Shown piece after piece: positions 1-64,000 of a stretch of 64,000 bases of DNA. The notes below the pieces were generated by a model. The model was not told the origin of the DNA. It saw only the letters and a program-made list of their open reading frames with translations, and did not search any database. Position 1 is the first letter of the stretch. Each line of letters opens with the position of its first letter. Position numbers and translations under genes: made by a program. Origin of the DNA: Pseudomonas nunensis (GTDB lineage: Bacteria > Pseudomonadota > Gammaproteobacteria > Pseudomonadales > Pseudomonadaceae). The stretch spans positions 3,412,501 to 3,476,500 of the forward strand of contig NZ_CP101125.1 of NCBI RefSeq assembly GCF_024296925.1. The letters run 5' to 3'.

Positions 1-2
1 CG

Positions 3-584
3 ACCCATTGGGCGATGTGCGACATGCTCAAGGAAGGCTTTCCATCGATTGAAGTCGACAGCGATGCGATCTTCGTCCAGCAAGGCAACGTGTGGACGTC
101 GGCGGGGGTCAGCGCCGGGATCGACCTGGCACTGGCATTGGTGGAAGCCGATTGCGGCCGCGAAGTGGCGTTGCAAGTGGCACGCGAACTGGTGGTGTTT
201 CTCAAGCGTCCCGGCGGCCAGGCGCAGTACAGCGAGATGCTCCAGGCGCAAACCAAGGACGGCGCGGTCTTCGACGACTTGCACCTGTGGATCGCGCAGA
301 ACCTGAGTCGTGAAAACCTCACGGTCGAGGTGTTGGCCGAACAGGTACAAATGAGCCCGCGCAACTTTGCCCGGGTCTACAAACTCAAGACCCGTCGCAC
401 CCCGGCCAAAGCCGTGGAAGTGCTGAGGCTGGAAGCAGCGCGGCGGCTGTTGGAAGACTCTGAACGCAACATTGACCAGATCGCCCGGCAATGCGGGTTT
501 GGTGATGAAGAACGGATGCGTTTTACCTTTCAACGCAACCTCGGTGTTTCGCCACGGGATTATCGGAACCGGTTTTCCCGTTGA
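3..584 (+). CDS. GlxA-family AraC-type transcriptional regulator, C-terminal part (5' end outside window)
   Basis: The frame is open from the window edge, so the N-terminus is missing; 193 residues are visible. They cover the end of the DJ-1/PfpI-like domain (THWA, then WTSAGVSAGIDLAL) and a complete C-terminal AraC helix-turn-helix pair (LSRENLTVEVLAEQ, then IDQIARQCGFGDEERMR). The same architecture and much of the same wording recur in the regulator at 25313-26251, which is a paralogue. Such proteins activate catabolic genes, often for amines or betaines, but the target is not visible because the neighbours upstream are outside the window. Domain assignment is firm; the ligand is unknown. 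Confidence 0.9.
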   Translation, partial: THWAMCDMLKEGFPSIEVDSDAIFVQQGNVWTSAGVSAGIDLALALVEADCGREVALQVARELVVFLKRPGGQAQYSEMLQAQTKDGAVFDDLHLWIAQNLSRENLTVEVLAEQVQMSPRNFARVYKLKTRRTPAKAVEVLRLEAARRLLEDSERNIDQIARQCGFGDEERMRFTFQRNLGVSPRDYRNRFSR

Positions 585-598
585 TTCACCGCTGTATT

Positions 599-690
599 TG
601 TAGGAGCGAAGCTTGCTCGCGAAGGCGGCGGCACATTCAGCGATGATGTGACAGATACATTGCCTTCGCGAGCAAGCTTCGCTCCTACAC
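599..690. repeat. REP pair (REPIN), GTAGGAGCGAAGC variant
   Basis: Two inverted palindromic units, TGTAGGAGCGAAGCTTGCTC and its complement, face each other around a spacer of about 40 bases. It starts 14 bases after the regulator's stop codon and could act as a 3' end for that transcript. Confidence 0.85.
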
Positions 691-774
691 TGTCATTTAC
701 CTGAACCAACTTTAACTTCAATAAAGAAATATGAAGTTTCCACATTCGATAGCGCATTAATCGAACATTTACGG

Positions 775-803
775 TTGACTTGCCCCACCTGCCTGAGTAA
801 ATT
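775..803 (+). promoter_or_regulatory. sigma70-type promoter of the mgtA leader
   Basis: TTGACT (775-780) and TAAATT (798-803) are separated by exactly 17 bases, close to consensus. No second promoter of this quality was seen before mgtA, which would give a leader of roughly 770 bases. A short GGCC/GGCC stem followed by six T (about 810-831) lies at the expected transcript start and may be an early attenuator. Confidence 0.6.
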
Positions 804-881
804 GCGCGGGCCGGTTTCACAGGCCTTTTTTCAACTCACAAAAGAATCCAATGGACACAGTATCTAGTCGCTGTCGGGTAA

Positions 882-1003
882 CTGCGAATTCGCAGGATCT
901 GGCACATAACCCAGAACATGACGGGACTCGACTTTGCGGTCGGGTGAGCTGCGCTAGAGCTTGATGCTCCACCGTAACTTGCCTCGCCGGCGTCAGTCCG
1001 GTC
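882..1003 (+). promoter_or_regulatory. structured 5' leader RNA upstream of mgtA (candidate Mg2+-responsive element)
   Basis: Several short hairpins follow each other: the palindrome CTGCGAATTCGCAG (882-895), TCTGG/CCAGA (898-915), CGAC/GTCG (about 929-942) and GAGC/GCTC (957-969), with CCGG repeats just before the small ORF at 1016. This much local pairing in a leader hints at an RNA regulator. I do not recognise it as a described riboswitch class, and the hairpins were found by eye, without folding. Confidence 0.35.
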
Positions 1004-1015
1004 CAGAGGTATGTT

Positions 1016-1312
1016 ATGAACTTCAAATCCACTGTAATGCCCGGCGTACGCGCCTTTGCCTCGACCATGCGGGTCAAGTCCTGCCGTGAGCGTCTCGCCA
1101 CCGCCGTGGCCCGCGCGCCGTTTTCCAGCCAATCCTCCCCTGCCAAGGCACACCTGCGTGCCAACTGGCGCTTCTGCCCGATGACCGGCCAGCTTCAGCA
1201 ACGCTGGAGCGTCGACGACAGCCCGGAACCACCGAGTCGGCGCATCACGCGTCTGTTCCAGCAGGCGAGCCAGATGCTCGGTCTGTTCCTCGGGGCGCGC
1301 ACTTTCAATTGA
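1016..1312 (+). CDS. small hypothetical protein (98 aa) in the mgtA leader
   Basis: Start ATG 1016 has AGAGG at 1005-1009, a good distance away. The protein is basic in its first half and contains a short motif of two Trp residues framing a Pro and TG pair (WRFCPMTGQLQQRW), followed by an Arg-rich linker and a hydrophobic end (ASQMLGLFLGA). No signal peptide or membrane helix is clear. It lies on the same strand as mgtA, 272 bases ahead of it, with no evident promoter between, so it is probably on the same transcript. I do not recognise the family. It may be a regulator or partner of MgtA, or a leader ORF whose translation controls mgtA. Confidence 0.55.
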   Translation: MNFKSTVMPGVRAFASTMRVKSCRERLATAVARAPFSSQSSPAKAHLRANWRFCPMTGQLQQRWSVDDSPEPPSRRITRLFQQASQMLGLFLGARTFN

Positions 1313-1364
1313 ACTGAAGGCACTTTAAAAGTCCTTCCCCTGCGTTTTCCTTATATAGGAATTC

Positions 1365-1385
1365 GGCAAATTTTTATTGCCTTTT
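1365..1385 (+). terminator. hairpin followed by T-run between the two leader ORFs
   Basis: GGCAA (1365-1369) pairs with TTGCC (1377-1381) around an AT-rich loop and is followed by TTTT. It has the form of a weak intrinsic terminator or attenuator located 200 bases before mgtA. Confidence 0.35.
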
Positions 1386-1401
1386 AAATAGAGAGTTAGT
1401 T

Positions 1402-1536
1402 ATGGACGAAGCCAGTAGACGGTTCGCTGCCCACAACTATTCAGTTGCTGGACAGCGAACGTTAAACCCTGAAACGCAACTATCAGAATCGATCGCCTAT
1501 TTGCGGCTCGACATACGTGCGCTCGTCTTTCATTAG
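1402..1536 (+). CDS. 44-codon ORF immediately upstream of mgtA (possible leader peptide)
   Basis: ATG 1402 to TAG 1536 encodes 44 residues starting MDEASRRFAAHNYSVAGQ and ending RALVFH. A GAGAG stretch lies about 6 bases before the start. It ends 48 bases before the mgtA start codon. In enteric bacteria mgtA is controlled by a short translated leader (mgtL) and leader RNA structure; this ORF is in the matching place, but it is longer and is not proline-rich, so any similarity of mechanism is inference. It may also be chance. Confidence 0.35.
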   Translation: MDEASRRFAAHNYSVAGQRTLNPETQLSESIAYLRLDIRALVFH

Positions 1537-1555
1537 CTGAGGTGCCTGTGTGTCG

Positions 1556-1573
1556 TGCCGCAAGCCTGCGGCA
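1556..1573 (+). promoter_or_regulatory. stem-loop abutting the mgtA ribosome binding site
   Basis: TGCCGC AAGCCT GCGGCA forms a perfect 6-bp stem with a 6-base loop; its 3' arm touches the AGGAG Shine-Dalgarno at 1573-1577. It could influence ribosome access to mgtA. Confidence 0.45.
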
Positions 1574-1584
1574 GGAGCACAGCA

Positions 1585-4305
1585 ATGACCCTTGTAAACA
1601 CCGCAAAAAAAGCCACTCGCGGCGCCAGCACCGACAACGCCAAACTGTCGATGCGCGCCGCCCGGGAAGCGCAAAACGGCCTCGCCGTGACGCTGACCAA
1701 CCTCAACGCCAGCACCGACGGCCTGACCGAGCTCGAAGCCCAGGGCCGCCTGGCGCGCAACGGTCACAACGAAGTGGCCCACGACAAGCCGCCTCACGCC
1801 CTGATCCAACTGCTTAAAGCCCTGAACAATCCCTTCATCTATGTGTTGCTGACCTTGGCCGGTATCAGTTTTTTCACTGATTACTGGTTGCCGATCAGCA
1901 GCGGCGAAGCGGATGACGCCGACCTGACCAAAGTCATCATTATCATGACCATGGTCAGCCTCAGCAGCCTGTTGCGGTTCTGGCAGGAATACCGCTCGGC
2001 CAAATCCGCCGAAGCCCTGAAGGCGATGGTACGCACCACCGCCACCGTACTGCGCCGCGAGCACAACAACGGCACACCACGGCTGCGCGAAGTGCCGATG
2101 CGCGACCTGGTGGCCGGCGACATCGTGCAGCTGAGCGCCGGTGACATGATCCCGGCGGACATTCGCCTGATCGAATCCCGTGACTTGTTTATCAGTCAGG
2201 CAGTGCTGACCGGCGAAGCGTTGCCAATCGAGAAGTACGACACCCTCGGCAACGTCGCGCAGAAGTCCGCCACCAGCGCGGCGCCTGATCAATCGAACCT
2301 GCTGGACCTGCCGAACATCTGCTTCATGGGCACCAACGTGGTCAGCGGCACCGCGAAAGCCGTGGTGGTCGCCACAGGGGCGCGGACTTACTTCGGTTCC
2401 CTGGCCAAAGCCATTGTCGGTTCCCGGGTGCAAACCGCGTTCGACCGTGGGGTGAACAGCGTCAGTTGGTTGCTGATCCGCTTCATGCTGGTGATGGTGC
2501 CGATCGTGTTCCTGCTCAACGGCTTCTCCAAGGGTGACTGGGGCGATGCCTTCCTGTTCGCCCTGGCGGTGGCCGTCGGTTTGACCCCGGAAATGCTGCC
2601 GATGATCGTCAGCGCCAACCTGGCCAAAGGCGCGATGGCGATGGCCAAGCGCAAAGTGGTGGTCAAGCGCCTCAACGCGATCCAGAACTTCGGTTCGATG
2701 GACGTGCTGTGCACCGACAAGACCGGCACCCTGACCCAGGACAAAATCATCCTTGAGCACCACGTCGACAGCCACGGCCGGCGCGACGATTCGATCCTCG
2801 AACTGGCGTGGCTCAACAGCCATCACCAGAGCGGTTTGAAAAACCTGATGGATCAGGCGGTGGTGCAGTTTGCCAATGCTAACTCAGCATTTCGCGTGCC
2901 TTTCGCCTACAGCAAAGTCGATGAATTGCCGTTCGATTTTGTGCGGCGGCGCTTGTCAATCATCGTCAAAGACAGCCGCGACGATCACCTGATGGTGTGC
3001 AAAGGCGCGGTTGAGGAAATGCTGTCGATCGCCAGCCACATCAACGAAAACGGTCAGGTGATCGCCCTGGATGCACAGCGGCGCAAAGACTTGCTGGCGT
3101 TGGCCAACGAGTACAACGAGGACGGCTTCCGGGTGCTGCTGGTGGCTACTCGCGAGATCCCGAAAGCCCAGAGCAAAAACCAGTACCACACCGCCGATGA
3201 GCGTGAGCTGGTGATTCGAGGCTTCCTGACGTTCCTCGATCCGCCGAAGGAAACCGCCGGCCCGGCGATTGCCGCGCTGCGGGACATGGGTGTGACAGTC
3301 AAGGTGCTGACCGGCGACAACGCCGTGGTCACCTGCAAGATCTGCCGCGAAGTCGGACTCGATCCGGGCACTCCGCTGCTCGGCCAGGACATCGAGCACA
3401 TGGACGACACCACCCTCAAGCTGCAGGTTGAGGAACGCACGGTGTTTGCCAAGTTGACGCCGCTGCAGAAATCCCGGGTGCTCAAGGCCCTGCAAGCCAA
3501 CGGTCACACCGTGGGTTTCCTCGGCGACGGCATCAACGATGCGCCGGCGCTGCGCGATGCGGACGTCGGGATTTCGGTGGACAGCGGCACTGACATCGCC
3601 AAGGAATCGGCGGACATCATCCTCCTGGAAAAGAGCCTGATGGTGCTCGAAGAAGGCGTGCTCAAGGGCCGCGAAACCTTCGGCAATATCATGAAGTACC
3701 TGAACATGACCGCCAGTTCCAACTTCGGCAACGTGTTCTCGGTGCTGGTGGCCAGTGCGTTCATTCCGTTCCTGCCGATGCTGTCGATTCATCTGCTGCT
3801 GCAAAACCTGATGTACGACATCTCTCAGTTGGCGTTGCCGTGGGACAAGATGGACAAGGAGTTCCTGCGCAAACCGCGCAAGTGGGACGCGAAGAACATC
3901 GGGCGTTTCATGCTGTGGATCGGTCCGACCTCGTCGATCTTCGACATCACCACGTTTGCGCTGATGTGGTACGTGTTCGCCGCCAACAGCGTGGAAATGC
4001 AGAGCCTGTTCCAGTCCGGCTGGTTCATCGAAGGGCTGCTGTCGCAGACGCTGGTGGTGCACATGTTGCGTACCCAGAAGATTCCGTTCTTCCAGAGCAC
4101 CGCGGCGTTGCCGGTGATCCTCGCGACCGGCACGGTGATCTGCCTGGGCATCTACATCCCGTTCTCGCCGCTGGGGACGCTGGTCGGTCTGGTGCCGTTG
4201 CCGTGGGAATACTTCCCTTGGCTGGTGGTCACGTTGCTCAGCTACTGCGTGGTGGCGCAGACCATGAAAACGATCTACATCCGCCGGTTCAAGCAGTGGT
4301 TCTGA
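1585..4305 (+). CDS. mgtA: magnesium-translocating P-type ATPase MgtA
   Basis: P-type (class IIIB) ATPase of 906 residues that imports Mg2+ across the inner membrane at low external Mg2+. Visible hallmarks: actuator TGE at residues 209-211, phosphorylation loop DKTGTLT with Asp378, hinge GDGINDAP near 648, and hydrophobic segments at about 75-125, 300-350 and in the last 200 residues. The frame is open further upstream to a GTG at 1555, but ATG 1585 has AGGAG 7 bases ahead and is preferred. Length and motif order match the MgtA/MgtB family. The long leader with small ORFs and hairpins suggests post-initiation control. Its 3' flank was a REP pair, now split by an IS481 element. Confidence 0.95.
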   Translation: MTLVNTAKKATRGASTDNAKLSMRAAREAQNGLAVTLTNLNASTDGLTELEAQGRLARNGHNEVAHDKPPHALIQLLKALNNPFIYVLLTLAGISFFTDYWLPISSGEADDADLTKVIIIMTMVSLSSLLRFWQEYRSAKSAEALKAMVRTTATVLRREHNNGTPRLREVPMRDLVAGDIVQLSAGDMIPADIRLIESRDLFISQAVLTGEALPIEKYDTLGNVAQKSATSAAPDQSNLLDLPNICFMGTNVVSGTAKAVVVATGARTYFGSLAKAIVGSRVQTAFDRGVNSVSWLLIRFMLVMVPIVFLLNGFSKGDWGDAFLFALAVAVGLTPEMLPMIVSANLAKGAMAMAKRKVVVKRLNAIQNFGSMDVLCTDKTGTLTQDKIILEHHVDSHGRRDDSILELAWLNSHHQSGLKNLMDQAVVQFANANSAFRVPFAYSKVDELPFDFVRRRLSIIVKDSRDDHLMVCKGAVEEMLSIASHINENGQVIALDAQRRKDLLALANEYNEDGFRVLLVATREIPKAQSKNQYHTADERELVIRGFLTFLDPPKETAGPAIAALRDMGVTVKVLTGDNAVVTCKICREVGLDPGTPLLGQDIEHMDDTTLKLQVEERTVFAKLTPLQKSRVLKALQANGHTVGFLGDGINDAPALRDADVGISVDSGTDIAKESADIILLEKSLMVLEEGVLKGRETFGNIMKYLNMTASSNFGNVFSVLVASAFIPFLPMLSIHLLLQNLMYDISQLALPWDKMDKEFLRKPRKWDAKNIGRFMLWIGPTSSIFDITTFALMWYVFAANSVEMQSLFQSGWFIEGLLSQTLVVHMLRTQKIPFFQSTAALPVILATGTVICLGIYIPFSPLGTLVGLVPLPWEYFPWLVVTLLSYCVVAQTMKTIYIRRFKQWF

Positions 4306-4327
4306 TCGCCTGAACACCACCATCCCC

Positions 4328-4347
4328 TGTGGGAGCGGGCTTGCTCG
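4328..4347. repeat. left part of a REP pair interrupted by IS481 copy 1
   Basis: GTGGGAGCGGGCTTGCTCG stops at 4347 where the element begins, and the REP resumes at 5629. TCG is present on both sides (4345-4347 and 5629-5631) as a 3-bp target duplication. Confidence 0.85.
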
Positions 4348-5628
4348 GGTAGAAACCGGAGACATCCTTTACGTTTTAAACCGGAGACATCCTTTACAGG
4401 TGTGAAATCCGGTCAGGAGGTGCCTGACCATGCCCTGGAATCGAGAGTCCCCGATGGATCAACGAATCAAACTCATAGGCGACTGGCTGCAAGGCAGCTA
4501 CTCAAAAATCGAGCTGGCCCGTCACTACGGGCTCAGCCGGCCTACGTTGGACAAATGGCTTGCACGCTACGAGGCACATGGCGTTGATGGGTTAAAGGAG
4601 TTGTCACGGCGCCCGCATACGAGCCCCTTCAAAATCAGCGACGAGGTGCTTGAGTTGCTAATCGCGTACAAGCGCGAGCACCACAGTTGGGGGCCTGAGA
4701 AGCTGGTGCATAACCTCAGGATCGATCACCCAGAGTTGTCTTGGCCAGCTGTCAGCACGGCAGGCGAGTGGCTTAAACGAGCAGGCCTGGTGCAGAAACG
4801 CCGCTTTCTCAATCGTCCGCCAGCAGGGAAAAATCCGCTGCGCGATGCCACTGCGCCTAATCAGACATGGGCTGCGGACTTCAAAGGAGACTTCGCACTT
4901 CAGAACGGCCAACGTTGTTACCCACTGACCATTACCGATCATGTCAGCCGATTTTTATTGCTGTGCAGGGCTCAGAGTAGCGTTGCCGGTGCCCGCGAAG
5001 GATTTGACTGGGCATTTCGAGAGTTCGGTTTGCCTGACGTAATCCGCACAGATAATGGCTCCCCCTTTGCCTCCACCGGTATTTCACGCATATCCAGTCT
5101 GGCGGCGTGGTGGATACGACTAGGGATCTATCCGGAGAGAATCCAGCCGGGGCGCCCTGACCAGAATGGCCGTCATGAACGCATGCACCGAACGCTCAAG
5201 GCTGCATTGCTTCACGCACCGGAACGTAATCTGGTGGAGCAACAGTTGGCATTCGAACAGTTTCGACAGGAGTTCAATTTCGTAAGACCACACAAGGCTT
5301 TAGAGATGAAAGTTCCTGCGGCCCTCTACGAGCCATCTCAACGGCAGTACGACGGACACGTGCCCGAGGCCGTTTACGCTTCGGACATGACGATCCGCAT
5401 GGTCAGGCAGAATGGGTCGATGAAATGGAAAGGTAAGATGATTTTCGTCAGTGAATCCCTGGCAGGTGAGGCGTTAGGGCTCAAGGAAGTGGACGATGAT
5501 GTGTGGGATATTTACCTTTGTAACTACCTTTTAGGCAGGCTGAAAAGCGGCGAAACCCGCCTTTCAAGCCAGCAGAAACGTAAAGGACGTCCCCGGTTTC
5601 AATCGTAAAGGATGTGTCCGTTTCTACA
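4348..5628 (+). mobile_element. IS481-family insertion sequence, copy 1 (1281 bp)
   Basis: The ends are imperfect inverted repeats: GGTAGAAACCGGAGACATCC at the left, and the complement of TGTAGAAACGGACACATCC at the right. Inside each end the motif AAACCGGRGACRTCCTTTAC is repeated once more, giving two tandem transposase-binding-like sites per end. One transposase gene fills the element. The flanks give a TCG duplication within a REP palindrome. Copy 2 at 22022-23302 has the same length; the only difference noticed is C at 4409 against A in copy 2, so one copy moved recently. Confidence 0.93.
4430..5608 (+). CDS. IS481-family transposase (copy 1)
   Basis: A 392-residue DDE recombinase that moves the element. 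An N-terminal helix-turn-helix region (about 10-60, GSYSKIELARHYGLSRPTLD) is followed by an rve-type catalytic core: WAADFKGDF supplies the first Asp (about 145), VIRTDNGSPF the second (about 205), and the Glu lies in the QNGRHERMHRTLK segment (about 243). The C-terminal third carries the FNFVRPHKALE motif. ATG 4430 follows a strong AGGAGG. The reading frame is intact and its product is identical to that of copy 2, so both are probably active. Confidence 0.95.
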   Translation: MPWNRESPMDQRIKLIGDWLQGSYSKIELARHYGLSRPTLDKWLARYEAHGVDGLKELSRRPHTSPFKISDEVLELLIAYKREHHSWGPEKLVHNLRIDHPELSWPAVSTAGEWLKRAGLVQKRRFLNRPPAGKNPLRDATAPNQTWAADFKGDFALQNGQRCYPLTITDHVSRFLLLCRAQSSVAGAREGFDWAFREFGLPDVIRTDNGSPFASTGISRISSLAAWWIRLGIYPERIQPGRPDQNGRHERMHRTLKAALLHAPERNLVEQQLAFEQFRQEFNFVRPHKALEMKVPAALYEPSQRQYDGHVPEAVYASDMTIRMVRQNGSMKWKGKMIFVSESLAGEALGLKEVDDDVWDIYLCNYLLGRLKSGETRLSSQQKRKGRPRFQS

Positions 5629-5701
5629 TCGCGAAGGCGTCGTGTCAGTCAACATTTGCGTGAACTGACACACCGCATTCGCGAGCAAGCCCGCTCCCAC
5701 A
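5629..5701. repeat. right part of the REP pair split by IS481 copy 1
   Basis: Begins TCGCGAAGGCGTCGTGTCAG and ends with the inverted unit GCGAGCAAGCCCGCTCCCAC. Joined to 4328-4347 (minus one TCG) it restores a normal REPIN of about 90 bases. Confidence 0.85.
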
Positions 5702-5734
5702 GTTAAATGTCACGCTAAAAAAAGGAGAGTTCTC

Positions 5735-7384
5735 ATGTCGGGAACGACTCTACTGATCAACCTCGCCGGCGCCATTGCACTGTTGCTGTGGGGCACGCAC
5801 ATGATTTCTTCGGCGCTGTTGCGTGGCTTCGGCACGCCGCTGCGTCAATGGATGGGCCAGCACCTGAGCAACCGCTGGCTGGCCTTGCTCGCGGGCATCG
5901 GCATCACCGGCATCTTGCAAAGCAGCACCGCCGTCAGCCTGATGGCTACTTCGTTCACTGCCGCCGGCACCTTGGGCCTGGCACCAGCGCTGGCAGTAAT
6001 GCTCGGCGCCAACATCGGTTCCACCCTGGTGGTGCAACTGCTCAGCGCTGACATCTCGATCCTGACCCCGCTGGTGCTGCTGACCGGGTTGATCGTTTTC
6101 CGATCGAGGGATGACTCGCGTTTCGAGAGCATCGGCTGTGCGCTGATCGGCTTGGGGTTGATGTTGATGGCCCTGCACCTGCTCGGCTCGACCCTGGCGG
6201 AGGTGGAAGGCACGCCGGTGTTCCAACTGATCATGCAAAGCCTCGACGGCGATCTGTTGATCGCGTTGCTGGTGGCGCTGATCCTCACCTGGCTGTGCCA
6301 TTCCAGCGTGGCGGTGGTGCTGTTGATCGTTTCCCTGGCTGCGACCGGAATGCTCTCGGTGACCACCCTTGTCGCGTTAGTGCTGGGGGTGAATATTGGC
6401 GGCGCGTTGCCGTCGGTGATCAATGCCGGCTCGAACGTTGGCCGGCGCCTGCCCCTCGGCAATCTGCTGGTGCGCACGCTTGGCGCGGCGGTGGTATTGC
6501 CGTTGGCCGGGTGGTTTGCTGGGTTGAAGCTTGATCCAGCAACGTTGGTGGTTTACCTGCACAGCGGTTTCAACCTGCTGCTGGCGCTGGTGTTTATCGG
6601 TTTCACCCAGCCGATGGCCAAATTGCTGACTCGCCTGTTGCCGGAACCGCCACGGGATGTCGATCCAGGCATGCCGCGCTACCTCGACGAGGCGGGTCTG
6701 GAGGTGGCCAACATCGGCCTGTCGAATGCCGCCCGCGAAGCACTGCGCATTGCCGATATGCTCTCGGCCATGCTGGAACGCACGCTGCAACTGTTCCACA
6801 CCTCGGCGCCGGTCTGTGCCGATGAGGTGCGGCGCATCGATCAATCCCTCGACGTGCTCAGTGCGGCGATTCGTGCGTATCTGGCGGACATCGGCCAGGA
6901 AGGCATCAGCGACAGCGATGCTGATCGTGCCCAGGAAGTCCTCACGTTCGTGATCAATCTGGAACATGCGGCGGACATTCTTTCCAGCAGCCTCATGCAA
7001 CTGGCCATGCGCCGTTTGCGCCGTGGCGAACATTTCTCGGTGTTCGAGCTGCGCAACATCGCGCCGTTGCACGAGGCGTTGCTGGAAAGCCTGAGTCTGG
7101 CGATCACCGTGTTCCTGCGCGAAGACATCGGCACCGCACATCAACTGGTCCAGCGCAAGGAAACCGTGAGAAAGCTGGAAGCCGACGCCAGCCGCGCGCA
7201 CTTTCGCAAACTGCAGGAGGACAAAAGCACCTGGGCCGAATCCGGGGACATCTTCCAGCGCGTGCTGCGTGACTACCGTCGGGTACATCACCACATCGCC
7301 GCCCTCGCCTACCCGTTGCTGGAACGGGTCGGTGAGTCGCTGGGTGATGATCAGGTCAAGGAAACCTCGCCATGCGCGTCCTGA
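5735..7384 (+). CDS. Na/Pi cotransporter family protein with C-terminal PhoU-like domain
   Basis: An inner-membrane protein of 549 residues. The first 310 residues are strongly hydrophobic and contain two inverted Na/Pi-cotransporter repeats, each with a characteristic serine motif: LQSSTAVSL (residues 61-69) and CHSSVAVVL (about 188). The last 230 residues are soluble and helical, like the PhoU-type domain of the YjbB group. The family moves phosphate, usually outward in bacteria, coupled to sodium; direction here is not provable. ATG 5735 has AAGGAGAG ahead. The 3' end overlaps the next gene by 13 bases, so the two are translationally coupled. No classical Pho box was noticed. Confidence 0.88.
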   Translation: MSGTTLLINLAGAIALLLWGTHMISSALLRGFGTPLRQWMGQHLSNRWLALLAGIGITGILQSSTAVSLMATSFTAAGTLGLAPALAVMLGANIGSTLVVQLLSADISILTPLVLLTGLIVFRSRDDSRFESIGCALIGLGLMLMALHLLGSTLAEVEGTPVFQLIMQSLDGDLLIALLVALILTWLCHSSVAVVLLIVSLAATGMLSVTTLVALVLGVNIGGALPSVINAGSNVGRRLPLGNLLVRTLGAAVVLPLAGWFAGLKLDPATLVVYLHSGFNLLLALVFIGFTQPMAKLLTRLLPEPPRDVDPGMPRYLDEAGLEVANIGLSNAAREALRIADMLSAMLERTLQLFHTSAPVCADEVRRIDQSLDVLSAAIRAYLADIGQEGISDSDADRAQEVLTFVINLEHAADILSSSLMQLAMRRLRRGEHFSVFELRNIAPLHEALLESLSLAITVFLREDIGTAHQLVQRKETVRKLEADASRAHFRKLQEDKSTWAESGDIFQRVLRDYRRVHHHIAALAYPLLERVGESLGDDQVKETSPCAS

Positions 7385-7725
7385 TCTGTGCCGGCCGCCA
7401 TTACACCGACAGCCGCCAGTGCCGCCGCGTGCTCGACGCCTTCCAGCGCCTGCACCCGGTGCAGGTGCTGATCCATAGCGGCAATCAATACCTGGGCGCC
7501 GACATCGAGGAATGGGCCCGTGAACACGGCGCCGATATCGTGCGCTACCCGCCCAACTGGCAACGCCACGGCAAACTCGCCGAACGCCTGCGCAACCACT
7601 TCATGCTGCGCGACAGCCGCCCCGACGTGGTCATCGCCCTGCCCGGCGGCGAAGACACCGAAGAACTCGTCACCCAGGCCCGGGCGGCGGGTCTACAAAC
7701 CCTGTCGGTAACGGATCGCGATTGA
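7372..7725 (+). CDS. DUF2493 / YspA-type SLOG-fold protein
   Basis: A 117-residue cytosolic protein with the Rossmann-like SLOG fold: MRVLICAGRHYTD at the N-terminus, a middle HSGNQYLGADIEEWA strand-helix, YPPNW, and the phosphate-binding-like VIALPGGEDTEEL near residue 85. Families with this fold (DprA/SMF, LOG, YspA) bind nucleotides or their derivatives; the substrate of this branch is not established. Its start lies inside the end of the phosphate-transporter-like gene (overlap 7372-7384), so the two are produced together. I infer a link to phosphate or nucleotide homeostasis but cannot show it. Confidence 0.8.
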   Translation: MRVLICAGRHYTDSRQCRRVLDAFQRLHPVQVLIHSGNQYLGADIEEWAREHGADIVRYPPNWQRHGKLAERLRNHFMLRDSRPDVVIALPGGEDTEELVTQARAAGLQTLSVTDRD

Positions 7726-7745
7726 ACGACCAGAACACAAATCCT

Positions 7746-7834
7746 GTGGGAGCGAGCCTGCTCGCGAAGGCGGTGTGTCAGGCCGCATCAATGTTGAATG
7801 TGATGGCCTCTTCGCGAGCAAGCCCGCTCCCACA
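7746..7834. repeat. REPIN, GTGGGAGCGAGCC variant
   Basis: First of a short tandem run of REP units. Its left unit reads GAGCGAGCCTGCTCGCGAAG, its right unit ends AAGCCCGCTCCCACA. Confidence 0.85.
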
Positions 7835-7879
7835 CTGGATCTCCAGTGAACACAAAATCTGTGATCAACCTCGCCCCCC

Positions 7880-7969
7880 TGTGGGAGCGAGCCTGCTCGC
7901 GAAGGCGGTCTGTCAGGCAGCATCTGCATCAACTGATCCACCGCTTTCGCGAGCAAGCCCGCTCCCACA
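7880..7969. repeat. REPIN, second of the run
   Basis: Same left-hand variant as the preceding pair. The 45 bases between the two pairs (about 7835-7879) and the bases after this pair both contain a TTGATCACA/TGTGATCAA-type sequence in inverted orientation, so the spacing sequence seems to have been duplicated and inverted as well. Confidence 0.85.
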
Positions 7970-8014
7970 GGGAACGGAGGTTGATCACAAGTTTTGCGTC
8001 CACCAGAGATCCAC

Positions 8015-8090
8015 TGTGGGAGCGGGCTTGCTCGCGAAGAGGCCATCACATTCAACATCAATGCTGCCTGACACCCATCCCGACATTGCG
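8015..8090. repeat. single REP unit with degenerate partner
   Basis: CTGTGGGAGCGGGCTTGCTC followed by GCGAAGAGGCCATCACATTC; no complementary right unit follows. The inner part resembles the right half of the pair at 7746-7834 in reverse. The whole gap 7726-8161 holds only these repeats. Confidence 0.7.
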
Positions 8091-8161
8091 CCAAACGCAA
8101 ATCAGATTTTCCGCAATTGCACGAATGCGCGATTCCAAAGCCAGTCAGTATTCCGACAGCC

Positions 8162-9085
8162 TCAATTCGGGTTCAACAGCGCCTCGCGTAACAGCCGGGC
8201 GGCTGGCGAGTCGGGCACGTTTTTGCGCGAGACCAGTTCATAGGGTTCGCTGCGCGACGTAATGGGCAGCGGCAGCGTGGTGGTAAAGCCGTAGCCGGAG
8301 CAAAACTTCGCCACGTCGGTGGACACCAGCGCAACAAGGGTCGGGTTTTCCTGGAGCAGCGACAACGTGGCGAACGCCGAGGTGGTTTCCAGCAGGTGCA
8401 CCGGGAAGCGCAAGTCGGCTTCGTGGAATTCGCGCTCCAGCAGCAAGCGCATGGGCATGTTGGCGCGATAGACCACCCAGCGGTAATCCACCAGGTCCTT
8501 GAGCGAGAGTTGCCGCGCGTAGGCGAATGGATGTTGGGTGCTGGCGATCACCGCCAGGGTTTCTTCGACGAATGTAGAGCTCTCATATAAGTAGGGGGTG
8601 GTGCTGATCGTAGTGCGGCAGATCGCCAGATCCAGGCGACCGGCGTCGAGTTGGCTGAGCAACGCGGCGCTGGTGTCTTCGACGATCTCGATGGACAGTT
8701 TCGGGTTGTCGGCAATCACCCGGCTGATCGCGGTGGTCAGCAGCGGCACGGCGCCCATGATGGTGCCGACCGACACGCGCCCGCCCTCGCCGCTCATGAT
8801 GCCGATGATCTCTTCGCGCAGGTGCGCGAGGTCGGTCTGGATCAATCGCGCGTAGCGAATTACCGAGCGTCCGGCGTCGTTCGGTTCAAGCCCCCGGTTA
8901 GTCCGGGTGAACAGCGAAGTGCCGAAGGTGGTTTCAATTTCCTGCAGCGCTTTGCTCGCGCCGGGCTGGGTCAGCGCGACCTGTTTGGCCGCGCCCAGCA
9001 AGGAGCCGTGCTCGTCCAGCGCAATCAGCAAACGAAGCTGTTTGATGTGCAGGCGGGACATGATCGAGTTCAGTGAGGGCGTCAT
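8162..9085 (-). CDS. LysR-type transcriptional regulator of the divergent catabolic cluster
   Basis: A 307-residue regulator with an N-terminal winged HTH (HIKQLRLLIALDEHGSLLGA, then LTQPGASKALQEIE) and a two-lobed effector-binding domain from about residue 95. The HTH resembles the GbpR/PcaQ branch, which often senses sugar or aromatic acids. It is transcribed away from the Fe-ADH gene at 9261, the classic layout of a LysR activator and its operon. A dyad with the T-N11-A form lies at 9092-9104, just upstream of its own start. An alternative start is ATG at 9061. Effector unknown. Confidence 0.9.
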   Translation of the reverse strand: MTPSLNSIMSRLHIKQLRLLIALDEHGSLLGAAKQVALTQPGASKALQEIETTFGTSLFTRTNRGLEPNDAGRSVIRYARLIQTDLAHLREEIIGIMSGEGGRVSVGTIMGAVPLLTTAISRVIADNPKLSIEIVEDTSAALLSQLDAGRLDLAICRTTISTTPYLYESSTFVEETLAVIASTQHPFAYARQLSLKDLVDYRWVVYRANMPMRLLLEREFHEADLRFPVHLLETTSAFATLSLLQENPTLVALVSTDVAKFCSGYGFTTTLPLPITSRSEPYELVSRKNVPDSPAARLLREALLNPN

Positions 9086-9091
9086 CAGGGT

Positions 9092-9104
9092 TAACTAAAA
9101 GTTA
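9092..9104. promoter_or_regulatory. LysR-type operator (T-N11-A dyad)
   Basis: TAACTAAAAGTTA is a perfect TAACT/AGTTA dyad with the T-N11-A layout typical of LysR recognition sites, in the 175-base divergent gap between the regulator and the Fe-ADH gene. Confidence 0.5.
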
Positions 9105-9260
9105 TAGAGGTATCGAAAGTTGTCAGTATCGGGGCTCGCCACGACGGCCCTATAGTCCACCCCACAACCAGGCAATGCAATGGGTTTGACCAGAGAGCGA
9201 TAGCCCTCCTGCCGCAGGCCGATTGCAACAATAACAATCCTGTATAACTTGTGGTGAATC

Positions 9261-10397
9261 ATGTCCCTCATCAATTACGTCACCAAAATCCAGTTCGGCT
9301 ACGACAGCCTGGCGCATCTGGCCGCCGAAGCCGAGCGCGCCGGCATCACCCGGCCACTGATCGTCACTGACATTGGCGTGCGCAATGCCGGCATCGTCGA
9401 CAAAGTCATCGCCGCCCTCGGTGGTAGCGCTCCAACGATTTTCGACGCCACGCCACCCAATCCCAACGAACACGCCGTACGTGAAGCCGTCGCGCAATAT
9501 CGCCTCGGCGAGTGCAACGGCATCATCGCGGTCGGTGGCGGTTCTTCCATTGATCTGGCCAAAGGCGTGGCGGTCTGCGCCACCCACGACGGCCCGCTGC
9601 AAAGCTTTGCGGTGATCGAGGGTGGACTGGATCGCATCACTGCCGCCACCGCGCCGTTGATCGCGATTCCGACCACCGCCGGCACCGGCAGCGAAGTCGG
9701 TCGAGGCGCCATCCTGATTCTCGACGATGGTCGAAAAGTGGGCGTCATCTCACCGTATGTCGTGCCCCGCGTGGCGATCTGCGACCCCGAACTGACCCTC
9801 GGTTTGCCAGCGATGCTCACCGCCGCCACCGGCATGGACGCGATCGCGCATTGCATCGAAACGTTCATGGCCCCGGCCTTCAATCCCGCCGCCGATGGCA
9901 TTGCCCTGGATGGCCTGTGGCGTGCCTGGGAACACATCGAACGCGCCACCACCGAGCCCGGCGACCGCGAAGCACGGATGAACATGATGAGCGCCTCGAT
10001 GCAAGGCGCCCTCGCATTCCAGAAAGGCCTGGGCTGCGTGCACAGCCTGTCCCATGCCTTGGGCGGGATCAATCCGAAGCTGCACCACGGCACCTTGAAT
10101 GCGATCTTTCTGCCAGCCGTCGTCGACTTCAATGCCAACGCCCCGACCGTACGTGACGAACGCAAGCTCGAACGCCTGCGCCACGCCATGGGCCTTGAGG
10201 CCGACGCCGATATCGGCGCCGCCATCGAGGACATGACCCGCCGCCTCGGCCTGCCGACCCGCCTGCACGAGATCGGTGTCGATGAGAGCCTGTTCGCCGG
10301 CATCGTCGAAGGCGCGTTGCACGATCACAGCCACAAGACCAACCCGCGCGAAGCGTCATCTGCGGACTACCTGTCGATGCTCGAACAATCGCTGTAA
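9261..10397 (+). CDS. iron-containing alcohol dehydrogenase
   Basis: A 378-residue group III (Fe-dependent) NAD(P)-alcohol dehydrogenase. The nucleotide-binding loop is VGGGSSIDLAK (91-101) with IPTTAGTGSE at 136-145. Likely metal ligands are Asp193 and His197 (GMDAIAHCIE), His265 (HSLSHALGG) and His276 (LHHGTLN). It should interconvert a hydroxy-acid or alcohol and its aldehyde/ketone; the 4-hydroxybutyrate dehydrogenase-like branch is plausible. It is the first gene of the + strand cluster, divergent from a LysR regulator, and is followed 84 bases later by a crotonase. Exact substrate not deducible. Confidence 0.92.
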   Translation: MSLINYVTKIQFGYDSLAHLAAEAERAGITRPLIVTDIGVRNAGIVDKVIAALGGSAPTIFDATPPNPNEHAVREAVAQYRLGECNGIIAVGGGSSIDLAKGVAVCATHDGPLQSFAVIEGGLDRITAATAPLIAIPTTAGTGSEVGRGAILILDDGRKVGVISPYVVPRVAICDPELTLGLPAMLTAATGMDAIAHCIETFMAPAFNPAADGIALDGLWRAWEHIERATTEPGDREARMNMMSASMQGALAFQKGLGCVHSLSHALGGINPKLHHGTLNAIFLPAVVDFNANAPTVRDERKLERLRHAMGLEADADIGAAIEDMTRRLGLPTRLHEIGVDESLFAGIVEGALHDHSHKTNPREASSADYLSMLEQSL

Positions 10398-10481
10398 GCA
10401 GCCGCTATCCAACAACAATAAATCAGGAGGCAACCGCGTCGTCGAACTCACCCCACGAGCCTCGACGCCAGCGGAACTATC

Positions 10482-11261
10482 ATGAAGCCCACCGTCCTTA
10501 TCGAACGGCAAGCGTCCATTGCCATCGTCACCCTCAGCCACCCCGGAAAAATGAACGCCCTGACCCTGTCCATGTGGCAGGACCTGGGTGATGTCATGAC
10601 CGAACTGTCCGCTGACACCTCCGTGCGCTGCGTGGTGTTGCGCGGTGCTGGTGAACAGGCGTTTGCCGCTGGCGCCGATGTCAGCGAATTCCCCAGCGTG
10701 CGCGCCAACCAGACCCAGGCCCGCCACTACGCCGAAATCACCTCGGCAGCCATGCGCGCCGTGGTCGAATGCCCACACCCGGTGATCGCGATGATCCACG
10801 GCGTATGCGTCGGCGGTGGCCTGGAAATCGCCGCGTTGTGCGACCTGCGCATCTGCGGCACGTCCAGCCGTTTCGGCGCGCCGGTCGGCAAGTTGGGGCT
10901 GGTCATGTCCTATGACGAAATGGCCGGTCTGGTGGCATTGGCCGGGCGCTCGACCACCCTCGAGATTCTCCTCGAAGGTCGCATTCTCGACGCCAACGAC
11001 GCCTATGTGAAAAACCTCGTGACCCGGGTCGTGCCGGATGCCGAGGTCGAGTCCGAAACCCTCGCCAGCGCCAAACGCATCACCCAAGGCGCACCTCTGG
11101 TCGCTCGCTGGCATCGCCAGGCCGCGCGTCAACTTGAAGCAGGCATGGCACCCACTGCCGAGCAGATCGACGCGAGTTATTCCTGCTACGACACCAACGA
11201 CTTTCAGATCGGCCTGAACGCGTTTATCGCGAAAGCCAAACCACAATTCGAGGGCAAATAA
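10482..11261 (+). CDS. enoyl-CoA hydratase/isomerase (crotonase) family protein
   Basis: A 259-residue crotonase-fold protein acting on a CoA thioester. Both oxyanion-hole segments are present: AFAAGADVSEF (60-70) and HGVCVGGGLEIAALCDL (106-122). The residue matching the first catalytic Glu of hydratases (in the usual FG.PE motif) is Val135 (FGAPVGKLGL), while an acidic residue remains at Glu146 (SYDEMAG). Loss of one of the two Glu residues is common in isomerase, decarboxylase or hydrolase members, so a simple hydratase role is uncertain. It ends one base before the CoA-transferase gene, which presumably supplies its substrate. Confidence 0.9.
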   Translation: MKPTVLIERQASIAIVTLSHPGKMNALTLSMWQDLGDVMTELSADTSVRCVVLRGAGEQAFAAGADVSEFPSVRANQTQARHYAEITSAAMRAVVECPHPVIAMIHGVCVGGGLEIAALCDLRICGTSSRFGAPVGKLGLVMSYDEMAGLVALAGRSTTLEILLEGRILDANDAYVKNLVTRVVPDAEVESETLASAKRITQGAPLVARWHRQAARQLEAGMAPTAEQIDASYSCYDTNDFQIGLNAFIAKAKPQFEGK

Positions 11262-11262
11262 C

Positions 11263-12468
11263 ATGGGACCGCTGACAGGCATGCGCGTAGTAGAACTGGC
11301 TCACATCATGTCCGGGCCGGTGTGCGGAATGATGCTGGCCGACATGGGCGCTGACGTGGTGAAGGTCGAGAAAGTCCCGGACGGTGATGATTCGCGCCGC
11401 TTCTCACCGATCATGCAAAGCGGTGAGTCCGCCTCGTTCATGGTGGTCAACCGCAACAAGCGCGGCATCGGCCTGAACCTGAAAACCGAGGGCGGCCGCG
11501 ATGTGTTGCGCCGGCTGTTGATGGACGCCGATGTGGTCACGGAAAACTACCGGGCCGGCACCATGGAGAAATTCGGCCTGGGCTACGAAGCACTGAAAGT
11601 CATCAATCCGGGACTGATCTACTGCGCGATTTCCGGCTACGGGCGCAGCGGGCCATTCGGCGAAAAAGGTGGTTTTGACCTGATCGCCCAAGGCATGAGC
11701 GGCATGATGAGCATGACCGGTGAAGCCGGGCGTGAACCGGTCAAGGCCGGCTCGCCAGTGGCCGACATCAACTCCGGCATCCTCGCCGCCCTCGGCATCT
11801 GCGCCGCCTACGCCGCCAAACAGAAAACCGGCCTCGGGCAAATGGTCGACACCTCGCTGTTCGAGGCCGGCCTGCAACAGATGTACTGGCCAGCAGCGGC
11901 GTATTTCGCCGACGGCACCATCCTGCCGAAAATGGGTTCGGCCAACTCCACCAGCGCGCCATACCAGGTGTTCCGCACCTCCGATGGCTGGATCAATATC
12001 GGCGCGGCCAACCAGGCCAACTACGAGCGTTTGGTCGAAGCCCTGGCCGTGCCGCAACTCAAGGCTGACCCGCGTTTCGCCAGCAATGCGCTGCGCATGG
12101 AGCATCGCCTGGCACTGGTGGAAATCCTCAACGAAGTGTTGGTCGCGCGCACCACGGATGAATGGATGGTGTTGTTCGACAGCCTCGGCCTGCCTGCCGG
12201 GCCGGTCCTGGACATCGCCGCCGCGCTGGCGCATCCACAAACCATTGCTCGCGGCATGGTCGTCGAAACCGAACACCCCACCGAAGGGCGGGTGCGCGGC
12301 ATGGGCCTGCCGATTCACTTCTCCGACATGGACAACGGCGCCGTGCCGGCCAGCCGTCACGCGCCGCTGCTGGGCGAACACACCCGCGAAGTGCTGAAGG
12401 AAAGCGGGTATGCGGATGATGAAATCGACGAACTGATTAAAAGCAAAGCCGTGGTGGCATTGGCCTGA
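11263..12468 (+). CDS. CaiB/BaiF-type (family III) CoA-transferase
   Basis: A 401-residue family III CoA-transferase moving CoA between carboxylates. Hallmarks: N-terminal VVELAHIMSGPVCGMMLADM, the GADVVKVE strand, NRNKRGIGLNLK, and the GGFDLIAQGMSG motif whose Asp139 is the expected catalytic residue. Length fits the family. It starts 1 base after the crotonase stop, indicating one operon. It probably activates the acid imported by the following TRAP transporter. A REPIN separates it from that transporter. Confidence 0.93.
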   Translation: MGPLTGMRVVELAHIMSGPVCGMMLADMGADVVKVEKVPDGDDSRRFSPIMQSGESASFMVVNRNKRGIGLNLKTEGGRDVLRRLLMDADVVTENYRAGTMEKFGLGYEALKVINPGLIYCAISGYGRSGPFGEKGGFDLIAQGMSGMMSMTGEAGREPVKAGSPVADINSGILAALGICAAYAAKQKTGLGQMVDTSLFEAGLQQMYWPAAAYFADGTILPKMGSANSTSAPYQVFRTSDGWINIGAANQANYERLVEALAVPQLKADPRFASNALRMEHRLALVEILNEVLVARTTDEWMVLFDSLGLPAGPVLDIAAALAHPQTIARGMVVETEHPTEGRVRGMGLPIHFSDMDNGAVPASRHAPLLGEHTREVLKESGYADDEIDELIKSKAVVALA

Positions 12469-12480
12469 CGCAGGCCCCCC

Positions 12481-12570
12481 TGTGGGAGCGGGCTTGCTCG
12501 CGAAGGCGTCGTGTCAGTCCGCATTTATATCAACTGATCCACCGCATTCGCGAGCAAGCCCGCTCCCACA
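12481..12570. repeat. REPIN inside the catabolic cluster
   Basis: Standard GTGGGAGCGGGCTTGCTC pair with spacer motifs GTGTCAG...CTGATCC. It lies between the CoA-transferase and the TRAP binding protein, so it may reduce read-through or stabilise the upstream mRNA end. Confidence 0.85.
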
Positions 12571-12639
12571 GGGGAACAGGGTTTGCACATTTGATCCGCA
12601 GTTTTTTTGAACAACTACAAAAACAATAAGGTGAACATC

Positions 12640-13683
12640 ATGAGCCGTATCTTGACCGAGACTGTCAGCCGCCGATCATTCCTGGTATCTGCCGGCGTCA
12701 CCGTCGGTGGCGCGTTTGCCGCCAACCTGCTGCCGTCCAGTGTCTTCGCCGCGACCAAGCCGATTGTGTTGCGCTACACCAGCAGCCTGCCCGACACCCA
12801 TCCGCTGAACAAACAGATGAAGGCCGCGTCCGAAGCGATCAAGGCTGAAACCAACGGTGCCGTGGACTTGCAGGTGTACGCCAACGGTGCCATGGGCGGC
12901 GACACCGACATGCTGTCCCAGGTACGTGCCGGGGCCATCGATTTCATTCCGTTGCCAGGTGCGATTCTCTCGACCCTGGTGCCGGCCATGTCGATCGAAA
13001 GCATGCCGTTCGCGTTCAAGGACTACGAGAGTGTCTGGGCCGCGCTGGACGGCAAGCTCGGCGAGTACGTACGCGCCAAGACCGAGAAAGTCGGTCTGAT
13101 CCCGATGGAAAAAGTCTGGAACAACGGCTTCCGCCAGATCACCAGTTCGACCCGGCCAATCAACACCCCGCAAGACCTCGCCGGTTTCAAATTGCGCGTG
13201 CTGGTCAGCCCATTATGGACTTCCATGTTCAGCGCCCTCGGCGCCTCCCCGACCGGCATCAGCATCAACGAAACCTATTCCGCGTTGCAGACCAAAGTCG
13301 TCGACGGCCAGGAAAACCCGTTGGTGGTGGTCGAGTCCGCACGCTTCTATGAAGTGCAGAAATACTGCTCCATGACCGACCACATCTGGGGCGGTTTCTG
13401 GATCGTCGCTTCGGGCAAGACCTTTCCTAAACTGCCCGCCGATATTCAGGAAATTGTCTCCCGGCAGATCAACGCTGCGGCACTCGTTCAGCGTCAACAA
13501 GTCATCGACCTCAACACCAGCCTGGAGCCGTCCCTGACCGCCCACGGCATCACCTTCAACAAAGTCGACCGCTCACTGTTCCGCGCCGACCTGCAATCGA
13601 AAGGCTTCTACACCCAATGGAAAGACAAGTACGGCCCGGAAGCCTGGAGCTTGCTCGAGCAGTACGCGGGTCAATTGTCCTAA
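12640..13683 (+). CDS. TRAP transporter solute-binding protein (DctP family)
   Basis: A 347-residue periplasmic binding protein for a carboxylate. It starts with a Tat-type signal (SRRSFLVSAGVTVGG, cleavage near VFAA). The mature part has the DctP fold: RYTSSLPDTHPLNKQMKAAS, the MGGDTDMLSQVRAG loop and the central helix with the conserved FRQITSSTRPI...LAGFKLRV, where the Arg residues usually bind the ligand carboxylate. ATG 12640 has AAGGTG ahead and is preferred over an upstream TTG at 12607. The permease gene follows 15 bases later. Confidence 0.93.
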   Translation: MSRILTETVSRRSFLVSAGVTVGGAFAANLLPSSVFAATKPIVLRYTSSLPDTHPLNKQMKAASEAIKAETNGAVDLQVYANGAMGGDTDMLSQVRAGAIDFIPLPGAILSTLVPAMSIESMPFAFKDYESVWAALDGKLGEYVRAKTEKVGLIPMEKVWNNGFRQITSSTRPINTPQDLAGFKLRVLVSPLWTSMFSALGASPTGISINETYSALQTKVVDGQENPLVVVESARFYEVQKYCSMTDHIWGGFWIVASGKTFPKLPADIQEIVSRQINAAALVQRQQVIDLNTSLEPSLTAHGITFNKVDRSLFRADLQSKGFYTQWKDKYGPEAWSLLEQYAGQLS

Positions 13684-13698
13684 GCCGGAGACCAGGTC

Positions 13699-15597
13699 AT
13701 GAAAAACGACATACCAATGACGGATGTTTCTCCCGCTGAAGGACTCAGCCCACGCCAGACCACTTTCCGTCTCGGCCGCGCACTCGATACCGGGTTGCGC
13801 TGGCTGACCGAAGGCAGTGCGGCGTTGCTGGTGGTGATCGAAGTCACCCTGCTGTTCTGCAATGTGTTCTCGCGCTACGTGCTGAATCAGCCGATTGTAT
13901 GGGGCGATGAACTGGCCTCGCTGCTGTTCCTCTGGCTGGCGATGCTCGGTTCGGTGGTGGCGATGCGGCGCGGTGAACACATGCGCCTGACCTCGTTTAT
14001 CGGGCGCTTGCCTGCGGAAAAACGCGCCTTCGTCGATACCCTGGGCGCGGTGATCGTCATCACCTTTATCGGGCTGCTGTTCACCCCGGCCTGGGAGTAC
14101 GTCAGCGACGAGTGGATCATCACCACCGCCGCCCTGGAAATCCCCAACGCCTTTCGCGTGTCCGCCATCGCGGTCGGCCTGAGCCTGATGCTGATGACCT
14201 GCGTCGCCCGCCTGCTGACCAGCGCGCGGCTGATCGACTTCTCGGTGTCGGTGGCAATGCTCGGCTCCCTGGCAGCGTTGTTGTGGGTCGCGGAAGGTCC
14301 GTTGTTGCTGATGGGCAACTGGAACCTGATCGTGTTCTTCATGATTGGCGTGATGGCGATGATCGTGATCGGCGTACCGATCATGGTCGCGTTCGGCCTG
14401 GCCACGGTGGCGTACCTGTCGACCATGACCAGCACGCCCCTGACCCTGGTAGTTGGGCGCATGGACGAAGGCATGGCGAGCCTGATCCTGCTGGCGATTC
14501 CGTTGTTTGTGTTCCTCGGTGCCTTGATCGAAGCCATGGGCATGGCCCGGGCGATGATCCGTTTCCTCTGTTCGTTGATCGGCCATGTGCGCGGCGGTCT
14601 GTCCTATGTGTTGATCGGCGCCATCTACCTGATCTCGGGTATTTCCGGCTCCAAAGCCGCCGACATGGCGGCCATCGCCCCGGCGCTGTTTCCGGAAATG
14701 AAAAAACGCGGCGAGGATGAAAACGAACTGGTGGCGATGCTCAATGCCTCCGGGGCGATGTCGGAAACCATTCCGCCGAGCCTGGTACTGATCACCATCG
14801 GTTCGGTGACGGGCGTATCGATTTCGGCGCTGTTTACTGGTGGTTTTATGCCTGCGGTCGTGGGCGCCCTCGCCATGGCGGCGGTGATCTGGTGGAAGAA
14901 CCGCAAAGGCGAAGCCTCCACTGGCAAACGCGCCACGGGCAAGGAAATTGGGCACTCGCTGCTGCTGGCGTTGCCAGCGCTGGCCCTGCCCTTCGTGATC
15001 CGCACTGCGGTGGTCGAAGGGGTCGCCACCGCGACTGAAGTCGCCGCGATTGGCGTGGCCTACACCTTTATCGTCGGGTTGCTGTGCTACCGCTGCTTTG
15101 ACTGGCGCCGCCTGTATCCGATCCTGGTCAGCACCGCCGCGTTGTCCGGCGCGATTCTGATCATCATCGGCAGCGCCACGGCCATGGCCTGGGCCCTGAC
15201 CCAGTCCGGTTTCTCCCATCAACTGGCGCTGGTGATGTCGACGGTGCCCGGCGGCGCGCTGGGCTTCCTGATCATCTCCGCCGTGGCGTTCATCCTGCTC
15301 GGCAGTTTCCTCGAAGGCATCCCGGCCATCGTGCTGTTTGGGCCGTTGCTGTTCCCGATTGCCAAGACCATGGGCATCAACGACGTGCATTACGCCATGG
15401 TCGCGATCTTCGCCATGGGCCTGGGCTTGTTCGCGCCACCGTTCGGCGTGGGTTTCTACGCCGCGTGCGCCATCGCCAAGGTCGACCCCAGCGGCGCCAT
15501 GCGCCGGGTCTGGCCGTACCTCGGCGCACTCGTGGTGGCCTTGGGCGTGCTGATTGCCGTGCCATGGATTTCCATCGGTTTCCTGCCTAACGCCTGA
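13699..15597 (+). CDS. TRAP transporter fused DctQ-DctM permease
   Basis: A 632-residue inner-membrane protein joining the small (DctQ, about residues 1-190, with VFSRYVLNQPIVWGDELA and FLWLAMLGSVVAMRRGEHM) and large (DctM, about 200-632, with GVPIMVAFG and SGSKAADMAAIAP) TRAP subunits, an arrangement known for several TRAP families. It uses the ion gradient to take up the substrate delivered by the preceding binding protein. Many hydrophobic segments fill the sequence. A large minus-strand frame covering this gene is a composition artefact. Confidence 0.94.
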   Translation: MKNDIPMTDVSPAEGLSPRQTTFRLGRALDTGLRWLTEGSAALLVVIEVTLLFCNVFSRYVLNQPIVWGDELASLLFLWLAMLGSVVAMRRGEHMRLTSFIGRLPAEKRAFVDTLGAVIVITFIGLLFTPAWEYVSDEWIITTAALEIPNAFRVSAIAVGLSLMLMTCVARLLTSARLIDFSVSVAMLGSLAALLWVAEGPLLLMGNWNLIVFFMIGVMAMIVIGVPIMVAFGLATVAYLSTMTSTPLTLVVGRMDEGMASLILLAIPLFVFLGALIEAMGMARAMIRFLCSLIGHVRGGLSYVLIGAIYLISGISGSKAADMAAIAPALFPEMKKRGEDENELVAMLNASGAMSETIPPSLVLITIGSVTGVSISALFTGGFMPAVVGALAMAAVIWWKNRKGEASTGKRATGKEIGHSLLLALPALALPFVIRTAVVEGVATATEVAAIGVAYTFIVGLLCYRCFDWRRLYPILVSTAALSGAILIIIGSATAMAWALTQSGFSHQLALVMSTVPGGALGFLIISAVAFILLGSFLEGIPAIVLFGPLLFPIAKTMGINDVHYAMVAIFAMGLGLFAPPFGVGFYAACAIAKVDPSGAMRRVWPYLGALVVALGVLIAVPWISIGFLPNA

Positions 15598-15624
15598 CTC
15601 ATCCTTTGATATCCGAGGTTTCTC

Positions 15625-16080
15625 ATGAATTTCTCCACGCTGGAAGCCGGTACCGCCACCGAACGCAAACTGATCGTCGATCGGGAACGCACCATTTCGT
15701 TTTTGGGCGAGGACTTGCGCATCTACGCCACGCCGCGCCTGGTCGATGACATCGAACAGACCTGCCTCGACTACCTGCTGACGTTCCTGGATGAAGGCGA
15801 AAACACTGTCGGCGCAGCCGTCGATATTCGCCACGTCGGCGCCACGCTGCTGGGCATGTCGGTGAGCATTGTCGCCACGGTCACGCGGATCGAGGGGCGC
15901 AGCGTCACCTTCAATGTCGAAGTACGCGACGACGTCGAGTTGGTGGCCACCGCCGCGCATACCCGCGTGGTGGTCAACGTCGCCAAATTGCGCAGCCGGG
16001 TCCAGGCCAAGGCCGAAGCGGCTGCCGCCGGCGAAGTCGAAGACGGCGTGCTCAGTCCTTCCCAATTCGCCTCGCGCTAA
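15625..16080 (+). CDS. hotdog-fold thioesterase, FlK-like
   Basis: A 151-residue single-domain hotdog protein. The segment with an acidic residue (RLVDDIEQTCLDYL) and the following GAAVDIRHVGATLLGMSV match the layout of FlK-type (fluoroacetyl-CoA thioesterase-like) proteins, where a Glu and a His are catalytic. It should hydrolyse an acyl-CoA, either a pathway end product or a dead-end CoA ester. It sits between the TRAP permease and two amidohydrolases with short gaps, in the same operon. Confidence 0.82.
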   Translation: MNFSTLEAGTATERKLIVDRERTISFLGEDLRIYATPRLVDDIEQTCLDYLLTFLDEGENTVGAAVDIRHVGATLLGMSVSIVATVTRIEGRSVTFNVEVRDDVELVATAAHTRVVVNVAKLRSRVQAKAEAAAAGEVEDGVLSPSQFASR

Positions 16081-16084
16081 GCCA

Positions 16085-17056
16085 ATGGACGCCCACATGA
16101 TCACGCTGCACGAACGCAATGGCTTGCCGAACCTTGCCGCCGAAGATGCGCTGCCGATTGTCGATGCCCACCATCACTTGTGGGACCTCGGCAACGGTCG
16201 TTATCCGTGGTTGCAGGACGAGTACCACGAGGGGTTTTTCCTCGGCGACTATCACAGCTTGTGGCGTGATTTCTTGCCGGAAGACTTCCTCGCCCTGACC
16301 GAAAAGCAACGTCTGATCGGCACCGTACACGTCGAGGCCGAACGGGCGCGGGATGAGCAAGTCGCCGAAACCCTGTGGCTGGAACAGGTGAATGCGCGCT
16401 ACGGTTTCCCGAATGCCATCGTCGCCCACGCCTGGTTCGATCGCGAAGACAGTGCCGAGATTCTTGCGGCCCAGGCTGCGCGGCCACTGGTGCGGGGGAT
16501 TCGTTCCAAACCGGTGACCTCGGCGTCGCCGGATGTCTCGATTGCCGGCGCTCGCGGCACCATGCAGGACCCGAAATGGCTGGAAGGTTTTTCGCGGCTG
16601 GCTGAACACGGTTTGTCCTGGGACTTGCGCGTGCCGCCGTGGCATCTGGTGGAAGCCGCCGAAGTGGCGGCGATGTTTCCGCAGATCCAGATCGCCCTGA
16701 ACCACACCGGTTTTGCCTGGGATCGCAGCCCGCCCGGCATGGCGCGCTGGCGTGAGGGGCTGGAAGCGCTGGCGATGCAGCCCAACGTGCATATCAAGCT
16801 GTCGGAGTTCGGCTTGAAGGATTCGCCCTGGAACTATCAGGACAATCGCGTGGTGGTGATCACGGCGCTGGAAATCTTCGGTCCCGAGCGTTGCATGTTC
16901 GCCAGCAATTTCCCGGTCGCCGGGTTGCGCGCGTCCTACGACACGATTGCCGACGGCATGGCCGCGATGCTCGCGCCGTTGGGCCGTGCGGTGCAGGAAG
17001 CAGTGTTCGCTGGCAATGCTCAACGTTTCTATCGCCTGGAGCCACAACATGGATGA
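16085..17056 (+). CDS. amidohydrolase (COG3618, lactonase-like TIM barrel), first copy
   Basis: A 323-residue metal-dependent hydrolase. Motifs in order: IVDAHHHLWDL (metal-binding HxH, about 28), GIRSKPV, ALNHTGFAWDR (about 223) and a C-terminal MFASNFPV segment with the usual Asp position occupied by Asn. Relatives open lactones such as L-fucono-lactone or 2-pyrone-4,6-dicarboxylate. The frame is open far upstream, but ATG 16085 directly follows the thioesterase stop and gives the normal family length. It overlaps the second amidohydrolase gene by 8 bases. Confidence 0.88.
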   Translation: MDAHMITLHERNGLPNLAAEDALPIVDAHHHLWDLGNGRYPWLQDEYHEGFFLGDYHSLWRDFLPEDFLALTEKQRLIGTVHVEAERARDEQVAETLWLEQVNARYGFPNAIVAHAWFDREDSAEILAAQAARPLVRGIRSKPVTSASPDVSIAGARGTMQDPKWLEGFSRLAEHGLSWDLRVPPWHLVEAAEVAAMFPQIQIALNHTGFAWDRSPPGMARWREGLEALAMQPNVHIKLSEFGLKDSPWNYQDNRVVVITALEIFGPERCMFASNFPVAGLRASYDTIADGMAAMLAPLGRAVQEAVFAGNAQRFYRLEPQHG

Positions 17057-17993
17057 CTGGCGCGCACGCTTTCTGGCCAGCGGCGACGATGCGGACTTAC
17101 CCATCGTCGACGCGCATCAGCACTATTTCGATATCAAGGCCCATTACTACCCTTGGCTCAACGACCGGCCATTGCGACCGTTTCGCTATGGCGATTACTC
17201 GTCGATCTGCCGCAACTTTCTGCCCCACGACTATCGTCGGCTGACCGGCCAGCATCGCATCGTGCAAACGGTGGTGATCGAGGGTGAATGGGACCCGGCG
17301 ACTCCGGCCGAAGAAGTGGGTTTTATCGAGTCGTTGGCGCAAGACGAACCGACCCTGGGAGCCATGGTCGGGCAGGCCTGGCTGGATCGCGAGGATGCGC
17401 CGAGCCTCTTGCGGGAGTACGGCAAACACCCGCTGGTGCGCGGCGTGCGCCACAAACCCACGGTCACCAGCCGTGAAGAATGGCGCGAAGATTTCGTGGC
17501 GCCGGGCTCCATGCGCGATCCCCGTTGGCGCGAAGGTTATGCCCGACTGGCCGAAAACGGCCTGCACTTCGAATTGCAGGCGCCGTGGTGGCATTTGCCG
17601 GAAGCGGCGGAGCTGGCCAGAGACTTTCCCGACGTGACCATCGTGGTCAATCACACGGCGCTGCCGGCGGATCGCTCGGCAGAGGGTTTAGCCGGTTGGC
17701 GCGACAACCTCGCGCTGCTGGCCCGCGAGCCAAACATCGCCCTGAAGATTTCCGGCATTTGTATCCCCGGCCAGGCATGGCCCATCGAGGCCAACCGCGT
17801 GGTGGTGAACGACGCGATTTCGATTGTCGGGGTCAGTCGCTGCGCATTTGCCAGCAACTACCCGGTCGATGGCGTGGTGAACAGCCTGAGCGAAGTGTTC
17901 GACGGTTTCAAAACCATCGTCAGGAATCGCCCCCGCGCCGAACGCCTTGCCCTGTTTCACGATAACGCCCGACGCATTTATCGGCTCACTTGA
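17049..17993 (+). CDS. amidohydrolase (COG3618, lactonase-like TIM barrel), second copy
   Basis: A 314-residue relative of the preceding protein. It keeps IVDAHQHYFDI, GVRHKPTV, VVNHTALPADR and FASNYPVDGV. The two copies share layout and many motifs but only moderate identity, so they are old paralogues, perhaps acting on two lactones or forming a hetero-oligomer. Both carry Asn in the C-terminal FASNYPV/FASNFPV motif. The start ATG 17049 lies inside the previous gene; the upstream extension of the frame to 16947 is not used because it runs through the first amidohydrolase. Confidence 0.88.
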   Translation: MDDWRARFLASGDDADLPIVDAHQHYFDIKAHYYPWLNDRPLRPFRYGDYSSICRNFLPHDYRRLTGQHRIVQTVVIEGEWDPATPAEEVGFIESLAQDEPTLGAMVGQAWLDREDAPSLLREYGKHPLVRGVRHKPTVTSREEWREDFVAPGSMRDPRWREGYARLAENGLHFELQAPWWHLPEAAELARDFPDVTIVVNHTALPADRSAEGLAGWRDNLALLAREPNIALKISGICIPGQAWPIEANRVVVNDAISIVGVSRCAFASNYPVDGVVNSLSEVFDGFKTIVRNRPRAERLALFHDNARRIYRLT

Positions 17994-18024
17994 TCCCTAT
18001 CTGAACAGCCCTTAAGGAGTTCCC

Positions 18025-19602
18025 ATGTTTGAAGTTTCAGGCCACAACTACATCGCCGGCACTCGCTCGGCACGCGGTTCGAACACCGTGCAAAGCCACG
18101 ACGCCAGCACCGGCGAAGCGCTGCCGTATCGGTTCCATCAGGCGACCGTGGAAGAAGTGAACGCGGCTGCCGAAGCAGCGGCCACGGCGTACCCGATCTT
18201 CCGTAATCTTTCAGCCGCCCGACGTGCCGAATTCCTTGATGCCATCGCCACTGAACTGGAGGCGCTGGACGATACCTTCATCGCCCTGGTCTGCCGCGAA
18301 ACCGCCCTGCCCGCCGGGCGCATTCAAGGTGAACGGGCGCGCACCAGCGGCCAGATGCGCCTGTTCGCCACAATGCTGCGCCGGGGTGATTTCTACGGTG
18401 CGCGCATCGACCGCGCACTGCCAGATCGCCAACCTTTGCCGCGCCCGGACCTGCGCCAGTACCGCACCGGCCTCGGCCCGGTCGCGGTGTTCGGCGCCAG
18501 CAACTTTCCGCTGGCCTTCTCCACCGCTGGCGGTGACACCGCGTCCGCCCTCGCCGCCGGTTGCCCGGTAGTGTTCAAGGCCCACAGCGGGCACATGGCG
18601 ACTGCCGATTACGTCGCCGATGCGATCACCCGTGCCGCGCGTAAAACCGGCGTGCCTGACGGCGTGTTCAGCATGCTCTACGGCAGCGTCGGCGAAGCGC
18701 TGGTCAAGCATCCGGCGATTCAAGCCGTAGGCTTTACCGGGTCGTTGCGCGGTGGCCGGGCCTTGTGTGACATGGCGGCGGCGCGGCCGCAGCCAATCCC
18801 GGTGTTCGCCGAGATGAGCAGCATCAACCCGGTGTTGCTGATGCCCGAAGCGCTCAAGGCCCGGGGCGAAAAAATCGCCAGCGAACTGGCGGCGTCCGTG
18901 GTGTTGGGCGCCGGGCAGTTCTGCACCAATCCCGGTTTGGTGCTGGGTATTCGCTCCCCAGAGTTCAGCGCTTTCCTCGAACGTTTTGGCGCGCTGATGG
19001 GCGAGCAAAACCCGCAGACGATGCTCAACACTGGCGCGTTGAAAAGCTACTGCCACGGTTTGGACAACCTGCATGCGCACTCTGGTATTACGCACCTGGC
19101 CGGCGCCGCGCAACAGGGCAATCAGGCACGGCCGCAACTGTTCAAGGCCGATGTCAGCTTGTTGATTAACGGTGATGAGTTGCTGCAAGAAGAGGTCTTC
19201 GGTCCGACTACCATCGTGGTCGAAGTCGCCGATCACGCCGAGTTGCTCCGGGCGCTTCACGGTTTACGCGGCCAGTTGACCGCGACCCTGATTGTCGAGG
19301 ATTCGGAACTCAACACTCTGGCCGAAGTGCTGGCCCTGCTGGAGCAGAAAGTCGGGCGCGTGCTGTTCAACGGTTATCCGACCGGCGTGGAAGTGAGCGA
19401 TGCGATGGTGCACGGCGGGCCGTATCCGGCGACCTCGGATGCGCGCGGTACGTCGGTCGGGACGCTGGCGATCGATCGTTTCCTGCGGCCGGTGTGCTAT
19501 CAGAACTGCCCGAACAGTTTGTTGCCCGAGGCCCTGAAAAACGCCAATCCGCTGGGCATCGCCCGACTGGTTGATGGGGCCAGCAGCCACGCTGCGTTGT
19601 AG
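18025..19602 (+). CDS. aldehyde dehydrogenase, 2-oxoglutarate-semialdehyde type
   Basis: A 525-residue NAD(P)-dependent aldehyde dehydrogenase of the longer subfamily that oxidises 2-oxoglutarate semialdehyde in sugar-acid and hydroxyproline breakdown. Active-site residues: Cys300 (GAGQFCTNPG), Glu263 (FAEMSSINP) and Asn160 (GASNFPLAF). AAGGAG stands ahead of ATG 18025, 31 bases after the amidohydrolase. Its presence suggests that the pathway passes through a semialdehyde, with 2-oxoglutarate or a similar acid as exit to central metabolism; this is inference from family. Confidence 0.9.
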   Translation: MFEVSGHNYIAGTRSARGSNTVQSHDASTGEALPYRFHQATVEEVNAAAEAAATAYPIFRNLSAARRAEFLDAIATELEALDDTFIALVCRETALPAGRIQGERARTSGQMRLFATMLRRGDFYGARIDRALPDRQPLPRPDLRQYRTGLGPVAVFGASNFPLAFSTAGGDTASALAAGCPVVFKAHSGHMATADYVADAITRAARKTGVPDGVFSMLYGSVGEALVKHPAIQAVGFTGSLRGGRALCDMAAARPQPIPVFAEMSSINPVLLMPEALKARGEKIASELAASVVLGAGQFCTNPGLVLGIRSPEFSAFLERFGALMGEQNPQTMLNTGALKSYCHGLDNLHAHSGITHLAGAAQQGNQARPQLFKADVSLLINGDELLQEEVFGPTTIVVEVADHAELLRALHGLRGQLTATLIVEDSELNTLAEVLALLEQKVGRVLFNGYPTGVEVSDAMVHGGPYPATSDARGTSVGTLAIDRFLRPVCYQNCPNSLLPEALKNANPLGIARLVDGASSHAAL

Positions 19603-19724
19603 GTCATTCAGGCCAAGCAACACCTAACAACCAAAAGCTACTCCAGCGCCTGTTGAAAAACAGGCGTCGGACACGCTCGTCCCAAAACCGCTGTAGCCAT
19701 AAAAACAACAACAGAGGAACACCG

Positions 19725-20297
19725 ATGAAAGTTCAACTTCACCCGACACTGCGCTTGTCCAAATTGATGTTGGCGCTCACCGCAGCCGTGCTGATCAATT
19801 CAAGCGTTTCCCCATTCGCGGTGGCAGAAACCGCACCCGCCGCGACGGCCGCGCCCATGCAATGTGCAACTGAAACTACACCGCGCTACACCAAAACCCC
19901 CACCGGTTATCTCATGGTCCTGCGCATGGGCGACAACGCCTTCAAGGAGCTGACCAAACTGGCCATCGCCGAGAAGATCCCGAGCGCTTCCATCAGCGGT
20001 ATCGGCTTCGGCAACGTGAAGTTCGGTTTCTGGAACAAGGATAAAAAAGATTTCGACGCCAAGATCTTCAGCAACGTCGAGATGGCCAGCATCACCGGCT
20101 CCGTGGCCTGGAAGAACGACCAGCCTTCGATCCATATGCACGGTGTCGCCGGTGACGCGACCTTTCAGGCCTATGGCGGCCACATCCTCGATTTCGACGT
20201 GACCACCGGTTCGATGGAAATCACCGTGATCGTGCACCAGCGTCGCCTGGAGCGCGGGATTGATCCGTGCATTGGCGCCAACGTCCTGGGTATCTGA
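19725..20297 (+). CDS. exported PCC/DUF296-domain protein
   Basis: 190 residues. An N-terminal signal peptide (hydrophobic LSKLMLALTAAVLINSSV, cleavage near AVAE) is followed by a PCC (plants and prokaryotes conserved, DUF296) domain: GYLMVLRMGDNAFKELTKLA, ISGIGFGNVKFGFW, and the GDATFQAYGGHI signature near residue 150, where GGH is the conserved core. PCC domains are best known fused to AT-hook DNA-binding proteins or as cytosolic proteins; export to the periplasm is unusual. ATG 19725 follows AGAGGA. It sits between the aldehyde dehydrogenase and an OprD-type porin. Function unknown. Confidence 0.85.
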   Translation: MKVQLHPTLRLSKLMLALTAAVLINSSVSPFAVAETAPAATAAPMQCATETTPRYTKTPTGYLMVLRMGDNAFKELTKLAIAEKIPSASISGIGFGNVKFGFWNKDKKDFDAKIFSNVEMASITGSVAWKNDQPSIHMHGVAGDATFQAYGGHILDFDVTTGSMEITVIVHQRRLERGIDPCIGANVLGI

Positions 20298-20308
20298 CGC
20301 AAGTTCCA

Positions 20309-20330
20309 GGCTCCCGCAACTGCGGGAGCC
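20309..20330 (+). terminator. strong stem-loop after the PCC-domain gene
   Basis: GGCTCCCGC AACT GCGGGAGCC forms a perfect 9-bp GC-rich stem with a 4-base loop, 12 bases after the stop. No T-run follows, so it may act as an mRNA-stabilising 3' structure between this gene and the porin. Confidence 0.55.
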
Positions 20331-20372
20331 ACCCTCCTGAATTCGAATTACAAAAAAATAGGGGCGATTTAG

Positions 20373-21680
20373 ATGAGCCACAAAAGCACGGCTGTAACCC
20401 TCGCACTGGGCGCCATTGCGCTCAGCACCCAGGCACACGCGGACTTCCTGAGCGATAGCAAAGCAACCCTGAGCCTGCGCAACTTCTACTTTAATAACGA
20501 CAACCGCGATGGCACCGCCACGCCTTCGAAAACCGAAGAATGGGCGCAGGGTTTTATGCTGGATTACAAGTCGGGCTACACCGATGGCGTGGTGGGTTTT
20601 GGCGTTGATGCGTTGGGTTTGATGGGCGTTACGCTGGACAGCGGCAAGGGCCGGCATGTGGGCAGTTCGATGATTCCTTCGGACACCGATAACAGCGCGG
20701 TCGATCAGTGGAGCCGGTTGGGGTTGACCGGCAAGGTCAAGGTATCGAAAACCGAACTGCGCCTGGGCACGTTGATGCCCAAGCTGCCGATCCTGGTATC
20801 CAACGACGGCCGCCTGCTGCCCCAGACCTTTGAAGGTGGCCAGATCACTTCGGGGGAGTTCAAGGACCTGACCTTCACCGGTGGTCGAATCGAACACGCG
20901 ACAGGCCGGGGTTCAAGCGATCAGACCGGATTGGCGGCCACGGGCGGTACGCGGGAAAGCAATGCGTTCGACTTTGCCGGCGGCGACTGGAAAGTCACCA
21001 AGGACCTGACCGCGCAGTACTACTACGCCAACCTCGACAACTACTACACCCAGCAGTTTTTCGGCCTGATCCACACATTGGCGATTTCGGAAGGTCAATC
21101 CCTGAAAACTGACTTGCGCTACTTCAAGACCGACTCGTCCGGGGCCAACAGCTCGGGCACCTCGGGCTACAAGATCAGTGGCTACACCGAGGGTGGTGAT
21201 GGCGAGATCGACAACAAAACCTGGAGCGCGGCGCTGATCTACAGCCTGGGCGGCCATGCAGTGACCGCCGGTTATCAAAGCGTGTCGAGCGGCAGTGGTT
21301 TCACTCAGCTCAACCAAGGCACCTTGCCGGACAAAGGTGCTGCCGGGGTCAGTCTTTATTTGTATACCGATCGCCTGATCCAGACGTTTACCCGCGCGGG
21401 TGAGCGCACGTCATTCGGGCAATACGCGTATGACTTTGCGGCGCTGGGGGTGCCGGGGTTGAAAGCGTCAGTCATGTACCTGAGCGGGGACAACATCAAG
21501 ACGGTTTCTGGCGACAACCAAAAGGAATGGGAACGGGATATCAGCCTGGATTACGTCCTGCAGTCCGGCGCGCTGAAAGGCGTCGGGTTTGGCTGGCGTA
21601 ACGGCAAGTCGAACAGCGAAGCGTCCCGAAACCAGGACCAGAACCGGCTGATCGTGAGCTACAGCATCCCGCTTCTATAG
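20373..21680 (+). CDS. OprD-family outer membrane porin
   Basis: A 435-residue substrate-specific porin. Signal peptide about residues 1-24 (cleavage near AHA|DF), then the OprD opening with LSLRNFYFNNDNRDG and KTEEWAQGFMLDYKSGYTDG, the ELRLGTLMPKLPIL constriction-loop strand, and a C-terminal beta-strand ending in leucine (LIVSYSIPLL). OprD proteins admit small acids or amino acids. Here it closes the TRAP/CoA-transferase cluster and probably lets the same substrate into the periplasm. The stop codon TAG is the first part of the following REP unit. Confidence 0.94.
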   Translation: MSHKSTAVTLALGAIALSTQAHADFLSDSKATLSLRNFYFNNDNRDGTATPSKTEEWAQGFMLDYKSGYTDGVVGFGVDALGLMGVTLDSGKGRHVGSSMIPSDTDNSAVDQWSRLGLTGKVKVSKTELRLGTLMPKLPILVSNDGRLLPQTFEGGQITSGEFKDLTFTGGRIEHATGRGSSDQTGLAATGGTRESNAFDFAGGDWKVTKDLTAQYYYANLDNYYTQQFFGLIHTLAISEGQSLKTDLRYFKTDSSGANSSGTSGYKISGYTEGGDGEIDNKTWSAALIYSLGGHAVTAGYQSVSSGSGFTQLNQGTLPDKGAAGVSLYLYTDRLIQTFTRAGERTSFGQYAYDFAALGVPGLKASVMYLSGDNIKTVSGDNQKEWERDISLDYVLQSGALKGVGFGWRNGKSNSEASRNQDQNRLIVSYSIPLL

Positions 21681-21767
21681 GAGCAAAGCTTGCTCGCGAA
21701 GGCGTCTGTACATCCAACATCTTCGCTGCTAGTTACACCGCTTTCGCGGGCAAGCCTCGCTCCTACA
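21678..21767. repeat. REPIN, TAGGAGCAAAGC variant, overlapping the porin stop codon
   Basis: Left unit TAGGAGCAAAGCTTGCTCGC starts at the TAG stop; right unit is a GCGGGCAAGCCTCGCTCCTA type, so the two halves come from different REP subtypes. Confidence 0.8.
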
Positions 21768-21810
21768 ATTGATATGGGTTGCACCGGGTATTTGTGAACA
21801 ACCCACCCCC

Positions 21811-21902
21811 CTGTCGGAGCGAGGCTTGCCCGCGAAGAGGCCATCACATCCACCATCCTCATCGCCTGACACACCGCCCTCGCGAGCAAGCTCGCTCCCA
21901 CA
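21811..21902. repeat. REPIN, mixed subtype
   Basis: Left unit GTCGGAGCGAGGCTTGCCCG, right unit GCGAGCAAGCTCGCTCCCAC. Second of three REP pairs in the 360-base gap after the porin; nothing else is visible in the gap. Confidence 0.8.
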
Positions 21903-21948
21903 TTGGAGCTCGGGTGGATGCAGGATCTGTGATCAAACCCAATCCCCC

Positions 21949-22021
21949 TGTGGGAGCGGGCTTGCTCGCGAAGGCGTCGTGTAAGGCAACATCGATGTCG
22001 ACTGTTACTCCGCCTTCGCGA
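21949..22021. repeat. left part of a REP pair interrupted by IS481 copy 2
   Basis: Starts GTGGGAGCGGGCTTGCTC and runs to CGCCTTCGCGA, where the insertion begins; the remainder is at 23303-23322. CGA is duplicated (22019-22021 and 23303-23305). Confidence 0.85.
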
Positions 22022-23302
22022 TGTAGAAACGGACACATCCTTTACGATTGAAACCGGGGACGTCCTTTACGTTTCTGCTGGCTTGAAAGGCGGGTTTCGC
22101 CGCTTTTCAGCCTGCCTAAAAGGTAGTTACAAAGGTAAATATCCCACACATCATCGTCCACTTCCTTGAGCCCTAACGCCTCACCTGCCAGGGATTCACT
22201 GACGAAAATCATCTTACCTTTCCATTTCATCGACCCATTCTGCCTGACCATGCGGATCGTCATGTCCGAAGCGTAAACGGCCTCGGGCACGTGTCCGTCG
22301 TACTGCCGTTGAGATGGCTCGTAGAGGGCCGCAGGAACTTTCATCTCTAAAGCCTTGTGTGGTCTTACGAAATTGAACTCCTGTCGAAACTGTTCGAATG
22401 CCAACTGTTGCTCCACCAGATTACGTTCCGGTGCGTGAAGCAATGCAGCCTTGAGCGTTCGGTGCATGCGTTCATGACGGCCATTCTGGTCAGGGCGCCC
22501 CGGCTGGATTCTCTCCGGATAGATCCCTAGTCGTATCCACCACGCCGCCAGACTGGATATGCGTGAAATACCGGTGGAGGCAAAGGGGGAGCCATTATCT
22601 GTGCGGATTACGTCAGGCAAACCGAACTCTCGAAATGCCCAGTCAAATCCTTCGCGGGCACCGGCAACGCTACTCTGAGCCCTGCACAGCAATAAAAATC
22701 GGCTGACATGATCGGTAATGGTCAGTGGGTAACAACGTTGGCCGTTCTGAAGTGCGAAGTCTCCTTTGAAGTCCGCAGCCCATGTCTGATTAGGCGCAGT
22801 GGCATCGCGCAGCGGATTTTTCCCTGCTGGCGGACGATTGAGAAAGCGGCGTTTCTGCACCAGGCCTGCTCGTTTAAGCCACTCGCCTGCCGTGCTGACA
22901 GCTGGCCAAGACAACTCTGGGTGATCGATCCTGAGGTTATGCACCAGCTTCTCAGGCCCCCAACTGTGGTGCTCGCGCTTGTACGCGATTAGCAACTCAA
23001 GCACCTCGTCGCTGATTTTGAAGGGGCTCGTATGCGGGCGCCGTGACAACTCCTTTAACCCATCAACGCCATGTGCCTCGTAGCGTGCAAGCCATTTGTC
23101 CAACGTAGGCCGGCTGAGCCCGTAGTGACGGGCCAGCTCGATTTTTGAGTAGCTGCCTTGCAGCCAGTCGCCTATGAGTTTGATTCGTTGATCCATCGGG
23201 GACTCTCGATTCCAGGGCATGGTCAGGCACCTCCTGACCGTATTTCACACCTGTAAAGGATGTCTCCGGTTTAAAACGTAAAGGATGTCTCCGGTTTCTA
23301 CC
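22022..23302 (-). mobile_element. IS481-family insertion sequence, copy 2 (1281 bp)
   Basis: Reverse-complement counterpart of the element at 4348-5628, with the same ends and the same duplicated inner end motifs. The only difference noticed is at 23241 (A in element orientation instead of C). It is inserted in the right-hand REP unit, but at the same base of the REP sequence and in the same orientation relative to that unit as copy 1. Confidence 0.93.
22042..23220 (-). CDS. IS481-family transposase (copy 2)
   Basis: Identical in protein sequence (392 residues) to the product of 4430-5608, with the same N-terminal HTH, DDE core and AGGAGG ribosome site. Because it lies on the opposite strand, the two copies form 1.28-kb inverted repeats around a 16.4-kb segment. 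Confidence 0.95.
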   Translation of the reverse strand: MPWNRESPMDQRIKLIGDWLQGSYSKIELARHYGLSRPTLDKWLARYEAHGVDGLKELSRRPHTSPFKISDEVLELLIAYKREHHSWGPEKLVHNLRIDHPELSWPAVSTAGEWLKRAGLVQKRRFLNRPPAGKNPLRDATAPNQTWAADFKGDFALQNGQRCYPLTITDHVSRFLLLCRAQSSVAGAREGFDWAFREFGLPDVIRTDNGSPFASTGISRISSLAAWWIRLGIYPERIQPGRPDQNGRHERMHRTLKAALLHAPERNLVEQQLAFEQFRQEFNFVRPHKALEMKVPAALYEPSQRQYDGHVPEAVYASDMTIRMVRQNGSMKWKGKMIFVSESLAGEALGLKEVDDDVWDIYLCNYLLGRLKSGETRLSSQQKRKGRPRFQS

Positions 23303-23322
23303 CGAGCAAGCCCGCTCCCACA
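23303..23322. repeat. right part of the REP pair split by IS481 copy 2
   Basis: CGAGCAAGCCCGCTCCCACA, completing the pair that begins at 21949. It lies 22 bases from the 3' end of the PLP-enzyme gene. Confidence 0.85.
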
Positions 23323-23344
23323 GGGTTTCGTGGTGGCTGCTTGT

Positions 23345-24283
23345 TCAGTTTGGTCTTTTTTCCGTACTGCCCGATGTACGCGCCCACCCCGCCACCAATT
23401 GCGCGGTGATGCTGACCCCGCCGCACACGATGATTACCACGTCATGAGCCTCGGCAATCGCTGGGTGATCGAGGTACGCCACCGCCAGTGACACGCCGCA
23501 CGCCGGTTCGACCAACTGGCGCAGGTCGCTGGCGTAACGGACCACGCCCATGATCGCTTCGTCGTCGCTGAGCACTACGCATTCGTGGGGGAAGTCGCGA
23601 ATGTGCTCCACCGGCCACGCCGCCACCTGGGCCGCGCCGAGCGAGGTGGCCACCGTGCTGATCCGCGCCAACCGCACCGGGCGTCCGGCTTCGACGGCAG
23701 CGGCAAACGACGCAGCACCTTCGGTTTCGCAGGCGACGATCCGGCAATCCATGCGTTTGTGGCGGATCAATCCAGTGAGGATCCCCGCCAGCAAACCACC
23801 GCCGCCGACCGACGTCACCACCACGTCGACCTCAGGGCAATCCTCAAGAATTTCATCAATCATCGTGCTGTGGCCTTCCCAGAGAACAGGATGATCAAAC
23901 GCCGGCACATATTCAGTGTTGGCCCCCCGAGCCAGTTCCTTGGCCCGTTGATTGGCTTCGTCCCAGATTTTGCCGTGAACGAGCACCTCGGCCCCAGTCT
24001 TGCTGATCCGCACGCGGGTGCTTTCAGGCGTGGTGTTGGGCACGACGATGCAGGCTTTCAAGCCCAGACGAGCGGCGGCCACAGCAGTGGCGAACCCGGC
24101 ATTGCCGCCGGACGGACACACCACTTTGCGTTTGCCCTGGGCCGCAGCCTGGCTGCACAAAAGTCCCATGCCGCGCAGTTTGAACGAACCGCTGGGTTGC
24201 AGGTTTTCCAGCTTGAGCCAGATGCGCCGGGTGGGCGTGGACAGGGTCGGGTGCAGAATCAGCGGTGTTCGGATGTGCAGCAT
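23345..24283 (-). CDS. PLP-dependent serine/threonine dehydratase-like lyase
   Basis: A 312-residue fold-type II PLP enzyme. The lysine expected to bind PLP is Lys35 (PSGSFKLRGMG); the phosphate and carboxylate loops are PSGGNAGFA (about 58) and SVGGGGLLAG (about 158). The overall pattern is that of L-serine/L-threonine deaminases of the shorter, regulatory-domain-free type, producing pyruvate or 2-oxobutyrate and ammonia. Its promoter gap of 112 bases follows an SDR gene on the same strand. Family is firm, substrate uncertain. Confidence 0.88.
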   Translation of the reverse strand: MLHIRTPLILHPTLSTPTRRIWLKLENLQPSGSFKLRGMGLLCSQAAAQGKRKVVCPSGGNAGFATAVAAARLGLKACIVVPNTTPESTRVRISKTGAEVLVHGKIWDEANQRAKELARGANTEYVPAFDHPVLWEGHSTMIDEILEDCPEVDVVVTSVGGGGLLAGILTGLIRHKRMDCRIVACETEGAASFAAAVEAGRPVRLARISTVATSLGAAQVAAWPVEHIRDFPHECVVLSDDEAIMGVVRYASDLRQLVEPACGVSLAVAYLDHPAIAEAHDVVIIVCGGVSITAQLVAGWARTSGSTEKRPN

Positions 24284-24395
24284 CGAGGGCTCCTGGCAAC
24301 ACCCCGAGCCCGTCGAAATCCTTCAACGAGCCCGGGATGAAAAGGTGAATGGGCCTTATCCAAGCTTAGTTCACCCCTGCCCCTGCCCGACCTTT

Positions 24396-25187
24396 TCAAC
24401 GATAACGCGGTGCCGCCGTGGAATGCCCGAACAGCCCCGACAGCGCCCGGCGTTGAGCCTCGTAAGCGTCCCATTTGTCGCCTTCGTGCAGGCTCGGAAT
24501 CGTCACCACTTCGCCCTGGGCCAGCCCGGCCAGCGCAGCATCGACCATGTCCTGGGCCGACATCACGATCTCTTGCGGCAGGTTTTCCACCGGGTTGCCG
24601 GCCTCGCTCCAGAAGTCGGTGGCGGTGGCGCCGGGTAACACGGCCTGGATGCGAACGCCCTTGTCGGCCAATTCATGATGCATCGACTGGCTCAAGCCGA
24701 GCACAAAGGCCTTGGTCCCGCCGTACACGCCGTTGAGGATTTCCGGGCCGATGGCGACGATCGAGGAAATATTGATCACGGTCCCGGCGCCTCGGGCGAC
24801 GAAACCCGGCACCACGGCGTAGGCCAAACGCATCAGCGCGGTGACGTTGAGGGTGATCATGTCTTCCATCTCATCCACCGGGCTGCCCAGCAGCGGCATG
24901 ACCCCGCCGACCCCGGCGTTGTTGACCAGCAAGGTGATGCTGGCGTCGGTGCGCAGGATGTTTTCGACCCGCAGCAGGTCGGCCTTGTCTTTGAGGTCGG
25001 CGGCGACCACTTCCACGGCGCGCCCGGTTTCATTGCTCAAGTGGTTGGCCAAGGCGTTTAATTTGCTTTGGCTGCGGGCGACCAAAATCAGGTCGTAGCC
25101 TTGCCGGGCGAGACGGTCGGCGTAGACCGCGCCGATGCCGGAAGATGCGCCAGTGATCAGGGCGGTGCCTTTGGATGAAAGTGCCAT
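24396..25187 (-). CDS. short-chain dehydrogenase/reductase (SDR)
   Basis: A 263-residue classical SDR: cofactor motif TGASSGIGAVYADRLA (13-28), NNAGVGG (about 87), and the catalytic set in INISS plus YGGTKAF (Tyr and Lys about 153-157). The C-terminus has no extra domain. It is divergent from the GlxA regulator at 25313 with a 125-base gap, so it is a likely target of that regulator. A GAAGGA ribosome site precedes the start. Substrate unknown. Confidence 0.92.
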   Translation of the reverse strand: MALSSKGTALITGASSGIGAVYADRLARQGYDLILVARSQSKLNALANHLSNETGRAVEVVAADLKDKADLLRVENILRTDASITLLVNNAGVGGVMPLLGSPVDEMEDMITLNVTALMRLAYAVVPGFVARGAGTVINISSIVAIGPEILNGVYGGTKAFVLGLSQSMHHELADKGVRIQAVLPGATATDFWSEAGNPVENLPQEIVMSAQDMVDAALAGLAQGEVVTIPSLHEGDKWDAYEAQRRALSGLFGHSTAAPRYR

Positions 25188-25312
25188 GTCGCGTTTCCTT
25201 CACAATGAGGGCGATAAGCTCGCCGGGTGTGAACAGTTATAAAGCGACTGACACGAGTCTCAAATGACGTTTAAAGTACGTTTTCGGGACATGACCTTTT
25301 GAGGACACAAAA

Positions 25313-26251
25313 ATGACTTCCGTGGCGTTTGTAGTGTTCGAGGGCTTCCAGTCCATGGCGCTGGCAGCCATGCCGGTGTTCGAGTACGCCAATTTCAGTG
25401 CCGGCGAGACCCTGTATGAAGTCAGCGTATTGTCCGAAGATGGCCGCACATTGCGTGCTTCCGGGGGCTTGAGCGTCGGCACTGAGGCGTTTGATAAGCG
25501 GGTGTTCGACACGGTGATTGTGGTCGGTGGCGACGCGATTCTTGAGCAAGCGCCCGAGGCGGTGCTGAGTTATGTACGTGACAGCGTAAAAACCGCGCGG
25601 CGCACGGCGTCGATTTGTTCCGGGGCATTCGTGCTGGCCCAGGCCGGGTTGCTTGAGGGACGCCGCGCCACCACCCATTGGGCGTACGCGCGGGAGTTGC
25701 AAGCACGGTTTCCGTCAATCAAGGTCGAGGAAGACCGGATCTTCGTGATCGACGGGTCGATCTGGACTTCGGCGGGCATGACCGCCGGTATCGACCTGGC
25801 GCTGGCCATGGTCGAAAAGGACCACGGCGCCGAACTGGCCCGGTCCGTGGCGCAGAAACTGGTGATGTACCACCGCCGCGCGGGTGGCCAGTCGCAGCAC
25901 TCGGCATTGCTCGAACTGGAGCCGAAATCCGACCGTATCCAGACCGTGCTCGGTTTCGCCCGGGAGAACCTGGCGTCGACGTTGTCGGTGGAGCAACTGG
26001 CGGATGTCGCGCGACTCAGTCCACGGCAGTTCAGCCGGGCGTTTCGCGCCGAAACCGGGCAATCGCCGGCCAAGGCCATCGAGAACCTGCGCCTGGAAGC
26101 GGCGCGCCAAATGCTGGAACGTGGGCGATTGACCCTGGATCAGATTGCCGAGGAAAGCGGTTTTAGTGATCGGCGAAGGATGCGCGAAGCGTTTCTCAGG
26201 GCATTCGGGCAGCCGCCGCAAGTCATCAGGCGCAATGCCAGATCCGCATGA
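25313..26251 (+). CDS. GlxA-family AraC-type transcriptional regulator
   Basis: 312 residues. The N-terminal DJ-1/PfpI-like domain (about 1-190) has VVGGDAILEQAPEA and the nucleophile-elbow-like ASICSGAFVLAQAGLL, which in this family is a sensor rather than an enzyme. The C-terminal AraC domain has two HTHs (LSVEQLADVARLSPRQFSRA and LTLDQIAEESGFSDRRRMRE). It is a paralogue of the truncated regulator at the window start. It is divergent from the SDR gene. Two ACGTTT half-sites 13 bases apart occur in the gap (about 25264-25283) and may be part of the operator. Confidence 0.92.
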   Translation: MTSVAFVVFEGFQSMALAAMPVFEYANFSAGETLYEVSVLSEDGRTLRASGGLSVGTEAFDKRVFDTVIVVGGDAILEQAPEAVLSYVRDSVKTARRTASICSGAFVLAQAGLLEGRRATTHWAYARELQARFPSIKVEEDRIFVIDGSIWTSAGMTAGIDLALAMVEKDHGAELARSVAQKLVMYHRRAGGQSQHSALLELEPKSDRIQTVLGFARENLASTLSVEQLADVARLSPRQFSRAFRAETGQSPAKAIENLRLEAARQMLERGRLTLDQIAEESGFSDRRRMREAFLRAFGQPPQVIRRNARSA

Positions 26252-26288
26252 CCCTGCTGCTGATGATCAGAAGCCCGACACCAAACCT

Positions 26289-26382
26289 GTGGCGAGGGAG
26301 CTTGCTCCCGCTGGGTTGCGCAGCGGCCCTGAAAATCTGTGAGCGCTCCGCACTCAAGCGGGAGCAAGCTCCCTCGCCACAA
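26289..26382. repeat. second REP class (GTGGCGAGGGAGCTTGCTCC)
   Basis: Inverted pair of GTGGCGAGGGAGCTTGCTCC units around about 50 bases. It is the only copy of this class in the window and differs clearly from the GTGGGAGCGGG class. Confidence 0.85.
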
Positions 26383-26450
26383 GAGCCCCTCAACAATCCC
26401 CCGATCCAGACGCTATCTACACTTGTCTTATGTAGCCTGTGGAGCTAGCC

Positions 26451-27110
26451 ATGAACATCTCCCCCAAACTGGCATTTTTCGCCGTCGTGTCCACCCTCGC
26501 CTATCTCGGTCTCGCGGTGTGGGGGTTGGGTGGGTTTACGGCGTTCTTTTCGCACGGTTCGCTGGTCGTGGTGGCGTTGGCGACTATTGTGATGGCGGTG
26601 GCCTCGCTGTTCACCGAGGTCAACCTCAGTTCCGGCGAACGGGAAGACCGGGCCAATCGCTGGGTGCTGCCGGTGTTCGGGATTATCGGGTTGCTCAGCG
26701 GGTATTTGCCGGCGTACACCGACCGCATCGATTTCTGGACCTTCGGTGGCGAGGGCGTGCGTTGGCTGGGTGCGCTGCTGTTCAGTGTCGGCGGTGCATT
26801 GCGCTTGTGGCCGGTGTTTGTTTTGGGTAAGCGTTTCAGCGGACTGGTGGCGATTCAGCCGGGGCATACACTGGTCACCGACGGGATCTACCGCACCTTG
26901 CGCAATCCCAGTTACCTTGGGCTGATGGTCATTGGCATTGGTTGGGCGCTGGCGTTTCGTTCGGTGGTGGGGTTGATTCTGGCGGCGTTGACGTTGATTC
27001 CGTTGATCGCACGGATTCACTCGGAGGAAGCGCTGCTGCGGGCGCAGTTTGGGCGGGAGTATGAGGATTATTGCGGCAGGACGTGGCGGTTGCTCCCCGG
27101 CATCTACTGA
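26451..27110 (+). CDS. isoprenylcysteine methyltransferase-like membrane protein
   Basis: A 219-residue integral membrane protein with about five hydrophobic segments. The C-terminal half has the ICMT/PEMT signature: LVTDGIYRTLRNPSYLGLMV (about 143) and the terminal RIHSEEALLRAQFGREYEDY, where the Arg-Pro and Glu-Glu elements bind S-adenosylmethionine. Bacterial members methylate unknown membrane lipids or thiols. ATG 26451 follows GGAG; a GTG at 26439 is less likely. It stands alone, with a REP (now broken by an IS3 element) at its 3' side. Confidence 0.85.
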   Translation: MNISPKLAFFAVVSTLAYLGLAVWGLGGFTAFFSHGSLVVVALATIVMAVASLFTEVNLSSGEREDRANRWVLPVFGIIGLLSGYLPAYTDRIDFWTFGGEGVRWLGALLFSVGGALRLWPVFVLGKRFSGLVAIQPGHTLVTDGIYRTLRNPSYLGLMVIGIGWALAFRSVVGLILAALTLIPLIARIHSEEALLRAQFGREYEDYCGRTWRLLPGIY

Positions 27111-27126
27111 CACACCTCGATCTCTG

Positions 27127-27138
27127 TGGGAGCGGGCT
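27127..27138. repeat. left stub of a REP interrupted by the IS3 element
   Basis: GTGGGAGCGGGCT, resuming as GCTTGCTCGCGAATGC at 28384. GCT (27136-27138 and 28384-28386) is the 3-bp target duplication. Confidence 0.8.
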
Positions 27139-27208
27139 TGATCAGGCCTAATGATTTTGGACACTTCAATCGGGCGTTATGATGGCGCCCAAATCTGAGG
27201 TGTTTGGT

Positions 27209-27511
27209 ATGCGTACTTCTTATTCAACTGAATTCAAACTCAAGGCTGTCGGCATGGTGCTGGACGAGGGGATATCGGTTCCCGAGGTCTGTGCCAGTTT
27301 AGATATTGGCCCTACGGCCTTGCGTCGCTGGGTCGACCAGGTGCGTAAAGAACGCCAGGGTTCGACGCCGGTGGGAGCCAAAGCGATCACCGCTGACCAG
27401 CGAGAAATCCAGGAACTCAAAGCCTTGCTCAGGCAAAAAGACCGGGATATCGAAATCCTAAAAAAGGCCAGTGCTCTCCTGCTGTTGGACGCCAAAGATC
27501 ATTCTCACTGA
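27209..27511 (+). CDS. IS3-family transposase OrfA
   Basis: 100 residues: an N-terminal HTH (YSTEFKLKAVGMVLDEGISV, then LDIGPTALRRWVDQ) and a C-terminal leucine-rich coiled coil (QELKALLRQKDRDIEILKKA) that mediates multimerisation with the OrfAB product. ATG 27209 has GAGG at 27197-27200. OrfA alone regulates transposition in IS3 elements. The shift site at 27460 lies near its end. Confidence 0.92.
   Translation: MRTSYSTEFKLKAVGMVLDEGISVPEVCASLDIGPTALRRWVDQVRKERQGSTPVGAKAITADQREIQELKALLRQKDRDIEILKKASALLLLDAKDHSH
27460..27466 (+). promoter_or_regulatory. programmed -1 frameshift heptamer of the IS3 element
   Basis: A_AAA_AAG in the zero frame (codons CTA AAA AAG). A -1 slip continues as GQCSPAVGRQRSFSLINELG and runs without stop into OrfB, producing the OrfAB transposase. 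Confidence 0.8.
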
Positions 27512-27555
27512 TCAATGAGCTGGGCGAGCGATACGGCGTTAACGACTGCTGCCGG

Positions 27556-28344
27556 GTGTTTGAAGTCAGCCGCAGCAGTTTTTATGCCTGGCGTCAGCGC
27601 CAAGGCAAGGTGAACCCTGAGCGGGAGAAACTCAAAGCCATGCTGGTCGAGCATCACAAGGAATCCAGAGCGTCCGCGGGGGCGCGCACCCTCTCCAGGG
27701 AGCTGAAAGCCAAGGGGCATCGCGTCGGGCGGCACTTGGCTCGCAGCTTGATGCGAGAAGCCGGCGTGGTCAGTCGTCAGCGCCGGCGTCACAAATACAA
27801 GTCATCGGGTGTTGAAGCCTTGGTGGCGCCGCACGTGCTCAAGCGCGAGTTTGATGTCACGGCGATCAACCAAGTGTGGTGCGCGGACGTGACGTATATC
27901 AAGGTCGGCACGCGGTGGATGTATTTTGCAGCGGTTCTGGACCTGTTCGCCCGCCGGCTCGTGGGCTGGGCGTTTTCGATGATCTCGGATGCGGAGCTGA
28001 CCTGCGAGGCCCTACGGATGGCGGTTGAGCTGCGAGGAAAACCCAAAGACGTGCTGTTTCACTCCGATCAAGGCTGCCAGTACACCAGCCATAAGTTCAG
28101 GAATGAGTTGCTGGCGAATGGGCTGCGGCAAAGCATGAGTCGTAAAGGCGAATGCTGGGATAACGCCCCGATGGAGCGTTTCTTTGGCAGTCTGAAATCA
28201 GAGTGGGTGCCTGAAGCCGGTTACCGCTCGGAGTATGAAGCCCGAGCTGATTTGCAGCGCTACGTGATGCGCTACAACAACGTCAGGCTTCATAGCTACA
28301 ACGATTACCGGTCACCGGTCGCCATGGAGAAAATGGCGGCGTGA
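27556..28344 (+). CDS. IS3-family transposase OrfB (catalytic part)
   Basis: 262 residues from the first ATG of the frame, which is -1 relative to orfA; the natural product is the frameshifted OrfAB fusion. The DDE core shows WCADVTYIKVG (first Asp, about 110), LFHSDQGCQYTS (second Asp, about 172) and CWDNAPMERFFGSLKSE (Glu, about 208). The end YNNVRLHSYNDYRSP is typical of the family. No disruption was seen, so the element is probably active. Confidence 0.93.
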   Translation: MFEVSRSSFYAWRQRQGKVNPEREKLKAMLVEHHKESRASAGARTLSRELKAKGHRVGRHLARSLMREAGVVSRQRRRHKYKSSGVEALVAPHVLKREFDVTAINQVWCADVTYIKVGTRWMYFAAVLDLFARRLVGWAFSMISDAELTCEALRMAVELRGKPKDVLFHSDQGCQYTSHKFRNELLANGLRQSMSRKGECWDNAPMERFFGSLKSEWVPEAGYRSEYEARADLQRYVMRYNNVRLHSYNDYRSPVAMEKMAA

Positions 28345-28383
28345 AAAACCGTAACGGGTGTCCAGAATTACTTGACCAGTTCA

Positions 28384-28462
28384 GCTTGCTCGCGAATGCG
28401 GCGGGTCAGCCTCTATCAATGGTGACTGACACGACGCCTTCGCGAGCAAGCCCGCTCCCACA
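28384..28462. repeat. right part of the REP pair split by the IS3 element
   Basis: GCTTGCTCGCGAATGCGGCG to the inverted unit ending CCCGCTCCCACA. It lies between the IS and the 3' end of the HAD phosphatase gene. Confidence 0.8.
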
Positions 28463-28477
28463 GGGGAATGGGATGGG

Positions 28478-29146
28478 TCAGGAAGAATGCAGGCGGATTC
28501 GGCCATCGGCATCGGCGCGAACCACGGCTGATGCGTAATCGGCCATCGTGTCATGCGGCGTCTGGATCGGATGATCATGCGTCGATGTAATCACCAGCAA
28601 ATCAGCCTCCGCCGCTTCAGCCGCCTGAATCCCCACGGTGGCGTCTTCAAAAATCAGACACTCCGTCACTTCAACGCCCAACCGCTGCGCCGCCAGTCGA
28701 TAACCGGCCGGATCCGGTTTGCCCGCTTTCACATCTTCGGCCGTGACCATCACCGCAGGCTCGGGAATCCCCGCCGCCGCCATCCTGCGCAACGCCAAGG
28801 CCCGCGGTGCCGAGGTGACAATCGCCCACTGATCAGCAGGCAACGTCTTCAGAAACGCAGCCGCGCCAACCACCTCGACAATCCCTTCCACATCCTCGAT
28901 TTCCGCCTCGGTAATAAACGCGGCCTCAGCCTCGGCGTCCAGCCCCGGCAAGCCCTGGCGATTGATGGTGTCGATGGCACGCGCCCCGTGAATCGTCGGC
29001 AGAAATTTCGCGACATCAATGCCATGGCGCAACGCCCACGCCGTCCAGATTCGCTCGGCGGCGGCGATGGAGTTGAGGACGGTGCCGTCCATGTCGAACA
29101 GAAAGGCGCGGTATGGCGTGTTGAAAACGGATTTTTGAGCAGGCAA
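28478..29146 (-). CDS. HAD-superfamily (subfamily IA) sugar-phosphatase-like hydrolase
   Basis: A 222-residue Mg2+-dependent phosphatase. Motif I FLFDMDGTVLNS (nucleophile Asp near 18), motif II ATVTSAPR-like AIVTSAPRALAL (about 110), motif III Lys in KAGKPDPAGY (about 143) and motif IV IFEDATVGIQAA (about 168). The cap between motifs I and II is helical, as in hexitol- or glycerol-phosphatases. It dephosphorylates a small phosphometabolite, probably a sugar or polyol phosphate. It stands alone between an IS3-disrupted REP and a repeat. Confidence 0.9.
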   Translation of the reverse strand: MPAQKSVFNTPYRAFLFDMDGTVLNSIAAAERIWTAWALRHGIDVAKFLPTIHGARAIDTINRQGLPGLDAEAEAAFITEAEIEDVEGIVEVVGAAAFLKTLPADQWAIVTSAPRALALRRMAAAGIPEPAVMVTAEDVKAGKPDPAGYRLAAQRLGVEVTECLIFEDATVGIQAAEAAEADLLVITSTHDHPIQTPHDTMADYASAVVRADADGRIRLHSS

Positions 29147-29220
29147 AAGACAACTTCCTATCGCAAGGGGTCAGGCAGGTGTGTCGAGCAATGTACCACC
29201 GACAATTGATCACAATCGAC

Positions 29221-29323
29221 GTAGGAACTGCCGGAGGCTGCGATCTTTTGATCTTGGTCCTCGGCGTATTCAATGCTGCCAAAAAACCAGGATCAAAAGA
29301 TCGCAGCCTTCGGCAGCTCCTAC
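29221..29323. repeat. third repeat class (GTAGGAGCTGCCG / GATCTTTTGATC)
   Basis: Imperfect inverted pair: left GTAGGAACTGCCGGAGGCTG then CGATCTTTTGATCTT, right is the complement ending in GGCAGCTCCTAC. The right end supplies the stop codon of the receiver-domain gene at 29320. Confidence 0.8.
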
Positions 29324-29727
29324 AGAGGACGATGTGTCTTCAGAGCCCCTTCCACGCAATCGAGCAACTGCCCCAATGCCCACGGTTTCTTGATAAACGA
29401 AACCGCGTGCCGCACCCCGGCGCTTTCCGGGGTTTCGAAGCCGGACATGATCATGATCGGTTTTTCCGGCCAGCGGTCACCGAACTCATTGGCCAGGTCC
29501 GCGCCATTGCGCTTGCCGGGCATCGTGATGTCCGTCAGCAACAGCATGACCTTACCCGCATGTTCTTCCAGGTACAGCGTCGCCGCATCCGCGCTGATTT
29601 GCGGCTCCACGACAAAACCTTCTTCTTGAAGAATTTCGCAGAGAAATTCCAGAATCAGCGGGTCGTCCTCCACCACCAGTATCAAGCCGCCAGGTAACGA
29701 CTCGCCCGCCATTGTTATTGGATTCAT
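29320..29727 (-). CDS. stand-alone response-regulator receiver protein
   Basis: 135 residues, one CheY-like receiver domain and no output domain. Acidic pair in VVEDDPLI (Asp21/22), phosphoacceptor Asp66 in LLLTDITMPG, and the conserved Lys in SFIKKPW. ATG 29727 has AGGGAG about 10 bases ahead; an in-frame ATG at 29751 is less well placed. No histidine kinase is adjacent, so its partner is elsewhere. Such proteins pass phosphate in phosphorelays or act by protein contact. The stop codon is formed by the flanking repeat. Confidence 0.88.
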   Translation of the reverse strand: MNPITMAGESLPGGLILVVEDDPLILEFLCEILQEEGFVVEPQISADAATLYLEEHAGKVMLLLTDITMPGKRNGADLANEFGDRWPEKPIMIMSGFETPESAGVRHAVSFIKKPWALGQLLDCVEGALKTHRPL

Positions 29728-29839
29728 GACCTGACCACTCCCTGATTGCATAAATGATTTCGCAGCTCAAATCTGCCACCTATCAGGTATGAGCGGCGGA
29801 CTGAGCGGAAATTCATTTTTGATACAAGCCAAGTTGAAA

Positions 29840-31447
29840 TCAGGCGTCCTGCAGGATCAGATCGGCGCCCTTCTCCGCCACCATCAGCACGGCGGCGTGG
29901 GTATTGCCGCTGGTTACGTTGGGAAAAATCGATGCATCGACAATGCGCAATCCGTCAATTCCATGAACCTTCAACCGTTTGTCGACCACCGAACGCTGAT
30001 CATCCGCGCCCATCGCGCAGGAACCGCACAGGTGATAAATCGAACCGCTGTTCTCGCGAAAGTACTGCAACATCTGTTCGTCACTTTCGACCACCGGTCC
30101 CGGCAACACCTCGGCGACGGTGATGCCCTTGAGCGCCGGCGCCTGCATGATCTTGCGCATCAGCCGACTGCCCTGGATCACCTCGTCGATGTCCTTTTGC
30201 GTGCTCAGGTAGTTGGGATCAATCAGCGCCGCGTCCCGTGGATTTTTCGAGGCGATCTCGATATGCCCGCGACTGGTGGGCCGGCACGGGTTGAAGCACA
30301 ACAGGAAACCTGAATATGGCTCGGGCTTGAGGCTGGCCTTGTTGTTTTTCGGAATCTGGTACGACAGCGGGTTGAAGTACAACTGCAGATTCGGATTGGC
30401 CTGGGTGTCATCACCCCGGAAGAAGCCACCGGCCTGGTTGACGCTCATCGCCAGCGCGCCCTTGCGGGTCAGCAGGTATTTGAGCCCGAGCTTGAACTGG
30501 CCGAACAGCGAACTGAGTTGATCATTGAGGGTGGGAATGTTGGCTTTGTAGTAATAGCTGGCGCACAGGTGATCCTGCAGATTCTGCCCCACCGCCGGCA
30601 GGTGCTTGACCAGCGGGATTTGATGTTTGGCCAGCAGTGCCTGATCGGCGACGCCGGACAATTGCAGGATCTTCGGCGTGTCCACGGCCCCGGCACAGAG
30701 GATCACTTCCTTGCGCGCGGTGAAGGTACGGACCACGCCGTGCTGGGTCACGGAAATCCCGGTCGCCCGATCGCCATCGAACAAAACCAGATCCACCAGG
30801 GCGTAGTGCTCGACCGTCAGGTTCGGTCGGCTGAGCGCCGGGTGCAGGTGCGCGAAGCTGCTGGAGCAACGCTGGCCATCCTTGGTGTTGACATCGTAGA
30901 TGCCCGAGCCTTCGAATTTCGGGCCGTTGAAGTCGTCGCTATGCGGGTAACCGAGTTCGTCGCAGCCCTTGAGGAACACGTCGCAGATCGGATGGGTCTG
31001 GCCTTTCATCGGGGTGATGCTGATCGGGCCGCTGCCGCCGTGGTATTCGCTGTCGCCCAGCGGATGGTTTTCCAGTTTGCGGAAGTACGGCAGCACGTCC
31101 TTGAAGCCCCAGCCGTCGTTGCCGTTGGCCGCCCAGTCGTCGAAGTCATGGGCCTGGCCACGGACGTAGACCATCGCGTTGATCGAGCCTGAACCGCCCT
31201 GCACTTTGCCGCGCGGGGCGTAGATTTCGCGGTTGTTGAGTTGCTTTTGCGGCTGGCTGTAGTACATCCAGTTGAAGGTCGGGTTGTAATACATTTTCGC
31301 GAAGCCGACCGGGATCTTGAACCACAGCGAGCTGTCCTTGCCGCCCGCTTCCAGCAGCAGCACCGTGTACTTGCCCGAAGCCGTGAGGCGATTGGCGAGG
31401 ATGCAGCCGGCGGCGCCTGCGCCAGCGATGATGTAGTCGTATGTCAT
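29840..31447 (-). CDS. GMC-family FAD-dependent oxidoreductase
   Basis: A 535-residue choline/alcohol dehydrogenase-like flavoprotein. FAD-binding GAGAAGCILANRL (about 8-20) with the acidic LLLEAGG strand; GMC signatures YAPRGKVQGGSGSINAMVY (about 77) and GAVDTPKILQLSGV (about 255); C-terminal active-site region GSCAMG and NVTSGNTHAAVLM with the catalytic His/Asn positions. It oxidises an alcohol, passing electrons to the chain or oxygen. It may belong with the enolase-superfamily/MFS/ALDH genes upstream on the same strand, but a large repeat lies between. Confidence 0.92.
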   Translation of the reverse strand: MTYDYIIAGAGAAGCILANRLTASGKYTVLLLEAGGKDSSLWFKIPVGFAKMYYNPTFNWMYYSQPQKQLNNREIYAPRGKVQGGSGSINAMVYVRGQAHDFDDWAANGNDGWGFKDVLPYFRKLENHPLGDSEYHGGSGPISITPMKGQTHPICDVFLKGCDELGYPHSDDFNGPKFEGSGIYDVNTKDGQRCSSSFAHLHPALSRPNLTVEHYALVDLVLFDGDRATGISVTQHGVVRTFTARKEVILCAGAVDTPKILQLSGVADQALLAKHQIPLVKHLPAVGQNLQDHLCASYYYKANIPTLNDQLSSLFGQFKLGLKYLLTRKGALAMSVNQAGGFFRGDDTQANPNLQLYFNPLSYQIPKNNKASLKPEPYSGFLLCFNPCRPTSRGHIEIASKNPRDAALIDPNYLSTQKDIDEVIQGSRLMRKIMQAPALKGITVAEVLPGPVVESDEQMLQYFRENSGSIYHLCGSCAMGADDQRSVVDKRLKVHGIDGLRIVDASIFPNVTSGNTHAAVLMVAEKGADLILQDA

Positions 31448-31495
31448 GCACGGTTACCGCGTAAGTCGTTATACAAAAACTGCGCACCTCTCCCT

Positions 31496-31590
31496 GTAGG
31501 AGCTGTCGAGTGCAACGAGGCTGCGATCTTTTGATCTTGCTTTTTAAAAAATCAAAAGATCGCAGCCTCGTTGCACTCGACAGCTCCTAC
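31496..31590. repeat. long near-perfect inverted repeat, third repeat class
   Basis: GTAGGAGCTGTCGAGTGCAA plus CGAGGCTGCGATCTTTTGAT faces its complement across a short A/T loop, giving about 45 paired bases. It fills the gap between the GMC and enolase-superfamily genes and would fold into a strong hairpin on either strand. Confidence 0.88.
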
Positions 31591-31612
31591 GGGGGGATTG
31601 CGCCCTCTCTCG

Positions 31613-32830
31613 TCAGCCCCTGGCCGGCGATGTGTCTTTGACGTCGGCCGGGGTCGGCGCCATTTGCAGGTGCAAGCGCTCGCCGGTGTACGGCGAATGC
31701 CGGCGCACCACGTCCATGTTCAGTTCCACCCCAAGGCCCGGCTCGGTGGACGGGATGATGTAGCCGTCCTCCCATTGCAACGGCTTGGTCAGGACTTCGG
31801 CGTGGAATCCGCCCCAGGTCATGATGCTTTCCTGGATCAGGAAGTTCGGCGTGCAGGTGGCCAACTGGAAACTCGCCGCCGCGCCAATCGGGCCGTTATA
31901 GAGATGCGGCGCGATCTGCGCGTAATAGGCCTCGGCCATGCTCGCGATCTTCTTGGCTTCCAGCAGACCGCCGCAGCGAGCGACGTTCATCTGCAAAATC
32001 GACGCGCCGCCGGCCTGCAACAGCTTGAAGAATTCGTACTTGGTGGTCAGCCGTTCGCCGGTGGCAATCGGGATCGTGGTCTTGGCCGCGACTTGCGCCA
32101 TGGCCTCTTCATGACCCGGCGGCACCGGCTCTTCGAACCACAGCGGGTCGTATTTCTCCAGGCGCTTGGCCAGGCGAATCGCCGAGGACGGAACCATTTG
32201 CCCGTGGGTGCCGAACAGCAGGTCGCACTTGTCGCCCACCGCTTCGCGGATCTTGCGGCAGAAGGTTTCGCAGCGTTCCAGCACTTCCAGCGAGATCTGG
32301 TGCCCGGAGTACGCGGTGTACGGCCCGGCCGGGTCGAACTTCACGGCGGTGAAGCCTTTATTCATGTTCTCGATGGCGCATTCGGCGGCCAGGTCCGGGT
32401 CGTCGTAGTCGTACTCGCCTTTACTGTTGACCGGGTACAGGTAGGTGTAAGAACGCAAGCGTTCGTTGACCTTGCCGCCGAGCAATTCGTAGACCGGTTT
32501 GTTCGCCGCTTTGCCGATGATGTCCCAGCACGCCATCTCCAGGCCGCTGACCACGCCCATCATGGTCAGGTCCGGGCGCTGGGTGAAACCACTCGAATAG
32601 GCCTGGCGGAAAAAGCGCTCGATGTGATGCGGGTCGTGGTTGAGCAGGTAGCGTTCGAACACGTCTTCGATGATCGGCAGCATGGCTTTGGGGCCGAAAG
32701 TCGCGGCGTAGATCTCGCCCACGCCTTCGATGCCGCAATCGGTCTTGAGCTTGACGAACAGCCAGTACATGCCGCCGATGTGCGGTGGCGGTACGGCGAC
32801 GATATGGGTTTCAAGGGCGACGATTTTCAT
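31613..32830 (-). CDS. mandelate racemase/muconate lactonizing enzyme (enolase superfamily) protein
   Basis: A 405-residue enolase-superfamily protein: N-terminal capping domain (about 1-125), then the barrel. The Glu ligands are in WFEEPVPP and ATGERLTT. The strand normally giving the first metal ligand (usual form D.HGR) reads LLFGTHGQM, and the usual Asp of the late strand (q.D..r.GG) is Asn in LQMNVARCGG; His remains in IAPHLYNGP. Relatives are acid-sugar dehydratases or cycloisomerases. ATG 32830 overlaps no base of the MFS stop at 32832 but follows it directly, so the two are coupled. Substrate unknown, probably the acid carried by that MFS protein. Confidence 0.87.
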   Translation of the reverse strand: MKIVALETHIVAVPPPHIGGMYWLFVKLKTDCGIEGVGEIYAATFGPKAMLPIIEDVFERYLLNHDPHHIERFFRQAYSSGFTQRPDLTMMGVVSGLEMACWDIIGKAANKPVYELLGGKVNERLRSYTYLYPVNSKGEYDYDDPDLAAECAIENMNKGFTAVKFDPAGPYTAYSGHQISLEVLERCETFCRKIREAVGDKCDLLFGTHGQMVPSSAIRLAKRLEKYDPLWFEEPVPPGHEEAMAQVAAKTTIPIATGERLTTKYEFFKLLQAGGASILQMNVARCGGLLEAKKIASMAEAYYAQIAPHLYNGPIGAAASFQLATCTPNFLIQESIMTWGGFHAEVLTKPLQWEDGYIIPSTEPGLGVELNMDVVRRHSPYTGERLHLQMAPTPADVKDTSPARG

Positions 32831-32831
32831 C

Positions 32832-34151
32832 TCAGGCACCTGTTTTTTTCAAAGATTTACGATTGATTCGGGCGCGCAAGGTCAGGGCCGCAAGGGTCCC
32901 GAGCAGGCCGACGAAAGCGATGTAGCCGAAATACAGCTTGTAACCAAAGGCACCGGGGAAATGCTCGGTGAGGTAGCCGTTGATCAAGGGAATAAAGGCG
33001 TCCGGCAGGTAACCGACCACCGAGACAATGCCGATGGCCAGGCCGGTGATGCGCAGCGGAATGTTGCAGGTGTCGAGGATCGCCCAGTACAAACCGCGAA
33101 TCGCGTAGGTCATCAGGCCGATGAAGATCACCGTGCCGATCAGCAGGCCCATGCTGTTGAGCGCCGGGAACACGATCAGGCCGACCATCGCCAACGACGC
33201 GAGCAGCAACGCCACGATCAGCACCGAGATATTCGAGAACTTGTCACCGAGCCAGCCACCGCCGACGCCGCCAATCGGGCGCATCCACAGCTTGATGGTG
33301 GTGATGGTGCCGGCCATGACCGCAGTCATCCCGCCACCCTGCAGATAATCCGAGAAACTGTAGGTGGCCCAGAAGATGTGGTAACCGCAGAACACGATGG
33401 CGGTGACCAGCCACAGTTCAGGGATTTTCACCAACGTCGCCAGGTCGCTGAGCAGGTTGTACTTGCCCTTCTCCACCGCCCCGGTGTCGTCCATCGACTT
33501 CGGATCCTTGATCAGCACCAGCACACAGCCGATGGCGATACAGGTAAAGGCGTAGAGGTAAACCACGTGCTTGAAACCTTCAGCGGCGGACTCGCCACGG
33601 GTTTCGGTCGCGAAGGCAAACAGTCCCAGCGCGACCGTCGCCAGCAAGGCTTCCACCAGCCCGCGACCGCCATCGAGGATGCCGAAGAACCGGCCCTGTT
33701 CCGTGTGATGGGCAATCATCTTCACGCGCTTGAGCACCGAGGCCCAGAACGTCAGGCCGGTGGTCAGGCCCCAGCACCCGAAGATGATCATCAAACCAGT
33801 CATCGACGGCGCGGTGGAGTACCACAGGCCCAAGGCGCCAGTGGCCACCAGCGAGAAAAAGATCAGGAAACGCGGGGCAATCCTGTCCGCCAGCCAACCG
33901 CTCGGCAAGTAGCTGAGCAGGAAAATCGTGCCGAGCATCGAGTACAGATAACCCAGCTCGCTGTGGTTGATCTGGAACACTTCGAGCATGGTGGTCTGGT
34001 AGACCTGGCGCAGGTACAGGATCGGGTAGATCGCACCAGCGGCCAGTACCAGCAGCATCAATTGGATGTAGCGACTTCCCTTGTCACTGTGGCTTTTTGA
34101 ACCCGCGTTCGAACCCTGAACAGCGGCAACAGTGGTTGCAGGCTTGGACAT
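32832..34151 (-). CDS. MFS transporter, sugar-acid type
   Basis: 439 residues with about 12 hydrophobic segments and a polar N-terminal tail of 25 residues. GWLADRIAPR at the loop 2-3 position and the second-half GGWLGDKFSN correspond to the MFS A-motifs. The adjacent enolase-superfamily and aldehyde dehydrogenase genes suggest uptake of an acid sugar or related hydroxy acid. Its end abuts the enolase-superfamily start. A REPIN separates it from the aldehyde dehydrogenase gene upstream. Confidence 0.9.
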   Translation of the reverse strand: MSKPATTVAAVQGSNAGSKSHSDKGSRYIQLMLLVLAAGAIYPILYLRQVYQTTMLEVFQINHSELGYLYSMLGTIFLLSYLPSGWLADRIAPRFLIFFSLVATGALGLWYSTAPSMTGLMIIFGCWGLTTGLTFWASVLKRVKMIAHHTEQGRFFGILDGGRGLVEALLATVALGLFAFATETRGESAAEGFKHVVYLYAFTCIAIGCVLVLIKDPKSMDDTGAVEKGKYNLLSDLATLVKIPELWLVTAIVFCGYHIFWATYSFSDYLQGGGMTAVMAGTITTIKLWMRPIGGVGGGWLGDKFSNISVLIVALLLASLAMVGLIVFPALNSMGLLIGTVIFIGLMTYAIRGLYWAILDTCNIPLRITGLAIGIVSVVGYLPDAFIPLINGYLTEHFPGAFGYKLYFGYIAFVGLLGTLAALTLRARINRKSLKKTGA

Positions 34152-34228
34152 CGAGTAGACCTCTGGCGCCCAGTGGTCTGGGCGCTCTGATAATTGTTTT
34201 TATATATCTCAGGTGTACTCAGGCCTTT

Positions 34229-34316
34229 GTGGGAGCCGGCTTGCTCGCGAAAGCGGTGGATCAGGCTATTGATGTATCGACTGACACACCGCCTTCGCGA
34301 GCAAGCCCGCTCCCAC
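34229..34316. repeat. REPIN with GGGAGCCGGC variation
   Basis: Left unit GTGGGAGCCGGCTTGCTCGC, right unit standard. Lies between the MFS gene and the end of the aldehyde dehydrogenase gene upstream of it. Confidence 0.85.
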
Positions 34317-34343
34317 ATAAGCGAGAGAGGTGCTGCACGTGGA

Positions 34344-35774
34344 TCAATACTTCATGACGACCAGTCGGGTCTGGGTGAACTCGAGCATGCCGTGCTTGCC
34401 GTCATCGCCGCCCAGGCCGGAACGTTTCCAACCGGCGTGGAAGCCCTGGTACGGGTCGGCCGGGGTGCGATTGACGTACAACTCGCCGGCCTCGATGGCG
34501 TTGGCGACTTTCATCGTGGTGCGGTAGTTCTCGGTGTACAGCACCGAGGACAGGCCGAATTGGTGATCGTTGGCCATGGCCAGCGCTTCGTCGATGTCGC
34601 GGTACTTGAGCACCGGCAACACCGGGCCGAAGATTTCTTCCTGGATGATTTCCATGTCCTGGCGGCAGTTGCTCAGCAGTGTCGGCGGGTAGAAATGACC
34701 GTGGCCTTCAGGAATAAAACCGCCTGTTTCCAGTACAGCACCGTCGGCGATGGCGCGCTCGACCATGGCGTGGATGTTCTGCCGAGAACTGGCGTTGACC
34801 AACGGGCCCATCAGACTGGCGTCAGTGGCGCGGTCGCCGAACTGCACGGCGCTGATCTTGGCTTTGAGCAGCGCGAGGAACTGGTCGTAGACGCTTTCCT
34901 GCACGTAGACCCGCTCCACCGCCGTGCACAACTGGCCGCAGTGGGTGGTCTTGGACGCGACGATGGCGCTGGCGGCGGCTTCCAGATCGGCGTCGGCTTC
35001 GATGATCGCCGGGGTTTTGCCGCCCAGTTCAAGCGATGGCTTGGCGATGTTGGCCTTGCAGTAATCGAGCACGATGCGCCCGGCGTTGACGCTACCGGTC
35101 AGGGTGATCAAACCGACGGCTTTGTGGGTGCAAACGGCGGCGGCAGTGGCGTGGTCCATGGTCAGGATATTCACCACACCGGCCGGCAAACCGGATTGCT
35201 GCACAGCCTTGGCGATTTCAAACGCCGAGGTCGGAGTGTTGTTGCTCGGGCGCACCACCACAGTGTTGCCGGCAATCAGCGCCGGGGCGATTTTGCGCAG
35301 CAAGGTGTAGACCGGGTAGTTGAACGGAATCAGGCACGCGACCACGCCAATCGGCTCGCGGTGCAGGAACAGGTTTTCGTTGGGGCTGTCGCTGGGAATG
35401 ATCTCGCCTTCGATCCGCCGCGCCCACTCCGCGTGGTAACGGGTGATCTGCGCGGCGTAGCGGGCTTCGTTGCTCGCGTCGCTGACACTCTTGCCGGATT
35501 CGGCGGCCAGCGCTGCACCGATATTCTCGGCGCAGGCGTCCAGGGCGTCGGCGAATGCGCGCAGGTGTTCGGCGCGTTCGATGCTGGTGAGCTTGCCCCA
35601 GAGCTTCTGGGCAGCGGCTGCGGCGTCGACGGCGGCGGTGGCTTCAGCACCGGTGGCCGCCGAGACGTGGCCGACCAAGGCTTCGGTCGCCGGGTTGTAG
35701 ACTGCAATCAGCGCATCGCTGGCAGGCTCAATGAAGTGACCGTTTACAAAGTTTCGCTCGAGTCGCATGTGCAT
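34344..35774 (-). CDS. aldehyde dehydrogenase (lactaldehyde/glycolaldehyde type)
   Basis: 476 residues of the NAD-dependent aldehyde dehydrogenase superfamily, most like AldA. Asn in LIPFNYPVYTL (about 150), Glu in SLELGGKTPA (about 247), Cys in HCGQLCTAVERV (about 284), and a C-terminal PFGG-like KRSGLGGDDGKHGM. ATG at 35774 or 35768 are both possible. Its upstream 93 bases are almost duplicated in front of the ABC-transporter cluster at 42066, indicating shared regulation. The REPIN after it separates it from the MFS gene. It oxidises a small hydroxy-aldehyde to the acid. Confidence 0.9.
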   Translation of the reverse strand: MHMRLERNFVNGHFIEPASDALIAVYNPATEALVGHVSAATGAEATAAVDAAAAAQKLWGKLTSIERAEHLRAFADALDACAENIGAALAAESGKSVSDASNEARYAAQITRYHAEWARRIEGEIIPSDSPNENLFLHREPIGVVACLIPFNYPVYTLLRKIAPALIAGNTVVVRPSNNTPTSAFEIAKAVQQSGLPAGVVNILTMDHATAAAVCTHKAVGLITLTGSVNAGRIVLDYCKANIAKPSLELGGKTPAIIEADADLEAAASAIVASKTTHCGQLCTAVERVYVQESVYDQFLALLKAKISAVQFGDRATDASLMGPLVNASSRQNIHAMVERAIADGAVLETGGFIPEGHGHFYPPTLLSNCRQDMEIIQEEIFGPVLPVLKYRDIDEALAMANDHQFGLSSVLYTENYRTTMKVANAIEAGELYVNRTPADPYQGFHAGWKRSGLGGDDGKHGMLEFTQTRLVVMKY

Positions 35775-35780
35775 CGCCCA

Positions 35781-35873
35781 TCGTTGTTTTTATCCAGTTC
35801 CCGCAGTCTTGGCATCCGGGCCGGGTTGAACAAACGATTTATTGAGCGGGGTAACATTCGAAAAATGCAGGTT
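35781..35873 (-). promoter_or_regulatory. promoter/operator element shared with 41959-42054 (copy B)
   Basis: Read on the minus strand, it contains in order TGCATTTTTCGAATGTTACC, AATAAATCGTTTGTT, GGATGCCAAGACTGCGGG and ATAAAAACAAC just before the aldehyde dehydrogenase start. The same blocks with nearly the same spacing occur before the ABC cluster. The conserved blocks are probably the operator and promoter of a common regulator. Confidence 0.65.
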
Positions 35874-35914
35874 ACCCCTATAGACGATGGGTTCCCACAG
35901 GGGGTTTGGTGTGG

Positions 35915-36847
35915 TTAGCTGGCGGCGGTGGACGGTTCGAGTTGGCGTTGCGCTAACCAGATTTCTTCCTGCAACCACTGGCTGAACACCTGCAATTGCG
36001 GATTCAGGGTCTGCTCCGGCCGGGTCACCAGCCAATAGGATTGATGCCCTTCCACGTGCACGTTCAGCACTTGGGTCAACTGCCCGCTGGCCAGTTCCGG
36101 TGCGACCATGTGCCAGTCGGCGATAGTGATGCCCAAACCGTCAGTCGCCGCGCGAATCGCCAGGTCCAGCAGATCGAATTCATAACCGCCCTGGGTGTCG
36201 ACGCCGCTGATTTTCGCCGCATCCAGCCAGTGTTTCCAGGTCAGGTAGCGCTGGTCTTCCCGAGCCAGTACATGCAGCAACGTCAGGCGATTGAGGTCGA
36301 TGCCACCCTCGCTCCACTCCCGTGAATACAGTGACGGCGCGCACACCGCGATGTGCCGTTCCTGGATCAGCAGCGAACTGTCCAGCCCATCCCATTCGCC
36401 ATCGCCAAAACGGATCGCACAGTCCAGGGTGCTGGTTTCCGCCAGGCTGTCCTGCAGACGGGTGGTAATGCTCAACTCCAGTTCCGGGTGCTTCTCGCGC
36501 AGGCGTCCCAGGCGCGGCATCAGCCAGCGGCTGGTGAAGGTCGGCGGCGCGTTGATGTGCAGACGATTGGCGTGAGATTTCTGCTGGATGCTGCGCACCG
36601 TCAGCTCGATCTTGTCGAAAGACTGGTGCAGCGCCCGCAGCAACACCCGGCCGGCACTGGTCAGTTCGAGGTGATGATGCCGGCGTTCCAGCAGGTTTTC
36701 GCCCAGCTGTTCCTCGAGCTGGCGCACCTGGCGGCTGACCGCGCTCTGGGTGACATTGAGCAACTCCGCCGCCCGGGTAAAGCTGCCGGTGCTGCCGGCC
36801 ACTTCGAAGGCTTTGAGCGCATTGAGCGCGGGCATTTTGCGTTTCAT
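35915..36847 (-). CDS. LysR-type regulator, GcvA-like
   Basis: 310 residues from ATG 36847 (MKRKMPALNALKAFEVAGST), the usual start of GcvA-like proteins; the frame continues upstream to a GTG at 36937 but that region has no similarity to the family. HTH: SFTRAAELLNVTQSAVSRQV. The effector domain includes NAPPTFTSRWLMPRLGRLRE, typical of the group. It lies immediately upstream of, and in line with, the aldehyde dehydrogenase gene, so it is a good candidate to act on the shared promoter element. Effector unknown. Confidence 0.88.
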   Translation of the reverse strand: MKRKMPALNALKAFEVAGSTGSFTRAAELLNVTQSAVSRQVRQLEEQLGENLLERRHHHLELTSAGRVLLRALHQSFDKIELTVRSIQQKSHANRLHINAPPTFTSRWLMPRLGRLREKHPELELSITTRLQDSLAETSTLDCAIRFGDGEWDGLDSSLLIQERHIAVCAPSLYSREWSEGGIDLNRLTLLHVLAREDQRYLTWKHWLDAAKISGVDTQGGYEFDLLDLAIRAATDGLGITIADWHMVAPELASGQLTQVLNVHVEGHQSYWLVTRPEQTLNPQLQVFSQWLQEEIWLAQRQLEPSTAAS

Positions 36848-36967
36848 GGACAGGACTCGCGCAAGGGCTGACGAGCGCCAAGCATCCCACGGCTCGTGGG
36901 AAATTTCCTGAGTAACATGCATTTTTGTGTTGTGCACGGTGATTTGAAGCGGATGTGGGTTGGCTGT

Positions 36968-37056
36968 GTGTGGGAGCGGGCTTGCTCGCGAAGGCGGTGT
37001 GTCAGTCGACCTTGTTTTGGCTGATACACCGCTTTCGCGAGCAAGCCCGCTCCCAC
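36968..37056. repeat. REPIN between divergent LysR and MFS genes
   Basis: Standard class; unusual in lying within a divergent gap (36848-37285), where promoters are expected. The rest of this gap is AT-rich, with CATGAGTATT and CTCATGACTATT motifs but no promoter that I can assign firmly. Confidence 0.85.
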
Positions 37057-37231
37057 ATTTGATCTGCGTTGCATCAACGGGGTCGTTTTCTGATTGGGAA
37101 ACTGTCGCTCACGCATAAATAGCATGAGTATTTCGCCGCACACTCATGACTATTAAGCACTGGCTGTTTTCTTTATATAAACGCTAGTCTGCTTTTAATT
37201 AAACACCGCAATACACCGCCGCACTTACATA

Positions 37232-37254
37232 GGGCGAAACGTTCAACTTCGCCC
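37232..37254 (+). promoter_or_regulatory. inverted repeat upstream of the MFS gene
   Basis: GGGCGAA (37232-37238) and TTCGCCC (37248-37254), a perfect 7-bp inverted repeat with a 9-base centre, 32 bases before the MFS start. It may be an operator or a leader hairpin. Confidence 0.4.
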
Positions 37255-37285
37255 CATCCTGTTGCAATTAATCCGAGCCGAATAT

Positions 37286-38521
37286 ATGCCGCCTACTGTT
37301 AATTCACCTGCCAGAAGTATTGGCCTATTGGCGCTCATCTTCACGGCCTGTAACGCCACCACCCACGGTTTCAGCATCTTCCTGTATTCGGCGTTATTAC
37401 CCGAGATCCGCCAGGTGTTCAACCTGAGCTACAGCCAGGCTGCGTTTATCGCGGCGCTGTTGCAGCTGTTCTATATGGGCGCATCGATTGTCAGCGGCAT
37501 CGCGGCGGCGTGGATCAGCCCGCGCAACATGGTGCGCCTGACGATGGCCTTGAGCCCGGCGCTGCTGGCCCTGGCGGTCGTTACACCCTGGGTGCTGCCG
37601 TTTGCGCTGTGCCTGGCACTGGTTTCGGCTTGTGCGGTGTCGAACTGGAACGCGATCGCGGCGCTGGCCTGCGAGGTGATCCCGGCCTCCCATCGCAGCC
37701 GCGTGCTGGGGCTGGCGTCTTCCGGGGCGGCGTTTGCAATTTGCCTCAACGGCGTGTTGATCGCTTTGCTGCACGGTATCTCGTTGACGCACTTCTGGCT
37801 GATCTGCTCCGCGCTGACGTTGATCGTCACCGCACTGACCTTCTGGGCCCTCGCCCCGCTCGCTAAACAGCAAGACCTCAAGCCCGGTCGCCCGCCTTCA
37901 TTGCGCCGGGTCCTTCGGCAATGGCTGCACCTGTGCCTGGAGCACCCGGTGGCGCTGCATATTCTGCTACTCAGTGCTTTTATCGGCGGGATCAGCGGAC
38001 CGTTCCTCAACTTCCTCTCAGCTTTCGCCAGCGAACGCCTGGGCGCCACCGCGCAAATCACCGGTTCACTGTGGACGCTGATCGGCATCGGCGGCGTTGT
38101 CGGTGGTTTGCTCCTGGGTGCATTGGCGGATCGCTGGGGCGCATTGCGGGTCATGGCGTTGAGCATCGGCGCGTTCGGCACGGCGATGCTGGCCCTGCTC
38201 TGGCAGCCGAGCCTGGGCCTGACTTGGTTGGCGGCCGGATTGTTCGCGCTGTTCTATTTCCCGGCCTGGGGTTTGATGGCCGCCTACCTCAGCGCACGCT
38301 TGAATCCGGTGCAGAGTCTGCAAGTGGTGAGCCTGAGCATGGTCGGTTATGGCCTGGGCAGCGCTACCGCCAATTGGCTGTGCGGCTGGCTGCTGCAAGC
38401 CACCGGGCAGTTCGCCCTGGTGCACGGCTGGATCGCCTGCTGGGTGGCGGCCAGCCTGTTATTGCTGGGGTTGATGGCCCGTCGCCAATCCCGCGAGCCC
38501 GCGCTCGGCCAGCCACTCTGA
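37286..38521 (+). CDS. MFS transporter
   Basis: 411 residues from ATG 37286, with about 12 hydrophobic segments and almost no soluble loops. GALADRWGAL at about 278 is the second-half A-motif; RSIGLLALIFTACNATTHGF is the first helix. The family resembles CynX/YbfB-type carriers; the substrate is not evident. It points toward, and its last 63 bases overlap, the end of the LysR gene on the other strand. Confidence 0.88.
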   Translation: MPPTVNSPARSIGLLALIFTACNATTHGFSIFLYSALLPEIRQVFNLSYSQAAFIAALLQLFYMGASIVSGIAAAWISPRNMVRLTMALSPALLALAVVTPWVLPFALCLALVSACAVSNWNAIAALACEVIPASHRSRVLGLASSGAAFAICLNGVLIALLHGISLTHFWLICSALTLIVTALTFWALAPLAKQQDLKPGRPPSLRRVLRQWLHLCLEHPVALHILLLSAFIGGISGPFLNFLSAFASERLGATAQITGSLWTLIGIGGVVGGLLLGALADRWGALRVMALSIGAFGTAMLALLWQPSLGLTWLAAGLFALFYFPAWGLMAAYLSARLNPVQSLQVVSLSMVGYGLGSATANWLCGWLLQATGQFALVHGWIACWVAASLLLLGLMARRQSREPALGQPL

Positions 38522-39373
38522 ACGGCTCAACTCGCGGCTGAAAATCTCCACCAGCGCCTCGACCGCCGGCGCCTGAGACTGAGCTGAACGCCAGAACATC
38601 AACTGCGCCGGGTCGATCGGCGGGAAGCCCTGCGCGTCATCCAGCACCTGCCAACCCGGCGGCACCAGGCGTCGCGCCGTAACGCCCACAGACTGGCCCT
38701 GCTCGATGGCGATCCCGATGCCCCGCGGGCTCTGGCTGGTGTAAACCACATGCCACGGCCGCCCGGCCTCGGCCAGCGCCCGCACCGCGTTGGCCCGGAA
38801 GGCGCAGCCCTCGGCGTACACCGCCAACGGCACCGACTCGCCCTCGCCAGCGCACCACCCTTCAGCCGCCACCCACACCAGCGGCTCGTCGCACAGGTAT
38901 TCCCCCGGTTGCAGATTGGCGTGCTGCACACCCAGCACCAGATCCAGTTCGCCGCGCTGCAAACGGCCGACCAGCGCGGTCGACATCTCGCAACAAATGT
39001 CCGGCCGCACCTGAGGAAACTGCGCCTGAAAGTCGCGTAGCACCCCGGCCAGGCAGAACTGGGCGTAATCCTCGGGCATGCCGACGTGAATGCACACGTG
39101 CTCGTCAGGCTGCTGCACGGCGTTGATCGCATCGGCGTGCAGCTTGAGGATCTGCCGGGCGTAGATCAGAAAGGTTTCGCCGCCGGGGGTCAGGCTCACC
39201 GAACGACTGGTGCGTTGCACCAGCGGCGTACCGACGATTTCTTCCAGCCGCTGCAAACTTTGACTGATGGTCGATTGGGTTTTATGCAGGCGTTCGGCGG
39301 CCGCGGAAAATCCGTGGCATTCGATAATCGCGACAAAGACTTTAAGTAAGGTCCCATCCAGTTCGCCTGACAT
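38459..39373 (-). CDS. LysR-type regulator divergent from the 2OG-oxygenase gene
   Basis: 304 residues: HTH GFSAAAERLHKTQSTISQSL (about 21-40), then the effector domain with CIHVGMPEDYAQFCLAGVL. It belongs to the group whose members often carry a compact second lobe and control transport or amino-acid genes. It is transcribed away from the BesD/HalD-like gene at 39490, and the gap holds matching AACTATCG sites (39374, 39438, 39466), one of which overlaps its own start codon and suggests autoregulation. The C-terminal 20 residues are encoded opposite the end of the MFS gene. Confidence 0.9.
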   Translation of the reverse strand: MSGELDGTLLKVFVAIIECHGFSAAAERLHKTQSTISQSLQRLEEIVGTPLVQRTSRSVSLTPGGETFLIYARQILKLHADAINAVQQPDEHVCIHVGMPEDYAQFCLAGVLRDFQAQFPQVRPDICCEMSTALVGRLQRGELDLVLGVQHANLQPGEYLCDEPLVWVAAEGWCAGEGESVPLAVYAEGCAFRANAVRALAEAGRPWHVVYTSQSPRGIGIAIEQGQSVGVTARRLVPPGWQVLDDAQGFPPIDPAQLMFWRSAQSQAPAVEALVEIFSRELSRSEWLAERGLAGLATGHQPQQ

Positions 39374-39437
39374 AACTATCGCCCCTGCCGATGGATTCGA
39401 TCACAACTTGTAATTTCCACTTCGCACCTCTTTAAGC

Positions 39438-39476
39438 AACTATCGATTCAACGCCAAACACTGTTAATTGATAGTT
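39438..39476. promoter_or_regulatory. inverted-repeat operator of the LysR / 2OG-oxygenase divergent pair
   Basis: AACTATCGATT (39438-39448) and AATTGATAGTT (39466-39476) match as an inverted repeat in 10 of 11 positions. A third half-site AACTATCG lies at 39374-39381. The second arm is 13 bases from the oxygenase start codon, so binding there could repress it. Confidence 0.6.
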
Positions 39477-39489
39477 CCAGGAGACTTGC

Positions 39490-40371
39490 ATGAGCCTTCA
39501 ACTTGCCGACGCCGAAGTGGGCGATATCAGCGACATCATTAATACCGAGTTGTACCCCATACATGATTCGGGCCATGTCCAATTACAGGCGCTGATCGAA
39601 CACGCCCGCGCCGAACTGGCCGAGGACGGCTGCTGCCTACTGAAGAATTTCCTGCGGCCCGAGGCGCTGGAGCAGGCCCGCGCCGAAGGCCAGGCGCTGT
39701 CGGGCAAGACGTTTTACTCGGTGCGCAAGGTCAACGCTTACTTCACCGAAGATGACCCCGCTCTGCCCCAGGATGACCCGCGCCGCACATTCATGGAGCG
39801 CACCAGCGGCTTCGTGACCCGGGACATGATCGCCCCGGACGCGATCATTCATCGCTTGTACGTCTCGCCGATGATGAAGCGCTTTATCGGCGCCTGCCTG
39901 AACGAACCGGAGATATTCGAATACGCCGACCCGTTCGCCGGCCTGGTGATTAACGTCATGCCCGAGGGCACCCAGCAGCCCTGGCACTTCGACACCAACG
40001 AATTCATCGTCAGCATGATGACCCAGAAGCCTGAGGCCGGAGGCTTGTTCGAGTACGCGCCGATGATCCGCACCCGCACTCAGGAAAACCTCGGCGCGGT
40101 GGGCAAAGTCGTGCGCGGCGATGACCGCAGCCGCGTGCAGGAACTGGAACTCAACCCCGGGGATTTGCAGATCTTCAAAGGCCGCTTCTCGGTGCACCGG
40201 GTAACCCGTGTCGAGGGCGCCACCGAGCGTAATACCGCGATCTTCGCCTACTCGGAAAAGCCCGGGATCATCGGCCGCGCCCAGCGCACCAAGCAGCTTT
40301 ACGGACGTCTGTCCGAAGCCCACCTGCAAGCCGAACGCAACCTGGTGCGCAGCGACCAGTTGCTCGACTGA
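39490..40371 (+). CDS. Fe(II)/2-oxoglutarate-dependent enzyme of the BesD/HalD group, with HxD triad
   Basis: 293 residues. Metal site: His166-Phe-Asp168 (PWHFDTNEFIVSMM) and distal His236 (FSVHRVTRVEG), with Arg240 or Arg247 as 2-oxoglutarate anchor. The sequence style (FYSVRKVNAYFTEDD, GLVINVMPEGTQQPWHF) is that of the BesD/HalD family, where free-amino-acid radical halogenases replace the Asp by Gly (HxG). Here Asp is present, so hydroxylation or another oxidation is predicted, not halogenation. AGGAG precedes ATG 39490. It is followed by an M24-family gene and an ABC importer, and is divergent from a LysR regulator. Likely substrate: a free amino acid or small zwitterion. Confidence 0.85.
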   Translation: MSLQLADAEVGDISDIINTELYPIHDSGHVQLQALIEHARAELAEDGCCLLKNFLRPEALEQARAEGQALSGKTFYSVRKVNAYFTEDDPALPQDDPRRTFMERTSGFVTRDMIAPDAIIHRLYVSPMMKRFIGACLNEPEIFEYADPFAGLVINVMPEGTQQPWHFDTNEFIVSMMTQKPEAGGLFEYAPMIRTRTQENLGAVGKVVRGDDRSRVQELELNPGDLQIFKGRFSVHRVTRVEGATERNTAIFAYSEKPGIIGRAQRTKQLYGRLSEAHLQAERNLVRSDQLLD

Positions 40372-40427
40372 TTCGCCCAAAAATTCCTAGAAAAAACCAA
40401 CTGTATTTGCCCTGCGAGGAACACCCC

Positions 40428-41657
40428 ATGAGTCTGTCCGGCCCTAACCGCAACCCCGCCGACTGCGAACCGACCTACGACGAAATCCAGCAAATCCAGC
40501 TCGACCGTTTGCAACGGGTGCGCAATGAACTGAAAAAACGCGACTACGCCGCGTGCGTGCTGTTCGACCCTACCCACATGCGCTACGCCACCGGCTCGCG
40601 CAACATGCAGGTGTACTCGGCGCGCAACCCGGCACGGTATGCCTTTATCCCGGCGGAAGGCCCGGTGGTGATCTTTGAGTTCGGCGGTTGCCTGCACCTG
40701 GCAGAACAGCTCAACACTGTCGACGAAGTGCGTCCGGCCAAAGCCATTTCCTATTACTTCTGCGACAGCTTCCTCAATAACGTCACCGCCGAATGGGCCG
40801 CCGAGATCGATGAACTGGTGCGCAAATGCGGCGGCGGCAACAAACGCATCGCCATCGAAAGCGCGACCTCGGCCGCCGCCTTCGAACTGCAAAAACTCGG
40901 CTATCAGATCTTCGACGCCCAGGAACCGCTGGAACGCGCGCGCTGCATCAAAGTGCCGAACGAGCTGAAGATGATCCGCGCCAGTCTGCGTGCCACCGAG
41001 GCCGGGGTGCGCCTGATGGAAAGCAAACTCGTGCCGGGCATCAGCGAAAACGAACTGTGGTCGCACCTGCACCAGCACGTGATCGCCACCGATGGCGATT
41101 ACGTGGAAACCCGCCTGCTGTCCTCGGGGCCGCGTACCAATCCATGGTTCCAGGAATGCAGCACCCGGCCGATCGAGGCCGGTGACCTGGTGGCGCTGGA
41201 CACCGACGTGGTCGGGCGTTTCGGCTACTACGCCGACTTCTCGCGGACCTTCCTCTGCGGTGAGCAAGCCGCGACCGCCAAGCAACAGGAGCTGTACAAA
41301 CTGGCCTACGAGCAAGTGCAGACCAACATGGAAATGCTCAAGGCCGGACGCAGCTTCAAGGAATACGCCGAATTGGCGTGGAAGATCCCGGATAACTACA
41401 AGGCCAACCGTTACTTCGCCCTGGCGCATGGCGTTGGCATGACCGGTGAATACCCGTACGTGGTGCACCGCGAAGACATCGATGCGCTGGGCTACGACGG
41501 CGTGTTCGAAGCCGGCATGACCATCTGCGTGGAAAGCTACATCGGCCACGATGAAGGCGGCGAAGGGGTCAAGCTCGAAGAACAGATCTACATCCACGAA
41601 AACGGTATCGAACTGCTCTCCGACTACCCGTTCGATCCGCGCCTGATGCCGCGTTGA
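40428..41657 (+). CDS. M24 (creatinase/peptidase) fold protein, DddP-like
   Basis: A 409-residue pita-bread metalloprotein. The metal residues are Asp258, Asp260, Asp270, His334, Glu369 and Glu384. The extra Asp two residues before the usual one, and the segment ETRLLSSGPRTNPWFQEC, agree with the DMSP lyase DddP as I remember it. The Asp that follows the HGVG motif in DddP and is reported to be catalytic is Gly340 here (HGVGMTGEYP), so DMSP cleavage is doubtful. It may instead hydrolyse or eliminate a related small zwitterion, perhaps the product of the preceding oxygenase. ATG 40428 has GAGGA ahead; 56 bases separate the two genes. Confidence 0.82.
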   Translation: MSLSGPNRNPADCEPTYDEIQQIQLDRLQRVRNELKKRDYAACVLFDPTHMRYATGSRNMQVYSARNPARYAFIPAEGPVVIFEFGGCLHLAEQLNTVDEVRPAKAISYYFCDSFLNNVTAEWAAEIDELVRKCGGGNKRIAIESATSAAAFELQKLGYQIFDAQEPLERARCIKVPNELKMIRASLRATEAGVRLMESKLVPGISENELWSHLHQHVIATDGDYVETRLLSSGPRTNPWFQECSTRPIEAGDLVALDTDVVGRFGYYADFSRTFLCGEQAATAKQQELYKLAYEQVQTNMEMLKAGRSFKEYAELAWKIPDNYKANRYFALAHGVGMTGEYPYVVHREDIDALGYDGVFEAGMTICVESYIGHDEGGEGVKLEEQIYIHENGIELLSDYPFDPRLMPR

Positions 41658-41707
41658 TTCCAACGCATGGGTGACCCCACGCGGGTCCCCTGGAAACGCG
41701 AACCCCT

Positions 41708-41839
41708 GTAGCAGCTGCCGAAGGCTGCGTTCGGCTGCGAAGCAGTCGTCATCCAGCCAATGCGGGGCAGCAGGAAGAATGTGGTCGCACCGTTTTGCGA
41801 CTGCTTCGCAGCCGAACGCAGCCTTCGGCAGCTGCTACA
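41708..41839. repeat. inverted repeat of the GTAGCAGCTGCCG class
   Basis: GTAGCAGCTGCCGAAGGCTG then CGTTCGGCTGCGAAGCAGTC faces its complement over about 45 unpaired bases. It marks the 3' end of the M24 gene and separates it from the ABC-importer promoter. Confidence 0.85.
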
Positions 41840-41958
41840 GGAGCGTTCGGCGGCGGCTACAGAAGACATGCATAGCGGTCGCAAACACGCGCGGTAAACG
41901 GCCGCCTCCAATTTTCCGGGCGCAACGCTTTCGAAGCGGCGTCTTCCTTACGGTCAGT

Positions 41959-42054
41959 AACATGCATTTATCGAACGTTTCACCGTTGAATTTATCGTTT
42001 GTCGATCTTTGCCCAGATGACAAAACTGCGGGCATCTCTAATAAAAACAACATG
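41959..42054 (+). promoter_or_regulatory. promoter/operator element of the ABC cluster (copy A)
   Basis: ATGCATTTATCGAACGTTTC, TTGAATTTATCGTTTGTC, AGATGACAAAACTGCGGG and ATAAAAACAACATG in order. Copy B upstream of the aldehyde dehydrogenase (35781-35873, minus strand) matches over the whole length with about a 2-base gap. TTGAAT with a downstream AT-rich block could be the -35 region, but the -10 is not certain. Confidence 0.65.
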
Positions 42055-42065
42055 AGAGCAGCCCT

Positions 42066-42164
42066 ATGTCCTACCCCATTTCCGACCTCCTGATTTCGTT
42101 GCGCCTTGATCTTCTGCTGGCTTCACGCCTGTCGTGCCTGTGCCTTCGCGGTACCTGCCACTGA
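42066..42164 (+). CDS. 32-codon Cys-rich leader ORF of the ABC importer
   Basis: ATG 42066 follows GAGAG by 7 bases. The product begins MSYPISDLLISLRLDLLLAS and ends with RLSCLCLRGTCH: three Cys codons (24, 26, 31) within the last nine. It directly follows the shared promoter and precedes two stem-loops and a T6 run, before the binding-protein gene at 42260. This is the layout of a ribosome-mediated attenuator sensing charged tRNA, here for cysteine. No homologue could be checked. Confidence 0.5.
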   Translation: MSYPISDLLISLRLDLLLASRLSCLCLRGTCH

Positions 42165-42169
42165 CAGTT

Positions 42170-42239
42170 TCGGTTCATCGAAAACCGACCGCGTCTGCCG
42201 CTCGCCCCACCCAGCGGCCAGTCGAAAAACGCATTTTTT
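42170..42239 (+). terminator. candidate attenuator between leader ORF and binding-protein gene
   Basis: Stem TCGGTT/AACCGA (42170-42188), stem GCCGCT/AGCGGC (42197-42218), then TTTTTT at 42234-42239, just before the GGAG of the next gene. The T-run is 15 bases from the second stem, so it is not a textbook terminator; alternative pairings are possible. Confidence 0.35.
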
Positions 42240-42259
42240 GCACGTTATCGGAGAGGCAT

Positions 42260-43894
42260 ATGAAAGAGTTAATGACACTGGACGGCACCCTGCCGCATCC
42301 AGCGGTAAACGACCTGTGCACCCAAGTCAAACGTGGCGAGATCAATCGCCGGCAATTCCTGCGCACCGCCGCGCTGCTGGGCATCACCGCCGCCAGCGCC
42401 AGCACCTTCCTAGGTTCTGCGTTGCTGGGCAATTCTGCTCGTGCTGCCGATGCGGTCACGCCGCGTCAGGGCGGCAGCCTGCGGTTTGCTTGCGCCATCC
42501 AGGAAATACAGGACCCGATGTTGATCACCTGGATCGAAGCCTCGAACCTGCTGCGCAACTCCCTGGAATATCTGACCTGGGTCGACGCCGACAACATCAC
42601 CCACCCGTACCTGGCCGAAAGCTGGAGCCCGTCCGAAGACCTCAAGACCTGGACCTTCAACCTGCGCCAGGACGTGAAGTGGAGCAACGGCGACACGTTC
42701 AATGTCGAGGACGTGCAGCACAACATCCAGCGCTGGATTGCCGCTGACTCCAAGTCGGTCAACCGCACCGCGTTCCAGGACATCAGCGCCTTCGAAAAAG
42801 TCAGCGACTTCCAGTTCCGCCTGGTGCTCAAGCGGCCGATGCTGGCGATCCCGGAAATGCTCAACGCCTTCACCTGCGCCATCGTCCATCGCAGCTTCAA
42901 GGCCGGTGACGATTGGGCGAAAAACCCGCTGGGCACCGGACCGTTCAAACTGGTGTCGTTCGCGGTCAACAAGCAGGCGACCTTCGCCAAGCGTGCCGAT
43001 TACTGGCGCAAACCGGCCAACCTCGACGAGTTGCGTTACGTCGACATGGGCACCGACATCTCCACCCACCTCGCGGCATTACAGGCCGGGCAAGTGGACG
43101 TGCTGTACCGGGTGACCGTGGCCGAACTCGACCTGGCCAAACGCTTGCCGGGGGCGCAGTTGCTCACCTGTAAGTCGGCGCAAACCATCGTCATGCGCAT
43201 GGCCTGCGACCAGAAACCGTTCGACGACGTGCGGATTCGCAAAGCCGTTGTGCTGTGCGCCGACAACGCACAGATGCTGAAAATTGCCTATCGCGGCATG
43301 GGCACCCTGGGCGAAGACCATCACGTCGCACCGTCGCACCCGGAATACTTTCCGTTGCCCAAACGAGCGAGGGACGTCGCGGGCGCGAAGAAACTTCTCG
43401 CCGAGGCCGGCCACCCGAACGGCATCGACATCGACCTGATCGTCGGCAACACCCAGGGCCGTTACGAACAGGACTGCGCGCAGATCCTGCAACAAAACTG
43501 CGCCGAAGCCGGCATCCGCATCAACCTGAAAGTGATCCCGGCCACCCAGTATTGGCCAATCTGGGACAAAGCCGCGTTCAGCCTCACCTACTGGGCGCAT
43601 CGGCCACTCGGCGTGATGTCGCTGGAACTGGCGTATCGCAGCGGTGCAGCCTGGAACGAGAGCCACTACAGCGACCCGGCGTTCGATGCTGCACTCGATA
43701 ATGCCATGGGCATCATCGACCCGAAACAACGCGCGGCCGCCATGCAGAACGTCGAGCAAATCCTGCAAGACGCCTGCGTCATGGTGCAGCCGTTCTGGGG
43801 CGACAAATTCACCGCCGCGAGCAAGAAAGTCCAGGGATTTCAGGTTCACCCGTCGGACTTCTACCCAATGGATGAAGTCTGGCTGAGCGCCTGA
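42260..43894 (+). CDS. ABC transporter substrate-binding protein, dipeptide/oligopeptide (SBP_bac_5) type
   Basis: 544 residues from ATG 42260 (GGAG 6 bases ahead). A Tat-type signal, NRRQFLRTAALLGITAAS, starts about residue 29, preceded by an unusually long n-region; cleavage near ARAADA. The mature part is a large family-5 binding protein: LAESWSPSEDLKTWTFNLRQ, DVKWSNGDTFNVEDV and NPLGTGPFKLVSF. Such proteins bind peptides, glutathione, or amino-acid derivatives. It is the first structural gene of the importer operon. Export folded by Tat is unusual for this class but occurs. Confidence 0.92.
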   Translation: MKELMTLDGTLPHPAVNDLCTQVKRGEINRRQFLRTAALLGITAASASTFLGSALLGNSARAADAVTPRQGGSLRFACAIQEIQDPMLITWIEASNLLRNSLEYLTWVDADNITHPYLAESWSPSEDLKTWTFNLRQDVKWSNGDTFNVEDVQHNIQRWIAADSKSVNRTAFQDISAFEKVSDFQFRLVLKRPMLAIPEMLNAFTCAIVHRSFKAGDDWAKNPLGTGPFKLVSFAVNKQATFAKRADYWRKPANLDELRYVDMGTDISTHLAALQAGQVDVLYRVTVAELDLAKRLPGAQLLTCKSAQTIVMRMACDQKPFDDVRIRKAVVLCADNAQMLKIAYRGMGTLGEDHHVAPSHPEYFPLPKRARDVAGAKKLLAEAGHPNGIDIDLIVGNTQGRYEQDCAQILQQNCAEAGIRINLKVIPATQYWPIWDKAAFSLTYWAHRPLGVMSLELAYRSGAAWNESHYSDPAFDAALDNAMGIIDPKQRAAAMQNVEQILQDACVMVQPFWGDKFTAASKKVQGFQVHPSDFYPMDEVWLSA

Positions 43895-43970
43895 TTCGAG
43901 CGCCCCTCATGCGGCTCGCCCACCTCGGTGGGTTGGGCCGCCATCCCTTGATTAGCCGGAGCGTGCGAGA

Positions 43971-44924
43971 ATGGCTGAATTTCTATTGCGCAAGTTATTG
44001 GCGCTGGCGGCAACACTGTTGTCGGTGTCGGTGATCGTGTTCCTGGCCCTGGAACTGAATATCGAAGACGTTGCGATCAACGTCCTCGGCCCCTACTCCG
44101 CCGCCGACCAGCGCGCCGCGTGGCTGGTGGAACACGGTTACAACCAACCCTTCGTCTGGCGTTACCTGGTGTGGCTGAAGGATTTTCTCAGCGGCGACTG
44201 GGGCACTTCGGTGCACTTTCGCGAGCCGGTGATCGACCTGTTGCTGCCGAACCTCGGGCAAACGTTGATCCTCGCGGGCCTGGCCCTCGCGGTGATGGTG
44301 CCGGTGGCGTTGACCCTCGGCATTCTGGCCGGGATTCGCCAAGGCTCGGCGGTGGATCGGCTGGTGTCATTCCTGTCGATCGTCACCACTTCGATTCCGG
44401 ACTTCGCCAGTGCGGTGTTCGTCTCGGCGATCTTCGTCTTCTGGCTCAACTGGCTGCCGGGCGTGAGCAGCATGAGCGACGGCTTCAACCCCGTGGAGCT
44501 GGCGCTGCCGCTAATGGTGTTGTGCCTGTTCGGCATCGGTTATCTGGCGCGGATCACCCGGGCCTCGATGGTCGAGGTGATGCAGGCGCCGTACATCCGC
44601 ACCGCCCGCCTCAAAGGCGCGTCAACCTCACGAATCGTGCTGCGGCATGCCTTGCGCAACGTGTTGATCGCACCGATCACGGTGATCATGTTGTACATCC
44701 CCTGGCTGCTGTCGAACGTGATCGTGGTCGAGGTGTTCTTCGCCTACAAAGGCTTCGGTTCACTGCTCTATACCGCGTCGCTGAACCATGACGTGTACCT
44801 GATCGAAGCCTGCGCAATGATCAGCGGCATCGTGGTCGGCGCGACCAAAATCTTCTCGGACCTGGCCTACACCTGGCTCAACCCGCGCATCACCTTGCGC
44901 AGTCTTGGCGGAGGTGGCCAATGA
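43971..44924 (+). CDS. ABC transporter permease, DppB type
   Basis: A 317-residue inner-membrane subunit with six hydrophobic segments. N-terminal helix LLRKLLALAATLLSVSVIVF and the EAA-loop region RASMVEVMQAPYIRTARLKG (about 200) that contacts the ATPase. It overlaps the next permease gene by 4 bases (ATGA). Confidence 0.94.
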   Translation: MAEFLLRKLLALAATLLSVSVIVFLALELNIEDVAINVLGPYSAADQRAAWLVEHGYNQPFVWRYLVWLKDFLSGDWGTSVHFREPVIDLLLPNLGQTLILAGLALAVMVPVALTLGILAGIRQGSAVDRLVSFLSIVTTSIPDFASAVFVSAIFVFWLNWLPGVSSMSDGFNPVELALPLMVLCLFGIGYLARITRASMVEVMQAPYIRTARLKGASTSRIVLRHALRNVLIAPITVIMLYIPWLLSNVIVVEVFFAYKGFGSLLYTASLNHDVYLIEACAMISGIVVGATKIFSDLAYTWLNPRITLRSLGGGGQ

Positions 44925-45757
44925 ACTTCCTCAACTCGTTCAAACATCCCTTGGCGTTGCTCGGTTTGCTGCTGGTCGGCGGCTGGGTGTTGATGGCGAT
45001 TTTTGCTCCGTGGCTGGCGCCCCACGATCCCCTGGAAAGCTTTACCCCGCTGCTGACGCCGATGACCCCGGATGGCAACGGCATGAGCTTTCTGCTGGGC
45101 ACTGACATGATTGGTCGGGACATTCTCTCGAGGCTGATCTGGGGCACCCGCACGGTGTTGTTCTGGTCGATTCTCGCCACGCTCACCGCATTCGCCGTGG
45201 GCATCGCCATGGGCCTGTGCGCCGGCTACTTCAATGGCTGGGTCGACGGGTTGTTGTCCTATGTCGCCGACACCGTGCTGTCGTTCCCGGTGCTGGTGTT
45301 GTACATCGTGATCATCATCGCCCTCGGCGCCTCGGCGTTGAACATCCTGATCGCGGTGACCTTCACCAGCGCCCCGGCAATTTTCCGGATCATGCGTGCG
45401 TTGACCATCGACATTCGTTCCCGGGACTACGTGCTCAGCGCCATCACCCAGGGCGAAGGCTCGCTGCGAATCATGCTGATGGAAATCCTGCCGAACTGTG
45501 GCGGGCCGTTGATCGTCGATTTCTGCCTGCGAATCGGCTACACCGCGATCATGATCGGTGCCCTCGGCTTCCTCGGCCTCGGCCTGCCGCCGCCCACACC
45601 CGACTGGGGCGGCATGATCAACGAAGGCCGCAGCATGGCCATCGCCTTCCCGCACCTGGTGATCTTCCCGTGCATTGCCATCTCCACCCTGATGCTGGGC
45701 CTGAGCCTGTTGGCGGACGGTCTGGACGAACACGCCCAGAAAGGCGCAAGGAGCTGA
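44921..45757 (+). CDS. ABC transporter permease, DppC type
   Basis: 278 residues; LLGTDMIGRDILSRLIWGTR (about 55) is the DppC/OppC signature and RIMRALTIDIRSRDYVLSAI is the EAA loop. It pairs with the preceding permease to form the channel. The ATPase gene begins 3 bases after its stop. Confidence 0.94.
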   Translation: MNFLNSFKHPLALLGLLLVGGWVLMAIFAPWLAPHDPLESFTPLLTPMTPDGNGMSFLLGTDMIGRDILSRLIWGTRTVLFWSILATLTAFAVGIAMGLCAGYFNGWVDGLLSYVADTVLSFPVLVLYIVIIIALGASALNILIAVTFTSAPAIFRIMRALTIDIRSRDYVLSAITQGEGSLRIMLMEILPNCGGPLIVDFCLRIGYTAIMIGALGFLGLGLPPPTPDWGGMINEGRSMAIAFPHLVIFPCIAISTLMLGLSLLADGLDEHAQKGARS

Positions 45758-45759
45758 GC

Positions 45760-47406
45760 ATGAGTCAGTTGCAAGTATTACGCGTGGAAAACCTCTCCAT
45801 CGAATTGCCCGCCGGTGCTGATCGCAGCCACGCCGTAAAGGGCATCAGCCTCGACGTGCGCAAGGGTGAAATCCTCTGTGTGATCGGTGAATCCGGCTCC
45901 GGCAAATCGGTGCTCTCGGCGGCGATCATGGGTGATTACGCCAAGGGCCTGCGCCACAGCGATGGGGTGATCGACTTTCTCGGTGACGACATTTGCCGCA
46001 TGGACGAACACTCCCTGCGCCGCTTGCGTGGCAACCGTATCGCGATGATTTTCCAGGAGCCGATGGCGGCGCTGAACCCGGCGATTCGCATCGGCCAGCA
46101 AGTCGAAGAAATCTTCGACATTCACGCACCGAGCATGCCGGCCGCCGAGCGCCGCGAACGCATGCTCGCCCTGCTCGATTCGACCCAATTGCCCGACCCG
46201 CCACGGATCGCCAACAGCTTCCCGCATCAACTCTCCGGCGGCCAATGCCAACGGGTGGTGATTGCCATGGCGCTGGCGATGAACCCGGATTTGTTGATTG
46301 CCGACGAACCGACCACGGCGCTGGACGTGACCACTCAGGCCCAAGTGTTGAAACTGGTGCGAGACCTGCGCGGTCGCGGTCAGCACGGCATTTTGTTCAT
46401 CACTCACGACTTCGGCGTGGTGGCGGAAATCGCCGACCGCATCGCCGTGATGGAGGACGGTGTGTTGGTGGAAATCGGCGAGCGCGATCAAGTGCTCAAT
46501 GCACCAAAACACCCGTACACCCGCAAGTTGATCGCCGCCGTGCCGGCGCTGCACCCGGAGTTGCACGCACCGTGCGCCGATGGGGAGCTGGCGTTGCGCA
46601 TCGAGCACCTGACCAAAACCTACAACGTCGGCGGCCGCCTGGTGCCGGCGCTCAAGGATGTCTCGCTGCAATTGCCACGGGGCAAAACATTGGCGATTGT
46701 CGGCGAATCCGGCTCGGGCAAGAGCACATTGGTGAAAGCGGCGATTCGTCTGGTGGACAGCGACAGCGGCCACGTGTGGGTCGGTGACACGGATTTCCTC
46801 GCGCTGCGCGGCTCGGCCCTGGCGGCCAATCGGCGGCGGATCCAGATGATTTTCCAGGACCCGTACGGCTCGCTGAATCCACGGCATCGGGTCGGCGACA
46901 TCATCGCCCGCGCGGCGCAACTGCGTGGGTTATCGGCCAAGGACGCGTGGACCGAGGCCGGTGACTTGCTGGAACAGGTCGGGCTCAAGCGTGACGCCCT
47001 CAAGCGCAAGCCCCGGCAGTTCTCCGGCGGCCAGCGCCAGCGCATCGGTATCGCCCGGGCCTTGGCGATGCGCCCGGAAGTGTTGATCGCCGATGAAAGC
47101 GTCTCGGCGCTGGATGTCTCGGTGCAAAAACAAGTCCTGGAGCTGCTCGCCGAACTGCAACAGCGCCTGAACCTGAGCATTTTGTTCATCACCCACGACC
47201 TGCGCGTGGCGGCGCAGATCAGTGACTACATCGCGGTGATGCGCCAGGGCGAAGTGGTGGAGTACGGCACGGCGCAGCAGGTGCTTTTGCGACCGCAAAA
47301 CACCTACACCCAGACCCTGCTGGCGGCGGCGCCCGGTGCTTCGGCGATCCCGGTAGTGCCCGTCGCTGAACCACCGCTGAGGCTGATCCGACCTCAGGCC
47401 AACTGA
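45760..47406 (+). CDS. fused double ABC ATPase, DppD-DppF type
   Basis: 548 residues with two complete ATPase domains: Walker A GESGSGKS at 43-50 and about 316-323; signatures LSGGQ (first) and FSGGQ (second); Walker [13 protein letters not shown] and [12 protein letters not shown] (the second has Ser in place of Pro). Each ends in the oligopeptide-ATPase C-terminal motif with HPYTRKL and NTYTQTL. The fused form supplies both nucleotide-binding sites of the importer. The start ATG 45760 follows AAGGAG; the upstream extension of this frame overlaps the permease and is not coding. Confidence 0.94.
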
Positions 47407-47486
47407 CCTCATAACCCTTTCCCCAGGTCGCAGCGTTCGCTGCGGCATGGGTTGCTGTTGCCAACGATAACTAAAAAATCAGGAGT

Positions 47487-48674
47487 ATGACTGTGCGCAC
47501 AACCACCCCGATTGCGGTCCGTTCCATCGTTTTGATTCCACTGCTCGGTGCCTTCGCGGCGCCGGCCATGGCGGTCCAAGTCACCGACAACCTCGACCTC
47601 GGCGGCGCCATTCGCGCCCGCTGGGACTACGACCCGGATCGCGACATCCAGAAGTTTGGCCTGGACACGGTGTTCCTCAGCGCCAAGTACAACTCCGACA
47701 CCTGGATCGGTGAGGCGCAATACCGTTTTTACGGACGCTCCTACCCTTACCAGTACACCAAGAACTACGGCGACATTCAGTTCGCCAAGTTCGCCTGGGC
47801 CGGCTACAAGTTCAACCCCGACCAGCAAGTGCAAGTCGGCCTGAACACGGTGCCGTTCGGCTTGCAGCCGTACTTCGGCAGCACCTTCTACGAAACCCTG
47901 GGCAATGTCATCGGCCTGGAAGATGTGCAACAGGTCGGCGCCAAGTACATCCAGCAAAGCGGCGACTGGAACATCCAGGCCGGTTACTACTTGCGCCCGG
48001 CGTGGCAAGGCAAAGGCACCAGCAAAGGCGTGACCTATTCCAGCGTGGTGTCCGGGGCCGACAGCTATGTGGGCGACGGCAGCGACAACCAGGAACGCAA
48101 CACCGTGGTGCTGCGGGTGGCCAAGGCGCTGGACCTGGGGCCGTGGAAATCTGAAGTCGGTATTTCCGGCCTGACTTCAACGTTAGAGAACAAGGACACC
48201 GACAACGACGGCCGGCGCAACGCCGTGGCCGTGCACTACCTCGGCAAGAACGGCCCGTGGGGCGTGCAATTGCAAGCGGCACGCCAGCAGATGTCGCCGC
48301 GCAACGCCGGCACCGATGAAGTGGTGACCCTCGGCGGTTACGACGGCACTTACAACGTCGCCAGTCGCGGCAACCTGTACGTGGCAGATCTGAGCTACGA
48401 CGTCAGCGGCAAATACCTGTTCGATCTGGTCAGCGGCGTGAAGCTGTACGCCAACTACAGCGCCTTCGACAAATCCGCCGATGAGTTCAAGACCTCGCAG
48501 CGGATGATCCTCGGTACGTCGTTTTCCTTCAGCAAACTGTGGATCGCGACGGAGTGGTTGTATGGCAAGAATGATCCGTATATCGGCGGTAGCAGCTACA
48601 CCCAGAGTTTGGGGGCTGGCGGGACTGACCACTGGGAGAATCAGTTGTATATGAACATTGGGTATTACTTCTGA
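47487..48674 (+). CDS. outer membrane porin of the importer cluster
   Basis: 395 residues. Signal peptide about 1-30 (LIPLLGAFAAPAMA|V), then a beta-barrel rich in alternating aromatic residues and ending in Phe (NQLYMNIGYYF), the typical outer-membrane C-terminus. It begins like DcaP/OprP-type porins (DNLDLGGAIRARWDYDPDRD). AGGAG precedes ATG 47487. As the last gene of the ABC operon it probably admits the same substrate across the outer membrane. Confidence 0.88.
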   Translation: MTVRTTTPIAVRSIVLIPLLGAFAAPAMAVQVTDNLDLGGAIRARWDYDPDRDIQKFGLDTVFLSAKYNSDTWIGEAQYRFYGRSYPYQYTKNYGDIQFAKFAWAGYKFNPDQQVQVGLNTVPFGLQPYFGSTFYETLGNVIGLEDVQQVGAKYIQQSGDWNIQAGYYLRPAWQGKGTSKGVTYSSVVSGADSYVGDGSDNQERNTVVLRVAKALDLGPWKSEVGISGLTSTLENKDTDNDGRRNAVAVHYLGKNGPWGVQLQAARQQMSPRNAGTDEVVTLGGYDGTYNVASRGNLYVADLSYDVSGKYLFDLVSGVKLYANYSAFDKSADEFKTSQRMILGTSFSFSKLWIATEWLYGKNDPYIGGSSYTQSLGAGGTDHWENQLYMNIGYYF

Positions 48675-48702
48675 TCCGGATTCTTTGGCGTTTTTGAGGA
48701 CG

Positions 48703-48775
48703 CCTCGCGGGCAAGCCTCGCTCCTACAGGGGATTGAGTGTTCCTTGTAGGAGCGAGGCTTGCCCGCGAAGACTT
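48703..48775. repeat. REP pair in tail-to-tail order, GTAGGAGCGAGGC variant
   Basis: CGCGGGCAAGCCTCGCTCCTAC comes first and GTAGGAGCGAGGCTTGCCCG second, the reverse of the normal order, with about 20 bases between. Confidence 0.8.
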
Positions 48776-48892
48776 TAGCCCAAACACCACTTGCATCAGC
48801 CCCTGCCACAGGAGTCAGATACGCCCTACAAAACCATCACCAAAAACAATAAACCTGCCCCGCATCGGCGTCAGGTATGGAGTCACCCTTCC

Positions 48893-49756
48893 ATGCGTCA
48901 ACTGCCCTCGCTCAACATGCTGCGGGTCTTTGAAGAAGTCGCGCGGCATCGCAGTTTCAGCCAGGCGGCGCTGGGTCTGAACGTTACCCAAGGCGCGGTC
49001 AGCCGTCAGATCAAGCAGCTCGAAGATTACCTCGGCGTGGCCCTGTTCATCCGCACGCCGCAAGGCCTGTCACTGACCGAAACCGGCCTCGCCCTATCCC
49101 CGCATTTAAGCGACGCCTTCGATCACATCGAACGTGCCCTGCAAGCGGTGCGCGTGCCCAATCTGCGCCAGCGCCTGCGCATCGTCGCGCCACCAACCTG
49201 GGCCACGCGCTGGCTGTCGGCGCACTTGCGTGCATTCTGCCAGCGCTACCCGGACATCAGCCTGAGCGTGACCCACCAAACCGGCCACGACAACCTCGCG
49301 GAAATCGACTGCCACATCCGTTTCGGCCTCGAAGCCGACAGCCAATGCAGCAGCCAGTTACTGGTGATGGAACGCCACATGGCGGTGGCCAGCCCGGAGT
49401 TGTTTATCAATGGTCAACCGCCGGACCTGCGGCAGTTTCCGCTGCTGCACATCCTGCACGATGGCAGGCGTTTGAAGGTGTGGGAGAACTGGCTGGCGGC
49501 GATGGGCCGTGACGATATCGATGCGGGGCAAGGGCTGGAATTCAGCACCCTCGACCAAGTGATCCACACGGCGCTGGCCGGTGGCGGGTTGGCGGTGATT
49601 GATCGGCAGATGATCGAAAAGGAACTGGCCAATGGCAGTTTGTTGCCGATCACTCCCGTAGAAGTGATCGGGCCGTATGGGTATTGGCTGGATGTGGCGA
49701 ATGACAAATTGGGATTGTCGAAGGTACGGTTGTTTACGGAGTGGTTGGGTCTGTAG
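48893..49756 (+). CDS. LysR-type regulator, GcvA-like
   Basis: 287 residues from ATG 48893 (MRQLPSLNMLRVFEEVARHR), with GGAG about 10 bases ahead. HTH SFSQAALGLNVTQGAVSRQI; effector domain with VAPPTWATRWLSAHLRAF. It is a paralogue of the regulator at 35915-36847. Lying directly after the importer cluster, it is a second candidate for control of the shared promoter element. Its stop codon TAG falls in the first bases of the following repeat. Confidence 0.9.
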   Translation: MRQLPSLNMLRVFEEVARHRSFSQAALGLNVTQGAVSRQIKQLEDYLGVALFIRTPQGLSLTETGLALSPHLSDAFDHIERALQAVRVPNLRQRLRIVAPPTWATRWLSAHLRAFCQRYPDISLSVTHQTGHDNLAEIDCHIRFGLEADSQCSSQLLVMERHMAVASPELFINGQPPDLRQFPLLHILHDGRRLKVWENWLAAMGRDDIDAGQGLEFSTLDQVIHTALAGGGLAVIDRQMIEKELANGSLLPITPVEVIGPYGYWLDVANDKLGLSKVRLFTEWLGL

Positions 49757-49898
49757 CAGCTGCCGAGCCTGCGAGGCTGCGTTCGGCGGCGAAGCCGTCG
49801 TGAAATCCGACTCCGCGATGTGTCAGGTAAACCGCATGCATAGGGTTTACGACGGCTTCGCCGCCGAACGCAGCCTCGCAGGCTCGGCAGCTGCTACA
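49753..49898. repeat. inverted repeat of the GTAGCAGCTGCCG class, extended
   Basis: Each arm is about 52 bases: GTAGCAGCTGCCGAGCCTGC followed by GAGGCTGCGTTCGGCGGCG and its complement, around about 45 unpaired bases. It separates the convergent ends of the LysR and MFS genes and provides the LysR stop codon. Confidence 0.88.
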
Positions 49899-49917
49899 AG
49901 ATATTGGGGTGACTGGA

Positions 49918-51282
49918 TTAAACCGGGGCTGCGACTTTGACGGCCACCGGCGCCCCACTCTCCACCGGGCTCTGCACCTTGCACGCCTGGCTCAGTGTCA
50001 GGGATTTGGTTTCCGGCGCCCACGCCCAGGAAATCATTGCGCCCAGTGCCAGGATCGCCGCAAGAATCCCCATGGTCGGGCTCAACCCGATCCCCGCCAC
50101 ACTCACCGGCAACAGGAACGTACTGACCGCCGAGCCCAGACGACTCACCGCCGTGGCCAGGCCAATTCCGCTAGCGCGCACTTCGGTCGGGAAGCTCTCG
50201 GCCGGGAATACGCCGACCAGGTTGCTCACCGCCGACAACACCAGCGTGAACAGACCAAACACCAACACCATCAGGAACGCCGCACTGCCCGGCAACACCG
50301 CCAGCAGAAACAACGCCACCGCCAGGATGATGAACGAGTTGATCAAGAAGCCCCGACGGGAGAACTTCACCGTGCACCAGATCCCGATCAGCGCGCCGAG
50401 GATCAGCAGCAGGTTCAGCATCAGCTCGGTACCAAACCCTTCCGCCAGGCCCATCTTCTGCAGGATCGACGGCAGGAAGGTGTAGATCGCGAAGTACGGC
50501 ATCACGATGCACACGAAGAACAGGCAATTGAACGCCGTGCGTTTGCGGTATTCACGACTGAACAGCACGGCGTAGCCGGAACGGGTTTCGGTGGAGCGGG
50601 TTTCGTCGAGTTCGACGTTATCGCCCAGGTGTTTTTTGACGATGGCCCGGGCTTCGGCGATGCGTCCTTGATTGACCAACCAGCGTGGCGACTCGGGCGT
50701 GCCAATGCGGGCGATCAGGATCAACGCCGCCGGGATGGCCGACGAGGCCAGCATCCAGCGCCAGGCGTCGTCGCCGAGGTTGAGCATCGCCGTGCCGACG
50801 AAGGTCGCGGCAACGTAGCCGAAAGTCCAGATCACGCTGAACGAACCGAGCAACACGCCGCGATGTTTCTTCGGCGAGAACTCGGCGAGCATCGCGTGGC
50901 CGACGCTGAAATCACCGCCCAGGCCAATGCCGATCAGCACCCGGCAGAGGAACAATTGCATAGCGGTTTCGGCGTAGAACTGCATCACTGAGGCTATGGT
51001 GATCAGCACAAAACTGACCAGGAAGATTTTCTGCCGGCCGACTTTGTCGGAGATCCAGCCGAAGAACAGGCTGCCGAGGAACAGGCCAATCAGCGCCGAG
51101 GCACCAATCAGGCCCTGCCAGAATGCATCGAGGTGCATCTGCGGGCTGAGCAGGGTGAAGGCGATGCCGATCAGGCCGAGGATGTAGCCGTCGGTGAAGT
51201 GCGCGCCGAAGGTCAGGCCGGCGATTTTGAGGTGAAAGCGCCCGATGGGCAGGTCGTCGATTTTTACCGGTTGTACGGACAT
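49918..51282 (-). CDS. MFS transporter, sugar-porter/aromatic-acid type
   Basis: 454 residues from ATG 51282 (GGAG 6 bases ahead). MFS signatures FFGWISDKVGRQKIFL (about 75), GGDFSVGHAMLAEFSPKKHRG (about 122) and PAESFPTEVRASGIG (about 350). It is the last gene of the operon starting with the Fae homologue; a REPIN separates it from the dehydrogenase gene. It probably imports the operon's substrate. Confidence 0.92.
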   Translation of the reverse strand: MSVQPVKIDDLPIGRFHLKIAGLTFGAHFTDGYILGLIGIAFTLLSPQMHLDAFWQGLIGASALIGLFLGSLFFGWISDKVGRQKIFLVSFVLITIASVMQFYAETAMQLFLCRVLIGIGLGGDFSVGHAMLAEFSPKKHRGVLLGSFSVIWTFGYVAATFVGTAMLNLGDDAWRWMLASSAIPAALILIARIGTPESPRWLVNQGRIAEARAIVKKHLGDNVELDETRSTETRSGYAVLFSREYRKRTAFNCLFFVCIVMPYFAIYTFLPSILQKMGLAEGFGTELMLNLLLILGALIGIWCTVKFSRRGFLINSFIILAVALFLLAVLPGSAAFLMVLVFGLFTLVLSAVSNLVGVFPAESFPTEVRASGIGLATAVSRLGSAVSTFLLPVSVAGIGLSPTMGILAAILALGAMISWAWAPETKSLTLSQACKVQSPVESGAPVAVKVAAPV

Positions 51283-51338
51283 GTAAATCTCCAATTGTTG
51301 TTATTGACGGAGAAATGAAACCGATCTTTCTTTTACCT

Positions 51339-51426
51339 GTGGGAGCGGGCTTGCTCGCGAAAGCGGTGTGTCAGGCACCATCAATGCCAACTGATACACC
51401 GCCTTCGCGAGCAAGCCCGCTCCCAC
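51339..51426. repeat. REPIN within the Fae-homologue operon
   Basis: Standard pair between the MFS start and the dehydrogenase stop; it may uncouple expression of the transporter from the enzymes. Confidence 0.85.
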
Positions 51427-51444
51427 ATTGGTTATGGGTGAGGG

Positions 51445-52878
51445 TTAGAGCCCGCCCATCAACAGGTATTTGATTTCCAGGTAGTCTTCCAGGCCGTATT
51501 TGGAGCCTTCGCGGCCGAGGCCCGATTCTTTGATGCCGCCGAACGGCGCGACTTCCGTGGAGATGATCCCTTCGTTGATCCCGACCATGCCGGCTTCCAG
51601 GCCTTCGGCCATGCGCCAGACGCGGCCGATGTCGCGGCTGTAGAAGTACGCCGACAGCCCGTAAGGCGTGTCGTTGGCCCGCTGCAACACTTCGGCCTCG
51701 TCTTTGAAGCGGAAGCACGCGGCCACCGGGCCGAAGGTTTCGTCCTGGGCGATCAGCATGTCGCTGTTGGCTTCGGTGAGGATGGTCGGCTCATAGAACG
51801 TACCGCCGAGGGCATGCCGACGACCGCCGCACAACAGCTGGGCGCCCTTCTCCAAGGCGTCGCCGACATGCAGTTCAACCTTGGCCAATGCCGCCGCGTT
51901 GATCAGCGGACCTTGCTCGGTCTCACCGTCCAGTGCACTGCCGACGCGCATTGCCGCGACCGCTTCGGCGAGTTTGCCCGTGAAGGCTTCGTAGACGCCG
52001 TCCTGAATAAAGAAGCGATTCACGCAAACGCAGGTCTGCCCGGTGTTGCGGAATTTCGAAGCCATGGCGCCTTTGACGGCGGCGTCCAGGTCGGCGTCGT
52101 CGAACACAATGAACGGCGCGTTGCCGCCCAGTTCCAGCGAGACTTTTTTCAGGGTGTCGGCAGCCTGGCGCATCAGCAGTTTACCGGTGCGGGTGGAGCC
52201 GGTGAACGACAGTTTGCGCACGATGCCGGAGGCTTGCAGCGCCCCGCCAATCGCCACCGCGTCACCCGAGACGATGTTGAACACACCGGCCGGAATGCCC
52301 GCCTGCTCGGCCAGCACCGCCAGGGCGAAGGCTGACAGCGGGGTTTCTTCCGAAGGCTTGAGAATCATCGTGCAACCCGCCGCCAGCGCCGGGCCGACCT
52401 TGCGGGTGACCATCGCCAGCGGGAAGTTCCACGGTGTGATCGCCGCGACCACACCGATGGCTTCCTTGACCACGATGATCCGCGCGTCAGCCTTGTGGCT
52501 AGGAATTACATCGCCGTAAGCGCGCTTGGCCTCTTCGGCGAACCACTCCAGAAAACTCGCTGCGTAGACCACTTCGCCCATGGCTTCGGCCAAGGGTTTG
52601 CCTTGCTCGCGGCTGAGCAATGTGGCCAAGTCCTTCTGATTGCTCAGCATCAGCTCGCTCCAGCGCTTGAGCTTCTGACTGCGCTCCTTCGCGGTCAGCT
52701 TGCGCCAGGCTGGCAAGGCACGGTTGGCGGCGGCAATCGCGAGGTTGGTTTCTTCAGCGCCAGCCTTTTGCACTTCGGCGATGAGTTCGCCGTTGGCCGG
52801 GTTCAGCACCGGGTACGTGGGACCACCGCTGGACCATTGGCCATCGATGAAATTGCCGTTACGGATCAGCGCGCTCAT
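51445..52878 (-). CDS. succinate-semialdehyde-type aldehyde dehydrogenase
   Basis: 477 residues from ATG 52878, which overlaps the aldo/keto reductase stop as ATGA. NAD(P) aldehyde dehydrogenase with Asn in ITPWNFPLAM (about 148), Glu in SLELGGNAPF (about 245) and Cys in GQTCVCVNRF (about 279). Overall wording (PFGGIKESGLGREGSKYG) is that of GabD-like enzymes. It oxidises an aldehyde, presumably in sequence with the coupled reductase. An upstream in-frame extension to 52971 runs through the reductase gene and is not used. Confidence 0.92.
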   Translation of the reverse strand: MSALIRNGNFIDGQWSSGGPTYPVLNPANGELIAEVQKAGAEETNLAIAAANRALPAWRKLTAKERSQKLKRWSELMLSNQKDLATLLSREQGKPLAEAMGEVVYAASFLEWFAEEAKRAYGDVIPSHKADARIIVVKEAIGVVAAITPWNFPLAMVTRKVGPALAAGCTMILKPSEETPLSAFALAVLAEQAGIPAGVFNIVSGDAVAIGGALQASGIVRKLSFTGSTRTGKLLMRQAADTLKKVSLELGGNAPFIVFDDADLDAAVKGAMASKFRNTGQTCVCVNRFFIQDGVYEAFTGKLAEAVAAMRVGSALDGETEQGPLINAAALAKVELHVGDALEKGAQLLCGGRRHALGGTFYEPTILTEANSDMLIAQDETFGPVAACFRFKDEAEVLQRANDTPYGLSAYFYSRDIGRVWRMAEGLEAGMVGINEGIISTEVAPFGGIKESGLGREGSKYGLEDYLEIKYLLMGGL

Positions 52879-53909
52879 GCCACGGCCTCGGTCAGAGTAA
52901 AGCGTTCCAGCGCCGGACGGGCCGAGCGCAGGATGCGTTTGCCGGCGGTGTAATCGTTGATCACGTCGCACGGCGTGTAGTTGCGTTCCAGCTCATGCAG
53001 TTCTTCGGCGTCGAGCCTGGTTTCCAAGGCTGCCAGGGCACTGTCGAACTGCGCGGTGGTGTCGGCGCCGACCAGCATGCAATCGACACCCGGATGATTG
53101 GCGACCCAGGCCTGGGCGATCTGCGCGTTCGACACGCCACGGGCACGAGCCACGCGCTGCACCGAATGGGCGATCTCGAACGAGGCTTCGTCGCTGTACA
53201 TTTGTTGGGTGAAAAAGTCGGTCTGGTTGCGGGTCGATTGCACGTCGCCGGTCAGCAAGCCACGGGCCAGCGGACTGAACACCGAGACGCCGAGGCCCTG
53301 GTCGCGGCAGAACGGAATCATCTCGCGCTCTTCTTCGCGGTAGGCGCAGTTCAGTTGCAGTTGCATGTTGATCGGCTTGACCCAACCATTGCGCTCGCAG
53401 GCCATGAGAATCTTCGCCAGTTGCCCGGTGAGCATGGTCGACACGCCGATGTAACGGGCCTTGCCGGAGCGCACGATGTCATTCATGGCGCTCATGGTTT
53501 CTTCAACCGGGGTGTTCACGTCGAAGTAATGCAGCATGAACACATCGACGTAATCCATGTTCAGACGCTTCAGCGAAGCGTCGATGCTGTCCATGATGTG
53601 CTTGCGTGAATGACCGCTGGCATTGATGCCGTTGCGGGTGCCGTAGCCGACCTTGGTGGTGATCACCAGGTCTTCGCGACGGGCCAGGCGTTTGACGATG
53701 CGCCCCACTACTTCCTCGCCGACGCCAGCGGAATAGAAGTCCGCCAGGTCGATGAAATTCACCCCGTTATCGAGGGCGTGAGCGACGATTGGCTCGCTCT
53801 GTTTCTCATCGAAAATCCACGGTTTCCAGTCCGGGGTGCCCATGTTCATGGTGCCCAGGCACAGGCGGGAGACTTGCAGGCCGGAGTTGCCCAAACGAAT
53901 GTATTGCAT
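52875..53909 (-). CDS. aldo/keto reductase
   Basis: 344 residues from ATG 53909, a TIM-barrel NADPH oxidoreductase. Catalytic Asp-Tyr in DLADFYSAGVGEE (about 54-59), Lys in ITTKVGYGTR and His in VFMLHYFD (about 126); cofactor loop SPLARGLLTGDV and the terminal VGADTTAQFDSAL. Ten bases separate it from the upstream Fae homologue and it overlaps the dehydrogenase by 4, so translation is coupled. Substrate unknown. Confidence 0.92.
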   Translation of the reverse strand: MQYIRLGNSGLQVSRLCLGTMNMGTPDWKPWIFDEKQSEPIVAHALDNGVNFIDLADFYSAGVGEEVVGRIVKRLARREDLVITTKVGYGTRNGINASGHSRKHIMDSIDASLKRLNMDYVDVFMLHYFDVNTPVEETMSAMNDIVRSGKARYIGVSTMLTGQLAKILMACERNGWVKPINMQLQLNCAYREEEREMIPFCRDQGLGVSVFSPLARGLLTGDVQSTRNQTDFFTQQMYSDEASFEIAHSVQRVARARGVSNAQIAQAWVANHPGVDCMLVGADTTAQFDSALAALETRLDAEELHELERNYTPCDVINDYTAGKRILRSARPALERFTLTEAVA

Positions 53910-53919
53910 GGCGCGGACC

Positions 53920-54432
53920 TCAGGCTTTTGGCGTGTAGAAAGGGTTGCTAATGTGATCGACCACATCCGCCAGTTGCGCGGTTTCCGGCTTGCCGGTCAG
54001 GGCGGCGCGGATCGCGGTGCGGCAGGCGTTGTAGTTGTTCAGGTACACCGCATCGAGGTCATCGCAGGCCGGGTTGACCCAGTTGGCCGTCACAATCGCC
54101 CACTCGTCCTCGGCTTCCGGCGGCAAGGTGCCGTCCAGCAGCGCTTCCAGAACAGCCTTGGCGATCCCGGCCTGGGAGGCGCCCCAAGTGGCGTTGCCGT
54201 GCAGGTCGCTGCTGATCGCGGCCTTGTTGACGTAGAGCGTCATCGGCTTGACCGGGATGTTCGGCTGCGCGATCACCATGAACGGGCAATGGCCCTGGCT
54301 TGGCGACGCCAGGCTATTGGCAAACGCCTGCCCCGCCGGACCGTTGCGCGGCCCGATCAGGATGTTGATGTGCGCGGCGTTCACGCCTGGGCCTTCGAAA
54401 CCTTCACCGATGTACAGGTCGAGTTCTTTCAT
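53920..54432 (-). CDS. formaldehyde-activating enzyme (Fae) homologue
   Basis: 170 residues, the length of Fae. Strongly Fae-like segments are GEGFEGPGVNAAHINILIGP, with His21 in the position of the catalytic His, then PNIPVKPMTLYVNK and EDEWAIVTANWVNPACDD. Classic Fae joins formaldehyde to tetrahydromethanopterin; pseudomonads are not known to make that cofactor, so this branch must have another role, perhaps formaldehyde or aldehyde binding or sensing. It is the first gene of an operon with aldo/keto reductase, aldehyde dehydrogenase and MFS carrier. The start ATG 54432 follows AGAGA. Confidence 0.88.
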   Translation of the reverse strand: MKELDLYIGEGFEGPGVNAAHINILIGPRNGPAGQAFANSLASPSQGHCPFMVIAQPNIPVKPMTLYVNKAAISSDLHGNATWGASQAGIAKAVLEALLDGTLPPEAEDEWAIVTANWVNPACDDLDAVYLNNYNACRTAIRAALTGKPETAQLADVVDHISNPFYTPKA

Positions 54433-54699
54433 GGGGCAATTCTCTTTTTGGATTTTTTGGATGATCAGAAGCGCACGCGAATCGTGAAGATCGCGAGGCA
54501 AAAGTCGGGGTTCGAAGAGCGCAGCGAGGGGCTGGCGGGGACGCGGCAGTGGGGCTTGGTCATGGTTGCAAACGCTCTTTTTTGTTGTTGATGAGCTGTG
54601 TTTGCGATTTTTTAACACTGGGGGTTGGCGGGGCTGTAACCATTAAAAGTCATGAGGGTATGAGTTCAGGTAATGCCCTGTGTGATCGGCACAAAAACC
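54433..54699 (-). promoter_or_regulatory. upstream region of the Fae-homologue operon (no gene)
   Basis: This stretch holds no credible ORF. It must contain the operon promoter, read on the minus strand. A T-rich stretch and a TGGTTGCAAACGC sequence (about 54561-54575) are the only features noticed; no clear operator or -35/-10 pair was found. Confidence 0.3.
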
Positions 54700-54788
54700 T
54701 GTGGGAGCGGGCTTGCTCGCGAAGGCGTCGTGTCAGTCAGCATTTGCGTTAACTGACACACCGCTTTCGCGAGCAAGCCCGCTCCCAC
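54700..54788. repeat. REPIN between the Fae-operon upstream region and the MxKDx gene
   Basis: Standard pair with GTGTCAGTCAGCATTTGCG spacer; it follows the 3' end of the MxKDx repeat gene. Confidence 0.85.
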
Positions 54789-54810
54789 AGGGGATTTGGG
54801 GTGGCTTGGG

Positions 54811-55107
54811 TTACTGCGACATGGCGTCTTTTTTCATGGTGTCTTTGCTCATGTTGTCCTTGGACATGTTGTCTTTCTTCATGGTGTCCTTGCTCATGTT
54901 GTCCTTGGACATGCTGTCTTTTTTCATCGTGTCCTTGGCCATGTTGTCCTTTTTCATCGTGTCTTTTTTCATGGTGTCTTTGGACATGGCGTCTTTGGAC
55001 ATCGAGTCTTTGCTCATGCTGTCGTTGCTCATGGTGTCGGCGGCGTAGACGCTGGCGACGCCCATGGCCAGGAACAGGGACAGTGCGGCGGTGGCGAGCT
55101 TTTTCAT
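54811..55107 (-). CDS. secreted pentapeptide MxKDx repeat protein
   Basis: 98 residues. A typical signal peptide, KLATAALSLFLAMGVASVYA, is followed by a mature part made only of five-residue repeats of the form (D/S/N/A/T)M(S/K/A)KD, about 14 copies. Met and Lys/Asp alternate so the chain is very hydrophilic with a Met every fifth residue. The family is known by this repeat but has no established function; metal binding through Met, or protection from oxidants, has been an obvious guess. At DNA level it is a 15-base tandem repeat, prone to changes in copy number. Confidence 0.9.
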   Translation of the reverse strand: MKKLATAALSLFLAMGVASVYAADTMSNDSMSKDSMSKDAMSKDTMKKDTMKKDNMAKDTMKKDSMSKDNMSKDTMKKDNMSKDNMSKDTMKKDAMSQ

Positions 55108-55160
55108 GGTGGTATTCCTTGTAGAGTTGAGTGTGCTTGCGGTGAATTGATGGGTGTTTG

Positions 55161-55940
55161 TCAGCTACCGCCGAACCAGTTGTAGCCCTGGTCTTCCCAG
55201 TAGCCGCCGGTGTAGGTGTTGGTGACGAAAATCGCCTGGATGTGTTTCGGGTTCTTGTAGCCGAGCTTGGTCGGCATGCGCAGCTTCATCGGGAAGCCGT
55301 ATTCGCGGGGCAGTACGGCGCCGTCGTAGGTCAGGGCCAGCAGGGTTTGCGCATGCAGCGCGGTGGCCATATCGATGCTGGTGTAGTAGTCGTCGGCGCA
55401 TTTGAAGCCGACGTACTTGGCGTCGGTGTCGGCGCCCACCCGTTTGAGGAAATCACTGAAGCGCACCCCACCCCAGCGGCCGATGGCGCTCCAGCCTTCG
55501 ACGCAGATGTGTCGGGTGATCTGATCGACCTGGGCCATCGCACGCAGCTCTTCGAGCTTCCAGCTGCGCTTGTCGGCGACCATGCCGGTGACTTCCAGTC
55601 GGTAGCTTTCTTCCTCAACCGTCGGCGCTTCATCGATGCCGTAAAAGGCATTGAACGGAAACGGCCGGGTGATCATCGACTCGGGATAGGTCGGCGCCAT
55701 GGCGTTGGGATTGAACAGCCAGCCCTGGACCCGATCGTTGAAGCGGGACATCGAGGACAGCGCGGTTTCGACGCTGTCGTTGTCGGTGATGTTGCAGCCC
55801 GACAACATGGCCACGCCGCCAAGGGTCAGGCCGCGCAGCAGGAACGAGCGCCGGGAACGGTCTTCGATCTGCGGCGCCAGCACCTTCCGGGCTTCGCTGA
55901 GGATGGACGACTCGTCGAGTCCTTCGATGCGCTTTTTCAT
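55161..55940 (-). CDS. molybdopterin-dependent (sulfite-oxidase fold) exported oxidoreductase
   Basis: 259 residues. Twin-arginine signal RSRRSFLLRGLTLGG around residue 30, here preceded by a 28-residue n-region and followed by a lipobox-like LSGC. The sulfite-oxidase-type Moco domain has its cysteine ligand at Cys146 (HICVEGWSAIGRWGGV) and the characteristic YGFPMKLRMPTKLGYKNPK near the C-terminus. It resembles MsrP (YedY)-type enzymes that act with a b-type cytochrome, encoded just upstream (ATGA overlap). Likely a periplasmic reductase or oxidase of a sulfur compound or methionine sulfoxide; not proven. Confidence 0.9.
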   Translation of the reverse strand: MKKRIEGLDESSILSEARKVLAPQIEDRSRRSFLLRGLTLGGVAMLSGCNITDNDSVETALSSMSRFNDRVQGWLFNPNAMAPTYPESMITRPFPFNAFYGIDEAPTVEEESYRLEVTGMVADKRSWKLEELRAMAQVDQITRHICVEGWSAIGRWGGVRFSDFLKRVGADTDAKYVGFKCADDYYTSIDMATALHAQTLLALTYDGAVLPREYGFPMKLRMPTKLGYKNPKHIQAIFVTNTYTGGYWEDQGYNWFGGS

Positions 55941-56554
55941 ACGGACTCCTTGCGACCAACGATCATGTACCACAACGTTTTTGGCACCAGCAGCACCATC
56001 ACCAAGTGCACCGCGATGAACGCCACCAACAGTGACATCGCAATGAAATGCACCTGCCGCGCCCCTTCGTAACCGCCGAGCAATTCACGCAACAACGGGA
56101 ACTGCACGGACTTCCACAGCACCAGCCCGGAGACCACCATCAGCGTGATGTCGAGCATGACGAACAGGTAGGCAAACCGCTGGACCTGGTTGTAATGACT
56201 GAGGTCGGCGTGCCCCAGCCGCCCTCTCAATGCCGCCCACAGGTCGTGCAGGATTCCCTTCGGCGACACCGGAAAAAACCGTCGAAACAGACGACCGCTG
56301 GCGATGTTGATGATCAGGTAGATGAGGCCGTTGACGGCGAGGAACCACATCGCCGCGAAGTGCCATTGCAACGCACCGCCGAGCCAGCCGCCGAGTGTGA
56401 GCGCTTTCGGGAAGCTGAAGTCGTAGAGCGGCGAAGCGTTATAGATGCGCCAGCCGCTGGCGATCATGACCACCACGGCCAGGGCGTTGAGCCAATGGGT
56501 CAGGCGCAGCCAGCGTGGATGGCTGGCCTTGGGTGAGGCAGTTGGCTGCGACAT
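55937..56554 (-). CDS. membrane cytochrome b (b561-like) partner of the molybdoenzyme
   Basis: 205 residues with four hydrophobic helices. Candidate haem-ligand histidines are in LRLTHWLNALAV, GALQWHFAAMWF and the pair RQVHFIAMSLLVAFIAVHLV. It passes electrons between quinones and the Tat-exported molybdoenzyme. ATG 56554 has GGGAG ahead; the longer frame to 56611 has no ribosome site. The promoter region carries a palindrome at 56616-56640. Confidence 0.9.
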   Translation of the reverse strand: MSQPTASPKASHPRWLRLTHWLNALAVVVMIASGWRIYNASPLYDFSFPKALTLGGWLGGALQWHFAAMWFLAVNGLIYLIINIASGRLFRRFFPVSPKGILHDLWAALRGRLGHADLSHYNQVQRFAYLFVMLDITLMVVSGLVLWKSVQFPLLRELLGGYEGARQVHFIAMSLLVAFIAVHLVMVLLVPKTLWYMIVGRKESV

Positions 56555-56615
56555 GTCCGGCTCCCGGTTATTGTTCGTTGGGACCAAGTATGGGAGCCGG
56601 AAGATCGCCAAATCC

Positions 56616-56640
56616 TCACGTAAAGTTAAATTAAACGTGA
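56616..56640. promoter_or_regulatory. inverted repeat upstream of the cytochrome b/molybdoenzyme operon
   Basis: TCACGT (56616-56621) and ACGTGA (56635-56640) flank a 13-base AT-rich centre. Centred about 75 bases before the cytochrome start and 80 before the divergent methyltransferase, it could be an activator or repressor site. Confidence 0.45.
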
Positions 56641-56711
56641 TAACTATCCGGGCGTTGCCGGGGTGTTTTTGTGGTTAAAATGCCGCCCACTCAATTTGCC
56701 GACGTTGCCTG

Positions 56712-57653
56712 ATGAACCCTGACGCCCTTGCCACCCTGAACACACACCTGTTGACCGCCCTGGCCACCGCCCCAGCCGAAACCCGCCGCCTGTTTCACGG
56801 GCGCGGGCGTTGCTGGCCGGGCCTGGAGCAGTTGACCGTGGACTGGTTGCAGGGCGTGGTGCTGGTGTCGCTGTTCAAGGAGCCGGAAGCGCAGCAACTG
56901 GAAGCGTTGAAGGTTCTGTTGCTGGGCATTACGCAATCCGCCGAATGGCAACAATCCGGCGCGCACACGCTGTTGCTGCAACACCGCTACCTGCTGCAAA
57001 GCACCACCGAATGGCTGCTGGGGGATGCGCTCGATGAGATGACGATCACCGAGGGCGGCCTGAAATATCGGGTGGACCTGGGCCGCAAACAGAATGCCGG
57101 GCTGTTCCTCGATATGCGTTATGGCCGCGATTGGGTGCGGGCCAATGCCGAGGGCAAGCGGGTGTTGAACCTGTTCGCCTACACCTGCGGGTTTTCGGTG
57201 ACGGCAATCGAGGGTGGCGCGGCGCATGTGGTCAATCTGGACATGTCCAGCTCGGCCCTGAGTCGTGGCCGCGACAATCACCGACTCAACGGCCACGACG
57301 TGAGCAATGTCACGTTCCTCGGCCATGACTTGTTCAAGTCCTGGGGCAAGGTGATCGGCAAGGGGCCGTATGACCTGGTGATCATCGATCCGCCGTCGTT
57401 TCAGAAAGGCAGTTTTCTGCTGACCAAGGATTACCAGCGGGTGCTGCGTCGGTTGCCGGAGTTGTTGACCGAACAGGGTACGGTGCTGGCCTGCATGAAC
57501 GACCCGGCGTTTGGCTCGGACTTCTTGATTGATGGGGTTACGCGTGAGGCGCCGAGTTTGCGATTTGTGGAGCGGCTGGAGAATCCGCCGGAGTTTCCGG
57601 ATGCGGATGTTGAGTGTGGGTTGAAGGCGTTGGTGTTTCGGCAGGGGGATTGA
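56712..57653 (+). CDS. class I SAM-dependent methyltransferase, RlmI/RlmK-like
   Basis: 313 residues. SAM-binding motif I VLNLFAYTCGFSVTAIEGGA (about 153) with the acidic VVNLDMSS strand, and motif IV VIIDPPSFQKGSF (about 218), characteristic of rRNA cytosine-5 methyltransferases of the RlmI/RlmK group. The N-terminal 110 residues do not look like a PUA domain, so it is a shortened member. It probably methylates RNA; the target is unknown. Confidence 0.88.
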   Translation: MNPDALATLNTHLLTALATAPAETRRLFHGRGRCWPGLEQLTVDWLQGVVLVSLFKEPEAQQLEALKVLLLGITQSAEWQQSGAHTLLLQHRYLLQSTTEWLLGDALDEMTITEGGLKYRVDLGRKQNAGLFLDMRYGRDWVRANAEGKRVLNLFAYTCGFSVTAIEGGAAHVVNLDMSSSALSRGRDNHRLNGHDVSNVTFLGHDLFKSWGKVIGKGPYDLVIIDPPSFQKGSFLLTKDYQRVLRRLPELLTEQGTVLACMNDPAFGSDFLIDGVTREAPSLRFVERLENPPEFPDADVECGLKALVFRQGD

Positions 57654-57654
57654 A

Positions 57655-57743
57655 TGTGGGAGCGGGCTTGCTCGCGAAGGCGTCGTGTCAGTCGACATCT
57701 GTATTGACTGACCCACCGCTTTCGCGAGCAAGCCCGCTCCCAC
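57655..57743. repeat. REPIN between the convergent methyltransferase and LuxR genes
   Basis: Standard pair starting 2 bases after the methyltransferase stop codon and ending 23 bases before the LuxR stop; likely bidirectional 3' end. Confidence 0.85.
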
Positions 57744-57765
57744 AAGGGATCTTCAGTGAAGCGGG

Positions 57766-58533
57766 TTATTTCGGTTGTAGCACCAGCGCAAACAACTCGC
57801 CATGCCCGCTGACGTTGAGCTTGTGGTAAAGATTACGCCGATGCACCTTCACCGTTTCCGGGGAAATGCTCAATTGCTGGGCGATGGCTTTGCTGGAGAA
57901 GCCCTGAAGAATCAGGCGCGCGGTTTCGACTTCACGCACCGTCAGGCGCGCATCGAAACGATCGAGCAAGGTCGCCAGATCCCCGGCCACTGCGGTCGGC
58001 CCCTCCGGAGGCACGAGTTGCAAATGTCGACCCATCGCGGCCAGCACCCAGTCCCGCACACAAAGAAGACGGCCATGTTCTTCAGGGCTGAATCGCATCG
58101 AGCGACCAAGGGACAAACCGAGCACAGCACCGTCCACATTGATCATGAACTGCATCTCGTCACCGCCCACCACCGAGCGGAAGTAACTCTGGTAGTACTC
58201 GCTCTGCTGAAACTGGTCCGGGGCCACTGAGTCGAGGCTGTGCAAGCCGTCGGTGATGCCGGCGCAGACGGCTTGATAGAAAGGATCGAGCAAGTACACG
58301 CCAGCGCTATAGCGAGCCAATTCCTCTTCTTCGGGGGCACTGGCCCGGGAGTCGAAATCAATCAGCAGCCGTGGCACTCGCTCGGCGCGCATCACCGCAA
58401 CCAACGCGTTATCCAGCGGCACCAGCAAGCGCAAGGTGTCCACCAGCGCGCGCCAGAATCCGTCGTGGCCGAGGGCGCCGAACACCCGCGCCAAGCCTTG
58501 ATGCACCGGCAACTCTTTCAACAACCCGTCCAC
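57766..58533 (-). CDS. LuxR-type transcriptional regulator
   Basis: 255 residues. C-terminal LuxR/FixJ HTH: LTVREVETARLILQGFSSKA then QQLSISPETVKVHRRNLYHK (about 190-245). The N-terminal 180 residues show no receiver Asp pattern and no autoinducer-domain signature that I recognise. It is divergent from the polyamine-type binding protein gene, with a 111-base gap, and is probably its regulator. Confidence 0.88.
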   Translation of the reverse strand: MDGLLKELPVHQGLARVFGALGHDGFWRALVDTLRLLVPLDNALVAVMRAERVPRLLIDFDSRASAPEEEELARYSAGVYLLDPFYQAVCAGITDGLHSLDSVAPDQFQQSEYYQSYFRSVVGGDEMQFMINVDGAVLGLSLGRSMRFSPEEHGRLLCVRDWVLAAMGRHLQLVPPEGPTAVAGDLATLLDRFDARLTVREVETARLILQGFSSKAIAQQLSISPETVKVHRRNLYHKLNVSGHGELFALVLQPK

Positions 58534-58615
58534 GTCCTACCCCTTTCGAGTAACCCATGATGGGAATGGGTGACCACCCTCCCCCTCGATACGCTGCAAG
58601 CTCCTGATTATCACC

Positions 58616-58630
58616 GGCCTGCAGCAGGCC
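58616..58630 (+). promoter_or_regulatory. small hairpin before the binding-protein ribosome site
   Basis: GGCCTG CAG CAGGCC, directly ahead of AGGAG (58631-58635). Confidence 0.35.
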
Positions 58631-58644
58631 AGGAGCGCCGCATC

Positions 58645-59748
58645 ATGAGTGGTCACCGCACGTATATCAACCTGGGACTGGGTGCCTGCCTGTCGGCCTC
58701 GTTGTCGGCATTTGCCGCCGAAGCCCCCACCGTGCACGTCTACAACTGGTTTGACTACATCGGCCCGACCACGTTGAAGGATTTCCAGCGCGACACCGGG
58801 ATCAAACCCGTCTATGACACCTTCGACAGCGGCGAAGTACTGGAAGCCAAGCTGATGACTGGCCACAGCGGTTATGACGTGGTGGTGGCCAGTAACTTCA
58901 TTCTGCCGGCGTTGATCAAGGCCGGAGCCTTGCAAAAACTTGACCGTAGCCAACTGACCAATCTGCAACACATTGACCCGGTCTTGCTGGAAAAGCTGCG
59001 CGCGAACGACCCGGACAACCAATACGCCGTTCCTTACCTATGGGGCACCGACGGCATTGGCTATAACGTTGACAAGGTCCGCGCAGCCCTGGGCGATCAG
59101 GCGCCGGTGAACTCCTGGGATCTGCTGTTCAAGGAAGAAAACCTCGCCAAGCTCAGCGAATGTGGCGTAGGGATTTTGGACGCTCCCGCCGAAATCATCC
59201 CGATCGCCCTGCACTATCTCGGCCTGCCGCCCAACAGCAGTAACCCCGCAGACTACAAAAAAGCTGAAGCACTGCTGCTCAAGTTGCGCCCGCACATCAC
59301 CTATTTCAATTCGTCGAAGATCCAGACCGACCTGGCCAACGGCGACATCTGTGTCGCCTTGACGTGGTCCGGCACCGTGTTCGGTGCCATGCAAGCCGCC
59401 AATGAAGCCGCGAAGGGCGTAAAGATCGAATACAGCATCCCGGTCGAAGGTGCGCCGCTGTGGAGCGACAACCTGGTCATGGTCAAGGACGGCAACAATC
59501 CAGAACAGGGACTGGCCTTTATTAACTACCTGCTACGCCCTGAAGTGATCGCCCCGGCCACTAACCTGGCGCTCACCGCCAACGCCAACAAAGACGCGAC
59601 CGCGTTGCTCTCGGACGAGGTGCGCGAGTTCAGCAACATCTATCCCTCGGCCGAGGTAATCGCCAAGGCATTCACCCTGCAACCGCAGCCCCATGAGATC
59701 GAACGTGTCCGCACACGCTCTTGGAGCAACATCAAGAACGGCAACTGA
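58645..59748 (+). CDS. polyamine-type ABC substrate-binding protein (PotF/SpuD family)
   Basis: 367 residues from ATG 58645 (AGGAG ahead). Signal peptide about 1-25 (LGACLSASLSAFA|AEAP), then the PotF/SpuD opening VHVYNWFDYIGPTTLKDFQ and the TYDTFDSGEVLEAKLMTGHS-like region (here VYDTFDS), VPYLWGTDGIGYN. It delivers putrescine, spermidine or a related amine to a permease that is not in the window. It is followed by a DmpA-like peptidase gene 44 bases downstream. Confidence 0.92.
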   Translation: MSGHRTYINLGLGACLSASLSAFAAEAPTVHVYNWFDYIGPTTLKDFQRDTGIKPVYDTFDSGEVLEAKLMTGHSGYDVVVASNFILPALIKAGALQKLDRSQLTNLQHIDPVLLEKLRANDPDNQYAVPYLWGTDGIGYNVDKVRAALGDQAPVNSWDLLFKEENLAKLSECGVGILDAPAEIIPIALHYLGLPPNSSNPADYKKAEALLLKLRPHITYFNSSKIQTDLANGDICVALTWSGTVFGAMQAANEAAKGVKIEYSIPVEGAPLWSDNLVMVKDGNNPEQGLAFINYLLRPEVIAPATNLALTANANKDATALLSDEVREFSNIYPSAEVIAKAFTLQPQPHEIERVRTRSWSNIKNGN

Positions 59749-59792
59749 GCCGGCCTGCACCCCTCCTGTTTAACTTGCCTGAGAGTTCCTGC

Positions 59793-60908
59793 ATGAAACC
59801 ACGTGCCCGCGATTTGAATATCCAGTTCGGCCAGCTGCAACCCGGCCCGCTGAATGCCATCACCGACGTACCCGGCGTTCGTGTCGGCCACAGCGATGTG
59901 CGAGGCCGCACCGCTCAGGGCCGCGACATCCTGACCGGCGTCACGGTGATCGAACCTCGCCTCGGTTCCACCAGCCAACAGCCGTGTTTTGCCGGGGTCC
60001 ATGTGCTCAACGGCAATGGCGATGCGACCGGGCTGGAGTGGATTCGCGAGGCCGGTCTGTTGACCAGTCCGATCGCCTTCACCAACACCCACAGCCTGGG
60101 CGTGGTGCGCGATGCGCTGATTGTGCTGGACCGCGAACAGCAACCGGATGACGGGCGTCTTTACTGGAACATGCCGGTGGTGCTGGAGACGTTCGACGGT
60201 TTGCTCAACGACATCAATGGCTTTCATGTAAAGCCCGAACACGTGGCCGAGGCCTTGCGCACGGCCGTCGGCGGACCGGTGATCGAGGGTAACGTCGGTG
60301 GCGGCAGCGGCATGATCTGCCATGAATTCAAGGGCGGGATCGGCACCGCGTCCCGGCGCCTGAGCAGCGCCCAAGGTGGCTGGACGGTGGGCGCGATCGT
60401 CCAGGCCAACCACGGGATTCGCCACGAATTGCGGGTCGATGGTTACCCTGTCGGGCGCTATATGGAAAAGGCTGACTCGCCGTTCCTCAAAGCGTCACTG
60501 CCGCATCCCGGGATGGGCTCGATTGTCGTCTGCCTGGCCACCGACGCGCCGTTGCTGCCGCACCAATGCACCCGCCTCGCGCAACGTGCCAGCCTGGGCC
60601 TGGCCCGCACGGGCGGTGGTAATGAAGATCACAGCGGCGACATCTTCATCGCCTTTGCGACTGGCAACGACGTGCCGCCCGCTGCGTATGAAAGCAAGAA
60701 AGCGCCGACCTGCGACAACCTGCGCATGGTCAACAACGACCACATCAGCGAACTGTTCCTCGCCGCTACCGAAGCGGTGGAAGAAGCGATCATCAACGCG
60801 TTGCTGGCGGGTGAAACGGCTGAGGGGAATGGGCATGCGGTGCCGGGGCTGGATGCCGCGACGTTGCTGAAAGCCCTGCGCCAGGCGGGTTGGCCGGGGG
60901 CGGTGTAG
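59793..60908 (+). CDS. P1-family (DmpA/BapA-like) self-cleaving aminopeptidase
   Basis: 371 residues. N-terminal nucleophile hydrolase: autocleavage is expected between Gly242 and Ser243 (HPGMG|SIVVCLATDAPLLPH), releasing a beta subunit with Ser243 as nucleophile. The alpha part shows ITDVPGVRVGH and NVGGGSGMICHEFKGGIGT. Relatives remove N-terminal D- or beta-amino acids from short peptides. No signal peptide, so it acts in the cytosol. Pairing with a polyamine-type binding protein suggests use of amide-linked amines or beta-alanyl compounds. Confidence 0.93.
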   Translation: MKPRARDLNIQFGQLQPGPLNAITDVPGVRVGHSDVRGRTAQGRDILTGVTVIEPRLGSTSQQPCFAGVHVLNGNGDATGLEWIREAGLLTSPIAFTNTHSLGVVRDALIVLDREQQPDDGRLYWNMPVVLETFDGLLNDINGFHVKPEHVAEALRTAVGGPVIEGNVGGGSGMICHEFKGGIGTASRRLSSAQGGWTVGAIVQANHGIRHELRVDGYPVGRYMEKADSPFLKASLPHPGMGSIVVCLATDAPLLPHQCTRLAQRASLGLARTGGGNEDHSGDIFIAFATGNDVPPAAYESKKAPTCDNLRMVNNDHISELFLAATEAVEEAIINALLAGETAEGNGHAVPGLDAATLLKALRQAGWPGAV

Positions 60909-60923
60909 GCGACGCAAATCCAC

Positions 60924-61012
60924 TGTGGGAGCGGGCTTGCTCGCGAAGGCGTCGTGTCAGTCGACATCTAAATTGACTGATCCACCGCTTTCGCGAGCAA
61001 GCCCGCTCCCAC
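60924..61012. repeat. REPIN between convergent peptidase and oxidoreductase genes
   Basis: Standard pair with TCAGTCGACATCT spacer, closely matching the spacer of the pair at 57655. Confidence 0.85.
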
Positions 61013-61031
61013 AGGGGGGGATCGGTGGTGC

Positions 61032-61643
61032 TCACACGGTCTCGGTCACTTCTGATGATTTGAAGAGCTTTCGGCCCAGATTCCGCGCTGCCTTCAAATG
61101 GATCTGCGGCGCCTGGCTTTCCGAGTCCAGCAACAATTCGGACGTCACCACCCGCGCACCGCAGTATTCGAAGATGCCATGGTCGATCTGGGTCTTCATC
61201 GCCTCGTCATAACCATGTCGCGTAAACGACCCGGCATCGGCGCCGCCCACACCGACCAGATGCACCCGCAAGTGACCCAGTTTCTGCACAAAGGGGCTGT
61301 CCAGACTGAAGTCGAACGCCCAGCCATTCGAAAACACGCGATCAATCCAGCCCTTGAGCAGCGCCGGCATCGACCACCAGTAAACTGGATAGACCAGCAC
61401 CAGCGCATCGGCGCGTTCGATCCGGGCCTGTTCGGCCAGGACATCGGCGGGCGGCGGCGCTTCGCGATGATGAACCGCCATGTCTGCCGTGCCGAACCGT
61501 GGATCGAAACCTTGGGCCGAGAGGTCGGCGATTTCATAGGTGTTGCTGGAATCGACGGAGGTCAGGCCTTCGGCGATTTGCCGGGCGAGGCTGTGGGTGA
61601 GCGATTGGGGATTGGGATGAGCTACGACGATCAGTGCGTGCAT
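61032..61643 (-). CDS. NAD(P)H-dependent quinone reductase (flavodoxin-like)
   Basis: 203 residues of the KefF/MdaB/NQO1 family: N-terminal ALIVVAHPNPQSLTHSLA (FMN/FAD phosphate loop) and LVLVYPVYWWSMPALLKGW (about 95). It reduces quinones or electrophiles with two electrons. ATG 61643 has AGGAG ahead. It is divergent from a TetR regulator whose likely operator (61691-61713) lies between them, so it is probably an inducible detoxification enzyme. Confidence 0.92.
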   Translation of the reverse strand: MHALIVVAHPNPQSLTHSLARQIAEGLTSVDSSNTYEIADLSAQGFDPRFGTADMAVHHREAPPPADVLAEQARIERADALVLVYPVYWWSMPALLKGWIDRVFSNGWAFDFSLDSPFVQKLGHLRVHLVGVGGADAGSFTRHGYDEAMKTQIDHGIFEYCGARVVTSELLLDSESQAPQIHLKAARNLGRKLFKSSEVTETV

Positions 61644-61690
61644 GCTGAAACTCCTGATTGAGAGCACAGGGCGGACCTTATATACTCTTG

Positions 61691-61713
61691 GTAAGTTACG
61701 ATCAGTAAGTTAC
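61691..61713. promoter_or_regulatory. TetR operator between quinone reductase and its regulator
   Basis: GTAAGTTAC occurs twice (61691-61699 and 61705-61713), 14 bases apart; each copy is itself a GTAA/TTAC dyad. TATATACTC just to the left may be a -10 element, so binding would block the promoter. Confidence 0.6.
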
Positions 61714-61728
61714 TTTTGGTACATAGCC

Positions 61729-62355
61729 ATGTCAAGCACCGAAAAAAACGAGCAGGACTCCACACCACAACCCCGCCGCCGCCTGTCCCGCGAGGACCGC
61801 CAACGCCAGTTACTGGATGTCGCCTGGCAGATGGTCCGCGAGGAAGGTACGGATGCGTTGACCCTCGGACGCCTCGCCGAACTGGCAGGCGTGACCAAAC
61901 CGGTGGTCTACGACCACTTCACCACGCGCTCGGGTTTGCTGGCGGCGTTGTACCAGGATTTCGACGCCCGGCAGACCGCAATAATGGACGCCGCGCTGCT
62001 GACCTGCGAACCGACACTCGACAGCACCGCCGGGATTATTGCGTCGTCCTATGTGGCGTGCGTGCTGACCCAGGGCAACGAAATTTCCGGGGTGATTGCA
62101 GCGCTGGCGAGCTCGCCGGAACTGGAGAAGATCAAGCGCGAGTACGAGGCGATTTTCCTCAACAAATGCCAACTCGTCCTGCAGCCGTTCGCTGGAGCAA
62201 ACACCATCAAACCCGCGAGTTTACGGGCGATGCTGGGGGCATCGGAGGCTTTGTCGAACGCGGCGGCGACGGGGGAGATTAGCGCTGGGCAGGCGCAGGA
62301 AGAACTGTTCGAAACGATCAGGGCGATGATCGAAAGAACAGCCCGCGGTAACTGA
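61729..62355 (+). CDS. TetR-family regulator of the quinone reductase
   Basis: 208 residues from ATG 61729. The N-terminal tail of 25 residues is charged (RRRLSREDRQRQ), then the HTH LTLGRLAELAGVTKPVVYDH (about 47-66). The C-terminal ligand domain is helical without further signature. The long upstream extension of the frame to 61642 covers the operator and is not used. Confidence 0.9.
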   Translation: MSSTEKNEQDSTPQPRRRLSREDRQRQLLDVAWQMVREEGTDALTLGRLAELAGVTKPVVYDHFTTRSGLLAALYQDFDARQTAIMDAALLTCEPTLDSTAGIIASSYVACVLTQGNEISGVIAALASSPELEKIKREYEAIFLNKCQLVLQPFAGANTIKPASLRAMLGASEALSNAAATGEISAGQAQEELFETIRAMIERTARGN

Positions 62356-62371
62356 CACCACCAATATCCCT

Positions 62372-62461
62372 TGTGGGAGCGGGCTTGCTCGCGAAGGCGG
62401 TGGATCAGTCAATACAGATGTCGACTGACACGACGCCTTCGCGAGCAAGCCCGCTCCCACA
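62372..62461. repeat. REPIN between two TetR genes (convergent)
   Basis: Standard pair, GGATCAGTCAATACAGATGT spacer. Confidence 0.85.
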
Positions 62462-62488
62462 GGGGGATTTTCTACAGTTGGGAGATTT

Positions 62489-63121
62489 TCATTGGTCGCA
62501 GGTTGCGCCCGTGGAAATCGATCGCCACGCCGCCTCCGCCAGCATGTCCCTGTAGACCATCGGGCGGCCCTTCACCCTTCCCGACAACCAGGTCCGGCAG
62601 TAGCTGTCCGCCTGGCCGATGATCAGCGACAGCATCAACTCGGCCGGCACACCTTTCAACTCATCGCCCCGGTCCGGCGCCGACAGCCATTCCCAGAGCT
62701 GCCGGTTGCGGGTTTTGTTTCGGGTGGCCAGTTCGTCCTTGAACGGTCCTTTGGTCACGGCAAATCGCGCGTGGTACTGAAACCGTGCCCACTCGGGTTG
62801 GTTGTCGACCCAATCCACGTAGCTGTGCACCAACGCGTAAATCCCTTCTTGCGTGGTGCCGGCCTCGGCCAGATAGCTGTCGCGCAGCTGCGCCTGATCA
62901 TCCAGCGCAGTGAAAAACAGCGCAGCCACCAAGCCTTCCTTGTTGCCGAAATGATGGTAGATCGCGCCGACGCTGGTATCGCATTCGGCGCGAATCATCT
63001 CGATGGTGGTGGCCTCGATCCCCTGTTCGTTGAACAGCCTGAGGGCTTTTCTGAAGATGTCGCGCTTGAGTTCGGCTCTTCGTCCGGGGTAGCAGCGCTC
63101 GAGTAAATCTGCGGTTTCCAT
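62489..63121 (-). CDS. TetR-family regulator divergent from the DUF4442 gene
   Basis: 210 residues from ATG 63121. HTH: ATTIEMIRAECDTSVGAIYH (about 40-60), then FGNKEGLVAALF. The ligand domain has RFQYHARFAVTKGPF, seen in regulators of the same type. A 53-base palindrome lies in the gap to the divergent thioesterase-like gene, so this pair forms a self-contained circuit; a lipid or acyl-CoA ligand is a reasonable guess. Confidence 0.9.
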   Translation of the reverse strand: METADLLERCYPGRRAELKRDIFRKALRLFNEQGIEATTIEMIRAECDTSVGAIYHHFGNKEGLVAALFFTALDDQAQLRDSYLAEAGTTQEGIYALVHSYVDWVDNQPEWARFQYHARFAVTKGPFKDELATRNKTRNRQLWEWLSAPDRGDELKGVPAELMLSLIIGQADSYCRTWLSGRVKGRPMVYRDMLAEAAWRSISTGATCDQ

Positions 63122-63204
63122 GCTGAACACAGGCTCAAAAAATCAACGATAAGGCAGGCGGCTGCCCACGGATAAGTCGCGCTAGGTTGACAGATTTCCT
63201 TTCG

Positions 63205-63257
63205 ACAGAATACTGTTCCGTTACAGAACATTATTCTGTTACGGAACATCATTCTGT
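63205..63257. promoter_or_regulatory. 53-bp palindromic operator
   Basis: ACAGAATACTGTTCCGTTAC continuing to GTTACGGAACATCATTCTGT; the whole reads almost the same on both strands, built from four GTTCCGTTACAGAAC-type half-sites. Two TetR dimers could bind. It ends 27 bases before the DUF4442 start codon. Confidence 0.75.
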
Positions 63258-63284
63258 AAAACGACCTTTCAAAGAGGCTTCAAC

Positions 63285-63725
63285 ATGAACCAGTTTCTCA
63301 GCATGTTCACCAGCGCCGGCCCCGAAGCATTCAGCCAAATGGCCTGCAAAGTGGCGCCCTACTTCAGCACCATCAACCCGCTGATTTCGGAACTGCGCCC
63401 AGGCTACTCGAGCGTGCAGGTGCCGTTTTCCCGGGAGATCACCAACCACTTGGGCACCGTGCATGCGATTGCGATGTGCAATGCTGCGGAACTCGCCGCC
63501 GGGACGATGACCGACGTTTCGATTCCCGCAGGCGCACGCTGGATTCCGAAAGGGATGACGGTCGAATACCTGGCCAAAGCCAAGACCGATGTGACGGCGG
63601 TGGCCAATGGGGAAGCGGTTGACTGGCTGACGGGCGGCGACAAGATCGTGCCGGTGGATGTTCACGATGCAGAGGGCAAGAAGGTATTCACGGCGCGGAT
63701 CACCATGAATGTGAAGCTTTCATAA
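63285..63725 (+). CDS. DUF4442 hotdog-fold protein
   Basis: 146 residues; a single hotdog domain with NHLGTVHAIAMCNAAELAAG (about 53-72), the segment that in DUF4442/thioesterase relatives carries the helix and active-site residues. It likely hydrolyses an acyl-CoA or acyl-carrier thioester. It is controlled by the divergent TetR protein through the large palindrome. The length is normal for the family. Confidence 0.82.
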   Translation: MNQFLSMFTSAGPEAFSQMACKVAPYFSTINPLISELRPGYSSVQVPFSREITNHLGTVHAIAMCNAAELAAGTMTDVSIPAGARWIPKGMTVEYLAKAKTDVTAVANGEAVDWLTGGDKIVPVDVHDAEGKKVFTARITMNVKLS

Positions 63726-63751
63726 GCTTCACGGGTCAGCGCGGTCAACAA

Positions 63752-63841
63752 TGTGGGAGCGGGCTTGCTCGCGAATGCGGTGTGTCAGTAAACGGTGTTG
63801 TCGTCTGACACACCGCATTCGCGAGCAAGCCCGCTCCCACA
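63752..63841. repeat. REPIN between DUF4442 gene and the last partial gene
   Basis: Standard units with a nearly symmetrical TGTGTCAGTAAACGG/GTCTGACACA spacer, giving an almost continuous hairpin. Confidence 0.85.
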
Positions 63842-63869
63842 GGGGATTTCGGTGTTGGGTCGAGCCGGG

Positions 63870-64000
63870 TTAGACCAACCGCAGTCTCGGCGTCATGGCC
63901 GGCACCGCGTCATCCCCCAACCGCCCACGCACAAACTCATTCGTCTTGCGCGTCAGTTGATCCAGGTGCCGGTCCCGCTGTTTCTCGGCATCGGTCATCG
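63870..64000 (-). CDS. unidentified protein, C-terminal 43 residues or more (cut by the window end)
   Basis: On the minus strand the frame ends at TAA 63870-63872 and is open to the window edge. The visible part, read from an ATG at 63998, starts MTDAEKQRDRHLDQLTRKTN and ends PRLRLV; it is charged and probably helical. Whether that ATG is the real start cannot be seen. Family not recognised. Confidence 0.45.
   Translation of the reverse strand, partial: MTDAEKQRDRHLDQLTRKTNEFVRGRLGDDAVPAMTPRLRLV

Follow-up and report, generated by a model that had tools for sequence, protein, structure and literature searches.

An inserted oxygenase–metalloenzyme cassette, probably acting on a betaine-type compound, beside a separate nutrient importer in Pseudomonas nunensis

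Hydroxylases of the 2OG/Fe(II) type carry an HxD...H facial triad together with an arginine that binds 2OG; in the radical halogenases, the Asp ligand of this triad is missing (HxG or HxA), which leaves room for the halide. The γ-butyrobetaine dioxygenase (BBOX) hydroxylates a betaine with a 2OG oxygenase, and this is the reaction that we propose for the oxygenase described below, although BBOX belongs to another 2OG subfamily. The metalloenzymes of the M24 family catalyze varied reactions on peptides, creatine, ectoine and DMSP. For the DMSP lyase DddP, PMC4108388 provides a list of the metal ligands and presents Asp377 as invariant in known DddP enzymes and as the favoured, still proposed, catalytic base. 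In ectoine metabolism, the M24 hydrolase DoeA and the 2OG oxygenase EctD each act on a compatible solute, as stated in PMC3187862. The same two kinds of enzyme are encoded side by side in the window, which is the whole 64,000-nucleotide stretch of Pseudomonas nunensis DNA analysed here. The locus consists of two separate adjacent modules, an inserted oxygenase–metalloenzyme cassette and a general nutrient importer, with the following features.

34344..35774, minus strand: ALDH1, an aldehyde dehydrogenase behind LysR0 (NF007497, 531.9 bits, cut-off 500)
35915..36937, minus strand: LysR0, the regulator that faces SBP in cassette-free genomes
37058..41952, about 4.9 kb, no strand: inserted cassette MFS1–LysR1–OXY–M24, its extent taken relative to importer-only genomes
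37262..38521, plus strand: MFS1, a major facilitator transporter and the first cassette gene (PF07690)
38459..39373, minus strand: LysR1, putative divergent regulator of the OXY–M24 pair (PF00126 and PF03466)
39389..39419, plus strand: candidate LysR1 operator, CGATGGATTCNAT-N12-TTTCNA, conserved from Pseudomonas to Marinomonas
39490..40371, plus strand: OXY, a 2OG/Fe(II) oxygenase with a HalD/BesD-like predicted fold and an HxD facial triad (PF23169, the Pfam HalD family, 40.2 bits, cut-off 26)
40428 (ATG)..41657, plus strand: M24, a DddP-related metalloenzyme (PF00557 and PF01321)
41953..42064, plus strand: promoter block of the importer operon, 85–93% identical to the importer-only loci L117–L121 and retained after insertion
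42066..42164, plus strand: small ORF, formerly a "Cys-rich leader", with three Cys in the window that are lineage-specific and not conserved
42260..43894, plus strand: SBP, a family-5 solute-binding protein with the twin-arginine N-terminus NRRQFLR (PF00496)
43971..44924, plus strand: OppB-type permease (PF00528)
44921..45757, plus strand: OppC-type permease (PF00528 and PF12911)
45760..47406, plus strand: fused OppD–OppF ATPase with two PF00005 stretches in a frame without a stop
47487..48674, plus strand: porin, an outer-membrane protein whose homologues are named porin, some with PF07396
48791..49756, plus strand: LysR2, a GcvA-type regulator (PF00126 and PF03466) whose start is perhaps 48893

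The cassette sits between LysR0 and SBP. It is recognized as an insertion because, of the 29 sampled Pseudomonas genomes with SBP, nine encode a complete importer but neither an OXY nor an M24 orthologue, because LysR0 stands beside SBP in eight of the nine importer-only loci (the ninth begins at a contig edge), and because the junctions can be located: alignments of the left flank with importer-only loci stop at 36928–37057, exactly at 37057 in two of five loci, and those of the right flank begin at 41953–41958 in all five. ALDH1 adjoins LysR0 in four of the nine importer-only loci. The preliminary description had assumed a promoter shared with an aldehyde dehydrogenase, which finds no place here: none is encoded between 38459 and 49756, and ALDH1 lies behind LysR0, which the cassette separates from SBP.

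The importer itself is a complete set of the peptide/opine/nickel ABC type, with a family-5 SBP, two BPD_transp_1 permeases and two ABC ATPase domains, and the N-terminal NRRQFLR of SBP is presumably a Tat-type motif. The family-5 binding protein with a Tat-type N-terminus and complete permease, and the two LysR genes (LysR1 and the LysR2 ending at 49756), were correctly named in the preliminary description. Like the Opp/Dpp/Nik/Gsi-type importers, this module combines a binding protein, two permeases and paired ATPase domains; it differs in that the ATPases are fused and that SBP and both permeases reach no NCBIfam cut-off. The start of OppDF was taken at the ATG at 45760, since the longer ORF from 45217 overlaps OppC. 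LysR2 scores 225 bits against the NCBIfam GcvA subfamily, under its cut-off of 288. The porin assignment holds through its named homologues; at the thresholds applied, the protein itself matches nothing in Pfam, NCBIfam or the PDB. The small ORF exists as described; its proposed role as a Cys-rich leader was rejected, because the cysteines are not conserved and L117–L121 begin SBP at that ATG. Among 32 sequences, its relatives hold between zero and four Cys, several differ at the C-terminus, the stretch is missing from L050, and in the importer-only loci L117–L121 the SBP start codon falls at the position of the small ORF's ATG.

OXY and M24 form a genuine conserved unit. Of 58 proteobacterial loci, 54 have M24 downstream of OXY at a distance of no more than 1.5 kb, the two genes diverge congruently (distance correlation r = 0.965, 28 loci), both are under strong purifying selection (dN/dS of 0.027 and 0.028 against P. 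oryzihabitans), and every genus genome with an orthologue of one also has an orthologue of the other (20 of 249). M24 matches at E ≤ 1e-60 were found in 47 genus genomes, in 27 of them only at 39–50%, and 23 of these 27 are without an OXY match at E ≤ 1e-20; relatives of M24 are thus also found without OXY. The pair was not recognized as described among the literature matches listed, which comprised titles and abstract openings, with subscription journals mostly outside. In Actinobacteria, M24 is absent and a carnitine acyltransferase lies within 4 kb downstream of the related OXY in 43 of 44 loci, a top-ranked sample from the best 80 of 471 relatives; set beside the BBOX route to carnitine, the actinobacterial OXY precedes the acyltransferase. 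As M24 is missing from these copies, different members of the OXY family may act on different substrates. In our tree of 61 rows, the tags "M24" and "Carn" are our own assignments, and 16 rows carry neither.

The profile match of OXY upholds the BesD/HalD-like oxygenase of the preliminary description, as an HxD 2OG type. A Foldseek search with its predicted fold returned HalD (7u6h) as the best hit (E = 7.8e-16, TM 0.62 by query and up to 0.71 by target), and the nearest folds are HalD, HalB, BesD and the BesD-like lysine hydroxylase 7jsd. The hydroxylase-type marks are all present: H166, D168, H236 and R247 do not vary among the 34 aligned sequences, one of them from the window and 33 taken from the 120 best of 1202 hits. 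The halogenase mark, a missing Asp ligand, is absent from OXY, and H166-x-D168 is kept in every one of these rows. Compared with the HalD/BesD halogenases and the lysine hydroxylase (7u6h, 7u6j, 6nie and 7jsd), OXY shares PF23169, the residues of the 2OG/Fe site and a similar predicted fold (TM 0.65–0.72 by target and 0.53–0.63 by query, ranks 1–41), whereas its identity to them is only 14–17%, its triad is HxD, and its relatives are encoded near betaine transporters or a carnitine acyltransferase. Owing to the HxD triad, and despite the HalD/BesD-like fold, a halogenase is disfavoured and OXY, judged by its sequence, is more likely a hydroxylase. A defence-system reading was also dropped, as PADLOC gave no match for OXY or M24.

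The likeness of M24 to DddP, also noted in the preliminary description, holds at the level of the nearest structure but not of the family. Its closest PDB chain is DddP (4b28, E = 4e-77), ahead of the best solved prolidase (E = 1.4e-14) and of solved DoeA (E = 4e-4), and it resembles DddP (4b28, 4s01 and 4rzy) in sequence family, in the six ligands of the dinuclear metal site and in the equivalent of Tyr366, these ligands and the Tyr being invariant in 30 of 30 M24 rows. In contrast to DddP, 29 of the 30 rows, the window included, carry Gly in place of Asp377; M24 also scores 334.9 bits against the NCBIfam DddP model NF043017 (cut-off 600), and is adjacent to an oxygenase in those 54 of the 58 OXY loci. 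DddP membership was rejected on the Asp377-to-Gly change and the score below the cut-off. An ectoine hydrolase was likewise set aside, on the E value of the DoeA match; the likeness to DoeA and EctD lies in the kinds of enzyme, and both profile and fold place OXY with HalD.

The arrangement of the cassette also suggests how it would be controlled. LysR1 would regulate the divergent OXY–M24 genes from the conserved candidate operator, and LysR1 relatives at 38–48% occur at L066, L068, L147–L149, L151–L153 and L155–L160. The operator pattern is matched exactly once across the 7.3 Mb genome; the next best is a single site with two mismatches, followed by 25 sites with three, giving 27 matches at up to three mismatches against 2 for a reversed control pattern. 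At the same tolerance, the window holds no second match, and the motif between LysR1 and OXY was not found at the importer promoter, so that control of the importer by LysR1 was rejected on the window scan. MFS1 accompanies LysR1–OXY–M24 also in P. oryzihabitans (L056, 80%), and among the 68 loci examined it has no match above 100 bits outside the window and L033–L065.

The gene neighbourhoods of OXY relatives point to a class of substrate. An OpuAC (PF04069) betaine-type binding-protein gene lies within 8 kb of OXY in at least 13 of 24 loci, against 0.9 expected (P = 2.5e-13), in a test that included the window locus and left out the other close Pseudomonas copies; for the remaining 11 loci, the window's own included, no OpuAC gene is listed within this distance. 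Three OXY-linked binding proteins match OpuAC, ProX, ChoX, OsmF or EgtUC structures, and BCCT carriers are found at L068, L107 and L147. The carnitine acyltransferase next to actinobacterial OXY adds to the evidence for this class. No betaine-type binding-protein gene is among those listed within 10 kb of the window locus, and the window cassette carries the MFS carrier MFS1 rather than a listed OpuAC gene. The MR_MLE and 2-hydroxyacid dehydrogenase neighbours, and the hydroxyproline-type neighbours at L068 and L124, indicate no single substrate. The best explanation, which we consider modestly probable, is an inserted betaine-catabolic cassette, which hydroxylates and then cleaves, beside an independent importer. 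The substrate of OXY would be a small betaine-like zwitterion with a quaternary ammonium group; once hydroxylated, it would be cleaved by M24, with its dinuclear metal site, to a carbon fragment and an amine. As M24 enzymes perform varied reactions, the bond to be cleaved is a guess. SBP–OppB–OppC–OppDF–porin–LysR2, with LysR0, would be the independent importer. Such a cassette, with hydroxylation followed by cleavage of a quaternary-ammonium compound, appears to be undescribed.

Against the betaine reading stand the 11 loci without a listed OpuAC gene, the M24 relatives found without OXY and the closest characterized oxygenases, which use lysine or ornithine. OXY could instead be a BesD-type amino-acid hydroxylase with a lysine-like substrate, or serve a peptide route, with M24 as an Xaa-Pro dipeptidase; its nearest folds are indeed lysine/ornithine halogenases and a lysine hydroxylase, and many M24 homologues carry the source name Xaa-Pro peptidase, yet the betaine-type binding-protein genes near OXY and the greater closeness of M24 to DddP than to the solved prolidases make this unlikely. 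That M24 is a DMSP lyase and the cassette serves sulfonium compounds appears very unlikely: DddP is the closest structure, neither the metal ligands nor the residue matching Tyr366 vary, and a CoA-acylating (methyl)malonate-semialdehyde dehydrogenase, an enzyme kind also used downstream of DMSP cleavage, follows M24 at L153, L158 and L160, but the Gly at the Asp377 position and the score far under the DddP cut-off speak against it. The genomes of these three loci hold 3, 4 and 5 (methyl)malonate-semialdehyde dehydrogenase genes, respectively. A malonate-semialdehyde product was not relied on, as the dehydrogenase linkage comprises three loci of one family.

The preliminary description had joined all parts into one unit, in which the compound processed by OXY and M24 enters through the porin and the SBP importer. 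The comparison of neighbourhoods that it proposed gave a divided answer. SBP follows the pair in 31 of 33 named Pseudomonas loci (L043 ends before SBP and P. oryzihabitans L056 lacks it), and of 20 genomes of the fluorescens-type lineage, 18 carry pair and importer on one contig and two have them split between contigs, whereas SBP orthologues are absent from 17 other genomes with OXY, where the best relatives reach 25–49%. Apart from L056, the 24 far loci have no match for SBP, OppB, OppC or the porin. Within the fluorescens-type lineage, the rare adjacency that was to refute the one-unit reading is not seen, though one inherited insertion explains this. In P. oryzihabitans, a distantly related importer of the Opp type (SBP 27%, OppB and OppC 35%) is encoded roughly 10 kb upstream of OXY, which makes a single system slightly more probable, and the pair may share a benefit with an importer in both settings. 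The importer-only genomes, the OXY genomes without an SBP orthologue and the importer promoter without the operator motif nonetheless disfavour a single import–oxidise–cleave system, which we regard as very unlikely. From the earlier proposal that a zwitterion is imported, oxidized and cleaved, oxidation and cleavage fit the pair and its betaine-type neighbours, while importer and porin fall outside that route.

The betaine-catabolic cassette can be placed in a wider, tentative and on balance improbable picture, in which HxD enzymes with a HalD-like fold are unrecognized betaine hydroxylases: with M24 in Proteobacteria, they would form an undescribed route of betaine hydroxylation and cleavage, and in Actinobacteria, an operon of OXY, a methyltransferase-like protein and a carnitine acyltransferase would serve de novo synthesis and acylation of carnitine or a carnitine-like compound. 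The locus also cautions that neighbours brought together by insertion may be misread as one pathway. If the betaine reading of the cassette is right, many proteins that public databases call "HalD/BesD family halogenase" or "Xaa-Pro peptidase" would gain a substrate class, soil and salt-loving bacteria would possess a new betaine-type degradation route, and with the actinobacterial operon, bacterial synthesis of carnitine-like compounds could be tested directly.

All genes named in the preliminary description are present in the window (bases 3412501–3476500 of a single-contig genome of 7.33 Mb), for which the closest relatives with a name are Pseudomonas. Its two central enzyme genes are:

39490–40371, HxD 2OG/Fe(II) oxygenase (OXY); Pfam HalD, 40.2 bits against a cut-off of 26
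from ATG at 40428, DddP-related metalloenzyme (M24); NCBIfam DddP, 334.9 bits against a cut-off of 600

The importer has the usual components of the peptide/opine/nickel type, namely a family-5 binding protein (SBP), OppB, OppC and a fused OppDF; neither SBP nor the permeases reach any NCBIfam cut-off. The outer-membrane protein has no family match from its own sequence, and some of its homologues are named porin or carry PF07396. Farther along, the aldehyde dehydrogenase ALDH2 (51445–52971) scores 695.7 bits against TIGR01780, the succinate-semialdehyde dehydrogenase model, and so exceeds its cut-off of 646.35. Two identical copies (1179/1179 bases) of an ORF that we take, by its look, to be transposase-like lie in opposite orientation at 4430–5608(+) and 22042–23220(−), flanking the intervening stretch, and an ORF pair at 27179–28344 looks similar to an IS3-type transposase.

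The preliminary description had joined importer, porin, OXY and M24 into a single import-oxidise-cleave system. The parts are real, but the importer occurs without the pair. Among 249 genus genomes drawn evenly from a larger set, orthologues of OXY (≥92% identity) and M24 (≥95%) occur in an identical set of 20, and SBP (E≤1e-200, ≥85%) occurs in 29, namely these 20 and nine with neither an OXY nor an M24 orthologue. In 18 of the 20 OXY genomes SBP shares a contig with the pair and sits shortly after it; in two (G177, G205) it is on a separate contig. All nine importer-only loci were fetched, and SBP–OppB–OppC–OppDF–porin–LysR2 is intact in each; in eight, the regulator gene LysR0 stands beside SBP in divergent orientation (L189 starts at a contig edge), and in four of the nine the aldehyde dehydrogenase gene ALDH1 is behind it.

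The window flanks were aligned to five importer-only loci (L117–L121). The left alignment ends at 36928–37057 (at 37057 in two loci, at the end of a presumably REP-like repeat) and the right begins at 41953–41958, with the SBP promoter block retained at 85–93% identity. Because the flank alignments end and start there, about 4.9 kb carrying MFS1–LysR1–OXY–M24 appears to have been inserted between LysR0 and SBP. The cassette could instead have been lost from the importer-only genomes, but its copies elsewhere favour insertion. Genes for a GMC oxidoreductase, an MR_MLE enzyme, an MFS protein, ALDH1 and LysR0 occupy 29840–36937 and remain beside the importer in L119–L121; these are more likely its metabolic partner than the OXY–M24 pair.

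The pair also occurs without this importer. Of the OXY loci from named Pseudomonas (L033–L065, 33 in all), 31 have SBP; L043 ends before the SBP position, and the P. oryzihabitans locus (L056) has MFS1–LysR1–OXY–M24 at 80, 80, 94 and 96% without SBP. Marinomonas MED121 (L066) has LysR1–OXY–M24 at 48, 73 and 86%. No SBP orthologue was found in the 17 OXY genomes searched (P. oryzihabitans, Marinomonas and 15 others); relatives at E≤1e-30 occur in 11, at 25–31% identity, with G792 as the exception (42/49% match). In the 24 far loci other than L056, which are 5.4–20.9 kb long, nothing matched SBP, OppB, OppC or the porin at E≤1e-10, and ABC ATPases 25–32% identical to OppDF are present among them. 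In P. oryzihabitans, the region roughly 6.5–12 kb upstream of the OXY gene holds an SBP relative (27%), OppB and OppC (35% each) and an OppDF-like gene, and this distantly related Opp-type importer (G851 contig C11 from 91295; L056:3-3515) counts against a clean split. Nevertheless, with nine of the 29 SBP genomes lacking orthologues of the pair and no SBP orthologue found in those 17 OXY genomes, a single system is not supported.

Regulatory sequences were also compared. A motif, CGATGGATTCNAT-N12-TTTCNA, is retained between LysR1 and OXY from Pseudomonas to Marinomonas, its presence in those loci being by construction since it was derived from them. The window's genome holds one exact match, one with two mismatches and 25 with three (control pattern, 2 in all), none of them at the SBP promoter. 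The proposed Cys-sensing leader before SBP is unsupported. Across 32 sequences (window plus 31 relatives) its start and promoter are mostly conserved; its Cys residues are not (LSCLCLRGTCH in the window, with three Cys; LRRCCACH; LSRLRLRAAGH). Some relatives end quite differently (DPDRQR, for example), and in L050 the stretch is missing. In L117–L121 the same 5' signal, ATAAAAACAACATGAGAGC, directly precedes the SBP start codon, at the position of the window's leader ATG (42066).

The OXY–M24 pair is a real, old unit. We compared 58 proteobacterial OXY loci (window; L033–L066; L068; L107; L122, L125, L165; L147–L164), of which 33 (window and L033–L065 minus L056) are close, non-independent Pseudomonas copies. 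In 54 of the 58, M24 is on the same strand as OXY and no more than 1.5 kb downstream of it, with one gene between in L163; the exceptions are L068, L125, L164 and L162, the last with a truncated M24 cut off by the contig end. For 28 loci, the OXY distances are correlated with those of M24 (r=0.965). On a tree of 61 OXY proteins, with weak deep branches in several places and some long rows, the 29 rows labelled M24-linked and the 16 labelled carnitine-acyltransferase-linked separate with one change (0/500 shuffles as low). Against P. oryzihabitans, dN/dS is 0.027 for OXY (dS 1.25) and 0.028 for M24 (dS 0.88), and 0.114 for MFS1 and 0.132 for LysR1. The linkage is not generally reciprocal: M24 matches at E≤1e-60 occur in 47 of the 249 genomes. 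In 27 of these the match reaches just 39–50%, and 23 of the 27 are without an OXY match at the E≤1e-20 threshold. L122, L125 and L165 carry two divergent oxygenase copies separated by 1–2 kb, and genes for an MR_MLE enzyme and a D-2-hydroxyacid dehydrogenase are close by.

In 34 aligned OXY rows (window plus 33 from the best 120 of 1202 hits), H166, D168, H236 and R247 are invariant; we take the first three to be the canonical facial triad and R247 the 2OG arginine. The AlphaFold2 model (mean pLDDT 90.7) is nearest to HalD (7u6h), HalB, BesD (6nie), HalA and a BesD-like lysine hydroxylase (7jsd), at 14–17% identity. The HxD aspartate is absent from halogenases, and its presence argues for a hydroxylase. 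Among the matches listed, many homologues are named HalD/BesD family halogenase, which is likely an over-annotation because all 34 rows keep this residue.

The nearest chain to M24 is 4b28 (E=4e-77), which we identify as RdDddP since a constant shift of 23 brings its numbering into line with the published one. The excerpted text of PMC4108388 gives the DddP ligands as Asp295, Asp297, Asp307, His371, Glu406 and Glu421, and Tyr366 and Asp377 as invariant in DddP lyases, Asp377 being the favoured base. Equivalents of the ligands and Tyr366 are kept in 30 of 30 aligned M24 rows, and the Asp377 position is Gly in 29. The L122 protein, unlike the others, has the DddP-type Asp (CDE).

Actinobacterial relatives have other neighbours. 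In 44 loci (L067–L112 minus L068 and L107, from the best 80 relatives) M24 is never adjacent to OXY; 43 have a carnitine acyltransferase gene no farther than 4 kb downstream, the 44th contig ending at OXY, and 41 have a methyltransferase-like gene there. The latter's product has only a sub-threshold Pfam match, and the structures matched by its model (pLDDT 80.9) are mostly SAM methyltransferases, with low TM scores (about 0.3–0.5). This three-gene array possibly serves carnitine-like biosynthesis.

Binding-protein genes of the OpuAC family (PF04069, glycine-betaine type) were counted around 24 OXY loci, made up of the window, P. oryzihabitans, four further same-genus loci and one group of 18; L068, L107, Marinomonas, the actinobacterial loci and the remaining Pseudomonas orthologues lie outside this set. 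They occur within 8 kb of OXY in at least 13 (0.9 expected from genome-wide counts, P=2.5e-13), or at least 12 of 22 with two near-copies dropped, and within 5 kb in at least 10 of 24 (0.59 expected); among the matches listed, the window is one of 11 loci without one within 8 kb. Three of the neighbouring proteins match solved OpuAC, ProX, ChoX, OsmF, choline/carnitine and EgtUC proteins. BCCT carriers occur at L068, L107 and L147, and L123 has an M24 (50%) without OXY beside an OpuAC gene. At L151 a gene resembling sarcosine oxidase beta is found 0.6 kb downstream of M24; at L153, L158 and L160, M24 is followed by a gene for a CoA-acylating (methyl)malonate-semialdehyde dehydrogenase. A second 2OG oxygenase (PF03171/PF14226) lies between M24 and the OpuAC gene at L147:5803-6804(−) and L149:10208-11260(+).

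The OpuAC, BCCT, actinobacterial and other neighbours taken together indicate some quaternary-ammonium compound as the substrate, with hydroxylation by OXY most likely. Among the matches listed, no publication on the pair was recognised from titles and abstract openings. The cassette is best read as a conserved, apparently undescribed OXY–M24 pair of betaine-type catabolism.
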